A stretch of 64,000 nucleotides of DNA, taken from NCBI RefSeq assembly GCF_006007965.1, contig NZ_CP040748.1, positions 1,860,001-1,924,000 on the forward strand. Reading direction: 5' to 3'. Positions 1 to 64,000 of the stretch are shown one piece after another. The stretch is from Nocardioides jishulii. Lineage in GTDB: Bacteria; Actinomycetota; Actinomycetes; Propionibacteriales; Nocardioidaceae. The notes under the pieces are model-generated. The model did not search any database, was not told the origin of the DNA, and worked only from the letters and a program-made list of their open reading frames with translations. The position numbers and the translations under genes were made by a program. How positions within the stretch are numbered: position 1 is the first letter of the stretch; each line of letters opens with the position of its first letter.

Positions 1-500
1 GGGACGCCGGGCAAGGGATCCAGGGAGGGACCGACAGGGGTGGCCGTCAGCTGCGGGGCCATCCAGGCCGCGAGCTCCTCCGACAACCACTCGTCGGCGA
101 CGGGCGGACGAGGAGGCACCGTGGCGTCACGTGGCGGCAGCTGCGGCAGGCCTGGCCCCAGGTCGACGGCTCGCTCCCCCGCGTCCGGCACCGCGGCATC
201 GAGGTGGACGAGGCAGCGAATCCGCTCGGGCAGTCGAGCTGCCAGCGTGGTGGTGACGATCCCGCCCTGGCTGTGGCCGACCAGGACGAGGTCGGTGAGG
301 TCGTGGGCCAGCACGTAGGACGCCAGGTCGTCGACCCAGACGGCCAGCGACGTCACTCGTGCCAGCTCGTCCACCCGCTCCCCCGCGCCGACGAGCGACG
401 GGGCGTGGGCGTCGTGACCGGCCGCCTCCAGGTACTGAGCCACCTCGCCCCACGCCCACCCGCCCCGGAACGCGCCGTGGACGAGGAGGAACGTGGTCAC
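1..500 (-). CDS. Alpha/beta hydrolase, methylesterase/hydroxynitrile-lyase-like (C-terminus outside window)
   Basis: The protein reads MTTFLLVHGAFRGGW at its N-terminus, with the oxyanion-hole HG at residues 8-9 and the nucleophile elbow GHSQGG at 75-80 (Ser77). This is the layout of the plant MES/HNL branch of the alpha/beta hydrolases. The acid and His residues lie partly beyond the window edge. The GTG start overlaps the stop of the upstream ABM-like gene (GTGA), so the two are co-transcribed leftward. Plant MES16 demethylates a chlorophyll catabolite, so an ester-cleaving role fits the neighbours, but the family is broad and the substrate cannot be read from sequence. Confidence 0.8.
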   Translation of the reverse strand, partial: MTTFLLVHGAFRGGWAWGEVAQYLEAAGHDAHAPSLVGAGERVDELARVTSLAVWVDDLASYVLAHDLTDLVLVGHSQGGIVTTTLAARLPERIRCLVHLDAAVPDAGERAVDLGPGLPQLPPRDATVPPRPPVADEWLSEELAAWMAPQLTATPVGPSLDPLPGV

Positions 501-817
501 GAGCGTCCCACGCCCTCGTCGAGCACGACCTCGACGAACTCACGCGGGTAGGAGTCGTAGGGGCGAAGGTGCTCGTACATCACGACGGTGTGCTCGACGT
601 AACCGTCGGCGCGCGTGCACTCCTCGTAGCTCTCGACGCTGTCGAACCAGCGGAGGTGGGTGAAGTGGGTCGGGTCCTCGACGCCCCGGAGCAGCTGCCG
701 CCCGCGGAAACCCGGGTGGTCCCGGAAGAATCGGCCGAACTCCTCGTTGAGGGCGATGTACGCCCGGGCGTGCTCCTCGCCGGGCTTGGTCCACGCCTGA
801 GAGATGACGGTGATCAC
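497..817 (-). CDS. ABM-domain (antibiotic biosynthesis monooxygenase / IsdG-like) protein
   Basis: A 106-residue dimeric alpha-beta-barrel type protein. It opens with MITVISQAWTKPG and carries the block WFDSVESYEECTRADGYVEH at 57-76, which matches the ABM pattern (W..[DE]S.E.YE....D.[FY]..H). His76 falls where the axial haem ligand of IsdG/IsdI sits by my hand alignment. ABM proteins include quinone-forming monooxygenases and the haem-degrading IsdG/MhuD group. It is the first gene of a leftward pair and diverges from the RCCR-like gene at 863, with the AT-rich regulatory element between them. The fold is fairly clear; a tetrapyrrole substrate is inference from context. Confidence 0.75.
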   Translation of the reverse strand: MITVISQAWTKPGEEHARAYIALNEEFGRFFRDHPGFRGRQLLRGVEDPTHFTHLRWFDSVESYEECTRADGYVEHTVVMYEHLRPYDSYPREFVEVVLDEGVGRS

Positions 818-833
818 ATGTTCTCCCTTCCGC

Positions 834-852
834 GTAGATCATATATCGCTAC
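834..852. promoter_or_regulatory. Recurrent AT-rich operator/promoter element, copy 1 (divergent promoter)
   Basis: GTAGATCATATATCGCTAC lies between the leftward ABM pair and the rightward RCCR-like gene. Its complement contains ATATATGATCTACG, nearly identical to the copy at 10507-10520. A -10-like TACACT at 850-855 is exactly 7 nt before the GTG at 863, so the RCCR-like transcript is probably leaderless. Confidence 0.55.
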
Positions 853-862
853 ACTTTGTACC

Positions 863-1681
863 GTGAGCACCTCGAGCAGCCAGACCAAGACCATTCATGA
901 GTACTTGGCGGAGAATCCGGACGTCGACAACAGCGAGCTGTGGGCGCAGTTCTGGGAGATCCTGAGCGACGCCAAGGAGCGGATCATCCGCGAGCTCCCC
1001 GTGCAGCCCCACCCCTCGTCCGAGGGCCTCGAGTACTGGGCGACGGAGGACAAGTCGTACGAAGGGTCCATGTCGACCTTCGTCGGCGACCCCGACAACG
1101 GCGCCGAGTGGCTCGTCCACTCGTGGATCGGCAACCGCACCAACTCCATCCTGGACATGAACCTCCAGGTCTGGCTCGGTCCTCACATCGACGTGCCGCA
1201 CCTCATCCTGGTCTTCGGCACCATCCCCCAGATCTTCTTCTACTCCGAGCTGGTCCCCCGTCGTGACCTCATGACCGAGGTGGACTACCTGGAGAAGTAC
1301 TACGAGCCGCTCAACGAGGACTTCCTCGAGTTGCGCGGTGACGACCGGTTCACCTGGTCGGTCTCGCACGGTTCCTACATGCGGGCCTTCCTCTCCCCCG
1401 TGGCCCACTCCTACACCGCCGATCGGTCGGAGGACGTCGTCAACACCCTGCGCGAGGTGGTCAACGCGCGTGTCGACAAGTGGCTGGAGGCCGTGCGCAA
1501 CGCACAGCCCACGCCCGTCGAGGAGCGTGCTGCCCTGCGCGAGCGTGACCACAAGGTCCGCACCTACGGTTACACCCTCGACCCGATGAACGAGCTCTCG
1601 AAGAAGTTCCTCGGTGCCGAGAGGGTCGAAGAGCTGGTCGCAGTCCGCGCCGGCTTCAAGCAGATGGAGGAACTTGGATGA
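863..1681 (+). CDS. Red chlorophyll catabolite reductase (RCCR)-like protein 1
   Basis: A 272-residue protein of the RCCR/ferredoxin-dependent bilin reductase fold. Recognisable landmarks are WLGPHIDVPH (104-113), PRRDL followed by DYLEKYY (132-147, like the plant PHRKDL...DYLeeYY block), MRAFLSPVA (173-181, like the plant RSAFSPTA) and a C-terminal KKFLGAERVEEL. Plant RCCR reduces red chlorophyll catabolite with ferredoxin. I chose GTG 863 because the only upstream in-frame starts lie far back across the divergent gene and because a -10 box sits 7 nt upstream. It is coupled by ATGA to the epimerase-like gene. A close paralogue is at 20024. Family membership is well supported; the true substrate is unknown. 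Confidence 0.75.
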   Translation: MSTSSSQTKTIHEYLAENPDVDNSELWAQFWEILSDAKERIIRELPVQPHPSSEGLEYWATEDKSYEGSMSTFVGDPDNGAEWLVHSWIGNRTNSILDMNLQVWLGPHIDVPHLILVFGTIPQIFFYSELVPRRDLMTEVDYLEKYYEPLNEDFLELRGDDRFTWSVSHGSYMRAFLSPVAHSYTADRSEDVVNTLREVVNARVDKWLEAVRNAQPTPVEERAALRERDHKVRTYGYTLDPMNELSKKFLGAERVEELVAVRAGFKQMEELG

Positions 1682-2541
1682 AGGTCCTGGTCATTGGAGC
1701 CGGTTTTGTCGGCTCTGCCGCGGCCGAGCGACTGATCGGTCTCGGTCACGAGGTCACGGTCACCACCACCACCGAGGCGAAGGTCGGCCCGTTGGCCGAG
1801 CGCTTCGGCAACGCAATCGTGCTGAAGGGCTCGGACCGTGACGGCGTGCACGCCGCCGTCGGCGCCGCCGACGCCGTCATCGTCACCGCCGGGCCGTCGG
1901 CCCAGGGGTCGATGACGCCCGAGGGCCGTGCCCAGACCTACCGCGAGATCTTGGTCGGCACCGCGGAGAACGTGGTCTCGGCCCCCGGCGACGCCCACAT
2001 CGTGTGCCTGTCGTCGCTCTCGGTCTACGGCAATGCCGCGAACCACCTCGACGTCGTCACCGAGGACGCCCCCACCACGGACTCCGAGGACCCGAGCCCG
2101 GCCAACTTCATCCTCATGGAGAAGACCTACCTCAGCGCCGGTGACCGTGTCGCGGTGCTGCGCTGTGGCGACATCTTCGGCGAGGGTGACCCGCCGATCG
2201 AGGACAAGGTCAAGATGGCGCACCAGTACCTCGCCGGCTCCGTGCCGTTCGCTGGTGACGCCCTCCTCTACCGCCTCCAGGTCGAGGACGCAGCCGACGC
2301 CGCGGTGCACGCGATCGAGAAGAAGCTGACCGGGGTCTTCAACCTGACCCACGACGAGGTGCCGCCGACGAACTCCAAGCTCTTCGACACCATCTCGGAG
2401 CGCAACGACCTTCCGCCGCTGGAGTACCGCGGTGAGATCGCGGGTCCGACGAAGCCGATCTCCGTCCAGCGCCTGATCGACTCGGGCTTCACCCCGAGCC
2501 GCTCGTTCGACCCCGCCCTGGCGGAGCTGCGCGACAGCTGA
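1678..2541 (+). CDS. NAD(P)-dependent epimerase/dehydratase-type SDR
   Basis: A 287-residue atypical/extended SDR. The N-terminal Rossmann motif is GAGFVGSAAAERL (GxGxxG, residues 7-19). The central segment is SSLSVYGNAANH, but the usual YxxxK is replaced by an MEKTYLSAGD stretch, so the catalytic arrangement is atypical. It may be an NAD(P)-binding reductase or isomerase rather than a sugar epimerase. The start ATG overlaps the RCCR-like stop, making a two-gene operon closed by the hairpin at 2558-2590. Pairing with a bilin-reductase-type gene hints at a reduction step on the same substrate, which is inference. Confidence 0.75.
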   Translation: MKVLVIGAGFVGSAAAERLIGLGHEVTVTTTTEAKVGPLAERFGNAIVLKGSDRDGVHAAVGAADAVIVTAGPSAQGSMTPEGRAQTYREILVGTAENVVSAPGDAHIVCLSSLSVYGNAANHLDVVTEDAPTTDSEDPSPANFILMEKTYLSAGDRVAVLRCGDIFGEGDPPIEDKVKMAHQYLAGSVPFAGDALLYRLQVEDAADAAVHAIEKKLTGVFNLTHDEVPPTNSKLFDTISERNDLPPLEYRGEIAGPTKPISVQRLIDSGFTPSRSFDPALAELRDS

Positions 2542-2557
2542 CGCACCCAGCACGCGA

Positions 2558-2590
2558 AGAAGGTCCCCACCCGTCGGGTGGGGACCTTCT
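2558..2590. terminator. Bidirectional hairpin terminator
   Basis: Perfect 15-bp arms (AGAAGGTCCCCACCC and its complement) with a GTC loop lie between the convergent epimerase-like gene and the surface-protein gene. There is no long U-tract, as is common in high-GC actinomycetes. Confidence 0.8.
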
Positions 2591-2626
2591 CTGCTTGCTC
2601 GGTGCTTGCTGGGTGCGAGTGACCGA

Positions 2627-3331
2627 TCAGGCGCGACGGGCGCGACGCGAGAACCAGAACAGCAGCCCGGCTGCGACGACTGCCAGGGCCCCTCCGCCGA
2701 GCACGACCGCAGGCATGCCCTCGTCATCGGCAGCCGCAGCCTTGGTCTCGCTGTCCCCGCCGTCAGCGGAGGCGCCGGAGGCACTCGCCATCGAGCCGAT
2801 GACACCGCCCTTGGTGGCCTCGCAGTCAGCGGTGATGTTGATGTTCATCATCTCGTCGAAGGCGAAGTTGAAGCCGGTCACCTCGATCTGGGCATCAGCA
2901 TCGTCCAACTGGACCTGCCCCGTCAGACGCGGCATCACCACCTCGGCGTTGGCCTCCGAGTTGACCGTGTGCGTGGCGCGCAGCTCCATCTCCTGACCTC
3001 CCACAGTCCCGATGGCGCGCACACGCATCGTGCCGTTCTCGATGGGCACCGGCGCGATGCCGGGAAGCTTCGGGAACTTGCCGACGAGCTCGACCGTGGT
3101 GCCGGGCTCGAAGTCACGAGGCCCAGCCACCGAGACCTTGCCCTCGTAACGGAACGCGCTCTGGAAGGGAAGCAGCAGGCAGTCGAACGTCACCTTCCCC
3201 TGGGCCACCGGGGCCACGTCGGAGCCCTTGACCGGCGCGTACGCCGATGCGCCCGACGCGGTGAAGCTCGACAGAAGGAAAGCGGCAGCGGCGCCAACCG
3301 CCAGCGTGTGTCGCCTTGAACTCGTGCTCAT
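2627..3331 (-). CDS. Secreted, tail-anchored surface protein with one DUF6801-like beta domain
   Basis: A 234-residue protein with a signal peptide (MSTSSRRHTLAVGAAAAFLL, then A-rich cleavage region). One beta-rich domain spans about residues 45-185, beginning GKVTFDCLLLPFQS and ending ITADCEATKGG, with one Cys near each end that may pair. A low-complexity D/A stretch, a C-terminal membrane helix and an RRARRA tail follow. There is no LPxTG, so it is membrane-anchored rather than sortase-linked. The same domain occurs twice in the neighbour at 3492. It probably displays a ligand-binding domain outside the membrane; the domain name is from memory and its ligand is unknown. Confidence 0.7.
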   Translation of the reverse strand: MSTSSRRHTLAVGAAAAFLLSSFTASGASAYAPVKGSDVAPVAQGKVTFDCLLLPFQSAFRYEGKVSVAGPRDFEPGTTVELVGKFPKLPGIAPVPIENGTMRVRAIGTVGGQEMELRATHTVNSEANAEVVMPRLTGQVQLDDADAQIEVTGFNFAFDEMMNINITADCEATKGGVIGSMASASGASADGGDSETKAAAADDEGMPAVVLGGGALAVVAAGLLFWFSRRARRA

Positions 3332-3391
3332 GGTTCTCCTCGTACGGACCTGTGCCCGCCTGTGCGATGTGGATGACATGTCGTCGTGAGA

Positions 3392-3437
3392 CGACGAAAG
3401 AGGGCCTCGAACCATGCGGGCGAGGCCCTCTTCGTCG
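3392..3437 (-). terminator. Hairpin downstream of the LPQTG gene
   Basis: Arms GACGAAAGAGGGCCTCG and CGAGGCCCTCTTCGTC pair with one bulged A around an 11-nt loop. The hairpin ends the leftward operon 4757-5368/3492-4757 before the next gene. A second GC hairpin (CCCCGGCC...GGCCGGGG) is at about 3459-3478. Confidence 0.7.
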
Positions 3438-3491
3438 CGTACGACTGGGCTCCCCGCCCCGGCCACAGGGGCCGGGGCTGGGGGTCGTACG

Positions 3492-4756
<1,265 letters not shown>

Positions 4757-4757
<1 letters not shown>

Positions 4758-5368
4758 CAGGCGATCCCCCGACCGCGACGCGGGGTGAACCACAACGTGG
4801 CGCCACCGAGCAGGAAGAGCAGCACGCCGAAGAAGACGATCGTCGCCAGCTCGTCGCCGGGTCCCGTCTTCGGCAGGTTCTCGCCGCCAGCGGTGGGCGC
4901 GGGGGCAGCGGAGGGGGCGGGAGCCGCCGCCACCTCACCGAACGTGATGTCGCTGTAGAACGTGTTGGCAGCCACCGTCGCCGCGTCCACAGCGTTCGGC
5001 AGGGGCTGAGCCCCGATGACGCACTTCTGCTTGGTGCAGTCGAAGCTGCCGAACTTCTCCTTGACCACGATCTGCGTGGTGGGGATCTTGCCCGAGGCGT
5101 CGGCGTCCACGAAGGTCGCGCCGCCCGCGGTGTTGCAGTCAGAGGGGCCCTTCATTCCATCGATGCACTGACCGATGGCGATGGACTTCAGTCCGGGCTT
5201 GAAGCCGCTGCCCGAGATGGTCACCTGCTGACCGTCCTTGAGCCCCTGGGTGGCGCTGATGTCGAGCGTTGCGCTCGCGAACGCCGGGGGGGCGGCGACG
5301 AACGTCACGAAGAACAGTGCCACAGCACTGATCAGCGCTTTGCTGAGCTTCTTCGGTGTCTTTCTCAC
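4757..5368 (-). CDS. LPKTG surface protein with neocarzinostatin-type domain
   Basis: A 203-residue protein: signal peptide (residues about 1-30), one neocarzinostatin-family Ig-like domain (TQGLKDGQQVTISGSGF...), an A/P-rich spacer and a sorting signal LPKTG + hydrophobic helix + RRGRG. Two Cys pairs have spacings of 10 and 5 residues (QC...DC and DCTKQKC), the same as the two disulfides of neocarzinostatin. That fold forms a cleft for a bulky hydrophobic chromophore. The GTG start at 5368 has a GAGGAG ribosome site. It is coupled to the LPQTG gene. Display of a hydrophobic-ligand binder on the wall next to an importer is the interesting point; the ligand is not known. Confidence 0.8.
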
Positions 5369-5486
5369 AGATTCTCCTCGGGGTGTCCGACGACGGCGGC
5401 CCGTCGGCGGTGACATTTCGTGCGGTGGATCTTGGCTTTGTGCATGGAACTCACGGTGGTTGCCGTGTCAGTCTCGGCTACTTGGT

Positions 5487-8375
5487 TCATCTTGGAGTGG
5501 AAACGGGGAAGTTACCAGTGGGTTGGTCCGACTGATCTGGAACTGGCGCCAGGTGCAGACCGGACCGGTGGATGGCCGCGGACTCCGCGCCGAGGTAGGA
5601 ACGCACCACCGCGGGGTCGTTTCGGACCTCGTCGGGCGTGCCGGAGGCGATGACCCGACCGAGGTTCATCGCGATCATCCGGTCGCAGATGCTCGAGAGC
5701 AGCGGAAGGTCGTGCTCGATGACCACCATGGTGGTGCCGAGCTCGCGCCTAATCCCGAGGAGCAGCTCCCCCAGGGCGTCGCTCTCGGACTGGGCGATGC
5801 CGGCGGACGGCTCGTCCAGCAGCAGGACCCGCGGGTTGAGCGTCAGCAGGCTGGCGATCTCCACCACCCGGCGGGTGCCTGTCGAGAGCTCCTCGATCGT
5901 GCGGTTGGCGTAAGGGCTCAGGCCCATGCGCTCCATGAGGAGATCCGCAGCCTCGCCCTTCGTGACCTCTGCCGACTTGACGCCGAGCAGCGACCACCAC
6001 AGGCGGGTCGGCGCAACGCGCTCCTGGGCGATCATCAGCGTCTCGCGCACGGTCATGGTCGGGAAGAGACCCGCGTCCTGGAAGGAGCGCACCAGACCGG
6101 CGACCGCCCGCTGCTCGGGGGTTGCCTTCGTGACGTCGAGTCCGTCGAAGACCACGTGGCCGGAGTCCGGCGTGGTGAAGCCGGCGACCATCTCGAAGAG
6201 CGTCGTCTTGCCGGCGCCGTTCGGGCCGATGATGCCGACGATCTCGCCCTGGGCGACGGTGAAGTCGACCCCGTCGGCCGCGACCACGCCACCGAAACGC
6301 TTGGTGATCTGCTGGATGCTGAGGATCGGCGTCCCACTGCTGGGGTCGATGTGGTCGGCGCGCAGGTCCGCGATGCCGTCCATGGCTCCCTCGAGGTTCA
6401 GAGCCCGCTGGAGCGGCGACTGGGACGGAGCGGCGGGTCCGAGTCGTACGTGGACGGGATCAATCCCCCGGCGACGCGCCAACATGTCGTAGAAGGCGTT
6501 GCGGGCACGGAGCACCACGCCACCGAGACCGTCGGGCAGCATGACGACGATCGCCAACCAGGCCACCGCCAGCACGGCCTCACCGACGAAGCCGAGTCCG
6601 AACAGGGCGGGGATGCCGATGATCACGAAGGCGCCGATGATCGGGCCACTGGTGACGGTGAGACCGCCGATCACGGCAATGGCCACCACGTCGATGCTGG
6701 CACTGCTCGGGAAGGAGTTGACGGTCAGCTGCGACTGGCTGTGGCCCACGACGACACCACCGAGTCCGGCGATGGCCCCGGCGACGGCGTACAGCTGGAA
6801 CTTGCGCAGCCTGGCCGGGATGGTGAGTGCCCGACCCGCGTCCTCGTTGTCACGCAGGGCCTGCAGGGAGCGGCCGAAGCCGGACTCACGGATGTTCTTC
6901 GACACGATGAAGGCCAGGGCCAGCATCGCCAGCGCGAAGAGGTAGTAGTCCACCGCGTACTCGACGGGGTAGCCGAACCAGACTGGCTTGGCGGGTGAGA
7001 TGCCCGACCCCAGGAAGATGTCGAGACGGAGCAGCCACGACACCGAGGCGAGCGCGAAGGCCAACGTGGCCAATGCGAGTGCCAGGCCCTTGAGGCGCAT
7101 CGCCGGGATGGCGATCAGGACCGAAGCGATGGCTGCGGAGACCACGCCGCTGGCGACGCCGAACACGAAGCTGCCGGTGGCGTTCACGACATGGACAGAA
7201 GCAGCGGCAGCGATGCCGGCGAAGGCGAACTGACCGAGCGAGAGCTGGCCCGAGACACCGGTGAGCATCGAGACGCTGAGGCCGACGATGGCGAAGCCGG
7301 CGATGCTGGTGAGCGCCGCCGCCGTGTCATTGGTGATGACGTAGGCAACACCGATCGAGGTGAAGACGACGACCAGCAGGGTGATGCGTGGCGCCCAGCG
7401 GACGAAGGCCATCTCACGGTAGGCCGCGGGGACCGGCTCTGCGATCACCCGACGCCAGGAGACGCGCTCCTTGCCGGCGCGGCCGAGGATCGGCTGGCGC
7501 AGCAGGGCGATGATGATCACGAGACCGATCACTACGTTGACCAGGCCGGTCGTGTCGGGGTTGGAGAGCAGGATCTGCTCGATGAGGCCCACGCCCAACG
7601 ACGCCGCGACGGCGATCGGGATCGAGGCCATCCGGGCGATCACGGCTCCGGCCAGACCCTTGAGCAGCAGCTCCGGACCCATGCCCTCGATCGAGACGCC
7701 CGAGGCGGTCGGGGTCACGAGGATGGCGGAGAAGGCGGCGATCGCGCCAGCGACTGCCCAGGCCAACGACGCCATGCGCTTGGCCGGGATGCCCTCGAGC
7801 TGGGCGGCGTCGGGGTCGTCTGCCGCGGCGCGGATGCCCATGCCGACCTTGTTGCGGTAGAGGAAGTACCACAGACCGATGAAGAGAGCCGTGCCCATGA
7901 TCAACATGGCGATGTGCGGCGGTCCGACCGTCAGCGTCCCGAGCTTGAAGCTCGGCAGGTAGGGCGGGACCGGGTAGGCCAGGCCCGTCGAGCTGTTGAG
8001 CACGAGCGCGAAGACCGAGATCAGCTGGGAGATGCCCAGTGTCGCGATCATGCCGATCAGGCTCGGTCGTCCGCTGAGGCGGCGTACGACGACGATCTCG
8101 AGGAGCGCCGCGACACCTCCAGCGACCAGGATCGCGATGACGAAGGCAAGCCAGTAGGGCAGCCCTCGGTCGAGCACCAGGGCGGCGAGGACTGCTGCGC
8201 CGAAGGTTCCGATGGACCCGTGGGCGAAGTTCACGAAACGGCTGGACTTGTAGACCATGACCAGACCGACGGCCAGGAGGCCGTAGGTCATGCCGTTGAA
8301 GAGACCGAGCACCAGGCGCTCGATGCCGAAGTCGTAGTTGCCCAGGAAAAGTGGGGCAACACCTGCGAGGGTCAT
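5487..8375 (-). CDS. LIV-type ABC transporter: LivH-LivM-LivG fusion (two permeases + ATPase)
   Basis: One 962-residue chain. The LivH-type permease is about 1-300 (start MTLAGVAPLFLGNYDFG, with VYKSSRFVNFAHGSIG), the LivM-type permease about 330-610 (SGQLSLGQFAFAGIAAAAS), and the LivG-type ATPase about 680-930 with Walker A GPNGAGKTT, a signature-like LSTGTRRV and Walker B LLLDEPSAG. These are normally three genes; permease-ATPase fusions occur in actinobacteria. The ATG overlaps the LivF-like stop. Together with the genes at 8372 and 9099 it makes a complete importer. LIV-family importers take branched amino acids but also aromatic, urea and steroid-like substrates, so context must decide. 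Confidence 0.9.
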   Translation of the reverse strand: MTLAGVAPLFLGNYDFGIERLVLGLFNGMTYGLLAVGLVMVYKSSRFVNFAHGSIGTFGAAVLAALVLDRGLPYWLAFVIAILVAGGVAALLEIVVVRRLSGRPSLIGMIATLGISQLISVFALVLNSSTGLAYPVPPYLPSFKLGTLTVGPPHIAMLIMGTALFIGLWYFLYRNKVGMGIRAAADDPDAAQLEGIPAKRMASLAWAVAGAIAAFSAILVTPTASGVSIEGMGPELLLKGLAGAVIARMASIPIAVAASLGVGLIEQILLSNPDTTGLVNVVIGLVIIIALLRQPILGRAGKERVSWRRVIAEPVPAAYREMAFVRWAPRITLLVVVFTSIGVAYVITNDTAAALTSIAGFAIVGLSVSMLTGVSGQLSLGQFAFAGIAAAASVHVVNATGSFVFGVASGVVSAAIASVLIAIPAMRLKGLALALATLAFALASVSWLLRLDIFLGSGISPAKPVWFGYPVEYAVDYYLFALAMLALAFIVSKNIRESGFGRSLQALRDNEDAGRALTIPARLRKFQLYAVAGAIAGLGGVVVGHSQSQLTVNSFPSSASIDVVAIAVIGGLTVTSGPIIGAFVIIGIPALFGLGFVGEAVLAVAWLAIVVMLPDGLGGVVLRARNAFYDMLARRRGIDPVHVRLGPAAPSQSPLQRALNLEGAMDGIADLRADHIDPSSGTPILSIQQITKRFGGVVAADGVDFTVAQGEIVGIIGPNGAGKTTLFEMVAGFTTPDSGHVVFDGLDVTKATPEQRAVAGLVRSFQDAGLFPTMTVRETLMIAQERVAPTRLWWSLLGVKSAEVTKGEAADLLMERMGLSPYANRTIEELSTGTRRVVEIASLLTLNPRVLLLDEPSAGIAQSESDALGELLLGIRRELGTTMVVIEHDLPLLSSICDRMIAMNLGRVIASGTPDEVRNDPAVVRSYLGAESAAIHRSGLHLAPVPDQSDQPTGNFPVSTPR

Positions 8376-9106
8376 CCTGCGTCCTCCATGTGGCCACCGA
8401 GCATCAGCGCCTGGACCCGAGCGGGGTCGGCAGCGAGCACAGCGGCATCTTCCTCGGCGATGATCTCGCCCTTCTCCATGACGTACGCGCGGTGCACGAG
8501 CGAGAGCGCCACGTTGACCGACTGCTCCACCAGGAGGATGGAGGAACCACGTTCGTTGAGGCGACGGACGAGATCCATGAGGCCACCCACGACGACGGGG
8601 GCGAGACCGAGCGAGAACTCGTCGACGACCAGGACCTTGGGGTCACCCACGATCGTCTTGGCGAGAGCCAACATCTGCCGCTCGCCGCCCGACAGGGTGG
8701 AGGCGAGCTGGTTGCGGCGCGCGTGGAGCCGCGGAAAGACGGCGAGGGCGGCCTCGGTGGCCTCCTTCGTCCACTTGCGGCTCGAGTTCGCGAAGCCGTG
8801 CATCAGGAGGTTCTCGGTCACCGTCAGCGACGAGAAGGACGACTGTCCGACCACCTGGCAGAGACCGGCCTCCACCCGCTTGCGGCTGGGGGCCGAGGTC
8901 ACGTCCTGGCCGAAGATGGAGACCGTGCCCGCATCGGGGGTCAGGAGACCACCGATCACCTTGAGCAAGGTGCTCTTGCCGACGCCGTTCGGACCGAGCA
9001 GGGCGACCATCTCGCCCTGCTCGACACGCACGCTGGTGTCGAAGAGCACCTGGAGGGGGCCGTACGAGGCACGGATGCCGTCGGCCACCAGGGCGGGACT
9101 ACTCAT
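8372..9106 (-). CDS. LIV-type ABC transporter ATPase, LivF-like
   Basis: A 244-residue ATPase: Walker A GPNGVGKST, a TLSGGERQML signature, Walker B VLVVDEFSLGLAP and a C-terminal region ending GGHMEDAG. The usual DEP of Walker B reads DEF. It overlaps the binding-protein gene upstream by 8 bp and the fused permease gene downstream by 4 bp, so the three form one leftward operon from the element at 10501. It energises the importer together with the LivG domain of the fusion. Confidence 0.9.
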   Translation of the reverse strand: MSSPALVADGIRASYGPLQVLFDTSVRVEQGEMVALLGPNGVGKSTLLKVIGGLLTPDAGTVSIFGQDVTSAPSRKRVEAGLCQVVGQSSFSSLTVTENLLMHGFANSSRKWTKEATEAALAVFPRLHARRNQLASTLSGGERQMLALAKTIVGDPKVLVVDEFSLGLAPVVVGGLMDLVRRLNERGSSILLVEQSVNVALSLVHRAYVMEKGEIIAEEDAAVLAADPARVQALMLGGHMEDAG

Positions 9107-10481
9107 TGAAGGACCGCTCCTCGCCCTCGTAGACGAAGCACTTGCACTCCTCGTCGAACCGCATGACCCGGTAGCCTCCGGCCGCGGCGTTGGACGTCTT
9201 CAGACCCTGACCGAAGCCGGAGGAAGGAGTGAAGTCGCCGCCCACGGTCTTGACGGCCTTGGCCCAGTTCCAGGCGTTGAAGTCGCCGGAGAGCTCGTCG
9301 GCACCCGCCTTGAGCAGTCGCACGGCGTCGCAGAAGGGCAGGCCCACCCGGGCACCCTCACGGTTCTCCCAGGTGATGTCCGACTCCGCGAAGATGTCGA
9401 TGCAGACCTTCTCGTTCTCGTTGGGGAACGACATGGAGTCACCGACCTCCTGCGGCGGGTGGAAGCCCACACCGACCATGCCCTCGGTCACGCCCTCGCT
9501 GATCTGGCCTGTGTTGTTCACGAAGTACGTGGGGTTGTCGAAGCTCGACATCGCGTAGCGCGCCTTGTACTGCACGGTGGCGGAGGCGGAGTCGAACATC
9601 GACGACATCCGGGAGCCGCCCAGGAACATCACGTTCTCGTACCTCTTGTTGCGGAACGTGGTGGCAGCCTGGGTCAGCGTCTGGAAGAGGCTCGTCATGT
9701 CGGTGGTGTCGATCCACGACACCTCCGAGGAGACGCCCTCCTCCTTCAGGCGAGGTTCGACGATCTTCTCGAAGACACGCTTGTTGATCGCGCTGTCAGC
9801 CGCGATGACCCCGAGACCGTTGGCCGCGTCGAAGAATCCCTCCTCCTTCATCACGTCGAGCTGGGCCTCGGTGAAGGCTCCGTACTCGGGGAAGGAGGCC
9901 GTCCACAGGAACGGCGCCATCTCGTCGTAGAACTCCTGGTCGCTCGCCATGAGGGCGGCGTCGAACATCAGGGTCTGGGCCCGCTGGTAGCAGGGACGAG
10001 CGTTGGGCTGGTACTGACCGGTCAGGACGACCGCGAAGGCCTCGTCGTCCTGGGTGATCTGCTTGCACAGCTGCTCCTCCGCGGCGACGGAGTCGTTCAC
10101 GGCGTCGTAGAGGCGGTAGACGGCTTCCATCTTCTTGCCCCCGAGGCCACCGTTCTCGTTCACCCACGTCTCGAGTGCCTTGACCTGGGCCTTGAGGTCA
10201 CCCACCGGCTCGGTCTTGAAACCGGTGATCTCCTGCACCGCCTCGAGGTCGGTACCGATGAAGACGACCTTGACGGAGTCCTCGGTGACACCCGGACCGT
10301 CGCCGGCCTGGGGACTCAGGCCGAGGTTGCCACCAGGCATCAGCGCGCTGCAGCCGACGAGGGAGACCACGAGGCCGACGGAGACCAGTCCGGAGCGCAG
10401 AAGAGCCGACTTGTCCCTCCACATGCTCGGGTGCGGTGACCGGTTCTTCCTGCTGCCAAGTGCCACGGAGCTGCTCCTCAT
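9099..10481 (-). CDS. LIV-type ABC transporter substrate-binding lipoprotein
   Basis: A 460-residue periplasmic-binding-fold lipoprotein. The hydrophobic leader ends in the lipobox LVGCSAL near residue 44. The mature part has the LIV-type pattern (TEDSVKVVFIGTDLEAVQEI..., ENGGLGGKKMEAVYRLYDA, EAFAVVLTGQY). The long N-terminus suggests a possible later start at the Met before WRDK. It contains several Cys residues (EQLCKQ, ARPCYQR, KVCID, ECKCF), more than typical for LIV binding proteins, and an unusually Met-rich middle. It heads the importer operon under the AT-rich element at 10501. The ligand is unknown; context suggests the island's substrate or a fragment of it. Confidence 0.85.
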   Translation of the reverse strand: MRSSSVALGSRKNRSPHPSMWRDKSALLRSGLVSVGLVVSLVGCSALMPGGNLGLSPQAGDGPGVTEDSVKVVFIGTDLEAVQEITGFKTEPVGDLKAQVKALETWVNENGGLGGKKMEAVYRLYDAVNDSVAAEEQLCKQITQDDEAFAVVLTGQYQPNARPCYQRAQTLMFDAALMASDQEFYDEMAPFLWTASFPEYGAFTEAQLDVMKEEGFFDAANGLGVIAADSAINKRVFEKIVEPRLKEEGVSSEVSWIDTTDMTSLFQTLTQAATTFRNKRYENVMFLGGSRMSSMFDSASATVQYKARYAMSSFDNPTYFVNNTGQISEGVTEGMVGVGFHPPQEVGDSMSFPNENEKVCIDIFAESDITWENREGARVGLPFCDAVRLLKAGADELSGDFNAWNWAKAVKTVGGDFTPSSGFGQGLKTSNAAAGGYRVMRFDEECKCFVYEGEERSFNE

Positions 10482-10500
10482 CGCTGGGGGTCGAGATGGC

Positions 10501-10520
10501 GATAGAATATACGATCTACG
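10501..10520. promoter_or_regulatory. Recurrent AT-rich operator/promoter element, copy 2
   Basis: GATAGAATATACGATCTACG lies 20 bp upstream of the binding-protein start, in an otherwise GC-rich 56-bp gap. It shares AGAATATACGAT with the copy at 26632 and ATATAyGATCTACG with copy 1. Confidence 0.55.
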
Positions 10521-10537
10521 CCGTTTCGTGAATCACA

Positions 10538-12601
10538 TCACGAAACTTTGGAATCGCGTTTCGCCCACCACTTGTCGGCGGCCTCCATGTCGACCACGGA
10601 GTCGTTGTCGTCGACCGGACGTCCGATCTTGCCGTTGCCCCACCAGTTGTCGAGCGCGGTGAGGTCGATGACAGAGGCTCCTGCCTCGTCGTCCTCGGCA
10701 CCCGCGACCAGCGGCGCAGGGTTCATCCGGCGCTGCTGACGGCGCCACAGGCCCCAGGCCAGCAGTGCCACGCCCATGAGGTTCAGGGCGATGAGTCCCC
10801 AGGGGTAGGTCTGCCACTCGAGACCGAAGCGGCTCTCCTCCGAGTCGCCGACCTGGCCGACGACCTGGTAGACGCCGAACGAAGCCATGGGCAGCGCCAC
10901 GTCGACGGCAACAGCCACGCGGGCACCGGGCTGGAGGTCGCCGACCTCGGCGGCCACGATCACCGGCTCCACGCCTGCTTCACGGCCCACACCCAGGCGC
11001 ACCAAGGGGTTGGTGACCACGGACGAGCTGACGTTCTCGGCCAGGAACCGCACCTCACGGCGCGAGGAACCGCCGAACATCTCCCCCACGCTCGCCTCGC
11101 CGGCGAGGTTGGCCTCGGAGATCTTCAGGGGAGTCTCGGCCGAGGGAGCAACGCCGCCAGCCGGGCCGTTGACCTCGTCCACGGGACGGTCGCCGGGCAG
11201 CGGGATCTCGACCGGCGGGGCGACGGCAGTGCCGCTCACGGGGGGCACGGTGGTGGAAGTCCCACCCGGGTTGCTCGGTTCTCCCGGGTTGCCGGGGGGA
11301 TTCTCGCCGGGCTCCTTCTCGGGCGGCACGATCGGAACGAGGTACTCCAGGGTGTGGGTCTGGCCCAGCGCTGCGAGGCCACCCTCGCGCTCCTGGGAAA
11401 GTCGCAGCTCGGTGGTGTCGACGTCGGTCGCGACGAAGCGCGTCTTGAACGTGCCGTCGGCACCAACGGTGACCTCGACCTGCGCGTCCGAGGACGCAGC
11501 GTCGGGCGTACGTCCCTCGACGACCACGGTGGCAGCCGGGTCCCAGCCGACGCCGGAGAGCGCGACGCGCAGACGCCCCTTGCCCTCCTTCTCGACCGCG
11601 GCGACGCTCGGGGCGCCGAGGACCACGGCGCTCGGACGGGGCAGGGTCACGGAGTCGCTCTTGACGGTGATCAGGGCCTCGCCGGCAGCCAGGTCGTCAC
11701 CGATGGTGATCGTGGCTGCGGCATTGCCCTGCGAGTCAGCGACCAGGGCACCGGGAGTGGACGCGCACGTCTTGTTCACGTCGCAGATCTCTGCGGTGAA
11801 CGCGTCACCGGCGTCGATGCCCGAGCCACGCAGCTCGACCGTGTCGCCAGCACGGAACGCGGAGGTCACGGCCTGGCCCTTGACGTCCTGGATGGCGAGC
11901 GTCCGCACGTCGTGCCCGATGAAGGTGTCCTTCAGGCCGATCGACACGGGCGTGGTGGCGGGGTTGACACCCGGCGTCAGGTCCGGCAACGGGCCCACCG
12001 TCGGCTCGCCCAGCTCCTGACCGTTGCACACGAGCACCGAACCGTCAGGGTCGGGAGCGCCGGGAGTGCCGGGCGCGTCGAAGAAGATGGACTGGAGCTC
12101 GATGACATGGGTGTCACCGAAGTCGCCAGCAAAGTCGCCAGTGAGGACCAGGTCGGTCACGGGCATGCCCGCCTGCGCGTCGAACTTCGCCTCCAGGCGC
12201 TCGATCGACGGCTCCACGCCGGCGGGCAGTCCTGCCGCCGGCTGCACGGTCACGGTGGCCGTGGCGGTCCCGACGGTGTCCAGCGCCGGGTCGATGACCG
12301 GGCCGTTCTCCACCGTGAGCCTCGCGCCCGCCGTCCGGTCGGTCGTGCCGTCCCTCGCCTCCAGGGTGAGGGTCGTCGGCGCGACGCCGCTCCCCCACGC
12401 CTCCAAGGCGGTGGAACGGTCGCTCACGACCGGGGACACCAGGACGTCGTCGACGCTCCGGTCCGGGACGTAGGACCAACATCCGCCGGCGGGGTTGACG
12501 AGCTCGACGGCAGCAGCGTGCGCTGGCGTCGTGCCTACTCCCACCGAGACGGGAAGGACCAACAGCAGTGCTGCGGTGAATGTCCTAGCCCTACCAGCCA
12601 C
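10538..12601 (-). CDS. Large secreted, tail-anchored surface protein with Ig-like/neocarzinostatin-like domains
   Basis: A 687-residue protein: signal peptide (MAGRARTFTAALLLVLPVSV, cleavage after AHA), several beta-sandwich regions including one resembling the neocarzinostatin family (FRAGDTVELRGSGIDAGD...), a Pro/Gly/Asn-rich spacer (about 430-500), another beta domain, one membrane helix (WGLIALNLMGVALLAWGLW) and a cytoplasmic tail with two similar motifs, DNWWGNGK and DKWWAKRD. There is no LPxTG. The GTG start has a GGAGG site. It diverges from the sortase gene over a 61-bp gap. It may be the membrane hub that hands ligand from wall proteins to the ABC importer; that is inference. Confidence 0.75.
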   Translation of the reverse strand: MAGRARTFTAALLLVLPVSVGVGTTPAHAAAVELVNPAGGCWSYVPDRSVDDVLVSPVVSDRSTALEAWGSGVAPTTLTLEARDGTTDRTAGARLTVENGPVIDPALDTVGTATATVTVQPAAGLPAGVEPSIERLEAKFDAQAGMPVTDLVLTGDFAGDFGDTHVIELQSIFFDAPGTPGAPDPDGSVLVCNGQELGEPTVGPLPDLTPGVNPATTPVSIGLKDTFIGHDVRTLAIQDVKGQAVTSAFRAGDTVELRGSGIDAGDAFTAEICDVNKTCASTPGALVADSQGNAAATITIGDDLAAGEALITVKSDSVTLPRPSAVVLGAPSVAAVEKEGKGRLRVALSGVGWDPAATVVVEGRTPDAASSDAQVEVTVGADGTFKTRFVATDVDTTELRLSQEREGGLAALGQTHTLEYLVPIVPPEKEPGENPPGNPGEPSNPGGTSTTVPPVSGTAVAPPVEIPLPGDRPVDEVNGPAGGVAPSAETPLKISEANLAGEASVGEMFGGSSRREVRFLAENVSSSVVTNPLVRLGVGREAGVEPVIVAAEVGDLQPGARVAVAVDVALPMASFGVYQVVGQVGDSEESRFGLEWQTYPWGLIALNLMGVALLAWGLWRRQQRRMNPAPLVAGAEDDEAGASVIDLTALDNWWGNGKIGRPVDDNDSVVDMEAADKWWAKRDSKVS

Positions 12602-12640
12602 GTGACTACCTCCATGATTCGTGTGCGACCCAAGTCACTC

Positions 12641-12662
12641 TACGCGATGATATATTCTCTGT
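12641..12662. promoter_or_regulatory. Recurrent AT-rich operator/promoter element, copy 3 (divergent surface protein/sortase)
   Basis: The complement reads AGAGAATATATCATCGCG, sharing AGAATATAyxAT with copy 2. On the plus strand TATATT (12651-12656) lies 6 nt before the sortase GTG, so the sortase transcript is probably leaderless. Confidence 0.5.
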
Positions 12663-13334
12663 GTGACCAGGACGTTTCGTAATCTCATCACGAGTGTGAT
12701 CCGGTTGACAGCCGAATTGGCTCTCACAGCCGGGTTTGTCCTCCTTCTCTTCGCCTTCTACCTGCTGGTCTGGTCCAACCACCGGACAGAGGCCGCCCAG
12801 GACAATCTGCTGGCGCAGTTCCGCACGGAGGCAGGCAAGGACGGCCCCGCTGCTTCCAAGAAGCGCCTGGACCCGGGTGACGGGGTGGCAGTGCTCCACA
12901 TCCCCAAGTTCGGCAAGGACTGGGCCTTCGTCGTGGTGGAGGGCACCGACACCGACGACCTGCGCAACGGCCCCGGCCGCTTCAGCGACTCGGCCATGCC
13001 GGGCGAGGTGGGCAACTTCGCCATCGCCGGGCACCGAGCCACCCACGGGGAGCCCTTCGCCAACCTCGACAGCGTGGATGAGGGTGACCAGATCGTGGTG
13101 GAGACCGGCAAGGAGTGGCTCGTCTACGAGATCACCTGGTCGCGCATCGTGGCCCCCTCCGCCCTCGAGGTCATCGCCCCGGTCGCCGGGCATCCGGGTC
13201 GGAAGCCGACCCAGAGCACCATGACCCTGGTGACCTGTCACCCACGCTGGGGCTCGACCGAGCGTCTCGTCGTGGGTAGCCAGCTCGTGGAGCGTCGCAA
13301 GGCGGCCGCCGGTCCGCCCAAGGGCGTCGCGTGA
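12663..13334 (+). CDS. Class E-type sortase
   Basis: A 223-residue membrane-anchored sortase with one N-terminal helix (about 18-38), then the catalytic domain. Catalytic residues are visible: His124 in NFAIAGHRATHG, Cys192 in TLVTCHPRWG and Arg201 in STERLVV. Class E sortases fix surface proteins to peptidoglycan in actinobacteria. Class E enzymes often prefer LAxTG, whereas the two substrates here carry LPQTG and LPKTG. The GTG start follows a -10-like TATATT with almost no leader. Its location in the island suggests a dedicated sortase for the two wall proteins at 3492 and 4757. Confidence 0.9.
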   Translation: MTRTFRNLITSVIRLTAELALTAGFVLLLFAFYLLVWSNHRTEAAQDNLLAQFRTEAGKDGPAASKKRLDPGDGVAVLHIPKFGKDWAFVVVEGTDTDDLRNGPGRFSDSAMPGEVGNFAIAGHRATHGEPFANLDSVDEGDQIVVETGKEWLVYEITWSRIVAPSALEVIAPVAGHPGRKPTQSTMTLVTCHPRWGSTERLVVGSQLVERRKAAAGPPKGVA

Positions 13335-13392
13335 GCGTTCCACCCCGTTCCCCGGCGCCGACCCGCGCCCTCCTCTCCCCCGAAGGACTCTG

Positions 13393-13554
13393 ATGTACGC
13401 AGCCCTGTGGCGCCTCCTCCCCGGCCCGAGGTGGCTCAAGGCCCTCGAGGCGTTGGTCCTGGTGGGCCTCGTCGTGAGCGCACTCCTGATGTGGGTCTTC
13501 CCCGCTGTGGAGCCCCACCTGCCCTTCGACCGCATCGTCATCGGCGAGGCCTGA
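13393..13554 (+). CDS. Small single-span membrane protein downstream of sortase
   Basis: A 53-residue ORF starting MYAALWRLLPGPRWLKALEA, with one hydrophobic helix (LVLVGLVVSALLMWVFPAV) and a short acidic tail ending RIVIGEA. It starts 59 bp after the sortase stop on the same strand and ends before the hairpin at 13630. Short membrane proteins of this type (W/R-rich N-terminus, one helix) commonly follow class E sortases in actinomycetes. The function is unknown; it could assist sortase or insertion of surface proteins. Confidence 0.7.
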   Translation: MYAALWRLLPGPRWLKALEALVLVGLVVSALLMWVFPAVEPHLPFDRIVIGEA

Positions 13555-13629
13555 TCCTGAGGTCGTGAGTCGTGCGCACGCACGTCTGCCGCTGGCCCCG
13601 CGTACGCAGAGCAGGCCGGCGCACGCAGA

Positions 13630-13663
13630 AGAGCCCCGGACACCGTCAGGTGTCCGGGGCTCT
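13630..13663. terminator. Bidirectional hairpin terminator
   Basis: Perfect 15-bp arms (AGAGCCCCGGACACC and complement) with loop GTCA lie between the convergent sortase unit and the end of the tetrapyrrole-like operon. Confidence 0.8.
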
Positions 13664-13675
13664 CGCGCTGGTGGC

Positions 13676-14428
13676 TCAGTGGTCGCGCAGGAGCGAGCCG
13701 TAGCCGTGCAGCTTGTCGTCGATGCCGTTGTCGCGCAGCGCCATCCACCAGGTGGCGGCGTTGATGGCGATCACCGGCTTGCCGAGCCAGCGCTCGGCCT
13801 CGTCGGCCAGCTCGGTCATGCACAGGTTCGTGCCGCACTGGACGATGGCGTCCACGTCGTCGTCGTTGACCTCGATGATCGCCTCGCGCAGCGTCTGCTC
13901 GCTGACCTGGGCGATCTCGACGGCACTGTTGACGCACAGGCCCTTGATCTTGCCGACCTCGAACCCGAGCTCGGTGAAGAACTTGCGCACGTTGGCGTCG
14001 CCGATGGGCGTGTAGGGCGTGATCACGCCGATCTTCTTCGCACCGTAGAGCTTGAGAGCGCGCTCGCAGGCCTCAGCCCCCGTCGCGACACCCAGGCCAC
14101 CGGTGAGGTCCTGGATCTGCTTGACGAACTGGCGGTTGCCCTCGACGCCGTCCCAGAAGGTCTCGGCGCTCATGCCCATCACCATGTAGTCGGGCTGCAT
14201 GGTCATCAGGCTCTCCACGCAGGCATCCATGTTGGCGCGGATCTGGACGAGGAGGTTCTCCATGCCCTCGTCGGTCGCGATGCGGCCGTCGGGGATGAAG
14301 ATGCGGCCGTAGTGGGACGTGACGCCGGGCACGCGCATCATGTCGAACTCGGGCTGGACGATCGTGTTGGTGCTGGGGGCGATGACGCCGAACTTGCGGC
14401 GCCATCCCAGACGGTCGACTCCGCTCAC
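13676..14428 (-). CDS. Arylmalonate decarboxylase / maleate isomerase-type Asp/Glu racemase-fold protein
   Basis: A 250-residue protein of the Asp/Glu racemase superfamily. The N-terminal GVIAPSTNTIVQPEFD phosphate/carboxylate loop is typical of maleate isomerase and arylmalonate decarboxylase. The first-half catalytic position reads MGMSAETFW, with no Cys, while the second half keeps Cys198 in IVQCGTNL. That single-Cys layout matches arylmalonate decarboxylase more than maleate isomerase, which uses two. The GTG start overlaps the membrane-protein stop (GTGA); it is the last gene of the operon. Decarboxylation or isomerisation of a substituted malonate/maleate is plausible; the substrate is unknown. 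Confidence 0.75.
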   Translation of the reverse strand: MSGVDRLGWRRKFGVIAPSTNTIVQPEFDMMRVPGVTSHYGRIFIPDGRIATDEGMENLLVQIRANMDACVESLMTMQPDYMVMGMSAETFWDGVEGNRQFVKQIQDLTGGLGVATGAEACERALKLYGAKKIGVITPYTPIGDANVRKFFTELGFEVGKIKGLCVNSAVEIAQVSEQTLREAIIEVNDDDVDAIVQCGTNLCMTELADEAERWLGKPVIAINAATWWMALRDNGIDDKLHGYGSLLRDH

Positions 14429-15123
14429 GCGGGTGCTCCTGTCTTCTCTTCGTCCGCCACGACGGCGGACGCGGGGGTGGGGTAGTTCTCCTTCAGCCAG
14501 ATGCATCCCAGGAGGAAGCAGAGCTGGATGATCGAGTTGGTGATCTGCGCGCTCCACTGCAGCGCCGCGATCTGCTTCTCCTGTGCGGCGATGGCGGGCA
14601 GGACGTTGGTACCGACCACGTAGACCACGAACAGCCAGCCCACGGACTTCTTGCCGGTCCGGAAAGCGGCCACGGCAGCGGTGACGCCGAAGAACGTGGC
14701 TCCCACCGCGGCGGCGATGATCATCGGGAAGACCTCTCCCATCCACATCGCGCCGATGGCCGCGGCCACGGGGAATACGGCGAACGGCCAGGCCATGACG
14801 AGACGGCCCCGCAGGACGCTCAGCATCACCCACGCCATGGCGGCGAAGCCGAAGGAGATGAACGGGAAGAGCAGGTTCTCCAACCACGGGTAGTCCCAGC
14901 AGCCAGTGGCCACGAGCAGCTTCCACGTGGCCTTCAGGAACCCACCCAGGCTGATCAGCGACGCGCCCAGGACCGCGACCCAGAAGGCCTGCGGAACCTG
15001 GCGCCGGACCATGCGGACCAGGAAGACGAACGCTGCGGCGACGAGGACGCAGGGGACGAAGTCCTCCAGGGCCAGGGCCACGCCGTACTCGGCGCAGACG
15101 TCGACGTTTCGCGCGGCCATCAT
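14425..15123 (-). CDS. Polytopic membrane protein of unknown function
   Basis: A 232-residue protein with about seven predicted helices (for example FVPCVLVAAAFVFLVRMV, FWVAVLGASLISLGGFLKA, LIVAAAVGATFFGV-like segments) and a charged C-terminal tail ending EEKTGAPA. Conserved-looking Trp/Cys residues occur near helix ends (ATGCWDYPWLENL). It sits inside the operon between the NOL-like SDR (ATGA overlap) and the decarboxylase-like gene (GTGA overlap), so it is strictly co-expressed with them. It could be a carrier, a membrane anchor for an oxidoreductase, or an electron-transfer partner. No family is recognised. Confidence 0.75.
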   Translation of the reverse strand: MMAARNVDVCAEYGVALALEDFVPCVLVAAAFVFLVRMVRRQVPQAFWVAVLGASLISLGGFLKATWKLLVATGCWDYPWLENLLFPFISFGFAAMAWVMLSVLRGRLVMAWPFAVFPVAAAIGAMWMGEVFPMIIAAAVGATFFGVTAAVAAFRTGKKSVGWLFVVYVVGTNVLPAIAAQEKQIAALQWSAQITNSIIQLCFLLGCIWLKENYPTPASAVVADEEKTGAPA

Positions 15124-15923
15124 CAGGCGTCCTGGAAGAGGTCGCGCTTGGTGAACCCAGCGGTCATGAACCGCTTGGCAGCCTTCGCGTTCGTGAGCCA
15201 CTCCACGCGCGCACCGTTCTTCTGCGCGGCCAGGACCTTCTCGGCCAGTACGGGCGTCACCGTCTCCACCTTGTCCCCCAGGATGTTGAAGATCTTCTTG
15301 GCCTTGTCGAAGCCCTCCGGGTCGTCGGCGTAGTCGCCGACCAGCAGGTCGGTGACCACGATGCCCGGGGAGAGGAAGCCGAACTTGACGCTGCTCTCCT
15401 TGTGCTCCTTGACCAGTGCCTCGGTGAGGTAGCGCAGGGCCCGCTTGGAGGACCCGTAGATCCCGATGCCGGCCTGGACGCGACCGTCGGAGCCGAAGCC
15501 CTCCATGTTCCAGACGAACCCGCCGCCCTGGGCCTCCATGCCCTTCGCCGCCACCGCGCACCCGTTGTGGGTGCCCACGACGTTGACCTTGAAGACGTCC
15601 TCGACGACTTCCTGGGCCATGTCGACGATGTCGCGCTTGGGGGCAGAGATCCCGGCGTTGTTGACCCACACGTCGACGCGACCGAAGGTCGCCACGGCGT
15701 GGTCCCAGAGCGCCTGGACCGATGCCCGGTCGGTGACGTCGGTGGCCAGGCCCGTGGCCCGGTCGCCGGCGGACAGGGCAGCCAGGCCCTGGTCGACGCT
15801 CGACTGCGTGCGACCGCAGACGACGACGCGACAGCCGCGGGCCAGGAACTCGCGCGCCAGCCCGAGGCCGATGCCCCGGGTGCCGCCCGTGACCACGACG
15901 ACGCGGCCGCTGGCCGTGCTCAT
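15123..15923 (-). CDS. Short-chain dehydrogenase resembling chlorophyll b reductase (NOL/NYC1)
   Basis: A 266-residue classical SDR: cofactor motif TGGTRGIG (12-19), NNAG (88-91), Asn114, and active-site Tyr156/Lys160 in YGSSK. Beyond the general SDR features, several blocks resemble plant NOL/NYC1 as I remember them: FVWNMEGFGSDG (plant IFNMDGAGSGG), SPGIVVTDLLV (plant SPGMVLTELLL) and KIFNILGDKVETV (plant MFNIICELPETV). Chlorophyll b reductase reduces the C7 formyl group. The gene overlaps both neighbours (ATGA). The SDR call is certain. The NOL/NYC1 link is a hand alignment and should be tested by phylogeny, but it agrees with the RCCR-like and PaO-like neighbours. Confidence 0.8.
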   Translation of the reverse strand: MSTASGRVVVVTGGTRGIGLGLAREFLARGCRVVVCGRTQSSVDQGLAALSAGDRATGLATDVTDRASVQALWDHAVATFGRVDVWVNNAGISAPKRDIVDMAQEVVEDVFKVNVVGTHNGCAVAAKGMEAQGGGFVWNMEGFGSDGRVQAGIGIYGSSKRALRYLTEALVKEHKESSVKFGFLSPGIVVTDLLVGDYADDPEGFDKAKKIFNILGDKVETVTPVLAEKVLAAQKNGARVEWLTNAKAAKRFMTAGFTKRDLFQDA

Positions 15924-16906
15924 CGCGCTTCCCACTGCAGCGAGCCGTGCACCCAGTGGGTGGTGGTCTCGCCGTGCATGAGCTGCCACACGATCGCGAG
16001 CTCACGCGTGGTCGGGTCGATCAGGAACTCACGGCCGCGGATCTTCTCCACGCCCTGCCCGTCGGCCCCCATGAGGTGCTGGGTGGTGAAGAGCGCACGC
16101 CCGTAGGAGGTGGCGTTGCCGAAGACCTCGGGGCCCTCGTACATGGTGCGGGCACCGTCGCGGTAGCGGTCGAAGGTGTACGAGCGCTCCAGGTCGCCGG
16201 TCCACGTGACGGTGTGACGCGCGGAGCGCAGCGACGTGGGCTCGTGCTCGATGGTCACCTGCACGGACCCCGTGGGCGACTTCTGGTCGGCGGAGTCGAG
16301 GAAGAGGGTGCCGGTCCAGGCGCCCTTCTCCTTGGTCGGCAGGACCTGGGGGCGTGATCCACGCTCCTGCTCCAGCGCACGCCACTCGTCCACGAGGGCC
16401 TGGGTCGCCGGGTTGGTCTCGCGGTCGGTGGTGCGCTTGTAGACGCCGTTGAAGACGGCACAGACGGCCCAGCCGTCGTGGAGCACCGAGGAGTAGACCT
16501 GGGTCTCGCCGTCGGCGAGCACCTGGTTCCACGTCCGCAGGTCGGCCTGCCAGCCGGGCGAGTAGTAGTTGGCCTCGACGAAGAAGCCGTACGGCTGCCC
16601 GGTGCCGTAGAAGTCAGGACCGGTGTAGACCCTGTTCTCATCGGAGTCGACGACCCCGAAGTCGAACTGGGCGCCGAGCTCGAAGCGGTTGCGCAGTGGA
16701 CCCGCGCCCGAGAGCTTGGAGTCCATCCAGTAGCGGGCGCCCTCGGCCGTGACCTCGCTGGCACGAGCGATGAACTCGAACCCGACGTGGTTGCCCTGGG
16801 CGTCGAAGAGGGCCGGGATCCCGTGCCACTCCCCCTCGATGCGCTTCTGCCACTCCGAGGTCTCGACCTCGGAGGCAGCGGCGCCGTCGCTCACCGCCTG
16901 GCTCAT
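15920..16906 (-). CDS. Duplicated beta-barrel-like (calycin-like?) protein
   Basis: A 328-residue soluble protein with no signal peptide. Two halves look like repeats: VYTGPDFYGTGQPYG in the first and MYEGPEVFGNATSYG in the second, each followed by a beta-rich stretch ending before a W-containing strand (FNGVYKRT; GSLQWEAR). The alternating hydrophobic pattern suggests two lipocalin/calycin-type barrels, a fold used to bind tetrapyrroles and other hydrophobic ligands (phycobiliprotein lyases, for example). It overlaps the bilin-reductase-like gene upstream and the SDR downstream by 4 bp. I do not recognise the family with confidence; a ligand-binding or lyase role is inference. Confidence 0.7.
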   Translation of the reverse strand: MSQAVSDGAAASEVETSEWQKRIEGEWHGIPALFDAQGNHVGFEFIARASEVTAEGARYWMDSKLSGAGPLRNRFELGAQFDFGVVDSDENRVYTGPDFYGTGQPYGFFVEANYYSPGWQADLRTWNQVLADGETQVYSSVLHDGWAVCAVFNGVYKRTTDRETNPATQALVDEWRALEQERGSRPQVLPTKEKGAWTGTLFLDSADQKSPTGSVQVTIEHEPTSLRSARHTVTWTGDLERSYTFDRYRDGARTMYEGPEVFGNATSYGRALFTTQHLMGADGQGVEKIRGREFLIDPTTRELAIVWQLMHGETTTHWVHGSLQWEAR

Positions 16907-17643
16907 GCCGGCAACTCGTTGCTGACCAGGTGGTTGCGCAGGCGCTCGGAGGTCTCCTCGCCGAGGAGGCGCGTCATCTGGGCCCAGACCTTGTCGACCT
17001 CGGGCGAGAAGAGCAGGGCGCGGTTCTTCGCGTCACGCGCGACCAGGTCGGTGTCGGCGAGGTCAGCGACGACCTCGGCCGGCACCTCGCTGTTGACCAG
17101 GCTCAGCCAGTGGTCCAGGTAGGCGTTGACGGGGCCGTCGAGCTGGGCGAAGGCCTCCTCGGTGGCGCGGTTGGCGACCATCCACGAGGACATGACCGTG
17201 AGCTGACGGGGCTCGAGGACTGCCTTGGAGAGGCCCTCGAGGGTCGAGAGCTGCTCGAACGCCTCGGTGATCGGGGTGTGGCTCCAGTCGTTGGTCACCA
17301 TGTGGGTGCCCGCGTCGTGGCGCTGGATCAGGTCGAGGTGGAAGGCCATGTGTCCACCGGCAGCGACGGAGTCGAGGGTGTAGTGCGGCACCGGCGAGTC
17401 CTCCGGCATGAAGGCGAAGACCATGTGGGAGTCGAGGCCGATCTGGGGCACGGCGACGCCGACGTAGACGATCTTGGCGACCTTGTCACCGGTGAAGATG
17501 CGCACCGAGCCGACCGGGTCGGGGCCCATGACGGAGGTGAGGGTCTCGAACGGGCCGCCGTCGGCCCCCGTGATCTCGGTCGACCCGGTCTTGGCGACGA
17601 TCTTGTCGAGGGTGGAGATGCAGAGGTTCTCGGGCAGGCTCAC
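16903..17643 (-). CDS. Bilin-reductase-fold (FDBR/RCCR-like) protein 2, divergent
   Basis: A 246-residue protein. The centre reads VPHYTLDSVAAGGHMAFHLD (85-104), the pattern of the ferredoxin-dependent bilin reductase superfamily (PH-x-xxD strand, loop, H-x-x-xDL strand). The C-terminus ends RNRALLFSPEVDKVWAQ... LLGEETSERL, like the F(G/L)GEE..R..L tail of the two other family members here. It lacks the WLGPHIDVPH block of those two, so it may act on a different intermediate. I chose GTG 17643 because AAGGA lies 6 nt upstream. It is the first gene of the five-gene block down to 13676, separated from the Rieske gene by two hairpins. Confidence 0.65.
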   Translation of the reverse strand: MSLPENLCISTLDKIVAKTGSTEITGADGGPFETLTSVMGPDPVGSVRIFTGDKVAKIVYVGVAVPQIGLDSHMVFAFMPEDSPVPHYTLDSVAAGGHMAFHLDLIQRHDAGTHMVTNDWSHTPITEAFEQLSTLEGLSKAVLEPRQLTVMSSWMVANRATEEAFAQLDGPVNAYLDHWLSLVNSEVPAEVVADLADTDLVARDAKNRALLFSPEVDKVWAQMTRLLGEETSERLRNHLVSNELPA

Positions 17644-17678
17644 GAACGTTCCTTCGGTGTGTGGTGATGGGGTGAAGC

Positions 17679-17703
17679 AGGCCGGACACCCGGTGTCCGG
17701 CCT
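17679..17703. terminator. Inverted repeat upstream of the FDBR-like gene
   Basis: AGGCCGGACACC and its complement around a single C form a 12-bp-arm inverted repeat in the 157-bp gap between the Rieske gene and the next gene. It may act as a terminator or attenuator with the hairpin at 17759. Confidence 0.5.
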
Positions 17704-17758
17704 GGCGGAGCTCAGGGAGCAGAGGTCGCGGAGCGCGTGGCTCACGCGGGTGGTGCAC

Positions 17759-17792
17759 CACGTGCCGCGGACGAAGACGTCCGCGGCACGTG
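17759..17792 (-). terminator. Strong hairpin after the Rieske oxygenase gene
   Basis: Perfect 15-bp arms (CACGTGCCGCGGACG and complement) with loop AAGA lie 9 bp past the Rieske stop. The hairpin separates the upstream trio (20842-17801) from the downstream five genes, giving partial read-through or protecting the 3' end of the oxygenase mRNA. Confidence 0.75.
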
Positions 17793-17800
17793 GGGGTGGA

Positions 17801-19012
17801 TCACTTGCTTGCTGCGGCAGCCTCGGCGTCGAGCTCCTCGCGCTCGGCCGTGGTCATGTCGGGGTGCGCGCGACCCTCCAGGATCTGGCGGCTGCGCACC
17901 TCCTTGAAGTTCCACGCGCTGGCGAGCTCGGGGACCAGCTTGCGCGCCGGCGACGGGATGACACGCGCCTCGACGCGGGCCGGGCCCTCGCCGACGATCG
18001 TGTTGCCCTCGACGCTCCAGCCCATGTCGATGAGCTCCTGGCGACGACGGCGGTACAGCGTCGCGTTGTAGTCGCTCTTGACGTGCAGCTCGGCCGACAG
18101 GTCGAACGGAAGGAGCTCCGGACGGACCGCGTCAACGATGGCCTGGTCCTCGTAGAGCACCTTGAAGACACGACGCTTGGCGTCACTGTCGGCCCAGGCG
18201 CCCTTGAAGAAGCCACGCAACGCGACGAACTTGACCAGCGTGGTCTCCTCGTCGATCGGCACGTTGACGTCGAAGATCTTCATCGGACCCATGGGGGTGT
18301 CGATCTCGAGCAGGATCATGTTCGGCAGCCACCAGGTGTTGGACACCTTGACCGGCGGACGGTTGGCCAGGTCCTGCTTGTTGGGGTTGATGAGACCCCA
18401 CAGGCCCTTGGACTTCGGCGGGTGCAGCTCGACGGAGATCTTGCAGCTCCACTCGGTCTCCTCGACGGCGTAGTCGGGGACCTCGGGCTTCTCCCGGTTG
18501 CCGAAGACGCCACCGTGGACGAACGGGGTGTGGGCGACGTCGACGCCGTTCTCCAGGATGCGCTCGTAGTTGGACTTCCAGAGGAAGGAACCACGCACGG
18601 CACGGAAGTTGACGGTGTCCTCGATCAGCGACCAGTCGGGGATCGGCGGACGCTCCTCCTCGGGAAGGTCACCCATGAAGACCCAGACGAATCCGTACTT
18701 CTCGAGCGTCGGGTAGGAGTCGACGCGCGCCTTGCGCGGAATGCCCTTGTCAGGGTGGGCAGGGATCTTGCTGACAGCACCGTCGGGCTCGTACTCCCAG
18801 CCGTGGTACGGGCAGACGACGCAGTCGCCCTTGAGCTCACCGTCGGACAGCGCGGCACCACGGTGGACGCAGAGGTCCGACATGGCGACGACCGAGTTGT
18901 CACTGCCCTTGCGGTACAGCACCAACTGCTGACCGAGCAGCTTGACCTTCATGGGCTTGCCGGCAACGACGTCATCGGCAAACTCGACGGCGTACCAGAA
19001 GTTCTTGAACAT
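17801..19012 (-). CDS. Rieske non-haem iron oxygenase, pheophorbide a oxygenase (PaO)-like
   Basis: A 403-residue oxygenase alpha subunit. The Rieske cluster ligands are C48-x-H50 and C67-x2-H70 (DLCVHRG...CPYHGWEY). The mononuclear iron site is D158-x2-H161-x4-H166 (NGVDVAHTPFVH). Around it, IPRKARVDSYPTLEKYGFVWVFMG resembles the PaO/Tic55 block. It lacks the C-terminal membrane helices and CxxC motif of plant PaO, so it would be a soluble relative. PaO opens the pheophorbide macrocycle, and RCCR acts on the product. Here the RCCR-like gene and a chlorophyllase-like gene are immediately upstream. No ferredoxin or reductase partner is encoded in the window. The Rieske class is certain; the PaO-like reaction is hypothesis. 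Confidence 0.85.
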   Translation of the reverse strand: MFKNFWYAVEFADDVVAGKPMKVKLLGQQLVLYRKGSDNSVVAMSDLCVHRGAALSDGELKGDCVVCPYHGWEYEPDGAVSKIPAHPDKGIPRKARVDSYPTLEKYGFVWVFMGDLPEEERPPIPDWSLIEDTVNFRAVRGSFLWKSNYERILENGVDVAHTPFVHGGVFGNREKPEVPDYAVEETEWSCKISVELHPPKSKGLWGLINPNKQDLANRPPVKVSNTWWLPNMILLEIDTPMGPMKIFDVNVPIDEETTLVKFVALRGFFKGAWADSDAKRRVFKVLYEDQAIVDAVRPELLPFDLSAELHVKSDYNATLYRRRRQELIDMGWSVEGNTIVGEGPARVEARVIPSPARKLVPELASAWNFKEVRSRQILEGRAHPDMTTAEREELDAEAAAASK

Positions 19013-19022
19013 GGCTGTCCTC

Positions 19023-20018
19023 CTAGCGTCGCCGCAGGTCGGCGAAGTGGGTGGGGGGGTTGCTGAAATGATGGTCCAGTTGAGCCTGTTGTGCAGGCAC
19101 CTTCTGAAGGTGGGTCCCGAAGAATGCCTCCAGGAGCGTGGTGAACGCCTCCCGCAGGGCCTCCTGGTCGGCTTCCAGGGGAGCCTCGAGGAATCCGCGC
19201 GCAGAGGTGGGGTCCTCCGGCGAGACGGGAAGCAGGTGCCCGGCGCCGTCGAGGACGGCGAGGCTCGCCTCACTGCTGTGTGGCAGGCCTTCGGCCCACG
19301 TACGTACGACGGGGTCGTGCTCCTCGGCACCGGCTTCCGCGCCGTAGCGGATCGCGCTGGCGGCGACCACCCCGTCGGCGTTGCCCGCGGTGATCATCAC
19401 CGGCACGCAGGCCGGCGAGGTGAGCAGGGTGCCGGCCTCGAAGCCCAGCATCTGCGAGGCCATGAGGTGGGACCCGAAGGTCGCGACGGCGGCGATCTCG
19501 GGGAACCACTGCGGGTCGGCCGACTGCAGTGCGACCGTGCCACCGGCGGAGTGTCCGAGCAGACCGACCCGGTCGAGGTCGAGCATGCCAGCGAGCGGCC
19601 CCTCGGCGTGCAGCGCGGCGAGCCGGTCCAGGATCGGGCGCAGCGCTGGCGTCGTGGGGGCGGTCCCGTAGCCCTGGGGGCTGGCCACGGCGACGTCCAC
19701 TCCCGGCGTCAGTCCGTTCTGTCCGGGGAAGAGCTGGCCCACCCAGTCGTAGGAGACGACCACGTGGCCGGCCTCGACGAGTCGGGTCGCCAGCCACGTG
19801 TAGCCGGCAGAGGCCACGTTGACCCCGGGCACCACGACGATGACCGGGTAGGGCGCACCGTCGGTGTCAGGAGCGAGCGCACCGCTCATCCGCTCCACGT
19901 CGTTGCGCGCCGGCCAGGCCGGGTGACGCACCGTCAGGTGGACCGTGTCGAGGGGGGCAGGCGCGCCGTCCACGCGCACCGCATCGCGGTACGCGCGAAC
20001 GACGACCTGGGTGCTCAT
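19023..20018 (-). CDS. Alpha/beta hydrolase resembling chlorophyllase
   Basis: A 331-residue soluble hydrolase. YPVIVVVPGVNVASAGYTWLATRLVEAGHVVVSYDW (57-92 region) resembles the chlorophyllase/PAF-acetylhydrolase layout, with the nucleophile motif GHSAGG at 155-160 (Ser157), a likely acid in ITAGNADGVV and a His in LDGAGHLLPV. Chlorophyllase removes phytol from chlorophyll; related enzymes cut other bulky esters. It lies between the RCCR-like gene (5 bp) and the Rieske gene (10 bp) in one transcript. I am confident of the fold and catalytic Ser, less so of the chlorophyllase-like subclass. Confidence 0.75.
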   Translation of the reverse strand: MSTQVVVRAYRDAVRVDGAPAPLDTVHLTVRHPAWPARNDVERMSGALAPDTDGAPYPVIVVVPGVNVASAGYTWLATRLVEAGHVVVSYDWVGQLFPGQNGLTPGVDVAVASPQGYGTAPTTPALRPILDRLAALHAEGPLAGMLDLDRVGLLGHSAGGTVALQSADPQWFPEIAAVATFGSHLMASQMLGFEAGTLLTSPACVPVMITAGNADGVVAASAIRYGAEAGAEEHDPVVRTWAEGLPHSSEASLAVLDGAGHLLPVSPEDPTSARGFLEAPLEADQEALREAFTTLLEAFFGTHLQKVPAQQAQLDHHFSNPPTHFADLRRR

Positions 20019-20023
20019 GGTGC

Positions 20024-20842
20024 TCAGCGGTCCAGCGGTCGCGGGAGGACGCGGTCGCCACCCCAGAGGGCGCGCACGAGCTGCTCGGTGCGCTCCTCGC
20101 CGAAGTAGCGCACGGCGACGACGTTGGCCGGGTCGAGCTCGGCGATGTTGCGGCGGGTGCTGAGGTCGGCCTCGGCGAGCTCGGCCTGCTTCTCGGCAGG
20201 GACCTCGGTCGCCTCGGCGACCCACTGGAGCCAACGGTCCATGTGGTCGTTGGCCGTCTTGCGAGCCAGGTCGTAGAACTCCTGCGACGGCTCGGCCATG
20301 AACGACCACGCGGTGGGCGAGTAGGTCGCGCGCACGAAGGCGTCGCGCGAGACGAACTCGTCGATGCCGGGGGTGTTCTTGTGGATCTGCTGCCACTCGT
20401 CGTTGAACGGGGCGTAGTACTTGTTGAAGTACTCCACGTCGGTCGAGATGACCTTGCGCGGCACGGAGTCCATGAACATCCAGGCCTGCGGGAAGGCGCC
20501 GAGCGCCATGCCGAAGTGGGGGACGTCGATGTGCGGGCCGAGCCAGATGGTCAGGTGCACATTGACGAAGCCGAGCGACTTGTTCTGCATGTGCGAGTGG
20601 ATCATCCAGTCCACGTTCTCGCCCGTGTAGGCGCGGATCTGACCCGTGGGGCCACCGTCAGCCTCCGAGGCGAAGGCCTCGAGCTCGTCGGTCGACGGGT
20701 CACGCTGCAGGTCACCCAGGGCGGCCATGGCCTTGGCCTTGAGCCCCTCGATGATGTCCAGCCACTCCGCGAAGGTCGCGGAGACGTCGGTGACGGGGGC
20801 ATCGTCCAGGAAGTCCTGGACGAACTTCATGTTCTCACTCAT
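20024..20842 (-). CDS. Red chlorophyll catabolite reductase (RCCR)-like protein 3
   Basis: A 272-residue paralogue of the protein at 863, of the same length. It shares the block WLGPHIDVPHF (100-110), then MDSVPRKVISTDVEYFNKYY (RCCR-type PHRKDL..DYLeeYY), FVRATYSPTA (plant FVRSAFSPTA) and a C-terminal RYFGEERTEQLVRAL. The last two blocks are closer to plant RCCR than those of the 863 protein. It is the first gene of the trio with the chlorophyllase-like and PaO-like genes, behind the AT-rich element at 20883. The ATG 20842 start has a GAGG ribosome site. It probably reduces a linear tetrapyrrole with ferredoxin; the substrate is not proven. Confidence 0.78.
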   Translation of the reverse strand: MSENMKFVQDFLDDAPVTDVSATFAEWLDIIEGLKAKAMAALGDLQRDPSTDELEAFASEADGGPTGQIRAYTGENVDWMIHSHMQNKSLGFVNVHLTIWLGPHIDVPHFGMALGAFPQAWMFMDSVPRKVISTDVEYFNKYYAPFNDEWQQIHKNTPGIDEFVSRDAFVRATYSPTAWSFMAEPSQEFYDLARKTANDHMDRWLQWVAEATEVPAEKQAELAEADLSTRRNIAELDPANVVAVRYFGEERTEQLVRALWGGDRVLPRPLDR

Positions 20843-20880
20843 GTGACGTCCTCTGCGGGGGTCAAGGGATCGTGTGTCCC

Positions 20881-20900
20881 GAACTATATATGATAGCGGT
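20881..20900. promoter_or_regulatory. Recurrent AT-rich operator/promoter element, copy 4
   Basis: GAACTATATATGATAGCGGT lies upstream of the RCCR-like gene at 20842, with a leader of about 40 nt. It shares ATATATGAT with copy 1 and TATATGATAG with the copy at 40393. Confidence 0.55.
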
Positions 20901-20954
20901 CACGTTGGCAGCGGTTGCTGGCAACAAACTCAGCGCCGTGTCGTTCGGCTCGAA

Positions 20955-22412
20955 TCAGGTCCCGGGATAGGCCGCGGCGCCCGATCCGGCACCGCCCTCC
21001 CGGAAGGCGCCGGGCGCGTGGATCACGCACGGCTGGACGTACTCCATCAGGCCTTCGTCGCCGTACTCGCGACCCCACCCGGACCGCTTCACGCCACCGA
21101 ACGGCGCCAGCAGCGACATCCCGGTGCGGTTGTGGGTGTTGACGAAGGTGAAGCCGGCCTCGAGCCGGGCTGCCACCGCGAAGGCGCGCTCCTCGTCGGC
21201 CGACCAGACGGAGGCGCCGAGGCCCAGGTCGCCGGCGTTGGCCCGGACCACCACCTCGTCGACCTCGTCGAAGGCCTGGATCGGGAGCACCGGACCGAAC
21301 TGCTCCTGGGCCACGACCACGTCGGAGTCGTCGGCGCCCAGCACGAGCACCGGGCGGACGAAGTGGCCGCGGTCCAGGTCGGTGCCCTCGGCGACGCCGC
21401 CGATCTCGATGACCTGGTTGCCAGCCTCGCGACAGCTCTGGACGAGCGCCTCGAGCCGCTCGCGGGAGGCTCGGTTGACCACCGGTCCCACGGTCGCGTC
21501 GGGAGCCAGCGGGTCGCCGACCAGCAGCACGCGCTCGGCAGCTGCGCGCATCTGGGCGACCACCTCGTCGAGGCGGGAGGAGTGCACGTAGAGACGCTTG
21601 ATCGCCATGCAGACCTGTCCGCTGGTCGCGAAGGCGGCCATCACCAGGCGCTCGGCGTCGGCGTCCGTCAGGGCGACGTCGTCCAGCAGGATCGCGGCGT
21701 CGTTGCCTCCGAGCTCCAGGACGCTTGGCGTCAGCGACCGCCCCGCGAGGGAGGCGATCGCCCGACCTGCCGTGTCGCCACCGGTGAAGGCGACGCGCGA
21801 GATGCCGGGGTGCTCGACCAGGGCGGTGACGGTCTCCACGTCGCCCTGCACCACGTCGACCACGCCGGCAGGGAGGACCTCGGCGGCCAGCTCGAGGAAA
21901 CGCTGGATCCCGAAGGGCGCGAGCGGCGAGGGCTTGACGACGATGGTGTTGCCGGAGACGAGGGCGGGCGCCACCTTGAGCACCGCCAGGATGATCGGGG
22001 CGTTCCACGGGGTGATCGCGCCGACCACGCCGAAGGGACGGTGGCGCACGACCAGGCGACCGCGCTCGTCGTCGTGGCCCTGCTCGCGCAGGAGCTCGGG
22101 CGCCCGGTTGGCGTAGTGGCGGAGCACGGCGACCGCGAAGGCGCTCTCGCCGCGCGAGTCACCGAGGACCTTTCCGGTCTCACGGGCGACCAGGCCGGCG
22201 ATCTCGTCGAGGTGCTTCTCCACGTGGTCGGCTGCCTGCCGCACGAGGGCGACCCGCTCCTCCAGGGGACGGGCAGCCCACTCCACCTGGGCCAGGGCGG
22301 CGCGGCGAACCGTGCGGTCCACGGCGGCGGGGGTGGCGAACTCGACCGTCCCGACGGACTCGTCGACCCGGGCCGGGTTCTCCCTCGTGTGCGAGGTCGG
22401 TGCGGTGGTCAT
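20955..22412 (-). CDS. Aldehyde dehydrogenase 1
   Basis: A 485-residue NAD(P)-dependent aldehyde dehydrogenase. Motifs seen: GAITPWNAP, cofactor FTGGDTAGR, catalytic Glu in LELGGNDA and catalytic Cys in TSGQVCMAIKR. It ends 112 bp before the RCCR-like start, and its ATG is followed by the hairpin at 22515, so it may be separately expressed. In this island it could oxidise an aldehyde released from the tetrapyrrole or from phytol; the same fold handles many aldehydes. Confidence 0.9.
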   Translation of the reverse strand: MTTAPTSHTRENPARVDESVGTVEFATPAAVDRTVRRAALAQVEWAARPLEERVALVRQAADHVEKHLDEIAGLVARETGKVLGDSRGESAFAVAVLRHYANRAPELLREQGHDDERGRLVVRHRPFGVVGAITPWNAPIILAVLKVAPALVSGNTIVVKPSPLAPFGIQRFLELAAEVLPAGVVDVVQGDVETVTALVEHPGISRVAFTGGDTAGRAIASLAGRSLTPSVLELGGNDAAILLDDVALTDADAERLVMAAFATSGQVCMAIKRLYVHSSRLDEVVAQMRAAAERVLLVGDPLAPDATVGPVVNRASRERLEALVQSCREAGNQVIEIGGVAEGTDLDRGHFVRPVLVLGADDSDVVVAQEQFGPVLPIQAFDEVDEVVVRANAGDLGLGASVWSADEERAFAVAARLEAGFTFVNTHNRTGMSLLAPFGGVKRSGWGREYGDEGLMEYVQPCVIHAPGAFREGGAGSGAAAYPGT

Positions 22413-22514
22413 GGGACTCCCTTCGGGGCCGTGGCGCTGTGCGCGTCACGGCGTGGGGCGCGGAACGGCCGGCGGAGGCACCCGGGGGTCCCACCACTGG
22501 CGGAGGAAGGTGGC

Positions 22515-22542
22515 GGCTGGCGCGACCGAGGTCGCGCCAGCC
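22515..22542 (-). terminator. Hairpin between the two aldehyde dehydrogenase genes
   Basis: Perfect 13-bp arms (GGCTGGCGCGACC and complement) with loop GA start 7 bp past the stop of the upstream aldehyde dehydrogenase gene. This marks the end of the 26611-22549 operon. Confidence 0.75.
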
Positions 22543-22548
22543 GCGTCG

Positions 22549-24045
22549 TCAGCGCAGGTGGAGGGCGAAGCCGCCCTCGACGCCCACGACCTGGGCGCCG
22601 GTGTAGATGCGGATGGTCTCCACCGTGCCCTCCTCGCCCATGCCGGAGAGACCCCAGGCCGGGCGCGGGGTGTCGAGGTGCAGGCTCATGATCGTGGAGC
22701 CGTTGACCTTGACCTCACCGGCGCGCACCTGACGCGCCACGTCGAGCGCCGACGCGGCGTCAGTGCCGATGACGTAGCCCTCGAGGCCGAACGGGGTGCC
22801 GTTGGCCAGGGCGACGGCCGCAGAGGTGTCCGCGTCGTCGTAGGTGTGGACCGTGGCGACGGGCCCGAACAGCTCGTGCTGCGCGGCCTCGCTCGGCACC
22901 CCGGTGATCAGGGTAGGAGCGAGGAAGTTGCCCTGCTGCGGGAGCGGCGTCGAGGCGTGGGGCGTGCCACCGGCAGCCACGCGCTCCTCGATGCCGGCCT
23001 TGAGCTGGGCCAGGTGGCCCGGGTGGACCATCGGGCCGAACTCCGTCGCCGGGTCGAGCGGGTCGCCGACCTTGAGCTCGGAGAGCCGCTCGGAGATGCG
23101 CTCGAGCACGGCATCGGACTTGCCCTCGGGCAGGACCAGCCGACCGAGCGCGCGGCACCACTGGCCGTTGAGCGTGGTGAGCAGGTCCGTCGCGCTGCGA
23201 GCAGCGGTGTCGACGTCAGCGTCGGGCAGGATCACCAGCGGGTTGTTGCCGCCCAGCTCGAGCTGCAGCTTGGTGAAGTTGGCCGCGCAGGCGGCAGCGA
23301 TCGCGCGGCCTGCCTGCAGGCCACCGGTGAAGGAGACCGATCGGGTACGCAGGTCGTTGACCAACGCTCCCCCGACCTTGGCGCCGCCCTGGAGCAGCTG
23401 GAAGGTCCCGGCAGGAGCACCCTGCTCGGTGAGGACGCGGTCGATGACCCGGGCCAGCGCCGTGGTGCCCCAGGGGGCGTACTCGCTCGGCTTGAGGATG
23501 GCGGGCGCACCGGCGGCCAACGAGCTGGCGACCTTGTGCGCCGCCATCGGAGCCGGCGCGTTCCACGGGACGAGGTTGACCGAGGGGCCGAGCGGGAAGT
23601 GGTGGACCTCCACGGTCTGACCGGCCTGGCTCGTCTCCTCGGAGTAGAGGGCCCCGCTGCGGATCGCCTGCGCCGCCAGGTGGAACGCACCCGGGACGAT
23701 GACGCCGACGATGGAGGTCTGAGCGACCGGCACGCCGGTCGCCTTGGACTCCAGGGCCGCCAGGTAGGGGACCTGCTCCCCCAGGGCCACGCCGATCGCG
23801 TCGAGGATCTCGGCCCGACGCTCGATGCCGAGGCCGTTCCAGGAGTTGTCGGCGTGGACGCGCTGGGCAGCTGCCAGCGCGGCCTCCACCGACGCGTCGT
23901 CCGACGCCGGGGCGGCGCCGAGCGCCTCCCCGGTGTAGGGGTCCGAGAGGGTGATCTGGAGCGACTCGGCCGGCGTGGACCAGAGACCGTCGACCAGCTG
24001 CTCGACAGCCGGGACCTCCAGTGCGTCGCGGGTCAGGTCGCTCAC
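22549..24045 (-). CDS. Aldehyde dehydrogenase 2
   Basis: A 498-residue aldehyde dehydrogenase, clearly divergent from its neighbour at 20955. Catalytic Glu is in LELGGNNP and Cys in LNGQWCRALGR; the cofactor loop is FTGGLQAGR and the N-terminal SIVGVIVPGAFHL is unusual. The GTG start overlaps the stop of the acyl-CoA-dehydrogenase-like gene (GTGA). It is the third gene of an operon with a flavin-dependent enzyme and a flavin reductase, which suggests it oxidises an aldehyde made by that oxygenase step. Confidence 0.9.
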   Translation of the reverse strand: MSDLTRDALEVPAVEQLVDGLWSTPAESLQITLSDPYTGEALGAAPASDDASVEAALAAAQRVHADNSWNGLGIERRAEILDAIGVALGEQVPYLAALESKATGVPVAQTSIVGVIVPGAFHLAAQAIRSGALYSEETSQAGQTVEVHHFPLGPSVNLVPWNAPAPMAAHKVASSLAAGAPAILKPSEYAPWGTTALARVIDRVLTEQGAPAGTFQLLQGGAKVGGALVNDLRTRSVSFTGGLQAGRAIAAACAANFTKLQLELGGNNPLVILPDADVDTAARSATDLLTTLNGQWCRALGRLVLPEGKSDAVLERISERLSELKVGDPLDPATEFGPMVHPGHLAQLKAGIEERVAAGGTPHASTPLPQQGNFLAPTLITGVPSEAAQHELFGPVATVHTYDDADTSAAVALANGTPFGLEGYVIGTDAASALDVARQVRAGEVKVNGSTIMSLHLDTPRPAWGLSGMGEEGTVETIRIYTGAQVVGVEGGFALHLR

Positions 24046-25340
24046 TTGTCCCCGTCCTTCTTGAAGGAGTCGGTGGTCGTCAGACCAGCCCAGCCTTCGT
24101 TGTCGACGATCATCTTGGCCAGGTCCAGCTTGCCGCGCTCGGCGGGGAACGCCTGGACGAGGCCCATCGTGGTGTCACGCACGGCGCGACCGATCTCGTT
24201 GCCCATGAGGGCACCGGACGTGCCGCACATCTTGAGCGCGGTGAGCGCGACCTCGTGGGCGTGCTCGCAGATGGCGCCCTTGGCGAGCTTCCACGACTGC
24301 ACGACCTCGTTCTTCGGCAGGATCGGCGGCTCGGAAGCCTCGAGCTCGGTCTGGCGGCGCAGCCAGAGGTGCGCCTCGGCCAGGTGGCGCTCGCCGTCGC
24401 CGATCATGACCTGGTGCATCGGCGAGGACGCGATCGGCTTGCCGGTGTCGGCGAACTTCGCGCCCATGACACGGCCCATGGCGAAGTCCCAGACGCCCTG
24501 CGCGATGCCGGCGTAGATCGACGCGATCGCGATCTGGTTGCCGACCCAGGAGCCGCGGGACATCGTGGTGGCCTTGGAGAAGCCGCCGGGCACGGCGAGC
24601 GAGAGCTCGTCGGGGACGAAGGCGTTCTCCATGATGAGGCCGTTGTTGTCGGAGGCGCGCATGCCCAGGCCGATCCACGGCGAGCGGGGACGAGCACCCT
24701 CGGTGTCACGGGGCACGAGGAAGAGCGTCAGGGCGTCCAGGCCCTCGACGTCCTCACGGCGGGCGGTGACGAGGTAGTAGTCGGCCGAGCCGGAGAGGCA
24801 GCCGAAGGACTTCTCACCGTTCAGCAGCCAGCCGCCCTCGGTGCGCGTGGCGGTGGTGCGGATCAGCACGTTGGCGTTGGAGGCCTTGACGGCCTCGGAC
24901 GCGAAGTTGCCGATCGCCTTCTTCTCGGTGCCCATGAGGGTGAGCACCTTCTCGGCGAAGGCGCGCACGACCGGGGCCTCGTCGTCGCTGTACAGACCGG
25001 CGTCGAGGGCCGCCAGGGGCAGCATGCCGCGCGAGGAGGACGAGCAGTGGAAGAAGAAGGCCAGGGCCGTGGAGCCGCAGACGGTGCCGAGGGCGTACGT
25101 CGTCGCGACGAGGTCGCGCAGACCGCCGCCGAGGCCGCCGAACTCCTCCGGCACGACCAGGCCGAGCAGGCCTGCGTCGCCGAGGAGCTTGATGTGACCC
25201 TCGGGCAGCGCGGACTCGGCGTCCGCCTGCTCGGCTGCGGCGGCGATCGCCGGGAGGACGGACTCCACGCGGCGCTGGCGCTCGCGCTCAGCCTCCGTCA
25301 GGTCCGAGAAGACGATCTCTGCGGTGAGACGTTCAGTCAT
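24042..25340 (-). CDS. Acyl-CoA dehydrogenase-fold flavoprotein (possible flavin-dependent monooxygenase)
   Basis: A 432-residue protein of the acyl-CoA dehydrogenase fold: N-terminal helical domain with LVVPEEFGGLGGGLRDLV, central NGEKSFGCLSGSADYYLV, and C-terminal QMCGTSGALMGNEIGR-like helices. The presence of a flavin reductase immediately upstream (ATGA overlap) fits the two-component, group D monooxygenases of this fold, which use reduced flavin and O2, rather than a true acyl-CoA dehydrogenase. I see no clear catalytic Glu of a classical dehydrogenase. Hydroxylation or oxidative ring opening is a reasonable guess. Confidence 0.8.
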   Translation of the reverse strand: MTERLTAEIVFSDLTEAERERQRRVESVLPAIAAAAEQADAESALPEGHIKLLGDAGLLGLVVPEEFGGLGGGLRDLVATTYALGTVCGSTALAFFFHCSSSSRGMLPLAALDAGLYSDDEAPVVRAFAEKVLTLMGTEKKAIGNFASEAVKASNANVLIRTTATRTEGGWLLNGEKSFGCLSGSADYYLVTARREDVEGLDALTLFLVPRDTEGARPRSPWIGLGMRASDNNGLIMENAFVPDELSLAVPGGFSKATTMSRGSWVGNQIAIASIYAGIAQGVWDFAMGRVMGAKFADTGKPIASSPMHQVMIGDGERHLAEAHLWLRRQTELEASEPPILPKNEVVQSWKLAKGAICEHAHEVALTALKMCGTSGALMGNEIGRAVRDTTMGLVQAFPAERGKLDLAKMIVDNEGWAGLTTTDSFKKDGDK

Positions 25341-26611
25341 CCTGCTGCTCCTACGGTGTTCCGGGCGGCAAGAGCCGCTCGGGCGGTGGTCTGGATGGTG
25401 GAGAGTCGCTCCGCGAGGGAGCTGAGCGCTTCGGGGTCGACCGGGCTCGCGACGTCGAGGGTGCCGAGGAGCCGGATCAGGTCCTCGACCGAGACGGAGT
25501 GCTGGAGCCCTCCGAGGGCGGTGTCGAAGTCACGGACACCGCTCTTGAGGGCGGTCAGGCCCTTCACCAGGGCGAGGCGGTCGGCCCCGTCCAGGCGGAT
25601 GCGCAACGACGCGGGCCGCGCGAGCGGGACGACCTCCTGGAGGAGGTCGCGGACGGCGAGTGCGGTGGCGGCGCCGTCGGTGTCGGGCAGGCAGATCTCC
25701 CTGACACCCGCGGCGCAGAGACGCTCGACGGCCTCGAGCACCGCTTCGTGGCGCTCGGGGGCGAACGGGTCGGTCAGCGCGACGGCCGCCTTGTCGGCGA
25801 TGCCGTCGACGCAGGCGAGGACCTTGGTCACGCTCGCCGGGTCGAGGCAGTCAGCCACGAGCTCGACCGCCCCGACGCCCTGCTCGAGAGCCTTCTGGGC
25901 CTGCAGGCGGTCACCCACCAGCACGGTCGTGAGGGAGCGGTCCGCGGGCCACGGCACGGACGCCAGCACGGCGTCGGCGTCGTCGCCGTGCTGCAGCTCC
26001 GCGACGCGCAGGCGTACACCTGCGTCCGTCACCATGCGCACCGCGTCGGGCAGCTCGGCCTCGAGCCCGCTGTCACGCATGACCTGCACGAGGCCCGTGT
26101 CGGCGACACCGGCCACGTCGGGCAGCACGTCGGCGAACTGGCCCCAGCCACGCGAGTGGAAGAGCAACGGGGCGGAGCGTCGCGCGTTGTTGGCCGCGAC
26201 CACCTCCCCGACGAAGATCGTGTGGTCGCCACCCTCGTACTCGTGCACGACCCGGCAGTCGACCCACCCCAGGGCGGAGTCGAGCAGCGAGACACCCGTC
26301 TCGGCAATGGTCCACTCCTCGCCCTCGAAGCGGTCCTCGAGCCCGGGGACCATGCCCGCGAACCGGCGGGCGACCTCCTGCTGGTCCTTGGCGAGGACGT
26401 TGACGCCGAAGACGCCGGAGTCCGAGATGAGCTTGTGCGTGTAGAGCGACTTCAGCAGGCAGACCGACACCAGGGGCGGGGTCAGGCTCACGCTGGAGAA
26501 CGAACTCGCGGTCATGCCCTTACGGACGCCGTCGGCGTCGAGGGTGGTCACGATCGTGACCCCGCTGGGCCACTGCGCCATCACGTCCCGGAACGTCGCG
26601 GGATCAACCAT
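25337..26611 (-). CDS. Flavin reductase fused to a degenerate HMG-CoA-lyase-like domain
   Basis: A 424-residue two-domain protein. Residues about 1-165 are a HpaC-type flavin reductase (MAQWPSGVTIVTT, MTASSFSSVSLTPPLVSVCL, ALGWVDCRVVHEYEGGDHTIFVGEV). Residues about 190-410 resemble a DRE-TIM/HMGL-type barrel (GVREICLPDTDGAATA, DFDTALGGL), but the metal-binding HxH strand is replaced by RIRLDGAD, so the second domain is probably not a lyase. The ATG start has GGAGG. It supplies reduced flavin to the partner at 24042. The fusion is unusual; the second domain might bind a CoA thioester or regulate flavin transfer. Confidence 0.8.
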   Translation of the reverse strand: MVDPATFRDVMAQWPSGVTIVTTLDADGVRKGMTASSFSSVSLTPPLVSVCLLKSLYTHKLISDSGVFGVNVLAKDQQEVARRFAGMVPGLEDRFEGEEWTIAETGVSLLDSALGWVDCRVVHEYEGGDHTIFVGEVVAANNARRSAPLLFHSRGWGQFADVLPDVAGVADTGLVQVMRDSGLEAELPDAVRMVTDAGVRLRVAELQHGDDADAVLASVPWPADRSLTTVLVGDRLQAQKALEQGVGAVELVADCLDPASVTKVLACVDGIADKAAVALTDPFAPERHEAVLEAVERLCAAGVREICLPDTDGAATALAVRDLLQEVVPLARPASLRIRLDGADRLALVKGLTALKSGVRDFDTALGGLQHSVSVEDLIRLLGTLDVASPVDPEALSSLAERLSTIQTTARAALAARNTVGAAG

Positions 26612-26626
26612 GGGCACCTCCTTGTC

Positions 26627-26652
26627 CGAGAAAGAATATACGATATCTACCC
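26627..26652. promoter_or_regulatory. Recurrent AT-rich operator/promoter element, copy 5 (next to GntR gene)
   Basis: GAAAGAATATACGATATCTA lies in the divergent gap between the flavin reductase gene (start 26611) and the GntR gene (start 26744). It shares AGAATATACGAT with copy 2. A weaker match, CTATATGAT, is at about 26700-26708 just before the GntR gene. This fits autoregulation. Confidence 0.55.
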
Positions 26653-26743
26653 TCTCAGGAACATGCATTCCCGACAAAATGCCCACGGAGCCTTTGCCCC
26701 TATATGATTTCAGGATCCGCGATTCCTTGGAGAGGCTTCCCCC

Positions 26744-27430
26744 ATGACTGCACGTACGGATTCCCGAGTGCGCTCCATCAGTCACCGCTCCTTGGTGGAC
26801 CGCGTGACGGAGGAGCTGCACCGCGCCATTCTGAACGGCGACATCCCCCCGGGGTCGACCATCTCCATCGTCGAGCTCTGCAAGGAGTTCGACGTCAGCC
26901 ACATCCCCGTGCGTGAGGCGCTGCGCCGCCTCGAGAGCGAGGGCGCGGTCAGCCTGCGCCCGGGCCGCTCCGCCGTGGTCACGAGCCTGAGCGCCGACGA
27001 CCTCACCAACATCTACAGCCTTCGCAAGCTGATCGAGGGCGAGCTCGTCGTGAAGGCGACGCCGAAGCTCGACGCCGCCGCGCTCGAGCGCGCGGAGGCC
27101 GCGATGAACGAGTACGCCACGATCGAGCGCGAGGCCTCCCGCCTCGCTGCTGCGCACCACGCGTTCCACGCCGCGTTCCTGGACGACGTCCTCGGCCCGG
27201 CGGACCGCCGGGTCCTCGAGCTGCTGTGGACCTCCTCGGACCGCTACCTCCACCTGTTGCTGAGCGACCTCGACAAGGGGCCGGAGAAGACCCAGGCCCG
27301 CATCGACGAGCACCAGCAGCTCCTCGACCTCGCTCGCGCCGGCCAGACCGAGCAGCTGCGCGAGGCGTGGATCGCCCACCTCGACAACTCCGAGAAGGCA
27401 CTCCTGAAGGCGCTGGCCAGCCGGAAGTGA
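26744..27430 (+). CDS. GntR-family transcriptional regulator (FadR/FCD type)
   Basis: A 228-residue regulator. The N-terminal winged helix-turn-helix is typical GntR (VTEELHRAILNGDIPPGSTI, SHIPVREALRRLESEGAV). The C-terminal FCD helical domain (about 90-220) carries likely metal/effector-binding residues (HHAFHAAFL and DEHQQLLDLA). FCD regulators bind carboxylates or similar catabolites. It sits in the middle of the island and is the only GntR gene seen, so it is the obvious candidate to read the AT-rich elements at 834, 10501, 12641, 20881, 26627, 29225, 33890 and 40393. No operator was proved. Confidence 0.9.
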   Translation: MTARTDSRVRSISHRSLVDRVTEELHRAILNGDIPPGSTISIVELCKEFDVSHIPVREALRRLESEGAVSLRPGRSAVVTSLSADDLTNIYSLRKLIEGELVVKATPKLDAAALERAEAAMNEYATIEREASRLAAAHHAFHAAFLDDVLGPADRRVLELLWTSSDRYLHLLLSDLDKGPEKTQARIDEHQQLLDLARAGQTEQLREAWIAHLDNSEKALLKALASRK

Positions 27431-27474
27431 CCCGAGGGCCCGCGCGAGCGTGGCCCGACACGCGATCCCGACGC

Positions 27475-27516
27475 ACGACGAAGGGCCGGCACCCGCAGGT
27501 GCCGGCCCTTCGTCGT
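27475..27516. terminator. Bidirectional terminator with 19-bp perfect arms
   Basis: ACGACGAAGGGCCGGCACC and its complement flank loop CGCA between the convergent GntR and nitrilase genes. The outer half ACGACGAAGGGC recurs in the terminator at 30780. Confidence 0.85.
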
Positions 27517-27553
27517 ACCGTCCGGGAGTCTCACCTCGCCGGGCAGGTGGTGG

Positions 27554-29215
27554 TCAGGCGCGGACGATGCTCTCGGCCAGGTTCCACGGGCGCCCGTCGA
27601 CCAGGTCGGTGCCCTTGGAGACGAAACGGTTGACCGCACACTCGGGCCGCAGCACGGCGCTCACGAGGCCGGAGTCGACGACCACCGGCTCGGGGCGGCT
27701 GATGACGCCGTCGAAGGGCCGCTCCCAGCCTGAGCCCCAGAGGGTGAAGTTGTGCGACAGCGGCACGAGGACGCCGCCGGGCAGCTCCGGCGTACGCGGG
27801 CCCGCGGTGACCACGTTGAGGCGGTTCTCCGCGGCGCGCTCGAGCAGCAGCGGGTCGAGGTCGACGCGCGCCTCAGGGGTGAAGGGCGCCGCCACGACGT
27901 CGGCGTCCTGCAGCGCCACCAGGCGGAACGTCTCCGGGTAGAGGGCGTCGTCGCCGACGACCACGGCCAGGCGACCCCACGCCACGTCGAGCACCTCCAC
28001 GGCGTCGCCGAGGTCAGTGACCCAGTCCGCGTGACGGGCGCTGCGGTGCAGCTGCTTCTGGCGCCCGACGATGCCGTCGGCCGAGACCACCACACCGACG
28101 TGGGCGCCGTCGGCGACCACCGAGGTGACGACGAGCGTCTCCGTTCCGGCGAGAGCCTGCGCGATGGACTCCACCGTGAGGTCCGCGGACTCCTCGGCGG
28201 TGCCGACACCGCCGCGGGAGGCGAGCTCGGGCAGGACGACGAGCTGGACGCCGTCGGCGACCGCCTTCGCCAGCAGCTCAGCCGCGTCCTCCCCCGGTGC
28301 CGGGGAGATGGAGGCGGCCGTGACCTGGGCTGCTCCGGCAGGCGCCTGACGCCCACGGGGAGCCTCGGCGATCGGGCCGTACAGCTCGGGGCGGCGCGAG
28401 GCGAACACGTCGGTGCCGTCCTTGCGTCGCTTGTCCAGGGCCAGCTCGACGTCGATGTCCGCGACGACGACAGCCTCGCCGGTCGTGGGGCCGATCGCGA
28501 CGACGGTGCCGTCGGGAGCCACGATCTGGGCCTCCCCCACTCCGTGCAGGCGCTCGACCGGTACGCCGACCTTGGCGGCCACGGCCTCGATGCTGTGGGC
28601 GGGCACGAGCGGTCCGACCTTGTTGGCGGCGACGACCCAGACCTTGTTCTCGATCGCACGGACCGGCACGTGCAGGGTGGCCTCGTCCAGGGCGAAGGAG
28701 TTGATGCTGTTGAGCAGCACAGTGCCGCCGTCGAGGGCCAGCATGCGCGGGGTCTCGTTGATGACGCCGTCCATGCAGGAGTAGAGGCCGAAGGTCGCGA
28801 CGTCGGTCTCCACGAGTGGTGCCCGCTCGACGGCAGGGTCGAGGTGGTCGCGCTCGCTGCCCATCAGGACCTGCTTGTCGCTCACCGAGACGATGGCGCC
28901 CGAGGGGTCGAAGAGCACGTTGGAGCCGCTGACGCGGCCGTCCTCCCGCAGGAGGGTCACGTTGACCATGAGGTGGATCTGGTGGCTGGCTGCTCGTTCA
29001 CCGAGCGCCGCGAGGAAGGGCCCGTCCAGCGTCAGCGCCTTGCTGCGAGCGTGCTCGCGGCCCGAGTACCACGACACATGGTTGCTGAACTCGGGCAGGA
29101 CGACGACCTTGGCACCGGCGGCTGCGGCCTCGTCGGTCATCCGCAGACAGGTGGCGAGGTTGGCCTCGACGTCTTCGGTGACGGCGAACTGAACAGCAGC
29201 GACGCGAAGCGACAC
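27554..29215 (-). CDS. Tandem nitrilase-superfamily (carbon-nitrogen hydrolase) protein, second domain without catalytic Cys
   Basis: A 553-residue chain with two CN-hydrolase domains. The first (about 1-270) has the full Glu42 (PEFS), Lys114 (DKQVL), Cys147 (YSCMDG) triad. The second (about 290-545) keeps Glu (LPELAS) and Lys (RQKQLH) but has Gly where Cys should be (VVVGDDALYPE), so it is likely inactive. Single-domain amidases are usual; a double protein with one dead half is odd. The GTG start has GGAG, behind the element at 29225, and it diverges from the MFS gene. Amide or nitrile hydrolysis of a nitrogenous fragment is a plausible role. Confidence 0.85.
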   Translation of the reverse strand: MSLRVAAVQFAVTEDVEANLATCLRMTDEAAAAGAKVVVLPEFSNHVSWYSGREHARSKALTLDGPFLAALGERAASHQIHLMVNVTLLREDGRVSGSNVLFDPSGAIVSVSDKQVLMGSERDHLDPAVERAPLVETDVATFGLYSCMDGVINETPRMLALDGGTVLLNSINSFALDEATLHVPVRAIENKVWVVAANKVGPLVPAHSIEAVAAKVGVPVERLHGVGEAQIVAPDGTVVAIGPTTGEAVVVADIDVELALDKRRKDGTDVFASRRPELYGPIAEAPRGRQAPAGAAQVTAASISPAPGEDAAELLAKAVADGVQLVVLPELASRGGVGTAEESADLTVESIAQALAGTETLVVTSVVADGAHVGVVVSADGIVGRQKQLHRSARHADWVTDLGDAVEVLDVAWGRLAVVVGDDALYPETFRLVALQDADVVAAPFTPEARVDLDPLLLERAAENRLNVVTAGPRTPELPGGVLVPLSHNFTLWGSGWERPFDGVISRPEPVVVDSGLVSAVLRPECAVNRFVSKGTDLVDGRPWNLAESIVRA

Positions 29216-29224
29216 GTGGTCTCC

Positions 29225-29252
29225 TATATATCCGATACGATCTGTACAGATC
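29225..29252. promoter_or_regulatory. Recurrent AT-rich element copy 6 with GATC palindrome
   Basis: ATATATCCGATACGAT is followed by the perfect palindrome GATCTGTACAGATC (29239-29252). It lies between the divergent nitrilase (start 29215) and MFS (start 29301) genes. It contains the ATCCGAT half-site of the copy at 33890. Confidence 0.5.
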
Positions 29253-29300
29253 TTGCCACACCCCCTTGGCCCCCATCAGAAGACGTCGGAAAGAGGAACC

Positions 29301-30740
29301 ATGTCCAACGACGTGTCCCCGCCCGAGACCTCAGCCACCACGAGCGCCGTGACCTCGCCCGTGGAGATGAAGGTGTTCGCGCGCAAGCCCCCCCAGCTCG
29401 TCGACGTCAACAAGGACGCTCCGTTCGGCTGGTGGCCCGCCATCGTGATCGCCCTGGTGGCGTTCATCGACCGCGTCGAGGTCAACCTCATCGCAGGCGC
29501 CCTGCCTGCGATCAAGGAGCACTTCGAGATCAGCAACACCCTTGCGGGTGCCATCCCCACCGCGGCGTCGATCGCCGGCGCGATCCTCGTGCTGCCCGCC
29601 GGGCGTCTGGCCGACCGCGCGCCGCGCGTGATCACGATCGCCCTGGTCGTGCTGGCCTGGGCCCTCCTCTCCATCGGCAGCGGCCTGGCCGTCTCCTTCA
29701 TCATGTTCTTCATCGTCCGCGTGATGATCGGTGGCGCCGGCCAGCTGTACAACCCGCCCGCGTCGTCACTGCTGGCCGACTACTACCCGCCGAAGAGCCG
29801 GGCCAAGGCCTACGGCTTCGAGCGCGCGGGCTACTACATGGGTCTGCCTGCCGGCGTGATCCTGGGCGGCATCATCGCCGACGCCTTCGACTGGCGCACC
29901 GTCTTCTTCGTCGCGGCCGTCCCCGGCCTCCTCGTCGCCCTGATCGTGCTCACGGTGAAGGACCCGATCCGTGGCATCGGCGACCGCCTGGAGCACGCCC
30001 GCACCGGCAACGTGGCCGCCTCCCAGGCCGAGCACGTCACCGACACCCGCTCCATCTGGGTCCAGACGCGCGAGCTGCTCCGCATCCCCACCCTGCGCGG
30101 CGTGACCGTCGCCCTGGCCTGCCTCTCCCTGGGCGTGGCCGGCCTCTTCTACTGGATCCCGACCTTCCTGGTCGAGGTCGAGGGCGTCACCGCCGCCACG
30201 GGTTCGTCCCTCTCCGGCGCGGTGGGCGGCACCGGCATCGTCATCGGCATCGTGCTGGGCTCGAAGATCGGCGACAAGTACCACGGCATCCGCCGCGGCT
30301 GGCGCATCAACGTCTCGGCCCTCTTCCTGCTCGTCGGCGCCATCGGCCTGACCGGCACCGTGCTCCTGCCCGGCGTCGAGGTCCGCAGCGCCATGATCGC
30401 GCTCGCCTGCATCGGATTCGCGGCGGCGATCCCCAACATGACGGCCGCCAACGCCGACGTCCTGCCGGCCAACGGTCGCGGCATGGGCTTCGCGGTGCTG
30501 ACCTTCCTGGTCACGCTCGGCGGTTCGGCCGGTCCGCTCCTGATCGGTGTCGCCTCGGACGCCATCCACGCCGCCACGGACCTGACCTACTCGGCCTCGC
30601 TGCAGTTCGCGATGCTCATCCTGCTCCCGCCGCTCTTCATCTGCATCGGCGTGGCGCTGAAGATCCGCCACACCTACGACGACGACGCCGCCAAGGCCAT
30701 GGCCTCCGGCGCCGGCGCCGGGGCCCCGGTGGCTCACTGA
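29301..30740 (+). CDS. MFS transporter (anion/aromatic acid:cation symporter-like)
   Basis: A 479-residue carrier of about 12 helices. The cytoplasmic loop-2 motif reads GRLADRAPRV. The first helix follows a longer N-terminal tail (FGWWPAIVIALVAFIDRVEVNL), as in the ACS family. ATG 29301 was chosen over an earlier start because it follows AGAGGAACC and lies outside the operator. It diverges from the nitrilase gene under the element at 29225. It probably moves a carboxylic or aromatic catabolite of the pathway; direction and substrate are not readable. Confidence 0.85.
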   Translation: MSNDVSPPETSATTSAVTSPVEMKVFARKPPQLVDVNKDAPFGWWPAIVIALVAFIDRVEVNLIAGALPAIKEHFEISNTLAGAIPTAASIAGAILVLPAGRLADRAPRVITIALVVLAWALLSIGSGLAVSFIMFFIVRVMIGGAGQLYNPPASSLLADYYPPKSRAKAYGFERAGYYMGLPAGVILGGIIADAFDWRTVFFVAAVPGLLVALIVLTVKDPIRGIGDRLEHARTGNVAASQAEHVTDTRSIWVQTRELLRIPTLRGVTVALACLSLGVAGLFYWIPTFLVEVEGVTAATGSSLSGAVGGTGIVIGIVLGSKIGDKYHGIRRGWRINVSALFLLVGAIGLTGTVLLPGVEVRSAMIALACIGFAAAIPNMTAANADVLPANGRGMGFAVLTFLVTLGGSAGPLLIGVASDAIHAATDLTYSASLQFAMLILLPPLFICIGVALKIRHTYDDDAAKAMASGAGAGAPVAH

Positions 30741-30779
30741 CACCCTCGGCCGGGCCGCCCCTGGCGTGCCCGGCCGAGC

Positions 30780-30823
30780 ACGACGAAGGGCTCCACCCCA
30801 AGCGGGGTGGAGCCCTTCGTCGT
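30780..30823. terminator. Bidirectional terminator with 20-bp perfect arms
   Basis: ACGACGAAGGGCTCCACCCC and its complement flank loop AAGC between the convergent MFS and cupin genes. The outer 12 bp equal those of the terminator at 27475. Confidence 0.85.
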
Positions 30824-30844
30824 TCCCGGGCGACGGCCCGGGCG

Positions 30845-31423
30845 TCAGTCCAGGAAGCGTACGAGGGCCTCGCCCTCGATCTGCGGCGGAAGGCCGCGAC
30901 GCGGGATGACCGCGTACTGCTGCGACTGGAGCCACACGACCTCGACGTCGACGTCGAACCCGTCCTCGGGCACCTCGTGGACCAGCTCGAGGTGCCCGAC
31001 GAGACCGTCGGTCTCCTCCCGCACCGTCCCGGGCGTCAGGCGCCGGACGTCGATCGTCCCGGCAGCCAGGGAGTCCCCCTCGACCCAGCCACCGCCGGAG
31101 CCGGAGTAGAAGACGACCGCACGCGTGCCGTCCTCGCTCGACGTCGCCGCACGCAGGGCACGCGGGGTCACCACCAGCACCTCACCACCACCGACCCGGT
31201 GGCCGCTCATCGTCAGGCCACCGGCCAGCGGCACGAGCTCCTCGCCGGCGGGCTGGGTCCCGGAAGCGGGCCTGGCCCAGCCGTCGGGGAAGGCCAGCAG
31301 GACCGTGCGGGTCCCCCGCTGGAGGTCGACGTGCAGGGGATACATCCGCACGGTGCCCTCGGCGCCGGCGATCGACGCCTCCAGCCACTCGTGCTGGTCG
31401 CTGGTGAGGTCGACGATGCTCAC
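30845..31423 (-). CDS. Cupin-like protein A (paralogue of neighbour)
   Basis: A 192-residue beta-barrel protein, about half identical to the gene next door. Pattern: MSIVDLTSDQHEWLEASIAG, a VLLAFPDGWA strand, GEELVPLAGGLTMSGHRVGGGEVLVVTPRALR and a final ALVRFLD. A GEELVPLAGGL stretch resembles a cupin first motif but has no cluster of His ligands, so metal binding is doubtful. It is the last gene of a four-gene leftward run (33887-30845), 24 bp after its twin. The pair may form a heterodimer; function unknown. Confidence 0.7.
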   Translation of the reverse strand: MSIVDLTSDQHEWLEASIAGAEGTVRMYPLHVDLQRGTRTVLLAFPDGWARPASGTQPAGEELVPLAGGLTMSGHRVGGGEVLVVTPRALRAATSSEDGTRAVVFYSGSGGGWVEGDSLAAGTIDVRRLTPGTVREETDGLVGHLELVHEVPEDGFDVDVEVVWLQSQQYAVIPRRGLPPQIEGEALVRFLD

Positions 31424-31447
31424 GGGGTGCTCCTCTTCGGCTGTGGG

Positions 31448-32026
31448 TCAGTCGAGGAAGCGTACGAGAGCGCGTCCCTCGCCCTGCGGCACGGGCTCCC
31501 CCGCCGGCACGACGGCGTAGGCCTGCGACTCGAACCAGACGACCTCGACGTCCTGGTCCAGGACGGCACCGGCGACGTCGTCGCGCAGCTCGATCCGACC
31601 GTGGAGCCCTTCGGCCGGCTCACGGACGAATCCGGGAGCGAGGTCGATCAGCGTGCTGGTGCCCGAGACGAGGTCCTCCCCGTCCACCCAGCCGCCTGCG
31701 GCCCCGGTGAACCAGACCACGGCACGGGTGCCGTCGAGCGTCGAGGTGTCCGCACGAAGGGCGCGCGGGGTGATGACGAGGAGCTGCCCCGGCCGGGCCG
31801 TCACACCGCTGACGGTGAGGGCACCCGTCAGGGTGACCATCTCCTCGCCCGCGGGCTGGGTGCCGACGGCGTCACGGCGCCAGCCGTCGGGGAAGGCGAC
31901 GAGCACGGTGCGTACGCCGCGGGCCTCGTCGGAGTGGAGCATGCTCATCCGGGCCTTGAGGTCAGCACCGGCGATCGCGGCCTCGAACCACGCGAGGTCG
32001 GTCGAGGTGAGGTCGATCAGGGTCAT
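31448..32026 (-). CDS. Cupin-like protein B (paralogue of neighbour)
   Basis: A 192-residue protein of the same length as its neighbour, sharing DLTS, VRTVLVAFPDGW, GTQPAGEEMV, ALTVSG, VITPRALRA and the C-terminal ALVRFLD. It arose by tandem duplication. The ATG start overlaps the amidase stop (ATGA), so it is tightly coupled to it. No recognised catalytic His cluster is seen. A role as isomerase, hydrolase or binding partner for the neighbouring amidase product is open. Confidence 0.7.
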   Translation of the reverse strand: MTLIDLTSTDLAWFEAAIAGADLKARMSMLHSDEARGVRTVLVAFPDGWRRDAVGTQPAGEEMVTLTGALTVSGVTARPGQLLVITPRALRADTSTLDGTRAVVWFTGAAGGWVDGEDLVSGTSTLIDLAPGFVREPAEGLHGRIELRDDVAGAVLDQDVEVVWFESQAYAVVPAGEPVPQGEGRALVRFLD

Positions 32027-32676
32027 CGGTTCTCCTTCTGCGCCGCGAGTGCCTCGAAGCGACTGAGCACCTCGGCCTCGCTGACCACGTCTGCGTACTT
32101 GGCGTTGAGGTCGAAGAGGTTCTGGTCGTGCGTGGCCTCCTCGCGGTCGCCACTGGCGTCGGCGATCACCTGCGGGCGGAAGCCGTGCTGGAGGGCGTCG
32201 AGGGCGGTGGCGCGGACGCACCCGCTGGTGGAGAACCCGAAGACGTACGGGGTGTCGATGCCCAGGGCACGCAGCGTGGAGGCCAGCGAGGTGCCGAAGA
32301 AGCCGGAGGCGTACTGCTTGGCCACCACGATCTCGCCGGGCAGCGGCGCCGGGCCGTCGACGGGGAACTCCCCGAGCGGGTTGCCCACCTCGAAGACCTT
32401 CAGCGAGGGCACCTTCTTCGCGAACCAACCGGCGTCGGCGAGCCCGGGCTGCAGGACGACCTGGGTGAAGAGCACCGGTACGCCCGCCTCCCGCGCCGCG
32501 TCGACCACGCGGGACGCACTGGCACGGGCGGCCTCGAAGCGACCGCTGGTGTCGGAGAGCGGGGACTCGGGGTCGAGGTAGGCGCGGCAGACGTCGATCA
32601 CCAGCAGCGCCGGGGAGTCCCCGGCGCCGAGGTGCCCCTGGAATCCGGCGGCGGCGCTGTCCTGGGTGCGGTCCAT
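32023..32676 (-). CDS. Cysteine hydrolase of the isochorismatase family, maleamate/N-carbamoylsarcosine amidase-like
   Basis: A 217-residue amidase. Catalytic residues are Asp28 (LLVIDVCRAY), Lys120 (IVVAKQYASGFFGT) and Cys153 (FSTSGCVRATALDAL). The TSGCVRATALDALQHGFRP block is characteristic of N-carbamoylsarcosine amidase and maleamate amidase (NicF) in this family, so half-amide cleavage to a dicarboxylate and ammonia is the likely chemistry. It lies between a CoA-transferase and the two cupins. It could act after the imidase-like enzyme at 44092. The reaction type is well supported; the exact substrate is not. Confidence 0.85.
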   Translation of the reverse strand: MDRTQDSAAAGFQGHLGAGDSPALLVIDVCRAYLDPESPLSDTSGRFEAARASASRVVDAAREAGVPVLFTQVVLQPGLADAGWFAKKVPSLKVFEVGNPLGEFPVDGPAPLPGEIVVAKQYASGFFGTSLASTLRALGIDTPYVFGFSTSGCVRATALDALQHGFRPQVIADASGDREEATHDQNLFDLNAKYADVVSEAEVLSRFEALAAQKENR

Positions 32677-32678
32677 CG

Positions 32679-33887
32679 TCAGATGATCCCGCGCTCGGCC
32701 AGGCCGGCCCTCTCCTCGGCGCTCAGGCCGAGGAGGTCGCCGTAGACGTCGTCGTTGTGCGCACCCATCTCCGGGCCGGTCCACCGGATCGAGCCGGGGG
32801 TGGCGGAGAGCTTGGGCACGACGTTCTGCATCCGCAGCTGGCCGAAGTTGGCGTCGGGGACCTGGACGATCGACTCGCGCGCCTGGAAGTGCGGGTCCTC
32901 GAGCATGTCGGCCGCCTTGTAGATCCGACCTGCGGGGATGCCGCCCTCATCCATGAGGCGGAGCAGCTCCTCGGCGTCGACCGTCTTCGTCCACTCCGAG
33001 ATGAGGTCGTCGAGCTCGGTCTGCGCCTGGCCGCGGCCGACGTGGGTGGAGTACTGGTGTCCGGGCTCCGACCACTCAGGCTTGCCCATGATCGCGAAGA
33101 GGCGCGAGGAGACCGAGTCCTGGTTGGCGGCGATCAGGATCAGCTGGTCGTCCTTCGTCGGGTAGACGTTGGAGGGCGCCACGTTGGGCAGGATCGCCCC
33201 GGTGCGCTCACGCTGGTAGCCGGCGATGTCCCACTCGGTGACGAGCGACTCCATCATCGCGAGCACGGACTCGTAGATCGAGGCGTCGACGACCTGGCCC
33301 TCACCGGTGACGGAACGACGCTGCAGCGCCGACAGCGCACCCACGGTCGCGTGCATGGCGGCCAGCGAGTCACCGATCGAGATGCCGGCGCGCGACGGCT
33401 GACGGTCCGGGTCGCCGAGCACGTAGCGCAGGCCGCCCATGGCCTCACCGATCGAGCCGTAGCCCGCACGGTTGGAGTAGGGGCCGGTCTGGCCGTAGCC
33501 GGTCACCCGCACCAGGATGATCCCGGGGTTGACCTCCTTGAGCCGCTCGTAGGAGAGGTTCCACTTCTCGAAGGTCCCGGCACGGAAGTTCTCGACGATG
33601 ATGTCGGCCTCGGCCACGAGCTTGAGGAAGAGCTCCTGCCCCTCCTCCTCGCGGAGGTTGAGCGTGACGGCACGCTTGTTGCGGCCCACCACGGGCCACC
33701 ACAGCGACTTGCCGTCGGTGCGGCCCCACTGACGCATCGGGTCGCCCATGCCGGGCGCCTCGACCTTGATCACGTCGGCGCCCTGGTCCGCCATCAGGGT
33801 CGCGGCGAACGGCCCGGCGAGCAGCTGACCCGCCTCGAGAACGCGAACTCCGGCCAACGGCCCTGCCACAGGAGAGGAAGTCGTCAT
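32679..33887 (-). CDS. CaiB/BaiF (family III) CoA-transferase 1
   Basis: A 402-residue type III CoA-transferase: VRVLEAGQLLAGPFAATLMADQGADVIKVE, then ENFRAGTFEKW, a GYGQTGPYSNRAGYG block and VDASIYESVLAMM. The catalytic Asp is in the FRAG...-linked region typical of the family. The ATG 33887 start sits only 3 nt from the palindromic element at 33890, with a TATGAT -10 ending 7 nt upstream, so the transcript is probably leaderless. It diverges from the HMG-CoA-lyase-like gene. It probably loads a dicarboxylate onto CoA before cleavage by that enzyme. Confidence 0.9.
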   Translation of the reverse strand: MTTSSPVAGPLAGVRVLEAGQLLAGPFAATLMADQGADVIKVEAPGMGDPMRQWGRTDGKSLWWPVVGRNKRAVTLNLREEEGQELFLKLVAEADIIVENFRAGTFEKWNLSYERLKEVNPGIILVRVTGYGQTGPYSNRAGYGSIGEAMGGLRYVLGDPDRQPSRAGISIGDSLAAMHATVGALSALQRRSVTGEGQVVDASIYESVLAMMESLVTEWDIAGYQRERTGAILPNVAPSNVYPTKDDQLILIAANQDSVSSRLFAIMGKPEWSEPGHQYSTHVGRGQAQTELDDLISEWTKTVDAEELLRLMDEGGIPAGRIYKAADMLEDPHFQARESIVQVPDANFGQLRMQNVVPKLSATPGSIRWTGPEMGAHNDDVYGDLLGLSAEERAGLAERGII

Positions 33888-33889
33888 GC

Positions 33890-33908
33890 ATCGGATCATA
33901 TATCCGAT
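33890..33908. promoter_or_regulatory. Best palindromic copy of the recurrent element (copy 7)
   Basis: ATCGGATCATATATCCGAT is a perfect 7-bp inverted repeat (ATCGGAT/ATCCGAT) around CATAT, in the divergent gap between the CoA-transferase (33887) and HMGL-like (33953) genes. It is the best operator candidate for a dimeric GntR regulator and covers the CoA-transferase -10 box. Confidence 0.65.
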
Positions 33909-33952
33909 ATCATCGGCTCGCACACGTTGGCGTCACACCCGGACGGAGTCCC

Positions 33953-34888
33953 ATGACTGGCGAAGAGATCCCTGCCTCGACGATCCCCGTGGTGGAGATC
34001 GTAGAGGTTGCCCCGCGCGACGGGCTGCAGAACGAGAAGAAGGTCCTGCCCACCGAGATCAAGGCCGAGCTCGTACGCCGCAGCCTGGACGCCGGACTGC
34101 GTCGCATCGAGGTCACCGCCTTCGCGCGGCCCGACCGCGTGCCGCAGATGGCCGACGCCGAGGCGCTCCTGTCCGAGGTCACCTCCGACCCGCGGCTGAC
34201 CTCGATCGGCCTGGTGCTCAACCGCAAGGGCCTCGACCGCGCCGTCGCTGCGGGCTGCGACGAGATCACCGCCGTCGTGGTGGCCTCCGACGGCCTGGCC
34301 CTGCGCAACCAGGGCGCTGACACGAAGGCCCAGATCGAGGCGTGGCACACCATCGCCGCCGACGCCCGGGAGGCGGGGATCAAGGCCAGCGTCATCATCG
34401 CTGCCGCCTTCGGTTGCCCGTTCGACGGGGAGGTCTCCACCGAGCGGGTGCTCGAGGTCGCCAAGGGCGTCCTGGACGCCGGCCCGGACGAGCTCGCCAT
34501 CGCCGACACGATCGGCGTGGGCGTGCCCGCCCAGGTGCGGGCCATCGTCGGCGGCATCCGCCAGCTCGACGCCGACATCCAGCTGCGTGCCCACTTCCAC
34601 AACACCCGCAACACGGGCTACGCCAACGCACTGGCCGCGGTGGAGTCGGGCGTCACCGTGCTCGACGCCTCGACGGGCGGGATCGGCGGATGTCCCTTCG
34701 CCCCCGGCGCGACGGGCAACATCGGCACCGAGGACCTCCTCTACCTGCTCGATCGCTCGGGCGTCCGCACCAGCACCGCGATCGACGCGTCGCAGGTCGC
34801 CGCGACCGGCACCTGGATCAGCGACCAGCTCGGCCTCCCCCAGGCGCCGGCCATGCTCGGCCGCGCTGGCTGGTTCCCGGCGCCCTGA
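33953..34888 (+). CDS. mvaB: Hydroxymethylglutaryl-CoA lyase-like enzyme
   Basis: A 311-residue HMGL-family lyase. The active-site strand is VAPRDGLQNE (Arg22, Asp23), the metal motif is LRAHFHNTRNTG (HxH), and the glycine/cysteine loop is GIGGCPFAPGATGN, all intact. The family cleaves 3-hydroxy-3-methylglutaryl-CoA or related branched hydroxyacyl-CoA to acetyl-CoA plus an acid. Divergent from a CoA-transferase over the palindrome at 33890, it most likely cleaves a CoA-activated branched fragment made in this pathway. The symbol is by family only. Confidence 0.85.
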   Translation: MTGEEIPASTIPVVEIVEVAPRDGLQNEKKVLPTEIKAELVRRSLDAGLRRIEVTAFARPDRVPQMADAEALLSEVTSDPRLTSIGLVLNRKGLDRAVAAGCDEITAVVVASDGLALRNQGADTKAQIEAWHTIAADAREAGIKASVIIAAAFGCPFDGEVSTERVLEVAKGVLDAGPDELAIADTIGVGVPAQVRAIVGGIRQLDADIQLRAHFHNTRNTGYANALAAVESGVTVLDASTGGIGGCPFAPGATGNIGTEDLLYLLDRSGVRTSTAIDASQVAATGTWISDQLGLPQAPAMLGRAGWFPAP

Positions 34889-34999
34889 CGCCGGGTCACC
34901 GCAGTCCCTTCCAGACCGCCCGGCTCCACGACTCGAACCTCGTCACCACTCCCACGGCACGTGCCTCCATCCCCCGTGCCTCGATCCCCAGGAGACTCC

Positions 35000-36532
35000 A
35001 TGACCCTCATCCCCGGAGGCGCACCCCTCTCCATCGCCTCGGGCGTGCGCGAGTTCGCCGAGGCGACTCCCGACCGCGTCGCCGTGATCGACGGTGACCG
35101 GACGCTGACCTTCGCCGCGCTCGACGAGCGCGCCAGCAGGCTGGCCAACCACCTGACCTCCAGCGGTCTGGGCGTGGGCGACCGCGTGGCGGTGCTGCTG
35201 GGCAACCGGTTGGAGTACCCGGAGATCGCGGCGGGCATCGCCAAGGCCGGACTGGTCATGGTGCCGCTCAACCCGCGCCTGACCCCGGCCGAGGCTCGCT
35301 ACATCCTGGAGCACTCGGAGTCGCGCGCCATCGTCCTCGACGAGGCACTGAGCACGATCGTCGCCGACAGCGTCAGCCACCTCGGACTCTCGGCGACCGT
35401 GCTCGACGGCACGACCCTGGGTGCGGCGTACGAGGAGGCCCTGGCCGCCGCCTCCGACGTCGACCCGAGGGTCGAGGTGCCCGAGCTCGACCCGTTCTGC
35501 ATCACCTACACCTCCGGGACCACCGGCAAGCCCAAGGGCGTGCTGATCTCCCACCGCTCGCGGGTGCTCACCTTCTACATGTCGGCACTGGAGTACGGCC
35601 TCGGGGCGGGCCGCGTCTCGGCCGCCGTCGCGCCGATGTACCACGGCGCAGGTTTCGCGTTCGGCTACGCGCCCGTCTTCACCGGCGGAACGGTGACGAT
35701 GCTGCGCAAGTGGGACCCCCAGGGCTTCCTCGACCTGGTCGAGAAGGATCGCGTGCAGTCCGCCTTCCTGGTGCCGACGATGGCGCAGGGCATCCGCTCG
35801 CTCGGACCCGACGCCGTGCCTGCCAAGGACCTCTCGAGCCTCGACACCTTGTACTTCAACGCCGCCGCCCTCCCCCACGCGCTGAAGGAGTGGGTGATGG
35901 ACACCTTCCCCGGCGTCGGCGTCCACGAGCTCTACGGCTCCACCGAGTCGGGCGTGATCACCAACCTCCGCCCGGTGCACATGCGCGCCAAGTCCGGCTC
36001 GGTCGGCCACGCCTGGTACATGACGGAGATCCGGATCGTCGACGAGCAGGGCAACGAGGTCGCGCCCGGCCAGCCCGGCGAGCTGTTCAGCCGCTCCCCC
36101 TACCTGATGAACGGCTACCTCAAGAACCCCGAGGCCACCGCCGAGTGCACCACCGAGGACGGCTTCGTCACCTGCGGCGACATCGCCGTGCGCGACGAGC
36201 AGGGCTTCATCTCGATCGTCGACCGCAAGAAGGACCTGATCATCTCGGGAGGCACCAACGTCTACCCGCGTGAGATCGAGGAGGTCCTGGCCACCCACCC
36301 GGCCGTCGTCGAGACCGCGGTCGTCGGCGAGGCCGACGAGCAGTGGGGCGAGACGGTGGTCTGCCACGTCGTGCTGCGCCCGGGCCACGAGCTGGACACC
36401 GCCGCACTGGAGTCGCACTGCCGCGGCGAGCTGGCCGGCTACAAGATCCCCCGTCGCTGGTACGCCATCGACGCCCTGCCGCGCAACGCCGGCGGCAAGG
36501 TCTCCAAGCGCGACCTCGCTCCCCCGGCCTGA
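35000..36532 (+). CDS. AMP-forming acyl-CoA synthetase
   Basis: A 510-residue ANL-family ligase. Motifs: P-loop YTSGTTGKPKG, then YGSTESGV, DIAVRDEQGFISIVDRKKDLIISGG and C-terminal NAGGKVSKRDL with the catalytic Lys. I chose ATG 35000 because CAGGAGAC lies 6-7 nt upstream. It is 111 bp after the HMGL-like gene on the same strand, probably one transcript. It activates a carboxylic acid; in this island, possibly a propionate-type side-chain product or a phytol-derived acid. Confidence 0.9.
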   Translation: MTLIPGGAPLSIASGVREFAEATPDRVAVIDGDRTLTFAALDERASRLANHLTSSGLGVGDRVAVLLGNRLEYPEIAAGIAKAGLVMVPLNPRLTPAEARYILEHSESRAIVLDEALSTIVADSVSHLGLSATVLDGTTLGAAYEEALAAASDVDPRVEVPELDPFCITYTSGTTGKPKGVLISHRSRVLTFYMSALEYGLGAGRVSAAVAPMYHGAGFAFGYAPVFTGGTVTMLRKWDPQGFLDLVEKDRVQSAFLVPTMAQGIRSLGPDAVPAKDLSSLDTLYFNAAALPHALKEWVMDTFPGVGVHELYGSTESGVITNLRPVHMRAKSGSVGHAWYMTEIRIVDEQGNEVAPGQPGELFSRSPYLMNGYLKNPEATAECTTEDGFVTCGDIAVRDEQGFISIVDRKKDLIISGGTNVYPREIEEVLATHPAVVETAVVGEADEQWGETVVCHVVLRPGHELDTAALESHCRGELAGYKIPRRWYAIDALPRNAGGKVSKRDLAPPA

Positions 36533-36591
36533 CCCACCCGGCGCAAGGACGCGCAGTGCCGAATTGTTCAGCAGGAATCTGCGCGTTCCAC

Positions 36592-36619
36592 TTGACGATA
36601 CATTTTGTACCGATATTCT
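36592..36619 (+). promoter_or_regulatory. Canonical promoter upstream of the bicupin gene, with embedded AT-rich element
   Basis: TTGACG, 16-nt spacer, then TATTCT, a good -35/-10 pair in a GC-rich gap. The spacer and -10 hold ATACATTTTGTACCGATATT, related to the recurrent elements. About 55 nt of leader follow to the ATG at 36674. Confidence 0.6.
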
Positions 36620-36673
36620 TTGTCTCACTTCACCTCGGCGTCCCCCCTGATGCCCTGAACCATCGGAGATCAC

Positions 36674-37981
36674 ATGCGTCCCCATGTTGAGCTGATCCAG
36701 GAGAACGACTACGTCTGGCACGCTGCAGAGCTGCCCGGCGGCGAGGGTCGCGCTTCCGAGCGCCGCCTCTCCGTGGACGAGGAGGACGGCTCCTCCTCGC
36801 TGCGCGTCGACTTCCACACCGACTGGGGTCGCGGCCCCGGCATCCACCACGCCAACACCGAGTACTACGTGCTCGAGGGCGAGATCAACTACGGCGGCCA
36901 GAAGATCGGCAAGGGCGGCTACGTCTACGCCCCGAAGGGCGTGCCGGTCGACTACATCAAGATCGCCGAGGGCACCCGCATCCTGAAGTACCGCGAGTAC
37001 GGTGACGCCGGCTTCGACGCCGTCGACTCCCTCGCCGGCGCCCAGCGCTGGGCGGACGCTCGCGAGGACGCCATCGTCATCGACACCGAGGCCATGAAGT
37101 GGGACGCCGTCCCCAACCCCGGCCCGATGCCCGGCATGTACATCAAGTACCTGCACGTCGACCCGGTCACCGGCTTCTACACCCGCCTCGTCCACGCCCA
37201 GGAGGGCTGGAGCGACCACCGCCTCGCGCACCACCCGTGCTACGAGGAGGCGTACACCACCCAGGGCCACATGGAGTACAACTTCGGCACCCTGGACCTG
37301 GGCACGTACTTCTTCCGCCCGGCACGCGTGAAGCACGGCCACTTCACCACCATGGAGGGTGGCGCCACCTGGCTGCTGCGCTCCGACGGCGAGCTGAAGA
37401 ACTGGTACACCCAGAACGAGTGGGTCCGCTGGGGCGGCGAGGCCTTCAACTACGGCCCCGAGGGCCTGGAGGAGCACCCGCACCCGGCTCGCCGCTGGTC
37501 CATGTCGTCGCACGACATGGGTGAGCCGTGGCGTACCGAGGAGGACATCCGCCAGCTGAACACCTCGCTGCAGTTCCAGCTCGACCAGGGCCACGACGGC
37601 CCGGCGATCAAGCACCACGGCACCGGCTCCGACGCCTCCGTCATCGCCATGATGAAGGCCATGGACGCCGCGCAGCTCCAGGGCGGCCACGGTCACGAGC
37701 ACGACCACGACCACGACCACGACCACTCGCACGACCACGACCACTCGCACGACGGTGAGCACACCCACGAGGACGCCCCCGCCGAGCGCGAGTCCATCAC
37801 CCTCAACTGGGGATGGTCGGGTCGCGACACCGAGGACCCCGAGGACCGCACCGCTGCCGACCAGCACATCTGGGGCCGTCGACTCAACTGGAAGGACGGA
37901 GACCCGATCCCGGCTCCGATCCTCTCCTCCCTCCCCGTCCGCAGCCGGTCCACGGGCCGCTGGGACGGCGACGGAATGTGA
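36674..37981 (+). CDS. Bicupin (DUF4437/ChrR-like) with a His-rich metal-binding tract
   Basis: A 435-residue protein with two cupin domains: first around GIHHANTEYYVLEGEINYGG (about 56-76) and second around HRLAHHPCYEEAYTTQGHME (about 178-197). A 28-residue His/Asp tract (GHGHEHDHDHDHDHSHDHDH, residues about 337-364) lies near the C-terminus. Two-domain cupins are often ring-cleaving or quercetinase-type dioxygenases, or hydrolases, with a bound metal. The His tract could store or deliver metal. It heads a two-gene unit with the membrane protein at 37996, under a good promoter. The enzymatic step is not known. Confidence 0.75.
   Translation: MRPHVELIQENDYVWHAAELPGGEGRASERRLSVDEEDGSSSLRVDFHTDWGRGPGIHHANTEYYVLEGEINYGGQKIGKGGYVYAPKGVPVDYIKIAEGTRILKYREYGDAGFDAVDSLAGAQRWADAREDAIVIDTEAMKWDAVPNPGPMPGMYIKYLHVDPVTGFYTRLVHAQEGWSDHRLAHHPCYEEAYTTQGHMEYNFGTLDLGTYFFRPARVKHGHFTTMEGGATWLLRSDGELKNWYTQNEWVRWGGEAFNYGPEGLEEHPHPARRWSMSSHDMGEPWRTEEDIRQLNTSLQFQLDQGHDGPAIKHHGTGSDASVIAMMKAMDAAQLQGGHGHEHDHDHDHDHSHDHDHSHDGEHTHEDAPAERESITLNWGWSGRDTEDPEDRTAADQHIWGRRLNWKDGDPIPAPILSSLPVRSRSTGRWDGDGM
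37684..37770 (+). repeat. GAC-CAC repeat coding for the His/Asp tract
   Basis: Repeated CACGAC codons within the bicupin gene encode HDHDHDH-type metal-binding runs. The simple-sequence character suggests expansion by slippage. Confidence 0.8.
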
Positions 37982-37995
37982 TCGGGCGTACCTGA

Positions 37996-38772
37996 GTGAT
38001 TTCCCCCCTGCTCCACAGCGCAACCTCTGCGGCGGTCGAGGTCTCCTCGGCCGCCGCGGCGGAGCCCATCCACGGCCTGAGCATGTTCACCGTGGCGATC
38101 ATCCTGCACATCGTGCTCTTCGTGTACTGGCTCGGCGGTGACCTCGGCGTCTACTACTCGAGCCGCTTCATCATCAAGCCCGAGCTCCAGCCCGAGACCC
38201 GCGCGATCGCGGCCAAGATCATGGTCGGCTGCGACATGGCGCCACGTTTCTCCCTGATCCTCTTCGGGGCCAGCGGCGTGACGCTCATGTACTACGGGCC
38301 GCTCGGCGACAAGTTCTTCTTCACCGGCTGGATGCTCGCCCTGGTCTGGGTCGCGACCCTGGCCTGGGTCTTCGTCTCGCTGCAGGAGCACCTGCAGTCG
38401 GGCAAGAAGTCGCACCACTTCTTCCACACCTCCGACCTGGTGATCCGCTACCTCGCCGCTGCCCTCCTGGTCGGCATGGGGGCGTACGCGATCATCGCCT
38501 CGGAACCGTTCGGCGTGGACACCAACCCGAAGTGGCTCGGCACCAAGGTGCTGTTCTACGGCCTGTCGATCTTCTGCGGCATCATGATCCGCCGCGCCCT
38601 CAAGCCGTTCGGGCCCTCGTTCGGGGCCCTGATGACCACCGGCTCGACCCCCGAGGTCGAGAACGGCATCGTCGGTTCCATCCGACGATCGGAGCCCTGG
38701 GTCTACGCGATCTGGTTCTTCGTGCTGGCAGCAGCGATCTTGGGCGTGATCAAGCCCGGTTTCGTCGGCTGA
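37996..38772 (+). CDS. Polytopic membrane protein of unknown function
   Basis: A 258-residue protein with about five or six helices. The first helix pair holds FTVAIILHIVLFVYWLGGDLGVYY, with a His in the membrane, followed by CDMAPRFSLILFGASGVTLM, another Cys/Met-rich stretch. His and Met placement recalls redox or copper-handling membrane proteins (CopD-like), but I cannot assign a family. The GTG start is 14 nt after the bicupin stop, so it is translated with it. It may anchor, supply metal to, or exchange electrons with the bicupin. Clear hairpins at 38787 and 38875 follow. Confidence 0.7.
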   Translation: MISPLLHSATSAAVEVSSAAAAEPIHGLSMFTVAIILHIVLFVYWLGGDLGVYYSSRFIIKPELQPETRAIAAKIMVGCDMAPRFSLILFGASGVTLMYYGPLGDKFFFTGWMLALVWVATLAWVFVSLQEHLQSGKKSHHFFHTSDLVIRYLAAALLVGMGAYAIIASEPFGVDTNPKWLGTKVLFYGLSIFCGIMIRRALKPFGPSFGALMTTGSTPEVENGIVGSIRRSEPWVYAIWFFVLAAAILGVIKPGFVG

Positions 38773-38786
38773 CCCACCAGCAGGGC

Positions 38787-38818
38787 AAGGCCCGGTCCCC
38801 CACAGGGGGCCGGGCCTT
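38787..38818 (+). terminator. Terminator hairpin
   Basis: Arms AAGGCCCGGTCCCC and GGGGGCCGGGCCTT pair over 14 bp (one G-T wobble) around loop CACA. It ends the bicupin operon. Confidence 0.75.
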
Positions 38819-38843
38819 CGTCATTTCCTCCACGGCACCGCCG

Positions 38844-38880
38844 GGGCCGCGTACGACAAGGGCCGCGTACGACAAGGGCC
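38844..38880. repeat. Short tandem repeat, about 2.3 copies of a 16-bp unit
   Basis: Unit GGGCCGCGTACGACAA occurs twice plus a partial copy between the two convergent terminators. Its CGTACGACAAGGG part resembles the outer arms of the ACGACGAAGGG terminators at 27475 and 30780. Likely remodelled terminator debris. Confidence 0.6.
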
Positions 38881-38908
38881 CGGGACCCCGTCCGGAGTCC
38901 CGGGCCCT
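38875..38908 (-). terminator. Terminator hairpin of the flavoprotein gene
   Basis: Perfect 12-bp arms AGGGCCCGGGAC / GTCCCGGGCCCT flank a 10-nt loop, 19 bp from the flavoprotein stop at 38928. It serves the leftward gene. Confidence 0.75.
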
Positions 38909-38927
38909 CAGCCACGGCGTCCTTGTG

Positions 38928-40328
38928 TCAGGCCGCGCCGCCCAGGCGGGTGCCGAGCAGGCGACCGAAGGTCAGCGCAGGGGTCACCAGCATGCCGGAG
39001 CAGAAGGTGTTGCCACAGGTCGCGCCGGCGCCGATGACCTCGCCGATGGCGTACAGGCCCTCGATCGGCTCACCCGACTCGTCACGCACCCGGAAGTCCG
39101 CGTCGATGTCGAGGCCGGTGAAGGTGACCAGGGTGATCGCGTGGTTGCGGATCGCGTAGAACGGACCCTGGGCGATGGGAGCAGGCAGGTACGTCCGCCC
39201 GAACTGCGGGTCGCTGCCGTCGGCCACCGCGGCGTTGTAGGCCTCGACCTGGGCGACCAGGCCGGCCTCGTCGATACCGGCCTTGCGTGCCAGCTCCTCG
39301 AGCGTCGCGGCGGAGTGGACGCCCGGACGCGTGTCGGCCACGGCGCGCACCTCGTCGGGCTCCTTGCCCACGATCATCTGGTTGAGGTCGCCGGTGGAGA
39401 GCTCAAGGGCGGCGTCGTCGAAGACCGTCCAGAACGTCTGGTCCGCGATCGTGGCGAGCGCGCGCTCCTTCTCGTCGATCGACTCCTCGTCCTCGGCGAC
39501 CCAGCGCTGGCCGAACTTGTCGACGTAGATCTCCCGCGGCGGACGCTCGGAGGTCAGGCGCTGCCGGTCGTTCCAGTTCGCACGGCCGGGGGTCTGCGGG
39601 TCGGGCAGGCCACCGAAGGTCGGCAGGTAGGTGCCCTCGCCCTGGAGACCGGCGCCGATCGACTGGCCGAGCAGGATGCCGTCGCCCGTGCTGGTCCTCG
39701 CCGTGGCGGAGACCAAGGGTGCGCCGTCGAACTCCATGAAGAGCTCGGGCTCGGCGCCGTAGCCGCCGGTCGACAGCACCACGGTGCCGTGCACCTCGAC
39801 CTCGGCCCCGCCGTGGTAGACGCCGACGCCGATGACCCGGCCCTCATCGTCAGTGAGCAGCTCGGTGACCGGGGAGGAGGTCCAGACCTCGAGGTCGTGC
39901 TCGGCGACGCAGGCGTCGAGCTCCTTCTGAAGCACCTCGAGGATCGACAGCCCCTCGTCCTTGCCGTAGTGGGTGCGCGCCGTCTCGTAGGGCTCGTGGC
40001 CGTAGATGATCCGAGGGCTCTCGGGCGCGAACGGGAAGTCGCGGTCGGTGAGCCACTCAAGGGTCTCGGGGGCGTTGCGGGCCACGATCTCGACCAGGTC
40101 GTCTCGGGCGGTGCCCTTGGTGATCCGGTGGATGTCGGCCAGGTGCATCTCAGGGTTGTCGACGATGCCCCGCTCGGCCTGTCGGCGGGTACCGCCGGCC
40201 GCCATGTGCCCTCCGGTGATGTGCAGGGTACCGCCGATCTTGGCGTCCTTCTCCACGAGCAGGACACGTGCACCGCCCTGGGCGGCGTGGATGGCACAGG
40301 GGATCCCGGCCGTGCCGGCTCCCACCAC
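38928..40328 (-). CDS. FAD-dependent oxidoreductase (fumarate reductase/succinate dehydrogenase flavoprotein family)
   Basis: A flavoprotein of at least 466 residues. N-terminal FAD motif VGAGTAGIPCAIHAAQGG, then GGTLHITGGHMAAGG and a TFTGLDID/GLYAIGEVIGAGATCGN C-terminal FAD block, as in soluble fumarate reductases and KstD-like enzymes. The annotated GTG at 40328 would begin inside the first beta strand. Ten codons upstream is an in-frame ATC (40356-40358) preceded by AGAAGG at 7 nt, giving the natural N-terminus (M)TEPHVVDVVVVGAG. There is no ATG/GTG/TTG in that frame. It may reduce an enoate or maleimide-type double bond. It diverges from the CoA-transferase at 40520. Confidence 0.85.
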   Translation of the reverse strand: MVGAGTAGIPCAIHAAQGGARVLLVEKDAKIGGTLHITGGHMAAGGTRRQAERGIVDNPEMHLADIHRITKGTARDDLVEIVARNAPETLEWLTDRDFPFAPESPRIIYGHEPYETARTHYGKDEGLSILEVLQKELDACVAEHDLEVWTSSPVTELLTDDEGRVIGVGVYHGGAEVEVHGTVVLSTGGYGAEPELFMEFDGAPLVSATARTSTGDGILLGQSIGAGLQGEGTYLPTFGGLPDPQTPGRANWNDRQRLTSERPPREIYVDKFGQRWVAEDEESIDEKERALATIADQTFWTVFDDAALELSTGDLNQMIVGKEPDEVRAVADTRPGVHSAATLEELARKAGIDEAGLVAQVEAYNAAVADGSDPQFGRTYLPAPIAQGPFYAIRNHAITLVTFTGLDIDADFRVRDESGEPIEGLYAIGEVIGAGATCGNTFCSGMLVTPALTFGRLLGTRLGGAA

Positions 40329-40392
40329 GACGACGTCGACGACATGTGGCTCGGTGATGACGACACCTTCTCTCTCACGCGATCGGAAACTG

Positions 40393-40410
40393 TCTCTATC
40401 ATATAGACGT
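40393..40410. promoter_or_regulatory. Recurrent AT-rich operator/promoter element, copy 8
   Basis: The complement reads CGTCTATATGATAGAG and shares TATATGATAG with the copy at 20881. It lies upstream of the flavoprotein gene; TATGAT would act as its -10 box. Confidence 0.5.
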
Positions 40411-40519
40411 TGTCTGCCCAGGCGGCCTGAACCCGCCCCCCAGGTCCCTCCGCGGGCGCTCTTCTGGGGTAGATTGCCCCTTGAAACAAGGTTTCGCTAG
40501 TCGGAACAAAGGAGAGCAC

Positions 40520-41716
40520 GTGACTTCTGGGCCCCTCGCCGGTATCCGCGTCATCGACGCGTCCACGATCCTCGCTGGCCCCCTGGCCTGCCAGATCCTG
40601 GGCGACTACGGCGCCGACGTCGTCAAGATCGAGCACCCCACCAAGCCCGACGGCATGCGTGGCCACGGCCCCGCCGTCGACGGCACCCCGATCTGGTGGA
40701 AGGAGGTCGCGCGCAACAAGCAGACGATCGGCCTCAGCCTCTCGGTCCCCGAAGGTGCCGAGCTCTTCCTCCGACTCGCGGCCACGGCCGACGTGGTGGT
40801 CGAGAACTTCCGCCCCGGCACCCTCGAGAAGTGGGGCGTGGGCCCGGAGCAGCTGCACGCCGTCAACCCCGGCCTCGTCATCGTGCGGATCACCGGATTC
40901 GGGCAGACCGGCCCCTACGCCTCGCGCGCCGGCTTCGGCACGCTGGCCGAGTCGATGAGCGGCTTCGCGCACCTCACCGGCCAGCCCGACGGCCCTCCGA
41001 CCCTGCCCGCCTTCGGGCTCGCGGACTCGATCTGCGGCATCGCCGCCTCCTCCGCGGTCTCGATGGCCCTGCTGGCCCGCGAGAAGAACGGCGGTCAGGG
41101 CCAGGTCATCGACATGGACCTGCTCTCCCCGATCATGACCGCCGTCGGCCCCGGCCCGACCGTCTACCAGCAGACGGGCGTGGTCGGCATGCGCCACGGC
41201 AACCGTTCGACCAACAACGCGCCGCGCAACACGTACCAGACCTCTGACGGCCACTGGGTCGCGATCTCCACGAGCGCCCAGGCGATCGCGGAGCGCGTGA
41301 TGGTCCTCGTCGGCCACCCCGAGGTGATCGAGGAGCCCTGGTTCGCGGCCGGCAACACCCGCGCCCAGCACACCGACGAGCTCGACGAGATGGTCGGCTC
41401 GTGGATCGGCGCCCGTACGCGCGACGAGGTCGTCGACGCGTTCACCGAGGCCGGTGCGGCGATCGCCCCGATCTACTCCGCCAAGGAGATCGTCGAGGAC
41501 CCGCACATCCGCGAGACGCAGATGCTCACCGAGGTCGACGACGCCGACTTCGGTCCGCTGCTCCAGCACAACGTGATGTGGCGGATGTCGGAGACCCCCG
41601 GCTCGATCCGCTTCACCGGTCGCAAGCACGGCGAGGACACCGACGAGGTCCTCACCGGACTCGGGCTCGACGCCGAGAAGCTGGCCGACCTGCGCGAGCG
41701 CAACGTCATTCGTTGA
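40520..41716 (+). CDS. CaiB/BaiF (family III) CoA-transferase 2
   Basis: A 398-residue type III CoA-transferase. IRVIDASTILAGPLACQILGDYGADVVKIE and ENFRPGTLEKW...NPGLVIVRITGFGQTGPYA are typical; the catalytic Asp is in QVIDMDLLSPIM. I chose GTG 40520 with AAAGGAG 6-7 nt upstream. It is first in a four-gene rightward operon with cyclase, MmgE/PrpD and imidase-like genes (spacings 49, -4 and -4 bp). It is distant from CoA-transferase 1 at 32679. It probably activates the product of the ring-opening steps. Confidence 0.9.
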   Translation: MTSGPLAGIRVIDASTILAGPLACQILGDYGADVVKIEHPTKPDGMRGHGPAVDGTPIWWKEVARNKQTIGLSLSVPEGAELFLRLAATADVVVENFRPGTLEKWGVGPEQLHAVNPGLVIVRITGFGQTGPYASRAGFGTLAESMSGFAHLTGQPDGPPTLPAFGLADSICGIAASSAVSMALLAREKNGGQGQVIDMDLLSPIMTAVGPGPTVYQQTGVVGMRHGNRSTNNAPRNTYQTSDGHWVAISTSAQAIAERVMVLVGHPEVIEEPWFAAGNTRAQHTDELDEMVGSWIGARTRDEVVDAFTEAGAAIAPIYSAKEIVEDPHIRETQMLTEVDDADFGPLLQHNVMWRMSETPGSIRFTGRKHGEDTDEVLTGLGLDAEKLADLRERNVIR

Positions 41717-41765
41717 GCCAGCCGCCCCTGCACCCCTGACCAGAACCACGGAAGAACGAGGACCG

Positions 41766-42605
41766 ATGACCACCTCCGTCACGACCCAGCTGCTGGACGC
41801 CGCTGCCCAGGGCCTGGAGATCTTCGACCTGGGCCGCACGCTCACCGTCGGCATGCCCCAGTCGCCCAACCACCCGGCGTACTGGCACGCGATGCCGCGT
41901 CGCCACGGTGACATGACCCGCGGCGACGGCGGCTCGGCCGCCAACGACATGATCTCGATGGGCACCCACGTCGGCACCCACGTCGACGCCCTCGCGCACG
42001 TCTCCCAGGACGGCAAGCTCTACGGCGACGTCGACGCCTACGACGCGCAGGTCGGCGGCAAGTTCGTCGAGCACGGCGCGCACACCATCGAGCCGATGGT
42101 CCGCCGCGGCGTCCTGCTCGACGTGCCCGGCACCCTGGGTGTCGGTCGCCTCGAGCCCGGCCAGGAGATCACGGTCGACGACCTGAAGGCGACCCTGGAG
42201 AAGCAGGGCACCGAGATCCGCGAGGGCGACGTCGTCCTGGTGCGCTCCGGCTGGGGCCAGCACTTCGACAACGGCGACGGTGACACCTACCGCGGTCTGT
42301 CCACCGGCGTGCCCGGTGTCTCCGACTCCGGCGCCACCTTCCTGGCCGACTTCGGCATCCACGCCACCGGCGCCGACACGATCGCCTACGAGCAGCTCAA
42401 GCCCGGCGCCGGCCACGGCCTGCTGCCGGCGCACCGCGTGCTCCTGGTCGAGCGTGGCATCTACATCATCGAGGCGATGGACCTGGAGAAGCTGGCAGCG
42501 GGTCTGGCCGGCTCCTCCTACGAGTTCCTCTTCGTGATGAGCCCGCTGAAGTTCTTCGGCGCCACCGGCTCGCCCGTGCGCCCGCTGGCGGTGGTCGGCG
42601 CGTGA
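41766..42605 (+). CDS. Cyclase-family (kynurenine formamidase-like) metallohydrolase
   Basis: A 279-residue protein with the family motif HVGTHVDALAH (68-78; His68, His72, Asp74, His78 as metal ligands) and a second half containing GDVVLVRSGWG. Members include kynurenine formamidase and enzymes that open lactams or cyclic amides. It is the second gene of the operon and its stop overlaps the MmgE/PrpD start by 4 bp. Together with the imidase-like enzyme at 44092 it could open nitrogen-containing rings derived from pyrroles. Confidence 0.85.
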   Translation: MTTSVTTQLLDAAAQGLEIFDLGRTLTVGMPQSPNHPAYWHAMPRRHGDMTRGDGGSAANDMISMGTHVGTHVDALAHVSQDGKLYGDVDAYDAQVGGKFVEHGAHTIEPMVRRGVLLDVPGTLGVGRLEPGQEITVDDLKATLEKQGTEIREGDVVLVRSGWGQHFDNGDGDTYRGLSTGVPGVSDSGATFLADFGIHATGADTIAYEQLKPGAGHGLLPAHRVLLVERGIYIIEAMDLEKLAAGLAGSSYEFLFVMSPLKFFGATGSPVRPLAVVGA

Positions 42606-44095
42606 CGACCTACTCCCCCGCCCCCGACGCGCGTCCCGAGGGCAACCCGACGTACGCCCCCGACGGCGGCCCGACGCTGGCCCAGCAGATCGGCGCCTTC
42701 GCCGAGCACTGCGCCACCCACGGGATCCCCCCCGAGGTCACGGCCTCGGTCGGCCAGCGCACCCTCGACATCCTGGGTCTCTGCGTCGCCGCCCACCGCC
42801 TGCCCACCAGCGCCGCGGCGATCGACCACGTCCTCGACCAGGGTGGCCACCCGCAGGCGACCATCGTCGGCGTCCCGACGAAGGTCAACGCCGCACAGGC
42901 CGCCTTCGCCAACGGCGTGCTCGCCCACTCCCTCGACTACGACGACACCCACCTGCCGTCGGTCCTGCACCCCAGCGCGTCCGTGGTCCCGGCCGCCCTG
43001 GCGGCTGCGGAGCACGCCGGCGCCTCCGGTGAGCTGACCAGCCGGGCGATCGCCGTCGGCATCGAGGTCGCGGTCCGCCTCGGCATGGCCGGCTACGACG
43101 CCGAGCTCGGCAACTCCGTCTTCTTCGAGCACGGCCAGCACGCCACCTCCATCACCGGCGCGATGGGCTCCTCGGTCGCCGCCGCGATGATCTACGGCCT
43201 CGACGCCAAGGGCATCGCCGACGTCCTGGGGATCACCGCCTCCATGGCCGCCGGCGTCATCGAGGCCAACCGCACCGGTGGCACGGTCAAGCGCCTCCAC
43301 TGCGGCGTCGCGGCCCAGGCCGGCGTCACCGCCGCCCAGCTGGTCAAGCGCGGCTTCACCGGCCCGCCGACCGTCCTGGAGGGCCGCTTCGGCTTCTTCC
43401 AGGGATGGTTGCACGGCCAGTTCTTCCCCACCGCGATCACCGAGGGCCTCGGCCAGGAGTGGTCGGTGCCGGGCATCTTCTTCAAGCCCTACCCGGCCAA
43501 CCACTTCACCCACACCACCGTCGACGCCGGCATCGCCTTCCGTGAGCAGGGCATCACGCCCGAGATGGTCGAGTCGGTCGTCGTGGGTGTGGCCGGTTCG
43601 ACCGTGCGCACCATCGGTGAGCCGATCGAGGTCAAGCGCACCCCCGACACCGGGTACCAGGCGCAGTTCTCCGGACCGTACGCCTTCGCTGCCGGCCTGA
43701 TCGGCGGCGGCGGCCTCGCGACCGGACTGGACGACTACAGCGACGAGCTCGCCCAGGACCCGGCGCGTCGGGCCCTCATGGCGAAGGTCGACGTCGTCGC
43801 CGACGAGAAGTGCAACGACATCTTCCCGTTCCAGTTCCCGGCGGTCGTCACGCTGCGTACGACCGACGGACGTGAGCTGGTCCAGGAGGTGCTCACCAAC
43901 CGCGGCGGGCCCGCCCGTCCGCTGAGCGACGCCGAGCTCAGCCGCAAGTTCGCGGACAACGTGGCCGGTCGCGTGGCCGACGACGTCGCAGCCGCCGTGA
44001 GCACCCAGGTGCTCGCCCTCCAGGACGCCACCGACCTTCCCGGTGTCCTGGCCCCCCTCTCCACCTTCATCACCGACACCGAGGAGTCCAAGTGA
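42602..44095 (+). CDS. MmgE/PrpD family protein (2-methylcitrate dehydratase-like)
   Basis: A 497-residue all-alpha/lid-domain protein: VGQRTLDILGLCVAAHRLPT near the N-terminus, ANGVLAHSLDYDDTHLPSVLHPSASVVPAAL (the family core), and GGTVKRLHCGVAAQAGVTAA. The family covers 2-methylcitrate dehydratase and several epimerases/dehydratases of branched dicarboxylates. It overlaps both neighbours by 4 bp. In this operon it could hydrate or dehydrate a substituted malate or maleate after imide opening. The family call is firm; the substrate is inference. Confidence 0.88.
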   Translation: MTTYSPAPDARPEGNPTYAPDGGPTLAQQIGAFAEHCATHGIPPEVTASVGQRTLDILGLCVAAHRLPTSAAAIDHVLDQGGHPQATIVGVPTKVNAAQAAFANGVLAHSLDYDDTHLPSVLHPSASVVPAALAAAEHAGASGELTSRAIAVGIEVAVRLGMAGYDAELGNSVFFEHGQHATSITGAMGSSVAAAMIYGLDAKGIADVLGITASMAAGVIEANRTGGTVKRLHCGVAAQAGVTAAQLVKRGFTGPPTVLEGRFGFFQGWLHGQFFPTAITEGLGQEWSVPGIFFKPYPANHFTHTTVDAGIAFREQGITPEMVESVVVGVAGSTVRTIGEPIEVKRTPDTGYQAQFSGPYAFAAGLIGGGGLATGLDDYSDELAQDPARRALMAKVDVVADEKCNDIFPFQFPAVVTLRTTDGRELVQEVLTNRGGPARPLSDAELSRKFADNVAGRVADDVAAAVSTQVLALQDATDLPGVLAPLSTFITDTEESK

Positions 44096-45558
44096 GCGAG
44101 CTCGACCTCATCATCACCAACGTCCAGGCCGTCCTGCCTGGCCAGGCCGAGCCGCAGAGCGTCGACCTCGGCATCAAGGACGGCAAGTTCGCCCGCATCG
44201 AGGCCAACCTGGACCCGGCACTGGCCGACGCCGTCGTCGACGGTGGCGGCAAGACCGCCTTCCCGGGCGTCGTCGACGCCCACCAGCACTGGGGCATCTA
44301 CAACCCGCTGCCCACCGACGTCCGCACCGAGTCGCGCGCCTCGGCGCAGGGCGGTGTGACCACGTCGCTCTCCTACATGCGTTCGGGCCAGTACTACCTC
44401 AACAAGTCGGGCGACTACGCCGAGTTCTTCCCCGAGGTGCTGGACCTGACCGCCGGCAACGCCGCGATCGACTACACCTACCACCTCGCGCCGATGAGCA
44501 AGTCGCAGATCGCCGAGATCCCGGCCCTGGTCAAGGACCACGGCGTGACCTCGTTCAAGGTCTTCATGTTCTACGGCTCCTACGGCCTGCACGGCCGCAG
44601 CGAGGACCAGTCGAAGTTCCTCATGACGCCCGAGGGTGAGCGCTACGACTACGCGCACTTCGAGTTCGTGATGCGTGGCGTGCAGAAGGCCCGCGAGGAG
44701 AACCCCGAGATCGCCGACCAGATCTCGCTCTCCCTGCACTGCGAGACCGCCGAGATCATGGCTGCCTACACCAAGATGGTCGAGGAGGACGGCACCCTGA
44801 CGGGCCTGCCCGCCTACTCCGCGTCGCGTCCCCCGCACTCGGAGGGCCTGGCCGTCACGATCGCCTCCTACCTGGCGCACGAGACCAACCTGCCGACGAT
44901 CAACCTGCTGCACCTCACCTCCCGCAAGGCCGTCGAGGCTGCGCTGACGATGGCTGCCGCCTTCCCGCACATCGACTTCCGTCGTGAGGTCACCGTGGGC
45001 CACCTGCTGGCCGACTGCGACACCGCCCACGGTGTCGGCGGCAAGGTCAACCCGCCGCTGCGTCCGCGCGAGGACGTCGAGGCGCTGTGGGGCTACCTGC
45101 TCGACGGCAAGATCGACTGGGTCGTCTCCGACCACGCCTGCTGCAAGGAGGAGCTCAAGTTCGGCGAGCCCAAGGACGACGTCTTCGTCGCCAAGTCGGG
45201 CTTCGGCGGCGCCGAGTACCTGCTCGCCGGCATGGTCTCCGAGGGTCGCAAGCGCGGCCTCTCGCTGGGCCGCATCGCCGAGCTCACCGCCCAGAACCCG
45301 GCCGAGCGCTACGGCCTGGGCAAGACCAAGGGCTCCATCGCCGTGGGCAAGGACGCCGACGTCGCGCTCGTCGACCTGGCGACCGACTGGACCGTCCGCG
45401 CCGAGGAGTCGGTCTCCTCGCAGGAGTACACCCCGTTCGAGGGCGCCGAGCTGACCGCCAAGGTCACCGACACCTTCCTGCGCGGCACGCAGATCATGAT
45501 CGACGGCGTCGTCACCGACGAGACCAACGGCCGCTACCTGGCCCGTCCCACCGCCTGA
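44092..45558 (+). CDS. Amidohydrolase, hydantoinase/dihydropyrimidinase/imidase-like
   Basis: A 488-residue urease-superfamily amidohydrolase. All ligands are present: HxH at H64/H66 (VDAHQHWG), the carboxylated Lys156 (SFKVFMFYGS), His in LHCET and LHLTS, and Asp in WVVSDHACC. This cyclic-amide hydrolase group includes dihydropyrimidinase, hydantoinase, allantoinase and imidases that open succinimide or maleimide. It is last in the operon with the CoA-transferase, cyclase and MmgE/PrpD. Maleimides are classical products of pyrrole oxidation, so an imide substrate would fit the island. The ring-opening class is well supported. Confidence 0.85.
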   Translation: MSELDLIITNVQAVLPGQAEPQSVDLGIKDGKFARIEANLDPALADAVVDGGGKTAFPGVVDAHQHWGIYNPLPTDVRTESRASAQGGVTTSLSYMRSGQYYLNKSGDYAEFFPEVLDLTAGNAAIDYTYHLAPMSKSQIAEIPALVKDHGVTSFKVFMFYGSYGLHGRSEDQSKFLMTPEGERYDYAHFEFVMRGVQKAREENPEIADQISLSLHCETAEIMAAYTKMVEEDGTLTGLPAYSASRPPHSEGLAVTIASYLAHETNLPTINLLHLTSRKAVEAALTMAAAFPHIDFRREVTVGHLLADCDTAHGVGGKVNPPLRPREDVEALWGYLLDGKIDWVVSDHACCKEELKFGEPKDDVFVAKSGFGGAEYLLAGMVSEGRKRGLSLGRIAELTAQNPAERYGLGKTKGSIAVGKDADVALVDLATDWTVRAEESVSSQEYTPFEGAELTAKVTDTFLRGTQIMIDGVVTDETNGRYLARPTA

Positions 45559-45589
45559 GCCCAGTCACTGATCAAGGCACCACCCCACT

Positions 45590-45625
45590 GAGGTGGGCGC
45601 ACCGGGAAGCCGGGGCGCCCACCTC
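45590..45625 (+). terminator. Terminator hairpin after the imidase-like operon
   Basis: Perfect 11-bp arms GAGGTGGGCGC / GCGCCCACCTC flank a 14-nt loop, 32 bp past the stop. It marks the right end of the island. Confidence 0.7.
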
Positions 45626-45697
45626 GGCGCATTTCACCGCTCCGGACTGTCGCAGATCGTCAAGCCACTCGTCGCTGGAGCATGGTCGACTGGAGAC

Positions 45698-46270
45698 ATG
45701 GACCCGAACGAGAAGACCTTGACCGACTTCCGCAGCCTGCTCGACGAGTTCAGTGAGGTGGTCGCACGTGCGAACGAGAGCTGGGACTCCCCCAGTCCGT
45801 GCGAGGGCTGGACATCCGGTGACGTCCTCGACCACGTGATCGACTCCGAACGTGACTTCTTCGCCAGCCATGACCTCGCCCTGGGCGCCCGCCCCACGGG
45901 CACACCCGAGGAGGTGTGGCGCGCCCACGTCTCGGCGGTCAACTCCGCACTGACCGGCCCGGAGGTGTTGGCCGGCGAGTTCGACGGCTTCTTCGGACGG
46001 AGCACGATCGGCGCCACGCTGGCGACCTTCTTCAACCTGGACCTGGTGATCCACCGCTGGGACCTCGCCAGTGCCCTGGGGACCGGCACCGTGCTCACCG
46101 ACCACGAGATGGACCTGGCCGAGTCCGCGCTCGACACGCTGGGCGACGCGATCTACGCCCACGGCGCGTGCGCGGCAGCGGTCGACCTGCCCGCAGACGC
46201 CACCCGTCAGGTACGCCTGATCGCTCGTACCGGGCGCGACCCCCGGGCGTGGAGCTCGAACCGAGCCTGA
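45698..46270 (+). CDS. DinB-like / mycothiol-dependent maleylpyruvate isomerase-type protein (TIGR03086-like)
   Basis: A 190-residue helical protein. VARANESWDSPSPCEGWTSGDVLDHVI and NLDLVIHRWDLASALG are the metal-binding His blocks of the maleylpyruvate isomerase N-terminal/DinB family (His in DHVI and VIHRWD). Mycothiol-dependent isomerisation or thiol transfer is the family chemistry. I start at ATG 45698. It stands alone after the island terminator, so its link to the pathway is uncertain. Confidence 0.8.
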   Translation: MDPNEKTLTDFRSLLDEFSEVVARANESWDSPSPCEGWTSGDVLDHVIDSERDFFASHDLALGARPTGTPEEVWRAHVSAVNSALTGPEVLAGEFDGFFGRSTIGATLATFFNLDLVIHRWDLASALGTGTVLTDHEMDLAESALDTLGDAIYAHGACAAAVDLPADATRQVRLIARTGRDPRAWSSNRA

Positions 46271-46304
46271 CGGGCGAGCGCCGCAGGCAGGGCGCCGCCA
46301 CCGT

Positions 46305-47234
46305 TCAGACCGTTTGCAGCACCAGGTGCGGGATCCCGTGCGGCGGCGTCAGCACCGCGGCGCGCACCTGGCCGAACGGGGCCAGCTCGATGCCGGCCTC
46401 TCCTCCGAGGCAGTCACCGGCCCGCTCGCGGAGCGCATCCAGGTCGTTGACCGTCAGGACCGAGCCGAGGAGACCGCGACGCGGCGCGACGCTCTGGCCC
46501 AGGAGCGACGGCCCGGAGTGACCGGTGCCGTAGTCGACGATGTTGATGTAGGGCTCGTCGCGCGCGAAGCCGACGGTGCTGGAGGTGACCTTGAGCTTCT
46601 CCGCGACGCCGACCAGCTCACTGAAGGAGTCGTCCTCGAAGGCGTACTCGAAGACGACGCCCCACCCCAGGACCTCGCGGTAGAAGTCGATGCTCGGCTG
46701 GCCCACCGCGCCCAGCGGGGCGGAGATCGAGCAGACCTCGCTGACGATGCGGTCGCGCACCTGCGCGAAGCCCGTGAAGAAGTCGCGGGGCCCGCTCAGG
46801 AAGGCGGTGACCACGCCGTCGGGTCCGGGCAGGTGGGCCTCGCGGAAGGCACCCTCGTCGAGGTCGTAGCCGGCCTCGGAGTGCTCCACGTGGTAGCCCA
46901 GCTCGCGGGCGTGTGCGACGGCCGCGTCGAGGTCGGGGGCGTAGAAGTCGATCACCCGGAAGGCGTCACGGTGCAGCCGCGTCTCCGCGGTGCGGATCTG
47001 CTCGTCGGAGCCCGGTTCGAAGAGGCAGAGCACGGTGCCGGCGAGCACACCGGGGGTGCGCAGCGTACGCAGCTCCACAGCTCCGGCGTCTGCGCCGAAG
47101 AGGGTGCGGGTGACGTCCTCGGGGAGGCGGGCTGCGCCGCTCTCCTCCATGCCGAAGACGTCGCAGTACAGGCGGGTGTGCGGTGCCGCGTCTCCGGTGG
47201 AGACCAACGGTCCGTACATGTGCGCCTCGAGCAA
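46305..47234 (-). CDS. VOC (glyoxalase/dioxygenase-fold) protein, two modules
   Basis: A 309-residue protein with two beta-alpha-beta-beta-beta modules (TRLYCDVFGMEESG and SIDFYREVLGWGVVFE). I take TTG 47234 as start because GGGAGG lies 7 nt upstream; the in-frame ATG at 47219 has no better site. It ends at a hydrophobic-rich tail (TPPHGIPHLVLQTV). It follows the IclR gene (2 bp gap). VOC proteins include extradiol dioxygenases, glyoxalases and fosfomycin-resistance enzymes. No full His/His/Glu set is obvious, so function is open. Confidence 0.75.
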   Translation of the reverse strand: MLEAHMYGPLVSTGDAAPHTRLYCDVFGMEESGAARLPEDVTRTLFGADAGAVELRTLRTPGVLAGTVLCLFEPGSDEQIRTAETRLHRDAFRVIDFYAPDLDAAVAHARELGYHVEHSEAGYDLDEGAFREAHLPGPDGVVTAFLSGPRDFFTGFAQVRDRIVSEVCSISAPLGAVGQPSIDFYREVLGWGVVFEYAFEDDSFSELVGVAEKLKVTSSTVGFARDEPYINIVDYGTGHSGPSLLGQSVAPRRGLLGSVLTVNDLDALRERAGDCLGGEAGIELAPFGQVRAAVLTPPHGIPHLVLQTV

Positions 47235-47236
47235 GG

Positions 47237-48022
47237 TCAGGCCTCCCAGCCGGTTCGTCGTGACAGTTCGCGGGTGACGTCGAGCAACGCGGCACGCAGC
47301 TCGTCCACCTCGCTGAGGAATCGTTCTGCAGGACCGCAGACGCTGACCACCGCGATCGCGTGGCCCTCGTGGTTGCGCACCGGCGCCGCCACCGAGGCGG
47401 CGCCCTCCTTGCGCTCGGCGACCGACATGGCCCAGCCCACGTCGCGGATGTGCAACAGGTCCGCGCGCAGGGTGGCCGGGTCGACGATGGTGGAGGGAGT
47501 CATCACCTCGAGGTCGCCCTGGGCCAGGTAGTCGTTGATCCGCTCGGCCGACTGGAAGGCGAGCATCGCTCGCGAGGAGGCGCCGGCGTGCAGGGCGTAC
47601 GGCTCGCCGAGGGTCACCGACATGATGACCTCACGGTCGGGGGTGACCTGGTCGACGTAGATCCGCGAACGCTTGCCGAGCGGGATCGACAGCGTCGCCG
47701 TCTCACCGGTGCGCTGGCAGAGCTCCTGGAGGCTCGGTCGCGCGAGCTGGCGGACGTCGATCTTGTCGAGGTAGCTGAGGCCGAGGCGCATCGCCGCCAC
47801 ACCGAGGGAGTAGCGGTGGGTCCGCTCGTCGAGGTCGACGAGGCCGCGGCTGCGCAGCGACGCCAGGACGCGGTGCACTGCTGCCTTGGGCAGCCCCAGG
47901 CCCTCGGCGATCTCGGTGATGCCGAGGTCGTGGCCGGGAACCGCGGTGAAGTGCAGCAGGACGTCGGCCGCCCGCTCCACGGTGGCGATCGTCGTGCTGC
48001 CAGCGCTCTCTGCCCTGTTCAT
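47237..48022 (-). CDS. IclR-family transcriptional regulator
   Basis: A 261-residue regulator. Winged helix near the N-terminus (TEIAEGLGLPKAAVHRVLASLRSRGLVDLD), then the IclR effector domain (LSIPLGKRSRIYVDQVTP, YALHAGASSRAMLAF). ATG 48022 preferred. It diverges from the oxidoreductase at 48124 with an excellent palindromic operator at 48065-48079. It probably controls that gene and the VOC gene downstream of itself. Confidence 0.9.
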   Translation of the reverse strand: MNRAESAGSTTIATVERAADVLLHFTAVPGHDLGITEIAEGLGLPKAAVHRVLASLRSRGLVDLDERTHRYSLGVAAMRLGLSYLDKIDVRQLARPSLQELCQRTGETATLSIPLGKRSRIYVDQVTPDREVIMSVTLGEPYALHAGASSRAMLAFQSAERINDYLAQGDLEVMTPSTIVDPATLRADLLHIRDVGWAMSVAERKEGAASVAAPVRNHEGHAIAVVSVCGPAERFLSEVDELRAALLDVTRELSRRTGWEA

Positions 48023-48064
48023 GCGATGCCTCACTCCCGACGTGGCCCCACGCGTTTCGATCAG

Positions 48065-48079
48065 TGGAACTATGTTCCA
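48065..48079. promoter_or_regulatory. IclR-type palindromic operator
   Basis: TGGAAC-TAT-GTTCCA is a perfect 6-bp inverted repeat with a 3-bp spacer, in the divergent gap of the IclR and oxidoreductase genes. Length and symmetry fit an IclR-family site. Confidence 0.75.
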
Positions 48080-48123
48080 TAATCGCACGACAGTCCGCCA
48101 ATGACACGCAGGAGCGCAGAGCG

Positions 48124-49137
48124 ATGGATCCCGTCACCTCGACCAGGGCCGTGGTGCTGGCCTCCGTCCCCCACGGCGCCCCGCGGGCCGAGGACTTCGC
48201 CCTCACGACGCTGCCGGTGGCGGCCCCTGCCGACGGCCAGGCGCTGGTGCGTGTCCTGGACCTCAGCCTCGACCCGTTCATCCGCTCCACCCTCGGCGGC
48301 ACCCACCTCGGCGACCGCGCGGTCGGCGTCGGTGACGTCGTCGGCGGACGCTCGGTGGCCGAGGTGGTCGCCTCCCCCGACGGGTCGCTGTCCCCGGGGC
48401 AGCTCGTCCTCGTCGAGACCGGCTGGGTGGAGCACGCCGTCGTCGACGCCGCCACCGCACTCCCGGTCAGGGTCCCCGAAGGCGTCCCCACCTCGGCTGC
48501 GCTCGGTGCGCTCGGCATGCCCGGACTGACGGCGTACGCAGCCCTCGTGCGGCACGTCCGCCCGGAACCCGGCGAGAGCGTCGTCGTCGCGTCGGCCACC
48601 GGGGGCGTCGGATCCCTGGCTGGGCAGCTCACCGTGGCTCGCGGCGCTCGGGCCGTGGCCATCGTCGGCTCCGAGGAGAAGGCCGCTCTGGCGACCGAGG
48701 AGCTGGGTTACGCCGCTGCCCTGCTGCGCACCTCCCCCACCTTCGCCGACGACCTGCGCGCCGCGTGCCCCGACCGGGTCAACGGATACCTCCACATGGG
48801 CGACCAGGCGACCCTCGACGCGGTGATGGAGCAGCTCGCCGTCGGCGCCCGCGTCTCCCTGATCGGGGTGCCCGACCAGAACAACGGCGCCGCCCCCACG
48901 CGCATGCGCGTCGGCGCGGTCATGGCGGCGCGCGCCGAGGTGCACGGCATGGTCGTCTACGACCACCACGACCTCGCCGCCGACCACGTGGCCGAGGTCG
49001 GCGCCAAGCTCGCCGCCGGCGAGTTCTCGATGCCCGAGGACCGCACCGTCGGCCTGGAGCAGGCCGGTGCCGCGTTCGCCGCGATGATGAGCGGGGGCAA
49101 CATCGGCAAGGTGGTCGTCGAGGTCGCCGCGCGCTGA
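48124..49137 (+). CDS. NADP-dependent MDR-family oxidoreductase (curcumin/alkenal reductase-like)
   Basis: A 337-residue medium-chain reductase lacking the catalytic zinc Cys/His. The cofactor block is ESVVVASATGGVGSLAGQL (AxxGGVG) and the N-terminus resembles alkenal/one reductases (DLSLDPFIRSTLG). These reduce alpha,beta-unsaturated carbonyl compounds. ATG 48124 follows the IclR operator by 45 bp, so it is probably induced by the IclR effector. Confidence 0.88.
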   Translation: MDPVTSTRAVVLASVPHGAPRAEDFALTTLPVAAPADGQALVRVLDLSLDPFIRSTLGGTHLGDRAVGVGDVVGGRSVAEVVASPDGSLSPGQLVLVETGWVEHAVVDAATALPVRVPEGVPTSAALGALGMPGLTAYAALVRHVRPEPGESVVVASATGGVGSLAGQLTVARGARAVAIVGSEEKAALATEELGYAAALLRTSPTFADDLRAACPDRVNGYLHMGDQATLDAVMEQLAVGARVSLIGVPDQNNGAAPTRMRVGAVMAARAEVHGMVVYDHHDLAADHVAEVGAKLAAGEFSMPEDRTVGLEQAGAAFAAMMSGGNIGKVVVEVAAR

Positions 49138-49214
49138 CGATGTGACCGGACTCCCTCGTCCCGATGTGCGCGAAGCACCTCCGCAGTTGGGTCCGGATCA
49201 CTAGCATCGTCTCC

Positions 49215-49961
49215 ATGGGGATCGGTGACGTGCGCGTGGACGACCTGCACTCGGCGACCCGTCGGTGGCAGCAGTCTCTCGAGGGTCCCGAGACCCCCGA
49301 GCCGCACAGCTCCCTGGCCTCCGACGACGCGGCGTGCCCGCCGCTGCCGTGCAGCCGGATCGCCTGGCACAGCCTGCACGCCGCGGTTGCGGCCTTCGAC
49401 CGCGCTCTCGATGCCCTGGAGGCGCCGGAGACCGACGGCTCCGCGGTGCTGGACGAGCTGCGTACGTCGCTCGTGCACGCCTCGCACGCCGTCGTCGTGC
49501 TCGCCCTGCCACGCCGCGAGCGGACCGACTTCGCCATGCGCATCGCATGGTCGGCGCTCGACGGCGCCCCCGACGACCCGGGCATCGCCGCCCTGGTCGC
49601 CTTCCCGATCCCCCTGGCGGCGCGCGAGATCGCGCGACTGCTGGATGAGCGTCACTTCAGGGCCTCCCCGCGCTGGACCGACCGGGCGTCGGTCCGCGTC
49701 GCTGGTGACCACGTTGCCTCGCGCGTCGCCGACCGGGCGCTCTTCGAGGACGTCGTCCGCTTCGTCTGGGCCAACGACACCACCGCGGCCCCGCTGCGCG
49801 ACGACCTGGTGACCAGCGCCGAGAGCATCAGCGAAGTCGTGGACCGCGCGGTGACGCTGTGGCGTACGCGGCGTCTCGCGCCGCTGCGGGACGACGTGGC
49901 GGCCTCCAGCGCCGACTCGCCCCTGGGCGTGCCTGCCGCGCTGGTGCCGATCCGCCGCTGA
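49215..49961 (+). CDS. Hypothetical protein, Ala/Arg/Asp-rich
   Basis: A 248-residue predominantly helical protein, no signal peptide or membrane helix. I do not recognise it. It has an ATG at 49215 after a stretch with little purine enrichment, so the start is uncertain. Codon usage and third-position GC look native. No link to neighbouring genes is evident. Confidence 0.65.
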   Translation: MGIGDVRVDDLHSATRRWQQSLEGPETPEPHSSLASDDAACPPLPCSRIAWHSLHAAVAAFDRALDALEAPETDGSAVLDELRTSLVHASHAVVVLALPRRERTDFAMRIAWSALDGAPDDPGIAALVAFPIPLAAREIARLLDERHFRASPRWTDRASVRVAGDHVASRVADRALFEDVVRFVWANDTTAAPLRDDLVTSAESISEVVDRAVTLWRTRRLAPLRDDVAASSADSPLGVPAALVPIRR

Positions 49962-50074
49962 GCGCCCCCGTGCTCGACGACCTCCTCGTCCCTGCCGGAG
50001 CCGTCAGCTCCCGGACGACGTCGTGGGTCGGACCAGCGGTCTTCGTGGCGGGCGGCGTCCACGCCTGAGCCGTG

Positions 50075-50425
50075 TCACGGACGGGCGGCGCAGGAGACGC
50101 ACCGTCGTGCCGTCGGCCTCGCCTCCAACCGCTCGGGCGGGATCGGCTCACCGCAGTGCTCGCAGACGCCGTACGTGCCCGCCTCGACCCGCCGCAACGC
50201 CTCGTCGATCTCGTCCAGCTGCCCCCGGGCCTGGGCGGCCAACGCCGCGATCTGGGAGCGCTCGAAGGCGATCGTGGCGCCCTCGGGGTCGTGCTCGTCG
50301 TCCGCGTTGGTGTCCTTCGACGCCGCGACGACGGACTCGTGGTCACTGGTCAGGCCCGCCAGGCGCTGCAACGTACGCGCGCGCTCCTGCTCCAGCAGCT
50401 CGCGACGAGTGTCCACGCGGTCCAT
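50075..50425 (-). CDS. DksA/TraR-type zinc-finger protein
   Basis: A 116-residue protein: an N-terminal coiled coil (RRELLEQERARTLQRLAGL...) and a C-terminal zinc finger CEHCGEPI-x-PPERLEARP-x-CVSC (four Cys). In actinobacteria such proteins are transcription modulators acting at RNA polymerase. It is a single gene downstream of the nickel transporter operon. Confidence 0.85.
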   Translation of the reverse strand: MDRVDTRRELLEQERARTLQRLAGLTSDHESVVAASKDTNADDEHDPEGATIAFERSQIAALAAQARGQLDEIDEALRRVEAGTYGVCEHCGEPIPPERLEARPTARRCVSCAARP

Positions 50426-50456
50426 CCTGCCCCGGCCCTCAACCCGGTCGTGCCTG

Positions 50457-51209
50457 TCAGCCGGGGAACCCCGCGGACGAGGGGTCGAAGCCGAAGGGCA
50501 GCTCCAGGCGATGGGTCGCCATGGTCTGCACGTCGCTCATGACGTCGCGGGTGGGGCCGTCGACCACGATGACCCCGTCGGAGAGGATCACCGCCCGCTC
50601 GCAGAGCTCCAGGGCGTACGGCAGGTCGTGGGTGACCATCAGCACGGTGACGTCGAGTGAGCGCAGGATGTCGGCGAGCTCGCGACGTGACGCGGGGTCC
50701 AGGTTGGACGACGGCTCGTCCAGCACCAGGATCTCTGGCTCCATCGCCAGGACCGTGGCCACCGCCACCCGCCGGCGCTGGCCGTAGCTGAGGTGGTGCG
50801 GCGCCCGGTCGGCGAAGTCAGCCATCCCGACCTGGCCCAGGGCATGCATGACACGACGATCGAGCTCTGCTCCCCTGAGCCCCAGGTTGGCCGGGCCGAA
50901 GGCGACGTCCTCGCGGACCCGCGGCATGAAGAGCTGGTCGTCGGGGTCCTGGAAGACGACGCCGACGCGGCGACGGATCTCCTTCAGGTTCTCCTTCGTC
51001 ACGGGCAGCCCCGAGACCGCAACATGGCCGGCTCCGGCGCGCAGGATGCCGTTGAGGTGGTGCACCAGGGTGGTCTTGCCGGCGCCGTTGGGCCCCAGCA
51101 GGGCCACGCGCTCGCCCCGATGCACGTGCAGGTCGACCCCGAAGAGCGCCTGGTGCCCGTCGGGATAGGCGTAGGCCAGCCCGCTGACCTCGAGCACGGG
51201 GGTGCTCAC
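50457..51209 (-). CDS. cbiO: ECF-type nickel/cobalt transporter ATPase (NikO/CbiO)
   Basis: A 250-residue ABC ATPase: Walker A GPNGAGKTT, Q-loop VFQDPDDQLF, signature LSYGQRRRV and Walker B ILVLDEPSSNLDP. The GTG start at 51209 overlaps the CbiQ stop by 4 bp (GTGA). It is the last gene of the four-gene operon from CbiM. It energises metal uptake with the CbiQ and CbiM/N parts. Confidence 0.9.
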   Translation of the reverse strand: MSTPVLEVSGLAYAYPDGHQALFGVDLHVHRGERVALLGPNGAGKTTLVHHLNGILRAGAGHVAVSGLPVTKENLKEIRRRVGVVFQDPDDQLFMPRVREDVAFGPANLGLRGAELDRRVMHALGQVGMADFADRAPHHLSYGQRRRVAVATVLAMEPEILVLDEPSSNLDPASRRELADILRSLDVTVLMVTHDLPYALELCERAVILSDGVIVVDGPTRDVMSDVQTMATHRLELPFGFDPSSAGFPG

Positions 51210-51871
51210 GGGAGCCGTCCGGTGTAGCCGCGCGAGAGCATCGCGAGGTGGACCCGCTCCCCCCGCTCGTAGGACCGGATGAAGAGCGCTCCGGCTGACT
51301 TCGCCAGGACGGGCCAGTGCCGCGGGTCGCGGGCGTTGAACCCGCGCGAGGCAAGAGCCACCTGCTGACGGCGCAGGTCGTCCCCGACGACGTCGAGGTA
51401 ACGAATCATGAAGCCCATGATCTGCACCATCGTGTCGGGCAGCCGCAGCCGGGTCAGGCCGCGGAGCAGGTCCGGGGGCTCGGTGGTGGAGGCCAGGGTC
51501 AGTCCGGCGATGACGCCCAGCGTCGCCTTCACCAGGAGGGTCCAGGCCGCCAGCAGGCCCGACTCGCTCACCATCAGGCCCAGCACCTCGACCCGGGGAC
51601 CTCGGGCGATGAACGGCATCAGGAGGGCGAAGACGACGAAGGGAACCTCGACGACCATGCGCTTGACGATGTGCATCGGCGGTACCTGGGAGATCGCGAC
51701 CACCGCCATCAGCATCACGAGGTAGACCGCGAACGCACCGAACCACCGTCCTGGCGTCGCCACCACGATGAGCATGAAGGTGACGAGCGCCGCGATCTTG
51801 AGGTGCGGCGCCATCCGATGCACTGGCGAGTGGCCGTGAAAGGTCAGCTTGTGTGCGTGGTCGGCTCCCAC
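51206..51871 (-). CDS. cbiQ: ECF transporter transmembrane coupling protein (NikQ/CbiQ)
   Basis: A 221-residue EcfT-type protein with about five helices and the two coupling motifs (LASRGFN and MLSRGYTG; Ala/Ser-Arg-Gly) that contact the ATPase. It starts 3 bp from the PDGLE gene stop. N-terminal MGADHAHKLTFHGHSPVHR is His-rich, fitting metal handling. Confidence 0.9.
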   Translation of the reverse strand: MGADHAHKLTFHGHSPVHRMAPHLKIAALVTFMLIVVATPGRWFGAFAVYLVMLMAVVAISQVPPMHIVKRMVVEVPFVVFALLMPFIARGPRVEVLGLMVSESGLLAAWTLLVKATLGVIAGLTLASTTEPPDLLRGLTRLRLPDTMVQIMGFMIRYLDVVGDDLRRQQVALASRGFNARDPRHWPVLAKSAGALFIRSYERGERVHLAMLSRGYTGRLP

Positions 51872-51874
51872 GGG

Positions 51875-52258
51875 TCAGTCCCGGTCCGCGGCAGCGGGGG
51901 CGTCGTCAACATCCGCCGCAGCGCCGTCCGCGGCAGCGGCATGGCGGCGCCGCAGGGCGTACGCCAGTCCCCCGGCCACGGCAAGGGTCACGAGCACCCC
52001 GATCACGCCGGCGAGCCCTCCCGAGAGCCGGGCGTCGTCGACGCCCTTCACGGCGTAGTCGGCCAACGGGCCGTCGGCGGCGGCGTGGTCCTCAGCAGTG
52101 TCACCGAAACCCGTGGACTCAGCCACGTATTCCAGACCGTCGGGGTGGGAGGAGGCGTAGTAGCTCACGACCCCGGCGATCACCAGGGCCACCGCACCGA
52201 GCACGAGGAACAGGCGGCGACTGCTGGCGGTGGTGGACTCAGGCGCGGACGTCCTCAT
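51875..52258 (-). CDS. PDGLE-domain component of nickel ECF transporter (NikN-type)
   Basis: A 127-residue protein with two membrane helices and the diagnostic PDGLE motif (SHPDGLEYVAE, about 42-52) on the outside. PDGLE proteins are the NikN-like partner of NikM in nickel transporters, rather than CbiN of cobalt systems. The ATG overlaps the CbiM stop (ATGA). This supports nickel as the cargo. Confidence 0.88.
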   Translation of the reverse strand: MRTSAPESTTASSRRLFLVLGAVALVIAGVVSYYASSHPDGLEYVAESTGFGDTAEDHAAADGPLADYAVKGVDDARLSGGLAGVIGVLVTLAVAGGLAYALRRRHAAAADGAAADVDDAPAAADRD

Positions 52259-52953
52259 GCGCGGGCTCCTCGGGGTCGCAGCTCGAGGGTCGAGGCGGAC
52301 AGCACTGGGCGAGCTGCGTACACCAGGTCCGGGCGCGTCGCCACGACCGAGCCCACCACGAGACCGGTGATGAGGGCCTCGCCGACGCCGATCACGGTGT
52401 GCCAGCCGACCATGGCGGCGAGCACGGTGCCGGTCGAGACGTCCGCGACCCCGCCCACGGCGAAGAGGAGGGTGAAGACCGTCGCGGCGGCCGGCACGGA
52501 GACCAGTGCACCCACAGCAGCGGCGATCGGGATGGAGGCCACGCGCTTCGGCAGTACGGCACGGACGCCGACGATGACCAGCCAACCCACCCCCACGCCC
52601 ACGACGCCCATCAGGGTGATGTTGGTGCCGAGAGCTGTCAGGCCCCCGTCTGCGAAGAGGAGCGCCTGGACGAGCAGCACCACGGAGATGACCAGGACCC
52701 CGGTCCAGGGACCGACGAGCGCGGCTGCCAGGGCGCCACCGAGCAGATGCCCACTCGTCCCTGCACCCACCGGGAAGTTCACCATCTGGGTGGCGAAGAC
52801 GAAGGCGGCCACGAGTCCGGCCAGTGGTGCGGTCCGGTCGTCCAGCTCACGCCGCGCCCCGCGCAGCGCCAACCCCACTGCGGCGACGGCCACGAGGCCC
52901 GTGGCGACCGAGGTCGGGGCATTCAGGAAACCATCAGGCACGTGCACGGGCAT
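52255..52953 (-). CDS. cbiM: ECF transporter metal-binding membrane protein (NikM/CbiM)
   Basis: A 232-residue substrate-binding membrane protein. The conserved N-terminus is MPVHVPDGFL: His4 with the free amino group and His residues near GAGTSGHLLGG coordinates the metal, and the family begins M-H-I-x-D/E-G, here slightly extended. Seven helices. It is the first gene of the operon, with a Nur-type box at 52992-53008 upstream. Nickel is favoured over cobalt because of the PDGLE partner. Confidence 0.88.
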   Translation of the reverse strand: MPVHVPDGFLNAPTSVATGLVAVAAVGLALRGARRELDDRTAPLAGLVAAFVFATQMVNFPVGAGTSGHLLGGALAAALVGPWTGVLVISVVLLVQALLFADGGLTALGTNITLMGVVGVGVGWLVIVGVRAVLPKRVASIPIAAAVGALVSVPAAATVFTLLFAVGGVADVSTGTVLAAMVGWHTVIGVGEALITGLVVGSVVATRPDLVYAARPVLSASTLELRPRGARA

Positions 52954-52991
52954 CTCCCCTGCTGCTCAGCGGCGGCCGACCGACCCCCTTG

Positions 52992-53008
52992 TTGCAAAGC
53001 ATGTGCAA
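52992..53008. promoter_or_regulatory. Nur-type box upstream of the nickel transporter operon
   Basis: TTGCAA-N5-GTGCAA matches the Nur consensus tTGCaa-N5-ttGCAA known from Streptomyces (nickel-responsive Fur family). It lies 39 bp upstream of the CbiM start, consistent with repression by nickel. A second match is at 56054. Confidence 0.75.
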
Positions 53009-53133
53009 CAACCGTACGCCTCCTGGGCCGGGCGGACCAGAGCTCTCCCGGCCTCCGCATGGAAGCCACCTGCGTGGGGTAGGTGACCACGGACCGGATC
53101 TCCGGATCACGCTCCACAGAGAGGCTTCTTCCC

Positions 53134-53310
53134 ATGACGCACCACGACAAGCCCGACAAGCACGACAAGCACGACGAGGCAACGAGCGAGGGCCAGGTCA
53201 GTGAGTCGGAGGCAAACCCCACGCCTCCTGCTGCCGACCCGGCCAGCACGCCCGGCGTCAAGGACACCCCGCAGACGCCGCCGGACCACGAGGAGCCGCG
53301 CGGACAATGA
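53134..53310 (+). CDS. Small His/Asp/Lys-rich disordered protein
   Basis: A 58-residue ORF, MTHHDKPDKHDKHDEATSEG..., ending EEPRGQ. Unstructured composition; the His-Asp N-terminus could bind a metal. It lies between the nickel operon (divergent) and a convergent epimerase gene. A GAGGC site lies 8 nt upstream. It is a plausible small gene but might be spurious. Confidence 0.55.
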   Translation: MTHHDKPDKHDKHDEATSEGQVSESEANPTPPAADPASTPGVKDTPQTPPDHEEPRGQ

Positions 53311-53325
53311 CGCGCTCGACGGCCG

Positions 53326-54324
53326 TCACCGATGGAGCGGGGGCAGGCTGCTCCCGCCCCGCTCGGGGATGCCGCTGAGCACGGCCTCCAGCGCGTCGAC
53401 TCCGCTGTGGTGCGGCTCCCAGTCCAGCTCCGTGCGCGCCCGCTCGGAGGAGAGGACGGGGAGCCGCATCAGCGCGTCGAGAAGGGCGCCCGGCGCCCCC
53501 ACGGCCCGCAGGTGCCAGGCGGCGCTGAGCAGGTGGCTGGTCAACCGTGGCGACACCTCGACCGTGCGAGCGGAGAGCAGGTCGCCCAGCTCCACCCGCG
53601 TGATCAGGCCGTCGGCAGCCAGGTTGAAGGCACCGCGTACGTCCCGGCTTGCTGCCGCCGTGAAGGCCCGGCCAACGTCGCCGGCATGCACCGCCTGGAA
53701 GCGCAGGCCACGAGGGACCGGGACCAACGGGATCAGCTCCTTGCGGAGCATCGGGGGGCGCAGCAGCGGCCCGGCGAAGATGCGGCGCTGCTCGCTGGCG
53801 GCCGAGCGTTGGAAGACGAAGGCAGGGCGCATCCGGACCAGCCGGACGTCGGGGTGCGCGGCCTCGAAGCTGTCGAAGAGGCGCTCGTTGTAGGCCTTCT
53901 CGCGACAGTAGGCCGCGGTGGAGGCGCCGTCGGTGGCCCACTCCTCCGTGACGGGGGCATCGTCCGCCGCCGGCGAGTAGGCCGCGATGGAGGAAGCGAG
54001 CACCACGGCCGGCACGCCAGCGCGGTGGACGGCCTCCAGGACCCGCTTGGTGCCGAGGACGTTGGTCTCCCACGTCTCCTCGGGCGCATGGGTGGGCTGG
54101 AACTTCCAGGCCACGTGGACGACCGCGTCGGCGCCGCTCAGAAGGGGCACGAGGTCGTCACGGGTGACGTCCGCCTCGCGCCACGTCACCGTGCCCTCCC
54201 CCGACCCAGGCAGGTCCGGGGCCCGGCGGGCCACCCCCACGACCTGGTGCTTCCCGTGGGCCGTGGCCTCGCGCAGCACGGCAGACCCAATGTTTCCCGA
54301 CGCTCCGATCACCACGAACTTCAT
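53326..54324 (-). CDS. NAD-dependent epimerase/dehydratase family protein
   Basis: A 332-residue extended SDR: GASGNIGSAVLREA (Rossmann, near the N-terminus), HVAWKFQPTHAPEE, and active-site Tyr/Lys in AAYCREKAYNE (YxxxK). An epimerase, dehydratase or reductase role is expected. The ATG 54324 start is preceded by a purine-rich stretch. It is unrelated in context to the nickel genes on either side. Confidence 0.85.
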   Translation of the reverse strand: MKFVVIGASGNIGSAVLREATAHGKHQVVGVARRAPDLPGSGEGTVTWREADVTRDDLVPLLSGADAVVHVAWKFQPTHAPEETWETNVLGTKRVLEAVHRAGVPAVVLASSIAAYSPAADDAPVTEEWATDGASTAAYCREKAYNERLFDSFEAAHPDVRLVRMRPAFVFQRSAASEQRRIFAGPLLRPPMLRKELIPLVPVPRGLRFQAVHAGDVGRAFTAAASRDVRGAFNLAADGLITRVELGDLLSARTVEVSPRLTSHLLSAAWHLRAVGAPGALLDALMRLPVLSSERARTELDWEPHHSGVDALEAVLSGIPERGGSSLPPLHR

Positions 54325-54433
54325 GGAGGGCCGGTACCCACGTCGCCACGTCTGTACCCACTCGGCCGGCCTACGCGGCCGCTCGACCGGGGTCAGCCGT
54401 CTCCCACCGAGGACCGGGTCGTGGAGTGCTGGA

Positions 54434-56041
54434 TCAGCACGTCCACGTCCACTCCCCGATGCTGGCGGTGATCGGCCAGCCATGGCCGTGGGGCTCGATG
54501 TGCGTCTCGCCCAGGTCGAGGCAGTCGTTCACGTAGTAGGTGTGCTCGAGGTTGACGAGCCAGGCCCACGCAGCGTCGGCCGGAGCGCTGAAACCATTGC
54601 CGTCGGCATCGATCTGGGCGGCCTTCCAGTGCTCGTTGGCCTCCTCCGGATCGGTGGCGGCCAGGGCGGCGTCGAGGTGCCCGTCGACCACCTTGTTGGA
54701 GTAGTAGCCCGCGTTGAGCAGGTCGCTGCCCGCCAGGTCGGACTTGTAGAGGGAGTACATCTCGTAGGGGTCGTGGGATCCCCACCCGAAGAGCACGGAG
54801 TCGGTGTGCAGGCGCTTGTAGATCTCGTCCCAGCTGACACCCTCGGTGGTGATCTTGATGCCGGCCGGCTTCACCTGGTCGACGACGCTGAGGGCCAGGC
54901 CCTGGCGCAGTGAGTCGCCGGCCGGGTAGAGCAGGGTGAAGGTGGCGTCGCGACCTTCCTTCTCCACGACTCCGTCGTTGTCGGAGTCGGTCCATCCGGC
55001 GTCGGCCAGCAACTTCTTCGCACGATCGACGTCAGCGTCCTCGATGGCGGAGTCCGGGTTGTACCAGGGCGAGTTGTCCACGGGACCGGTCGCCGGGGAG
55101 CCGAACCCCTCGAGCACACCGTCGACCAGCGCCTGACGGTCGACCGCGTAGTTCACCGCCTGTCGGATCGCCTTGTCCGCGGTGACGTCGTTGCCGATCG
55201 GGAGCCCGGCCGGCGACTTCCTGCCCTCGTCGGGGACCGTCACGAAGTGCATGCCGCGGTTGTCGATGGAGGTGATGGCCTCCAGCCGCATGTTCGAGAT
55301 CTCCTGGGTGGCCAGCGCCGCCGGGAGGCCGGCCACGTGCACGTCTCCCGTGCGGGCGGCTGCCAGCGAGGCATCCTCGTCGGTGAAGACGAAGACGACA
55401 CGCTCGAAGGGCGACTTCTCGCCGTAGTAGTTGTCGTTGCGCGCGACCACCAGCTGCTCCCCCTTGGCCCAGTCGACCAACGTGAAGGGGCCCGAACCCA
55501 CCGGCTTCTGGGCGTAGTCCTTGCCGTGGGCGTGCTCCGGCACGATGCCCAGGCTCACCAGACGGTTGACGAAGGTCGACTGCGGCTTCACGAGGGTGAG
55601 TTCGACCGTGTCCTCGTCGACCACCTCGGCCGACTTCAGGGAGGTCACGTCGGTGAGGCCGCCCTCCTTCGCCGCCGTCGTGAACGTGTAGGCGACATCC
55701 TCAGCCGTGACTGGCTCGCCGTCGGAGAACTCCGCGTCGTCGCGGATGTCGACGCTCCAGACGAGGCCGTCCTCGCTGACGGAGTAGTCCGTGGCCAGGT
55801 CCGTGCCGATCGACAGGTCGGCGTTGCGGGTCAACAGCGTCGACTGGAAGAGCGGTGAGCCGTAACGTCCCCATCCGAGCGTCGGGTCGTAGCCCTCCTC
55901 GGACTCACCGCCGACGGCGAGACGCAGCTCCGTCGGGACCTCCGTGGCGCCAGCACCGTCGTCGGACGCACAGCCGGCGGCGACGAGCAGGAGGCAGAGC
56001 GCAGCCCCAGCTGGGCGGAGGCGCTGACGAGAACGAGGCAT
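54434..56041 (-). CDS. Peptide/nickel-type ABC transporter substrate-binding lipoprotein (orphan, NikA-like)
   Basis: A 535-residue family 5 extracellular binding protein. Signal peptide with lipobox VAAGCAS (Cys24), then ESEEGYDPTLGWGRYGSPLFQSTLL, SEDGLVWSVDIRDDAEFSDG, and KAIRQAVNYAVDRQALV, all typical of Dpp/Opp/NikA. A Nur-type box lies 13 bp upstream of the start, so nickel or a nickel chelate is the likely ligand. No permease or ATPase of this family is next to it, so it must share one or work with the ECF system. The protein ends with WTWTC. Confidence 0.85.
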   Translation of the reverse strand: MPRSRQRLRPAGAALCLLLVAAGCASDDGAGATEVPTELRLAVGGESEEGYDPTLGWGRYGSPLFQSTLLTRNADLSIGTDLATDYSVSEDGLVWSVDIRDDAEFSDGEPVTAEDVAYTFTTAAKEGGLTDVTSLKSAEVVDEDTVELTLVKPQSTFVNRLVSLGIVPEHAHGKDYAQKPVGSGPFTLVDWAKGEQLVVARNDNYYGEKSPFERVVFVFTDEDASLAAARTGDVHVAGLPAALATQEISNMRLEAITSIDNRGMHFVTVPDEGRKSPAGLPIGNDVTADKAIRQAVNYAVDRQALVDGVLEGFGSPATGPVDNSPWYNPDSAIEDADVDRAKKLLADAGWTDSDNDGVVEKEGRDATFTLLYPAGDSLRQGLALSVVDQVKPAGIKITTEGVSWDEIYKRLHTDSVLFGWGSHDPYEMYSLYKSDLAGSDLLNAGYYSNKVVDGHLDAALAATDPEEANEHWKAAQIDADGNGFSAPADAAWAWLVNLEHTYYVNDCLDLGETHIEPHGHGWPITASIGEWTWTC

Positions 56042-56053
56042 GAGGGCTCCTTA

Positions 56054-56070
56054 TTGCGAATGCATTGCAA
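56054..56070. promoter_or_regulatory. Nur-type box upstream of the NikA-like gene
   Basis: TTGCGA-N5-TTGCAA matches the Nur consensus in 11 of 12 conserved bases, 13-29 bp from the start. It links this gene with the nickel ECF operon 3 kb away. Confidence 0.78.
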
Positions 56071-56309
56071 TAGGACAGTAGCCTACGAAGTGAATAGCCC
56101 TGATTCCCGGTACAGACTGGACAACATTTCTCTGTTCGCTCTGACCTGTGCGGCGAGGGCGCCCTCGCCACGGGGCGCCACGGGTTCCCCCGGCGGCGAC
56201 GGCCCAGACCTCGTACCTCCTTGTCACGCCCGCCCGAAGAGCGGAGTGTGGAGAGGAACCACCCACGGGTCGTCCCGCCCCTGGGCCCCCGCACTCGAGG
56301 AGCAGGTCG

Positions 56310-57332
56310 ATGAAGGCAGCAGTCGCCACTGATTTCGCGTCACCCCTGGAGATCCGCGACGTCCCGGTGCCTGACCCCGGGCCCGGACAGGTCCTGGTCC
56401 GCATCGAGACCTGCGGTCTCTGCCACACCGACATCCACGCCGCGCGAGGCGAGTGGCCCGTCAAGCCCAAGATGCCGCTGATCCCCGGCCACGAGGGCGT
56501 GGGCGTGGTGGAGCGGCTGGGCGAGGGCGACCTTCCGGTCTCCGTGGGCGACCGGGTGGCACTGCCCTGGCTCGGGCACGCGTGCGGCCACTGCCGCTAC
56601 TGCGTGGCCGGGTGGGAGACGTACTGCCTGACCCCCCAGTACATGGGCTACACGATGGACGGCAGCTATGCCGAGTACGCGGTGGCGTACGCCTCCCACG
56701 TCGTGGCCGTGCCCGACGGCGTCAGCTCCACCGACGCCTCCCCCCTCACCTGCGCCGGCGTGACGACGTACAAGGCACTCAAGGTCGCCAAGCCACAGCC
56801 CAACGAGACCACGCTCGTGGTCGGCATCGGCGGCCTGGGTCACCTGGGGCTGCAGTACGCGCGGATCTTCGGCGCCACCACGATCGCGATGGACGTCCAC
56901 GACGACAAGCTGCAGCTGGCCCAGGAGCTCGGCGCCGACCACGTGGTCGACGGCCGCGGTGACAGCCCTGCCGAGCTGGCTGCCCTGGGTGGGGTCGACA
57001 TCGCCCTGGTCACCGTCCCCTCGCCCTCGGTCATGCGCGCTGCGCACGCGGCGCTGAACCCCAACGGCCGTCTCGTGCTCGTGGGCCTGCCGGCCGACAA
57101 CTCCCTGGAGCTTCCCGTCTTCGAGACGGTGCTCATGGGCAAGTCGGTGATCGGGTCCCTCGTCGGAACCCGCAACGACCTGGCCGACTGCTTCGCCCTG
57201 CACGCCAACGGGCGCACCCGCGTCATCACCAGTCCCCGGAAGCTGGACGACGTCAACGAGTGCTTCGAGGAAGTGCTCTCCGGCCAGGTGCCCGCGAGGT
57301 TGGTCTTCGAGATGGGGAGCGCCCAGGGCTGA
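56310..57332 (+). CDS. Zinc-dependent alcohol dehydrogenase (AdhP-like)
   Basis: A 340-residue medium-chain alcohol dehydrogenase. Catalytic zinc: Cys in CGLCHTD, His-Glu in GHEGVG and Cys in LTCAGVT; structural zinc: HACGHCRYCVAGWETYC. Cofactor motif GIGGLGHLGLQ. ATG 56310 has GGAGCAGG upstream. A single gene; substrate unknown, NAD-dependent oxidation of a primary alcohol is likely. Confidence 0.9.
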   Translation: MKAAVATDFASPLEIRDVPVPDPGPGQVLVRIETCGLCHTDIHAARGEWPVKPKMPLIPGHEGVGVVERLGEGDLPVSVGDRVALPWLGHACGHCRYCVAGWETYCLTPQYMGYTMDGSYAEYAVAYASHVVAVPDGVSSTDASPLTCAGVTTYKALKVAKPQPNETTLVVGIGGLGHLGLQYARIFGATTIAMDVHDDKLQLAQELGADHVVDGRGDSPAELAALGGVDIALVTVPSPSVMRAAHAALNPNGRLVLVGLPADNSLELPVFETVLMGKSVIGSLVGTRNDLADCFALHANGRTRVITSPRKLDDVNECFEEVLSGQVPARLVFEMGSAQG

Positions 57333-57356
57333 GGGGCTGCGCTGGGGCCCCTGCAC

Positions 57357-57800
57357 TCAGAGCTTGCGCAGCGAGACGGTGGGGACCTCGGCGCGGGCAG
57401 CCGTGGCGACCTTCGCGATGCCGGGCGGCACCGGGGTGACCCCCGAGCCGTCGCGAGCCACGTACACGTGGACCCAGTGCCCCAGGGCCGCTCGCCGCCC
57501 ACCGACGAAGGCGGCGAGCGCGTACGTGATGCTGCTGCGCCCCAGCTCGCGGACCGCCAGCCCGATGGTGACCTCGTCCCCCAGCCCCACCTCGTTCTCG
57601 TACGAGCAGGCGGACTCACCCACCACACCGATGGCATCGGCGGCGACCGGGTCCACGCCGCCCTCCGTCTGCAGCCACGTGTTGATCGCGGTGTCGAACC
57701 AGCCGTAGTAGACGATGTTGTTCACGTGGCCGTACATGTCGACGTCGGACCAGCGCACCTGCTGGCGGATCCGTACGGGGTAGTCCTCGACGCTCGTCAC
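57357..57800 (-). CDS. Acyl-CoA thioesterase (hotdog fold, 4-HBA-CoA type)
   Basis: A 147-residue hotdog thioesterase. The family motif WSDVDMYGHVNNIVYYGWFD (catalytic Asp with following His/Asn) is clear. The GTG start overlaps the alcohol dehydrogenase stop (GTGA). It follows the medium-chain dehydrogenase at 57797 in one transcript. Confidence 0.88.
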   Translation of the reverse strand: MTSVEDYPVRIRQQVRWSDVDMYGHVNNIVYYGWFDTAINTWLQTEGGVDPVAADAIGVVGESACSYENEVGLGDEVTIGLAVRELGRSSITYALAAFVGGRRAALGHWVHVYVARDGSGVTPVPPGIAKVATAARAEVPTVSLRKL

Positions 57801-58909
57801 GCCTCCTCCTTCATCGTGACGAGCTGGCGCAGCTCGCTGCCGTCGGCGAGGCGGTCCATGGCGTCGTTGATCCGCGAGAGGGGCACGGACGAGCTGATCA
57901 GCTGCTCCACCGGCAGCCGGCCGCGGCGCCACAGGTCGACGAAGATCGGCAGGTCGCGGGCGGGCACCGACGACCCCAGATAGCTGCCGACGATGGTGCG
58001 GCCCTCGGCGACGAGGCCCAGCGGCGAGACGACGGCGGTGTCGCCGGGCGCGGGGAGGCCCACCGTGATGGTCGTGCCGCCGACGGCGGTGCAGGTGACG
58101 GCGAGCTCGAAGGCGGCGGAACGGCCCACGGCCTCGATGACCCGGTCGGCCTTGAGGGTGGCACCAGCCTCGTCCGGGCTGAGGGCACGCGTGGCCCCGA
58201 GGCGGAGTGCCTGGTCACGCTTGACCTGGGAGGTGTCGACGCCGACGACCTCGACGTCGTCGAAGGCCAGGGCCGTGATCAGCGCCGCCATGCCGACGCC
58301 GCCGAGACCGACGACGGCCAGGGTCGAGCCCGGGACGGGGCGCGCGGCATTGAGCACCGCTCCCCCGCCGGTCAGCACGGCACATCCGAGGAGTGCGGCC
58401 ACCTCGGCGGGGACGTCGTCGTCGACGGGCACCACGGAGCGGCGATCGACCACAGCGTGCGTGGCGAACCCCGAGACGCCGAGATGGTGGCGTACGGGCC
58501 CGTCGGCGTCGGTCAGCCGCATCCCTCCGGCGAGCATCTCCCCCGCGCCGTTGGCTGCCGTGCCCAGCACGCACGGCGCGACTCCGTCGCTCGCGCACCC
58601 GGAGCACGTGCCGCACCGCGGCAGGAAGGTGAGGACCAGGCGCTGCCCCACGGTGACGTCGTCCACGCCGGCGCCGACCTCGAGCACCCGTCCCGCTGCC
58701 TCATGGCCCAGCAGCATGGGAGTCGGACGGCTCCGGGACCCGTCGACGACCGACAGGTCGGAGTGGCAGACGCTCGCCACCTCGATCTCGACGAGCACCT
58801 CGGTCTCGCGAGGACCGTCGAGCTCCAGCGGGACGACGTCGAGCGGGGTGGAGTCCACGTACGGCCGGGACGCTCCCACCGCCCGGAGCACCGCTCCTGT
58901 GATCTGCAT
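57797..58909 (-). CDS. Zinc-dependent alcohol dehydrogenase (class III-like MDR)
   Basis: A 370-residue MDR: catalytic Cys in VASVCHSD, GHEAAG, structural Cys CGTCSGC...C, cofactor GLGGVGMAAL. ATG 58909 has a GGGAGG site 6 nt upstream. It belongs to the family with long-chain or mycothiol-type dehydrogenases. It is 176 bp from the divergent acyl-CoA dehydrogenase gene at 59086. Confidence 0.9.
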   Translation of the reverse strand: MQITGAVLRAVGASRPYVDSTPLDVVPLELDGPRETEVLVEIEVASVCHSDLSVVDGSRSRPTPMLLGHEAAGRVLEVGAGVDDVTVGQRLVLTFLPRCGTCSGCASDGVAPCVLGTAANGAGEMLAGGMRLTDADGPVRHHLGVSGFATHAVVDRRSVVPVDDDVPAEVAALLGCAVLTGGGAVLNAARPVPGSTLAVVGLGGVGMAALITALAFDDVEVVGVDTSQVKRDQALRLGATRALSPDEAGATLKADRVIEAVGRSAAFELAVTCTAVGGTTITVGLPAPGDTAVVSPLGLVAEGRTIVGSYLGSSVPARDLPIFVDLWRRGRLPVEQLISSSVPLSRINDAMDRLADGSELRQLVTMKEEA

Positions 58910-59085
58910 CCGAACCTCCCAGTCGGGCCAGCACGCGCGGGCCAGCGCCAAGGTATGCAGCGCAGCGGGCGTTCACAAGGGCCACGCACCGTCACAGTGA
59001 TCAGGGTCGTTTGTGCGCTGCGCCCCTGTACGCGGACGACACCCGCACGCATGATGAACGGACACGACGAAAGAGGTGCGCCAGG

Positions 59086-60234
59086 ATGCGGCTTTCGCTG
59101 TCCGCCGAGGACCGAGCCTTCCGCCAGGAGATGGCCGAGCTGTTCACGACCGTGGTGCCGGACGAGGTCCGCCAGACCGTCCTGTCCGGCGGCGAGATCT
59201 CCGAGGAGATGTTCCGCGCCAGCCAACGGGCGCTCAACGACGCCGGCGTCGCGGTGCCGCACTGGCCCCGCGAATGGGGTGGACGCGGGTGGACCGACCT
59301 GCAGCGCCACCTGTGGCACGAGGAGATGCAGCGCGCCGGCGTGCCCTCGCCCATGCCCTTCAACGTGAGCATGATCGGCCCGGTGCTCATCCAGTTCGCC
59401 TCGCAGGAGATGAAGGAGCGCTTCCTCCCCGACACCGCCAGCCTCGACATCTGGTGGTCGCAAGGCTTCTCCGAGCCCGACGCCGGCTCCGACCTGGCCA
59501 GCCTGCGGACGAGTGCCGCGCGCGACGGTGACGACTGGATCGTCAACGGCCAGAAGACCTGGACGACGCTCGGCCAGTACGGCGACTGGATCTTCACGCT
59601 CGTGCGCACCGACCCGACCGTGAAGAAGCAGGCCGGCATCTCGATGCTGCTCATCGACATGACGTCTCCCGGCGTCGAGGTGCGCCCCATCCAGCTCATC
59701 GACGGCGGCCATGAGGTCAACGAGGTCTGGTTCACCGACGTACGCGTGCCCGGCGAGAACCTGGTGGGCGAGGTCAACCAGGGCTGGACGATGGCGAAGT
59801 TCCTGCTCGGCAACGAGCGGGTCGGCGTCGCCCCGGTGGCACTGGTGAAGCGGATGCTCGCGCGGGCCAAGGAGGTCGCGGGCGACCAGCTCGAGGACCC
59901 GTTGGTGCGAGCCCGGGTGGCGGAGCTCGAGAACGAGCTGCTCGCCCTCGAGCTCACCACCCTGCGCGTGGTCGCCCACTCCGACGGCGGCGAGCCGCAT
60001 CCTGCCAGCTCGGTGCTCAAGCTGCGCGGCACCGAGCTCCAGCAGGCGGTCAGCGAGCTGGTCGTCGACCTGGCCGGCCCGGCCTCGCTGGTGCCCGCCA
60101 CGGCGGACAGCGACCTGCCGGTCTGGGCCCGGCGCTCGGCGCCGACCTACCTCAACTACCGCAAGGCTTCGATCTACGGCGGCTCCAACGAGATCCAGCG
60201 CCAGATCATCGCCGGCACCATCCTCGGACTGTAG
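59086..60234 (+). CDS. Acyl-CoA dehydrogenase subunit 1 (steroid/bulky-substrate type)
   Basis: A 382-residue acyl-CoA dehydrogenase: WPREWGGRGWTDLQ, GFSEPDAGSDLASLRT, NGQKTWTTLGQYGDW, and the C-terminal GGSNEIQRQIIAGTILGL. Followed after 8 bp by a second, shorter dehydrogenase gene. Pairs of unequal acyl-CoA dehydrogenases form alpha2-beta2 complexes acting on steroid or other bulky acyl-CoAs in actinobacteria. ATG 59086 has AAGAGG upstream. Confidence 0.9.
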   Translation: MRLSLSAEDRAFRQEMAELFTTVVPDEVRQTVLSGGEISEEMFRASQRALNDAGVAVPHWPREWGGRGWTDLQRHLWHEEMQRAGVPSPMPFNVSMIGPVLIQFASQEMKERFLPDTASLDIWWSQGFSEPDAGSDLASLRTSAARDGDDWIVNGQKTWTTLGQYGDWIFTLVRTDPTVKKQAGISMLLIDMTSPGVEVRPIQLIDGGHEVNEVWFTDVRVPGENLVGEVNQGWTMAKFLLGNERVGVAPVALVKRMLARAKEVAGDQLEDPLVRARVAELENELLALELTTLRVVAHSDGGEPHPASSVLKLRGTELQQAVSELVVDLAGPASLVPATADSDLPVWARRSAPTYLNYRKASIYGGSNEIQRQIIAGTILGL

Positions 60235-60242
60235 GGAGCGAC

Positions 60243-61379
60243 ATGGACTTCACGCTCGATGACGAGCAGATCGCCCTGCGCGAGGCGGTGCGCGGCCTGC
60301 TCTCGCGCCGCTACGGCGACTTCGAGGAGCGACGCCGCAGCGTCGCCAGCGAGCCCGGGTACGACCCGACCATGTGGAAGGCGCTCGCCGAGATGGGCGC
60401 ACTCGGCCTGCCGTTCACCGAGGAGGACGGCGGCATGGGCGCCGGTCCCGTCGAGGTCGGCGTCGTGGCGCAGGAGATCGGCCGCGTCCTCGCGCCTGAG
60501 CCGTACCTCTCCACGGTCGTGCTCGCCGGCGGCATGGTCGCGGCCCTGGGCACCGACGTCCAGCGCGCCGAGGTGCTCGGCCCGTTGTCGTCAGGCGACC
60601 TCCACCTCGCCCTCGCCCACGCCGAGCCAGGAGGCCGCTGGAGCGACGGCGCCACCTCCGTCACCGCCAGCCTCGTCGGCAACGAGTGGAGGCTCACCGG
60701 CGTCAAGGAGCCGGTCCTCAACGGCGACGCCGAGACACTGGTGGTCACCGCTGCCCTGCCCGAGGGCGGAACCGGCGGTTTCCTCGTCGCCGGTGAGGCC
60801 GCGATGCGGACCAGCGCCACGGCGTACGACGGGACCCGCGTCAGCCGCGTCGTCCTGGACGGCGCCCTCGGGGTCCCACTCGGCGAGGCCGACTCCGACG
60901 CCAGCCAGGCCATCGGGGCGGCGCTCGACCGCGCCCGGATCATCGCGTGCCACGAGGCCCTCGGCGGCATGGAGGCGGCGTTGAAGGCGACCACCGGCTA
61001 CCTCCGCAGCCGCAAGCAGTTCGGCGTCCCCCTCAGCACCTTCCAGGCGCTCACCTTCCGCGCCGCCGACATGTACGTCGCCGTCGAGCTCAGCACCAGC
61101 ATGGTGTGGTGGGCGACGATGGTTGCCTCCGAGCGCGACGCGTCAGCGACCCGGGAAGCGGCCGAACGAGCTGCCCTCCAGGTCAGTCGGGCTGGCCGGC
61201 TCGTCGGTCAGGAGGCCATCCAGCTGCACGGCGGCATCGGCATGACCGCGGAGTACCCGGTCGGCAACATCACGGCCCACCTCACCGCGCTCGACCACCT
61301 GCTGGGCGACGGCGGGCACCACCTGCGGTCACTCTCGCAGCGCCTGGAGGGCTACGGCGCGATCGACCCGTTGGCCTGA
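60243..61379 (+). CDS. Acyl-CoA dehydrogenase subunit 2
   Basis: A 378-residue partner: LGLPFTEEDGGMGAGPVEVGVVAQEIGRVLAPEPY at the N-terminus, and IQLHGGIGMTAEYPVGNITAHLTAL at the C-terminus (FAD/substrate helix). It lacks parts of the FAD-binding motifs in subunit 1, as expected for a heteromeric pair. It is 8 bp from subunit 1 and ends before a 15-bp-arm hairpin. Confidence 0.9.
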   Translation: MDFTLDDEQIALREAVRGLLSRRYGDFEERRRSVASEPGYDPTMWKALAEMGALGLPFTEEDGGMGAGPVEVGVVAQEIGRVLAPEPYLSTVVLAGGMVAALGTDVQRAEVLGPLSSGDLHLALAHAEPGGRWSDGATSVTASLVGNEWRLTGVKEPVLNGDAETLVVTAALPEGGTGGFLVAGEAAMRTSATAYDGTRVSRVVLDGALGVPLGEADSDASQAIGAALDRARIIACHEALGGMEAALKATTGYLRSRKQFGVPLSTFQALTFRAADMYVAVELSTSMVWWATMVASERDASATREAAERAALQVSRAGRLVGQEAIQLHGGIGMTAEYPVGNITAHLTALDHLLGDGGHHLRSLSQRLEGYGAIDPLA

Positions 61380-61380
61380 C

Positions 61381-61413
61381 CGCTGGAGGGCGGCCGCCGG
61401 CCGCCCTCCAGCG
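61381..61413. terminator. Bidirectional terminator
   Basis: Perfect 15-bp arms CGCTGGAGGGCGGCC / complement with a GCC loop, between the convergent acyl-CoA dehydrogenase and PucR-type genes. Confidence 0.8.
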
Positions 61414-61436
61414 CCCGCCCTCCTGGCGGGGCCTCG

Positions 61437-62654
61437 TCAGCGAGCCCGCGCCATCAGGGCGAGCCCCAGCAGCAGCTTGTCGCGGGGATTGCTGAGCGAG
61501 CGGCCGGTGAGCTGCTCGATCTGCTTGAGCCGGTAGATCACGGTGTTGCGGTGGCAGTAGAGCTCACTCGCCGCGTGGGTGGGAGAGCCGTCGTGGCGCA
61601 GGAGCGCGGCCAGGGTCTCCAGGAGCACCTCGGCCTGGGCGGGTGGCTGGGCGAGCACGGGCCCCAACGCCTCGGCGACCAGCCGCGGGGCGACCTGCGG
61701 GTTGCCGACGAGCAGCACCTCGGGCAACCGCTCCGAGACGGCGACCACCTGACTGGCACCGCGCGGCACCGTCTCGGCCGCACGGCACGCGAGCTGGAAC
61801 GCCGTCGCGAAACCGGCGATCCCGTCGGTCGAGAGCGCCACCCCCATCCGGCCCGCCGCCTGGGGGGCGAAGACCCCGACCAAGGTGTCCTCGTCGGGCA
61901 GCTGCCCCGACAGGAGTCCGTAGTGCACACCCGAACGCACGTGCCAGCGGGCCACGATCCCGAGCCGGTCGAGCCGGTCGTCCACGGTGGCCAGCCCGTC
62001 GCCGACGTCGGGGCGGTCGTGGATCAGCGCGACGCAGGCCACCGCGTCCTCGGCGCCGATCCCGAGGGTGGCGTACACCTCCTCGGCGAAGGCGGGGTCC
62101 GCGCCCCGCCCCTCCACCAGCCCGTCGAGCAGCCCTTGCTCGCGCTGGAGGTCCTGACGCTGCATGCGTGAGGTCTCGCGGCGGTACGCCTCGATCACCA
62201 CGGTGTTCTGCACGTCCAGCGTGGTCCACACGCTGCGGGCCGCGAGCAGCAGCACCTGGTCGTCGACGTGGATCGCCGGGTCGACGGTGACGCGCCCGAC
62301 GAGCGCCTCCCACAGGATCCGTGCGCCGAGCATGTAGGCGTTGAGCACGAGCTCCAGCGGCACGTCCTGCCGGGCGCGTCGTCGTCCGGTCTCGCGCCAC
62401 AGCTCCACGGCGTTCCCCGCGCCCTCGCCCTCCTCCTGCCCTTGGCCCGAGAGGATCCGCAGGCCGCGGCGGATGTGCTGGCGGGTGCTGGTGCGGACAT
62501 CAGCGCGGAACTCCGGGCCGATGCGTTCCCACAGGTCGTGGTCGCGCTCGAAGAGGGACAGGGTGATGGTGTCGGCAATCGAGTCGGACTGGTCGAGCAG
62601 CAGCGACCAGGCGCTCCGCAGGGCGTCCTCGACTTCGACCTCACTGGTGGACAT
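61437..62654 (-). CDS. PucR/CdaR-type transcriptional regulator
   Basis: A 405-residue regulator. The C-terminal helix-turn-helix (ELYCHRNTVIYRLKQIEQLTGR) is the PucR-type HTH 30. The GGDEF-like/PucR central domain spans roughly 150-330. It diverges from the LIV-type ABC genes at 62806 with an inverted repeat TGGGCGC-C-GCGCCCA at 62731-62745 in the gap. It is likely to control that transporter and perhaps the neighbouring acyl-CoA dehydrogenases. The start ATG 62654 is chosen as the first Met of the conserved domain. Confidence 0.88.
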   Translation of the reverse strand: MSTSEVEVEDALRSAWSLLLDQSDSIADTITLSLFERDHDLWERIGPEFRADVRTSTRQHIRRGLRILSGQGQEEGEGAGNAVELWRETGRRRARQDVPLELVLNAYMLGARILWEALVGRVTVDPAIHVDDQVLLLAARSVWTTLDVQNTVVIEAYRRETSRMQRQDLQREQGLLDGLVEGRGADPAFAEEVYATLGIGAEDAVACVALIHDRPDVGDGLATVDDRLDRLGIVARWHVRSGVHYGLLSGQLPDEDTLVGVFAPQAAGRMGVALSTDGIAGFATAFQLACRAAETVPRGASQVVAVSERLPEVLLVGNPQVAPRLVAEALGPVLAQPPAQAEVLLETLAALLRHDGSPTHAASELYCHRNTVIYRLKQIEQLTGRSLSNPRDKLLLGLALMARAR

Positions 62655-62730
62655 GTCGTCAGGTTCGCACTCCCAGCACAACTCTGACCATCCCCCTAGG
62701 CGCCGTTGGGGCCCCGCGACCAACCATTTC

Positions 62731-62745
62731 TGGGCGCCGCGCCCA
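62731..62745. promoter_or_regulatory. Candidate PucR operator
   Basis: TGGGCGC-C-GCGCCCA is a perfect 7-bp inverted repeat centred between the PucR gene (start 62654) and the LivG-like gene (start 62806). GC-rich repeats also arise by chance here, so support is moderate. Confidence 0.5.
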
Positions 62746-62805
62746 ATGACCCCGGTGTGCCAGCAAACCAAGGTGGTACAGGTCACACCGCACAAGGAGG
62801 GGTCA

Positions 62806-63645
62806 GTGAGGCAGGAACCCGCACCGGAGGCAGAGCTCGCAGACAGGGAGCTCGCAGACAGGGAGCTCGCAGAGTTCGCGCTCGAGCACGTCACCGTCCA
62901 CTTCGGCGGACTGACGGCGCTCTCCGACGCCTCGCTCTCGGTCGCCCCGCGCAGCGTCCACGGTGTCATCGGCCCCAACGGCGCCGGCAAGACGACGCTC
63001 TTCAACGTGGCCTGCGGCTTCGTACGCCCCGACGAGGGCCGCGTCGTGCTGCGCGGTCGCCACCTCCCGCAGCTGCGGCCCCACCACCTGCCCCGTCTCG
63101 GGATCGCCCGCACCCTCCAAGGGCTGGGCCTCTTCGAGGGGGTGAGCGTGCTGGACAACGTGATGCTGGGTGCCGACCACCACGCGCGCAGCGGCTTCGC
63201 TGCCGCCCTCTTCCGTCTGCCCGGATCTCGCCGCGCCGAGCACGACCTGCGCACCCGCGCCATGGAGGCCCTCGACTCACTCGGGATGGCGCACCTGGCC
63301 GCGGCTTACCCCGGCGGTCTCCCCTACCCGTTGCGCAAGCGCGTCGCCCTGGCCCGTGCCCTGGTCTGCGAGCCCAGCCTGCTCCTGCTCGACGAGCCCG
63401 CCAGCGGGCTGGGCGCCGACGAGATCGAGGAGCTCGGTCTTCTCGTCCGCAGCCTGGGCGAGCGGATGTCGGTGCTGCTGGTGGAACACCACATGGACCT
63501 GGTCATGGAGGTGTGCGACGAGATCACCGTCCTCGACTTCGGACGCGTGATCGCCCACGGCTCCCCCGCGCAGGTGCGCGAGGACCCGCAGGTCCTCGAC
63601 GCCTACCTAGGCGACGCCTCCCTCGCCGAGGAAGGGACCGCCTGA
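62806..63645 (+). CDS. LIV-type ABC transporter ATPase (LivG-like)
   Basis: A 279-residue ATPase: Walker A GPNGAGKTT, Walker B LLLLDEPASGLG, signature region replaced by GLPYPLRKRVALARAL rather than LSGGQ. The N-terminus has a tandem ADREL repeat (15-bp duplication). GTG 62806 has a strong AAGGAGG 5 nt upstream. It overlaps the next gene by TGATG. It belongs to the second LIV transporter, whose permeases probably lie right of the window. Confidence 0.88.
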   Translation: MRQEPAPEAELADRELADRELAEFALEHVTVHFGGLTALSDASLSVAPRSVHGVIGPNGAGKTTLFNVACGFVRPDEGRVVLRGRHLPQLRPHHLPRLGIARTLQGLGLFEGVSVLDNVMLGADHHARSGFAAALFRLPGSRRAEHDLRTRAMEALDSLGMAHLAAAYPGGLPYPLRKRVALARALVCEPSLLLLDEPASGLGADEIEELGLLVRSLGERMSVLLVEHHMDLVMEVCDEITVLDFGRVIAHGSPAQVREDPQVLDAYLGDASLAEEGTA

Positions 63646-64000
63646 TGCTGACCGTCGACCGCCTCAGCGTCGCCCACGGGCCGGTGCAGGCACTCCACGA
63701 GGTCTCACTCACCGCCGAGCGGGGCCGGATCACCACCGTCCTGGGCGCCAACGGCGCCGGCAAGACCACGTTGCTGCGCACCATCTCCGGGCTGCACCGC
63801 GCCGTGTCGGGCAGCGTCCGCCTCGGCGACCAGTCGCTCAGCAGGGTTCCGGCCGAGGCGATGGCTGCGCACGGCCTGGCCCACGTGCCCGAGGGGCGGG
63901 GCGTGGTGACCGAGCTGACCGTCGAGGAGAACCTCCGCCTCGGCGCGCTCGCCCGGGGCCGGGTCCGCCCCGGCGACCTGGACCTGGCGTACGACCTCTT
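63645..64000 (+). CDS. LIV-type ABC transporter ATPase (LivF-like), truncated by window end
   Basis: The first 118 residues are visible: MLTVDRLSVAHGPVQALHEV, Walker A GANGAGKTT and AHVPEGRGVVTELTVEENL, which is typical LivF. The stop of LivG and this start share a G (TGATG). It is incomplete only because the window ends. Confidence 0.88.
   Translation, partial: MLTVDRLSVAHGPVQALHEVSLTAERGRITTVLGANGAGKTTLLRTISGLHRAVSGSVRLGDQSLSRVPAEAMAAHGLAHVPEGRGVVTELTVEENLRLGALARGRVRPGDLDLAYDL

What the first reader, a model, noticed from the sequence alone, without database searches (positions are those of the whole stretch)
40520..45558. Four-gene ring-opening and CoA operon, with the half-amidase encoded elsewhere in the island
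CoA-transferase, cyclase-family hydrolase, MmgE/PrpD and imidase-like amidohydrolase are translationally coupled. With the maleamate-amidase-like enzyme (32023) and HMGL-like lyase (33953) they outline: imide or lactam opening, half-amide cleavage, hydration of a substituted maleate, CoA activation and carbon-carbon cleavage. Oxidative breakdown of pyrroles gives maleimides such as hematinic acid, which fits. A similar logic is known for dimethylmaleate in nicotinate fermentation.
Basis: inference. Interest (0 to 1): 0.7.

Follow-up and report, generated by a model that had tools for sequence, protein, structure and literature searches.

The report
Portable ring-opening CoA gene cassette
A soil bacterium carries a four-gene set, found all over the actinobacteria, that probably opens a small nitrogen ring and breaks it down through CoA; in Nocardioides and Mumia one version travels almost exclusively with a gene island that looks built to digest chlorophyll- or heme-like pigments.

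Summary
The four genes exist as described. The last three overlap by 4 nt; CaiB is 49 nt upstream. They form a conserved actinobacterial cassette (CaiB CoA-transferase, cyclase-family hydrolase, MmgE/PrpD, dihydropyrimidinase-type amidohydrolase) with at least 582 relatives of its amidohydrolase. Outside the island it travels with a CitE/RipC-type C-C lyase in 53 of 59 loci, with HMGL in none and with the 32023-type amidase in one. The amidase at 32023 and HMGL at 33953 belong, with a second CaiB, to a different, parallel module. That module is core to a ~50 kb island of red-chlorophyll-catabolite-reductase relatives and a Rieske oxygenase, conserved in several actinobacterial families. The cassette's own lyase lies 257 kb away. 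The link to the island is real in this lineage: the Nocardioides/Mumia cassette clade is RCC-reductase-positive in 19 of 20 genomes, against 3 of 46 other cassette genomes. The CoA/C-C-cleavage logic is supported. Imide chemistry is plausible but unproven: the amidohydrolase is equally close to allantoinases and hydantoinases. A hematinic-acid or maleimide substrate remains inference.

The parts
40520..41716 (+). CaiB1, class III CoA-transferase; first gene of the cassette
   Evidence: PF02515 383 bits; start GTG 40520 behind AAAGGAGA; first in cassette order in the family loci
41766..42605 (+). cyclase-family (PF04199) metal hydrolase; proposed half-amidase of the cassette
   Evidence: PF04199 105 bits; GTHVGTHVDALAH motif, invariant H68 H72 D74 H78; nearest solved 5ibz, then isatin hydrolases and kynurenine formamidase
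42602..44095 (+). MmgE/PrpD protein; proposed hydratase of a substituted 1,4-dicarboxylate
   Evidence: PF03972+PF19305; 4-nt overlap with the cyclase; H123 aligns with IDS-epimerase His99, invariant F175 in place of its second base Tyr145
44092..45558 (+). dihydropyrimidinase/allantoinase-type amidohydrolase; proposed ring-opening enzyme
   Evidence: metal ligands H64 H66 K156 H216 H274 D347 invariant in 18 relatives; model Z 37.8 to allantoinase 3e74, 36.6 to D-hydantoinase 1k1d
38928..40328 (-). FAD_binding_2 flavoprotein, divergent from the cassette; accessory (ene-reductase or dehydrogenase)
   Evidence: PF00890; FAD2-type proteins lie near 25/59 non-island cassettes
32023..32682 (-). isochorismatase-fold amidase: module 1 of the island, NOT a regular partner of the cassette
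   Evidence: Asp-Lys-Cys residues; N-carbamoylsarcosine amidohydrolase and 3ot4/3uao relatives; in nearly all islands fetched, near 1/59 non-island cassettes
32679..33923 (-). CaiB2, second CoA-transferase: module 1 of the island
   Evidence: PF02515; 39% identical to CaiB1; island core
33953..34888 (+). HMG-CoA-lyase-type lyase: module 1 of the island
   Evidence: NF004283 275 bits over cut-off 246; PRDG, HxH and GGC motifs in 22/22 island members; 0/59 non-island cassettes
359..1681 (+). RCC-reductase-family protein 1 (true start downstream of 359)
   Evidence: PF06405 52.9 bits, over gathering 24.9
20024..20842 (-). RCC-reductase-family protein 2
   Evidence: PF06405 48 bits; profile hits Arabidopsis RCCR 3aga E 2.4e-17 and bilin reductase 6qwq E 8e-9
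17801..19330 (-). Rieske oxygenase, VanA_C type; island core
   Evidence: PF00355, PF19112; conserved in the islands
16903..17745 (-). third RCC-reductase/bilin-reductase superfamily protein
   Evidence: hhalign against RCCR2 profile: probability 97.7, E 1.6e-12
15920..16906 (-). double-barrel lipocalin-like protein, island core
   Evidence: model pLDDT 81; Z 18.7 to DUF3598 2o62 and BFA1 5yvf, about 12-13 to nitrobindin, 10-11 to phycobiliprotein lyases

Best explanation
The operon is a portable actinobacterial catabolic cassette. The amidohydrolase (44092) opens a cyclic imide-like ring, and the cyclase-family hydrolase (41766) frees the second nitrogen bond, giving a substituted maleate-type 1,4-dicarboxylate. 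MmgE/PrpD (42602) hydrates it, CaiB1 (40520) activates it with CoA, and a CitE/RipC-type lyase (in this genome outside the window, at G000:C1:1647439) splits it into pyruvate plus an acyl-CoA. In Nocardioides/Mumia one clade of this cassette has become a fixed companion of an RCC-reductase/Rieske island that itself carries a parallel module (amidase 32023, CaiB2 32679, HMG-type lyase 33953). The likeliest reason is that an open-chain tetrapyrrole is cut into two kinds of ring fragment (propionate-bearing and vinyl/ethyl-bearing maleimides or lactams), each with its own CoA and lyase branch. SHOWN by sequence: gene unit, family assignments, catalytic residues, lyase partnership, association with the island. 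INFERRED: substrate, order of steps, hydration by MmgE, the products (pyruvate + glutaryl-CoA from hematinic acid; pyruvate + butyryl- or crotonyl-CoA from the alkyl maleimides), and which module takes which fragment.
For: Cassette order invariant in the family loci; 67 loci with all four genes, and 53/59 non-island ones also have a CitE-type lyase against 0 HMGL and 1 IsoCh. The CitE orthologue is in many island stretches and in this genome (347 bits; grouped at 99* with island CitEs). Window-clade cassettes are RCC-reductase-positive in 19/20 genomes against 3/46 others (Fisher 2e-12, relatedness ignored). All 19 RCC-reductase genomes among 245 relatives hold a cassette, 16 of them near the island. 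A cassette of another clade sits by the island in G245 and G575. All metal ligands and motifs are present. MmgE/PrpD enzymes of known function all act on 1,4-dicarboxylates (PMC12290011), and this one lacks the epimerase Tyr. Island proteins match RCC reductase, bilin reductase and a lipocalin-like fold.
Against: Most cassette genomes have no RCC reductase, so the cassette's ancestral substrate is not a tetrapyrrole product. One island genome (G299) has no close cassette amidohydrolase and G485 only a 44% relative. Sequence and fold cannot tell imidase from hydantoinase or allantoinase. No heme or chlorophyll substrate has been tested for any protein of the island. The lyase in this genome is 257 kb from the operon and sits among other acyl-CoA genes.
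Confidence: 0.5

Rival explanations
1. Ureide route: 44092 is a hydantoinase or dihydropyrimidinase. The ring is a hydantoin or pyrimidine, and the product is an N-carbamoyl acid finished by a carbamoylase (in the island perhaps the nitrilase-type protein at 27554).
For: Nearest solved structures are D-hydantoinases and allantoinases; Asp/Glu/hydantoin-racemase-superfamily genes lie near some cassettes; the island has a CN-hydrolase.
Against: No DHPase, allantoinase or hydantoinase equivalog cut-off is met. A CN-hydrolase lies near only 1/59 non-island cassettes, and the recurrent M20 partner matches dipeptidases, not carbamoylases. CoA transfer plus C-C lyase has no role in known ureide pathways.
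Confidence: 0.2
2. The cassette handles some other N-heterocycle of soils (a lactam from a pyridine, pyrazine or indole type) and its link with the RCC-reductase island is ecological or inherited, not biochemical.
For: At least 582 relatives, most tested genomes without RCC reductase; some contexts carry molybdenum hydroxylase, OYE or varied ABC transporters.
Against: Near one-to-one match of one cassette clade with the island (19/20) and a second cassette lineage beside the island in other families.
Confidence: 0.2
3. Reductive route: the flavoprotein (38928) reduces the ring double bond first, the imidase opens a substituted succinimide, and MmgE/PrpD is an epimerase of the 2-alkylsuccinate, as the methylsuccinate isomerase is in the itaconate cluster.
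For: FAD_binding_2 proteins near 25/59 cassettes and an OYE in others; nearest solved relative of MmgE is IDS epimerase; MmgE/PrpD beside CoA-transferase and citramalyl-CoA lyase is a proven methylsuccinate isomerase in Cupriavidus and Pseudomonas (PMC12290011).
Against: The second catalytic base of both epimerases (Tyr145 in IDS epimerase) is an invariant Phe here; a CitE-type lyase needs a 3-hydroxyacyl-CoA, so a dehydrogenation and hydration would still be required.
Confidence: 0.15

Closest known systems
Bacterial cyclic-imide degradation (imidase / half-amidase)
   Same: Cyclic amidohydrolase-fold ring opener plus a second amide hydrolase; imidase is listed among the cyclic amidohydrolases (PMC4437985, abstract)
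   Different: Adds MmgE/PrpD, CoA-transferase and C-C lyase; imide activity not tested here
Itaconate / methylsuccinate cluster (itaconate CoA-transferase, hydratase, citramalyl-CoA lyase, MmgE/PrpD isomerase; PMC12290011)
   Same: CoA-transferase + CitE-type lyase + MmgE/PrpD, expected to end in pyruvate + acyl-CoA
   Different: Carries two ring/amide hydrolases; MmgE lacks the isomerase Tyr; the lyase scores 151 against a cut-off of 375 for RipC
Nicotinate fermentation via dimethylmaleate (from general knowledge)
   Same: Ring opening, hydration of a disubstituted maleate, cleavage to pyruvate + acid
   Different: Hydratase there is aconitase-like and the lyase of the isocitrate-lyase superfamily, without CoA; here MmgE/PrpD, CoA-transferase and CitE
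Aerobic nicotinate/nicotine end pathway (NicF maleamate amidase)
   Same: 32023 resembles 3ot4/3uao (112 bits) and would yield a maleate-type acid
   Different: 32023 belongs to the other module; no CoA chemistry in the Nic pathway
Plant PaO/phyllobilin pathway (Rieske oxygenase + RCC reductase)
   Same: The island has a Rieske oxygenase beside RCC-reductase-family proteins
   Different: Rieske is VanA_C type with no PaO-domain match; plants stop at phyllobilins, with no ring mineralisation module

Membership tests
Cyclic amidohydrolases (DHPase/hydantoinase/allantoinase/imidase) | binuclear-metal ligands HxH, carbamylated Lys, His, His, Asp | tested here: met
   H64 H66 K156 H216 H274 D347 invariant in 18 relatives
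Cyclic amidohydrolases (DHPase/hydantoinase/allantoinase/imidase) | overall fold | tested here: met
   Z 37.8 over 395 residues to 3e74; model pLDDT 74.7
Dihydropyrimidinase, allantoinase or hydantoinase proper | NCBIfam equivalog cut-off | tested here: not met
   best 215 vs 631 and 213 vs 358 (allantoinase), 169 vs 393 (dihydropyrimidinase)
Imidase | hydrolysis of cyclic imides | not testable with these tools
   needs an enzyme assay
Maleamate amidase (NicF) for 32023 | Asp-Lys-Cys triad and closest match to NicF | tested here: inconclusive
   triad present; N-carbamoylsarcosine amidohydrolase scores higher (131 vs 112 bits)
MmgE/PrpD two-base isomerase/epimerase | second catalytic Tyr (Tyr145 in IDS epimerase) | tested here: not met
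   Phe175 invariant at that place; alignment near a gap, no Tyr within 7 residues
2-methylcitrate dehydratase PrpD | NCBIfam equivalog cut-off | tested here: not met
   61 vs 950, 48 vs 575 and 43 vs 458 bits
Itaconate cluster lyase RipC/Ccl (cassette's CitE partner) | NF038242 cut-off 375 bits | tested here: not met
   151 bits; own-genome copy 181.8 bits
Dimethylmaleate pathway of nicotinate fermentation | aconitase-like hydratase in the operon | tested here: not met
   only hydratase candidate in the operon is MmgE/PrpD; the rest of the genome was not searched
HMG-CoA lyase (33953) | NCBIfam subfamily cut-off and catalytic motifs | tested here: met
   275 vs 246 bits; PRDG/HxH/GGC motifs; substrate not tested
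RCC reductase family (island) | PF06405 gathering score | tested here: met
   52.9 and 48.0 vs 24.9 bits; 3aga E 2.4e-17

The most novel reading that the evidence does not exclude
The island encodes a complete bacterial route that mineralises open-chain tetrapyrroles (chlorophyll or heme catabolites). The pyrrole rings are released as two kinds of maleimide or lactam, and each kind is dismantled by its own amide hydrolase, CoA-transferase and C-C lyase branch to pyruvate plus an acyl-CoA. The operon at 40520-45558 is one of these branches, recruited from a widespread imide-degrading cassette.
Probability: 0.35. Interest if true: 0.88.

Novelty: new variant of a known kind. Interest (0 to 1): 0.62.

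Why it matters
Chlorophyll and heme are degraded on a global scale, yet I found no described bacterial gene set for the fate of their pyrrole rings; the library searched holds only open-licence papers and returned none. The cassette is also widespread in Streptomyces, Rhodococcus, Nocardia, Micromonospora and Actinomadura, so assigning its substrate would annotate hundreds of genomes. The two-module structure gives concrete, cheap tests: two imide substrates and two predicted acyl-CoA products.

Tried and rejected
HMGL 33953 as the cassette's lyase: rejected as the general partner, because CitE is. 32023 as the cassette's half-amidase: rejected as the general partner (1/59 loci). Deciding hydantoinase against imidase from the predicted structure: failed, allantoinases, hydantoinases and DHPases tie within about 2 Z units. 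Literature for a named pathway with this gene set: none found in open-licence papers; the riboflavin catabolism paper PMC12746152 was checked and uses different enzymes. Promoter/terminator scan uninformative in this high-GC genome. First imidase alignment A1 had three rows on the wrong strand and was replaced by A2. A second CitE-rich locus (L284) is a distant paralogue.

Full report
WHAT WAS CHECKED. The window is part of a 3.54 Mb single-contig actinobacterial genome; the closest named relatives with this operon are Nocardioides. The four reported genes are real, with high GC3 and full-length family matches. CaiB runs 40520-41716 with a Shine-Dalgarno-like AAAGGAGA before the GTG; cyclase 41766-42605; MmgE/PrpD 42602-44095; amidohydrolase 44092-45558. 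The last three overlap by 4 nt. CaiB and cyclase are 49 nt apart here, while a 4-nt overlap is the commonest state among relatives at all three junctions, nearly tied with an 8-nt overlap at cyclase-MmgE.

THE CASSETTE IS A UNIT. In 245 genomes of the family, 38 encode a strong homologue of the amidohydrolase; in the family loci fetched, every one that carries the amidohydrolase has the same four genes in the same order. A scan of 84,980 species found at least 582 relatives across Actinomycetota; of the best 80, 47 have all four genes within about 20 kb. Outside the island the regular fifth member is a CitE/HpcH-family lyase whose best named relative is the itaconate lyase RipC/Ccl: 53 of 59 non-island full cassettes have it, none has HMGL, one has the 32023-type amidase. 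The cassette therefore already contains a CoA and C-C-cleavage logic, and it manages amide hydrolysis with its own two hydrolases.

The amidase at 32023 and the HMG-type lyase at 33953 do not belong to the cassette. With a second CaiB (32679; 39% identical to the first) they form a second module. It is part of the core of a ~50 kb island: RCC-reductase-like proteins, Rieske oxygenase, Amdase-type protein, two aldehyde dehydrogenases, flavin monooxygenase pair, nitrilase. All 19 of 245 family genomes with RCC-reductase genes have this island in the same order (HMGL was not seen in the G057 stretch fetched). In G299 the island exists without any close cassette amidohydrolase, and in G485 with only a 44% relative. 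In this genome the cassette's lyase has an orthologue at G000:C1:1647439, outside the window; it groups at 99* with the CitE genes near other Nocardioides islands.

THE LINK TO THE ISLAND IS NONETHELESS REAL. In the amidohydrolase tree the Nocardioides/Mumia island cassettes form one clade (100*) of 20 distinct genomes; 19 of them have the RCC-reductase pair, against 3 of 46 genomes with other cassettes in the same search; of the two tested separately, L223 has an RCC reductase and L225 does not. Fisher tests give 2e-12 to 3e-24 but ignore relatedness (counts entered by hand). G158 and G057 pair the island with an unlinked cassette of another clade, and G245 and G575 have a third kind linked to theirs. 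So the cassette appears to have been paired with the island more than once.

IS THE ISLAND ABOUT TETRAPYRROLES? RCCR2 orthologues as a profile hit Arabidopsis RCC reductase (3aga, E 2.4e-17), a plastid bilin reductase (6qwq, E 8e-9) and phytochromobilin synthase. The protein at 16903 is a third member by profile comparison. The core protein at 15920, without any Pfam match, is predicted as a double barrel closest to DUF3598 and BFA1 (Z 18.7), with its C-terminal half like nitrobindin (Z about 12-13) and phycobiliprotein lyases (Z 10-11). These are families and folds known for tetrapyrroles, but a shared fold shows no function, and no substrate is proven.

CHEMISTRY. The amidohydrolase has all six metal ligands and the hydantoinase/allantoinase fold but reaches no equivalog cut-off, so imide, lactam and ureide remain open. 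Against a ureide, carbamoylase-type neighbours are nearly absent. The cyclase carries the HxGTHxDxxxH motif and is related to isatin hydrolase and kynurenine formamidase. The MmgE/PrpD protein aligns its H123 with IDS-epimerase His99 but has an invariant Phe where the epimerases have the second base Tyr (mechanism from PMC12290011), which favours hydration over epimerisation. My proposal (inference): a 2-methyl-3-R-maleate gains water at the methyl-bearing carbon, is activated with CoA at the other carboxylate, and is split to pyruvate plus R-CH2-CO-CoA. For hematinic acid that is glutaryl-CoA; for ethyl- or vinyl-methylmaleimide it is butyryl- or crotonyl-CoA. Two modules for two ring types would explain why the island strains keep both. 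Both CaiB proteins have succinate-glutarate CoA-transferase as their best NCBIfam match (267 and 248 bits), but far below its cut-off of 750, so this is only a hint.

VERDICT. Observation confirmed; interpretation partly supported and corrected. The gene unit, its lyase partner and its tie to the island are well supported; imide specificity and the tetrapyrrole-derived substrate are plausible and untested.

LIMITS. Genome samples are one per species and related to each other. The species scan returned only the 80 best loci. RCC-reductase absence rests on one Pfam profile and, for draft genomes such as N. gansuensis (L164), on incomplete assemblies. The literature held is open-licence only.

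Noticed in passing
window 359-34888: About 50 kb island of RCC-reductase-like genes, Rieske oxygenase, Amdase, aldehyde dehydrogenases, flavin monooxygenase, nitrilase, amidase, CaiB2, HMGL, conserved in order in the 19 RCC-reductase-positive genomes among 245 relatives and recurring in other actinobacterial families.
   Followed up: partly
window 15920-16906: Core island protein without Pfam match; predicted double-barrel lipocalin-like fold near DUF3598/BFA1, C-terminal half like nitrobindin and phycobiliprotein lyases.
   Followed up: partly
window 16903-17745: Third RCC-reductase/bilin-reductase superfamily protein that Pfam does not recognise.
   Followed up: partly
L270-L275 (genomes G250, G277, G325): Actinobacteria of one family with genomes of 1-1.7 Mb carry up to four RCC-reductase-family genes and split versions of the same island.
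   Followed up: partly
L225 (Nocardiopsis algeriensis): Cassette together with the 32023-type amidase, nitrilase and Amdase, but no RCC reductase anywhere in the genome: perhaps a strain that uses ready-made ring fragments.
   Followed up: no
window 13676-14926: Amdase/maleate-isomerase-family protein of the island core keeps CGTN for one Cys but has MSAET where I expect the other Cys of maleate isomerases (from memory), so decarboxylase or isomerase role is unclear.
   Followed up: no
L295 (G000:C1:1637500-1657400): The CitE orthologue sits in a cluster of acyl-CoA dehydrogenase, MaoC-like and thiolase-like genes with weak CaiB (29%) and MmgE (33%) matches, possibly a further related pathway.
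   Followed up: no
L236: A contig labelled Bifidobacterium breve (MAG) groups with Nanopelagicales and other uncultured actinobacterial contigs; the label is probably wrong.
   Followed up: no
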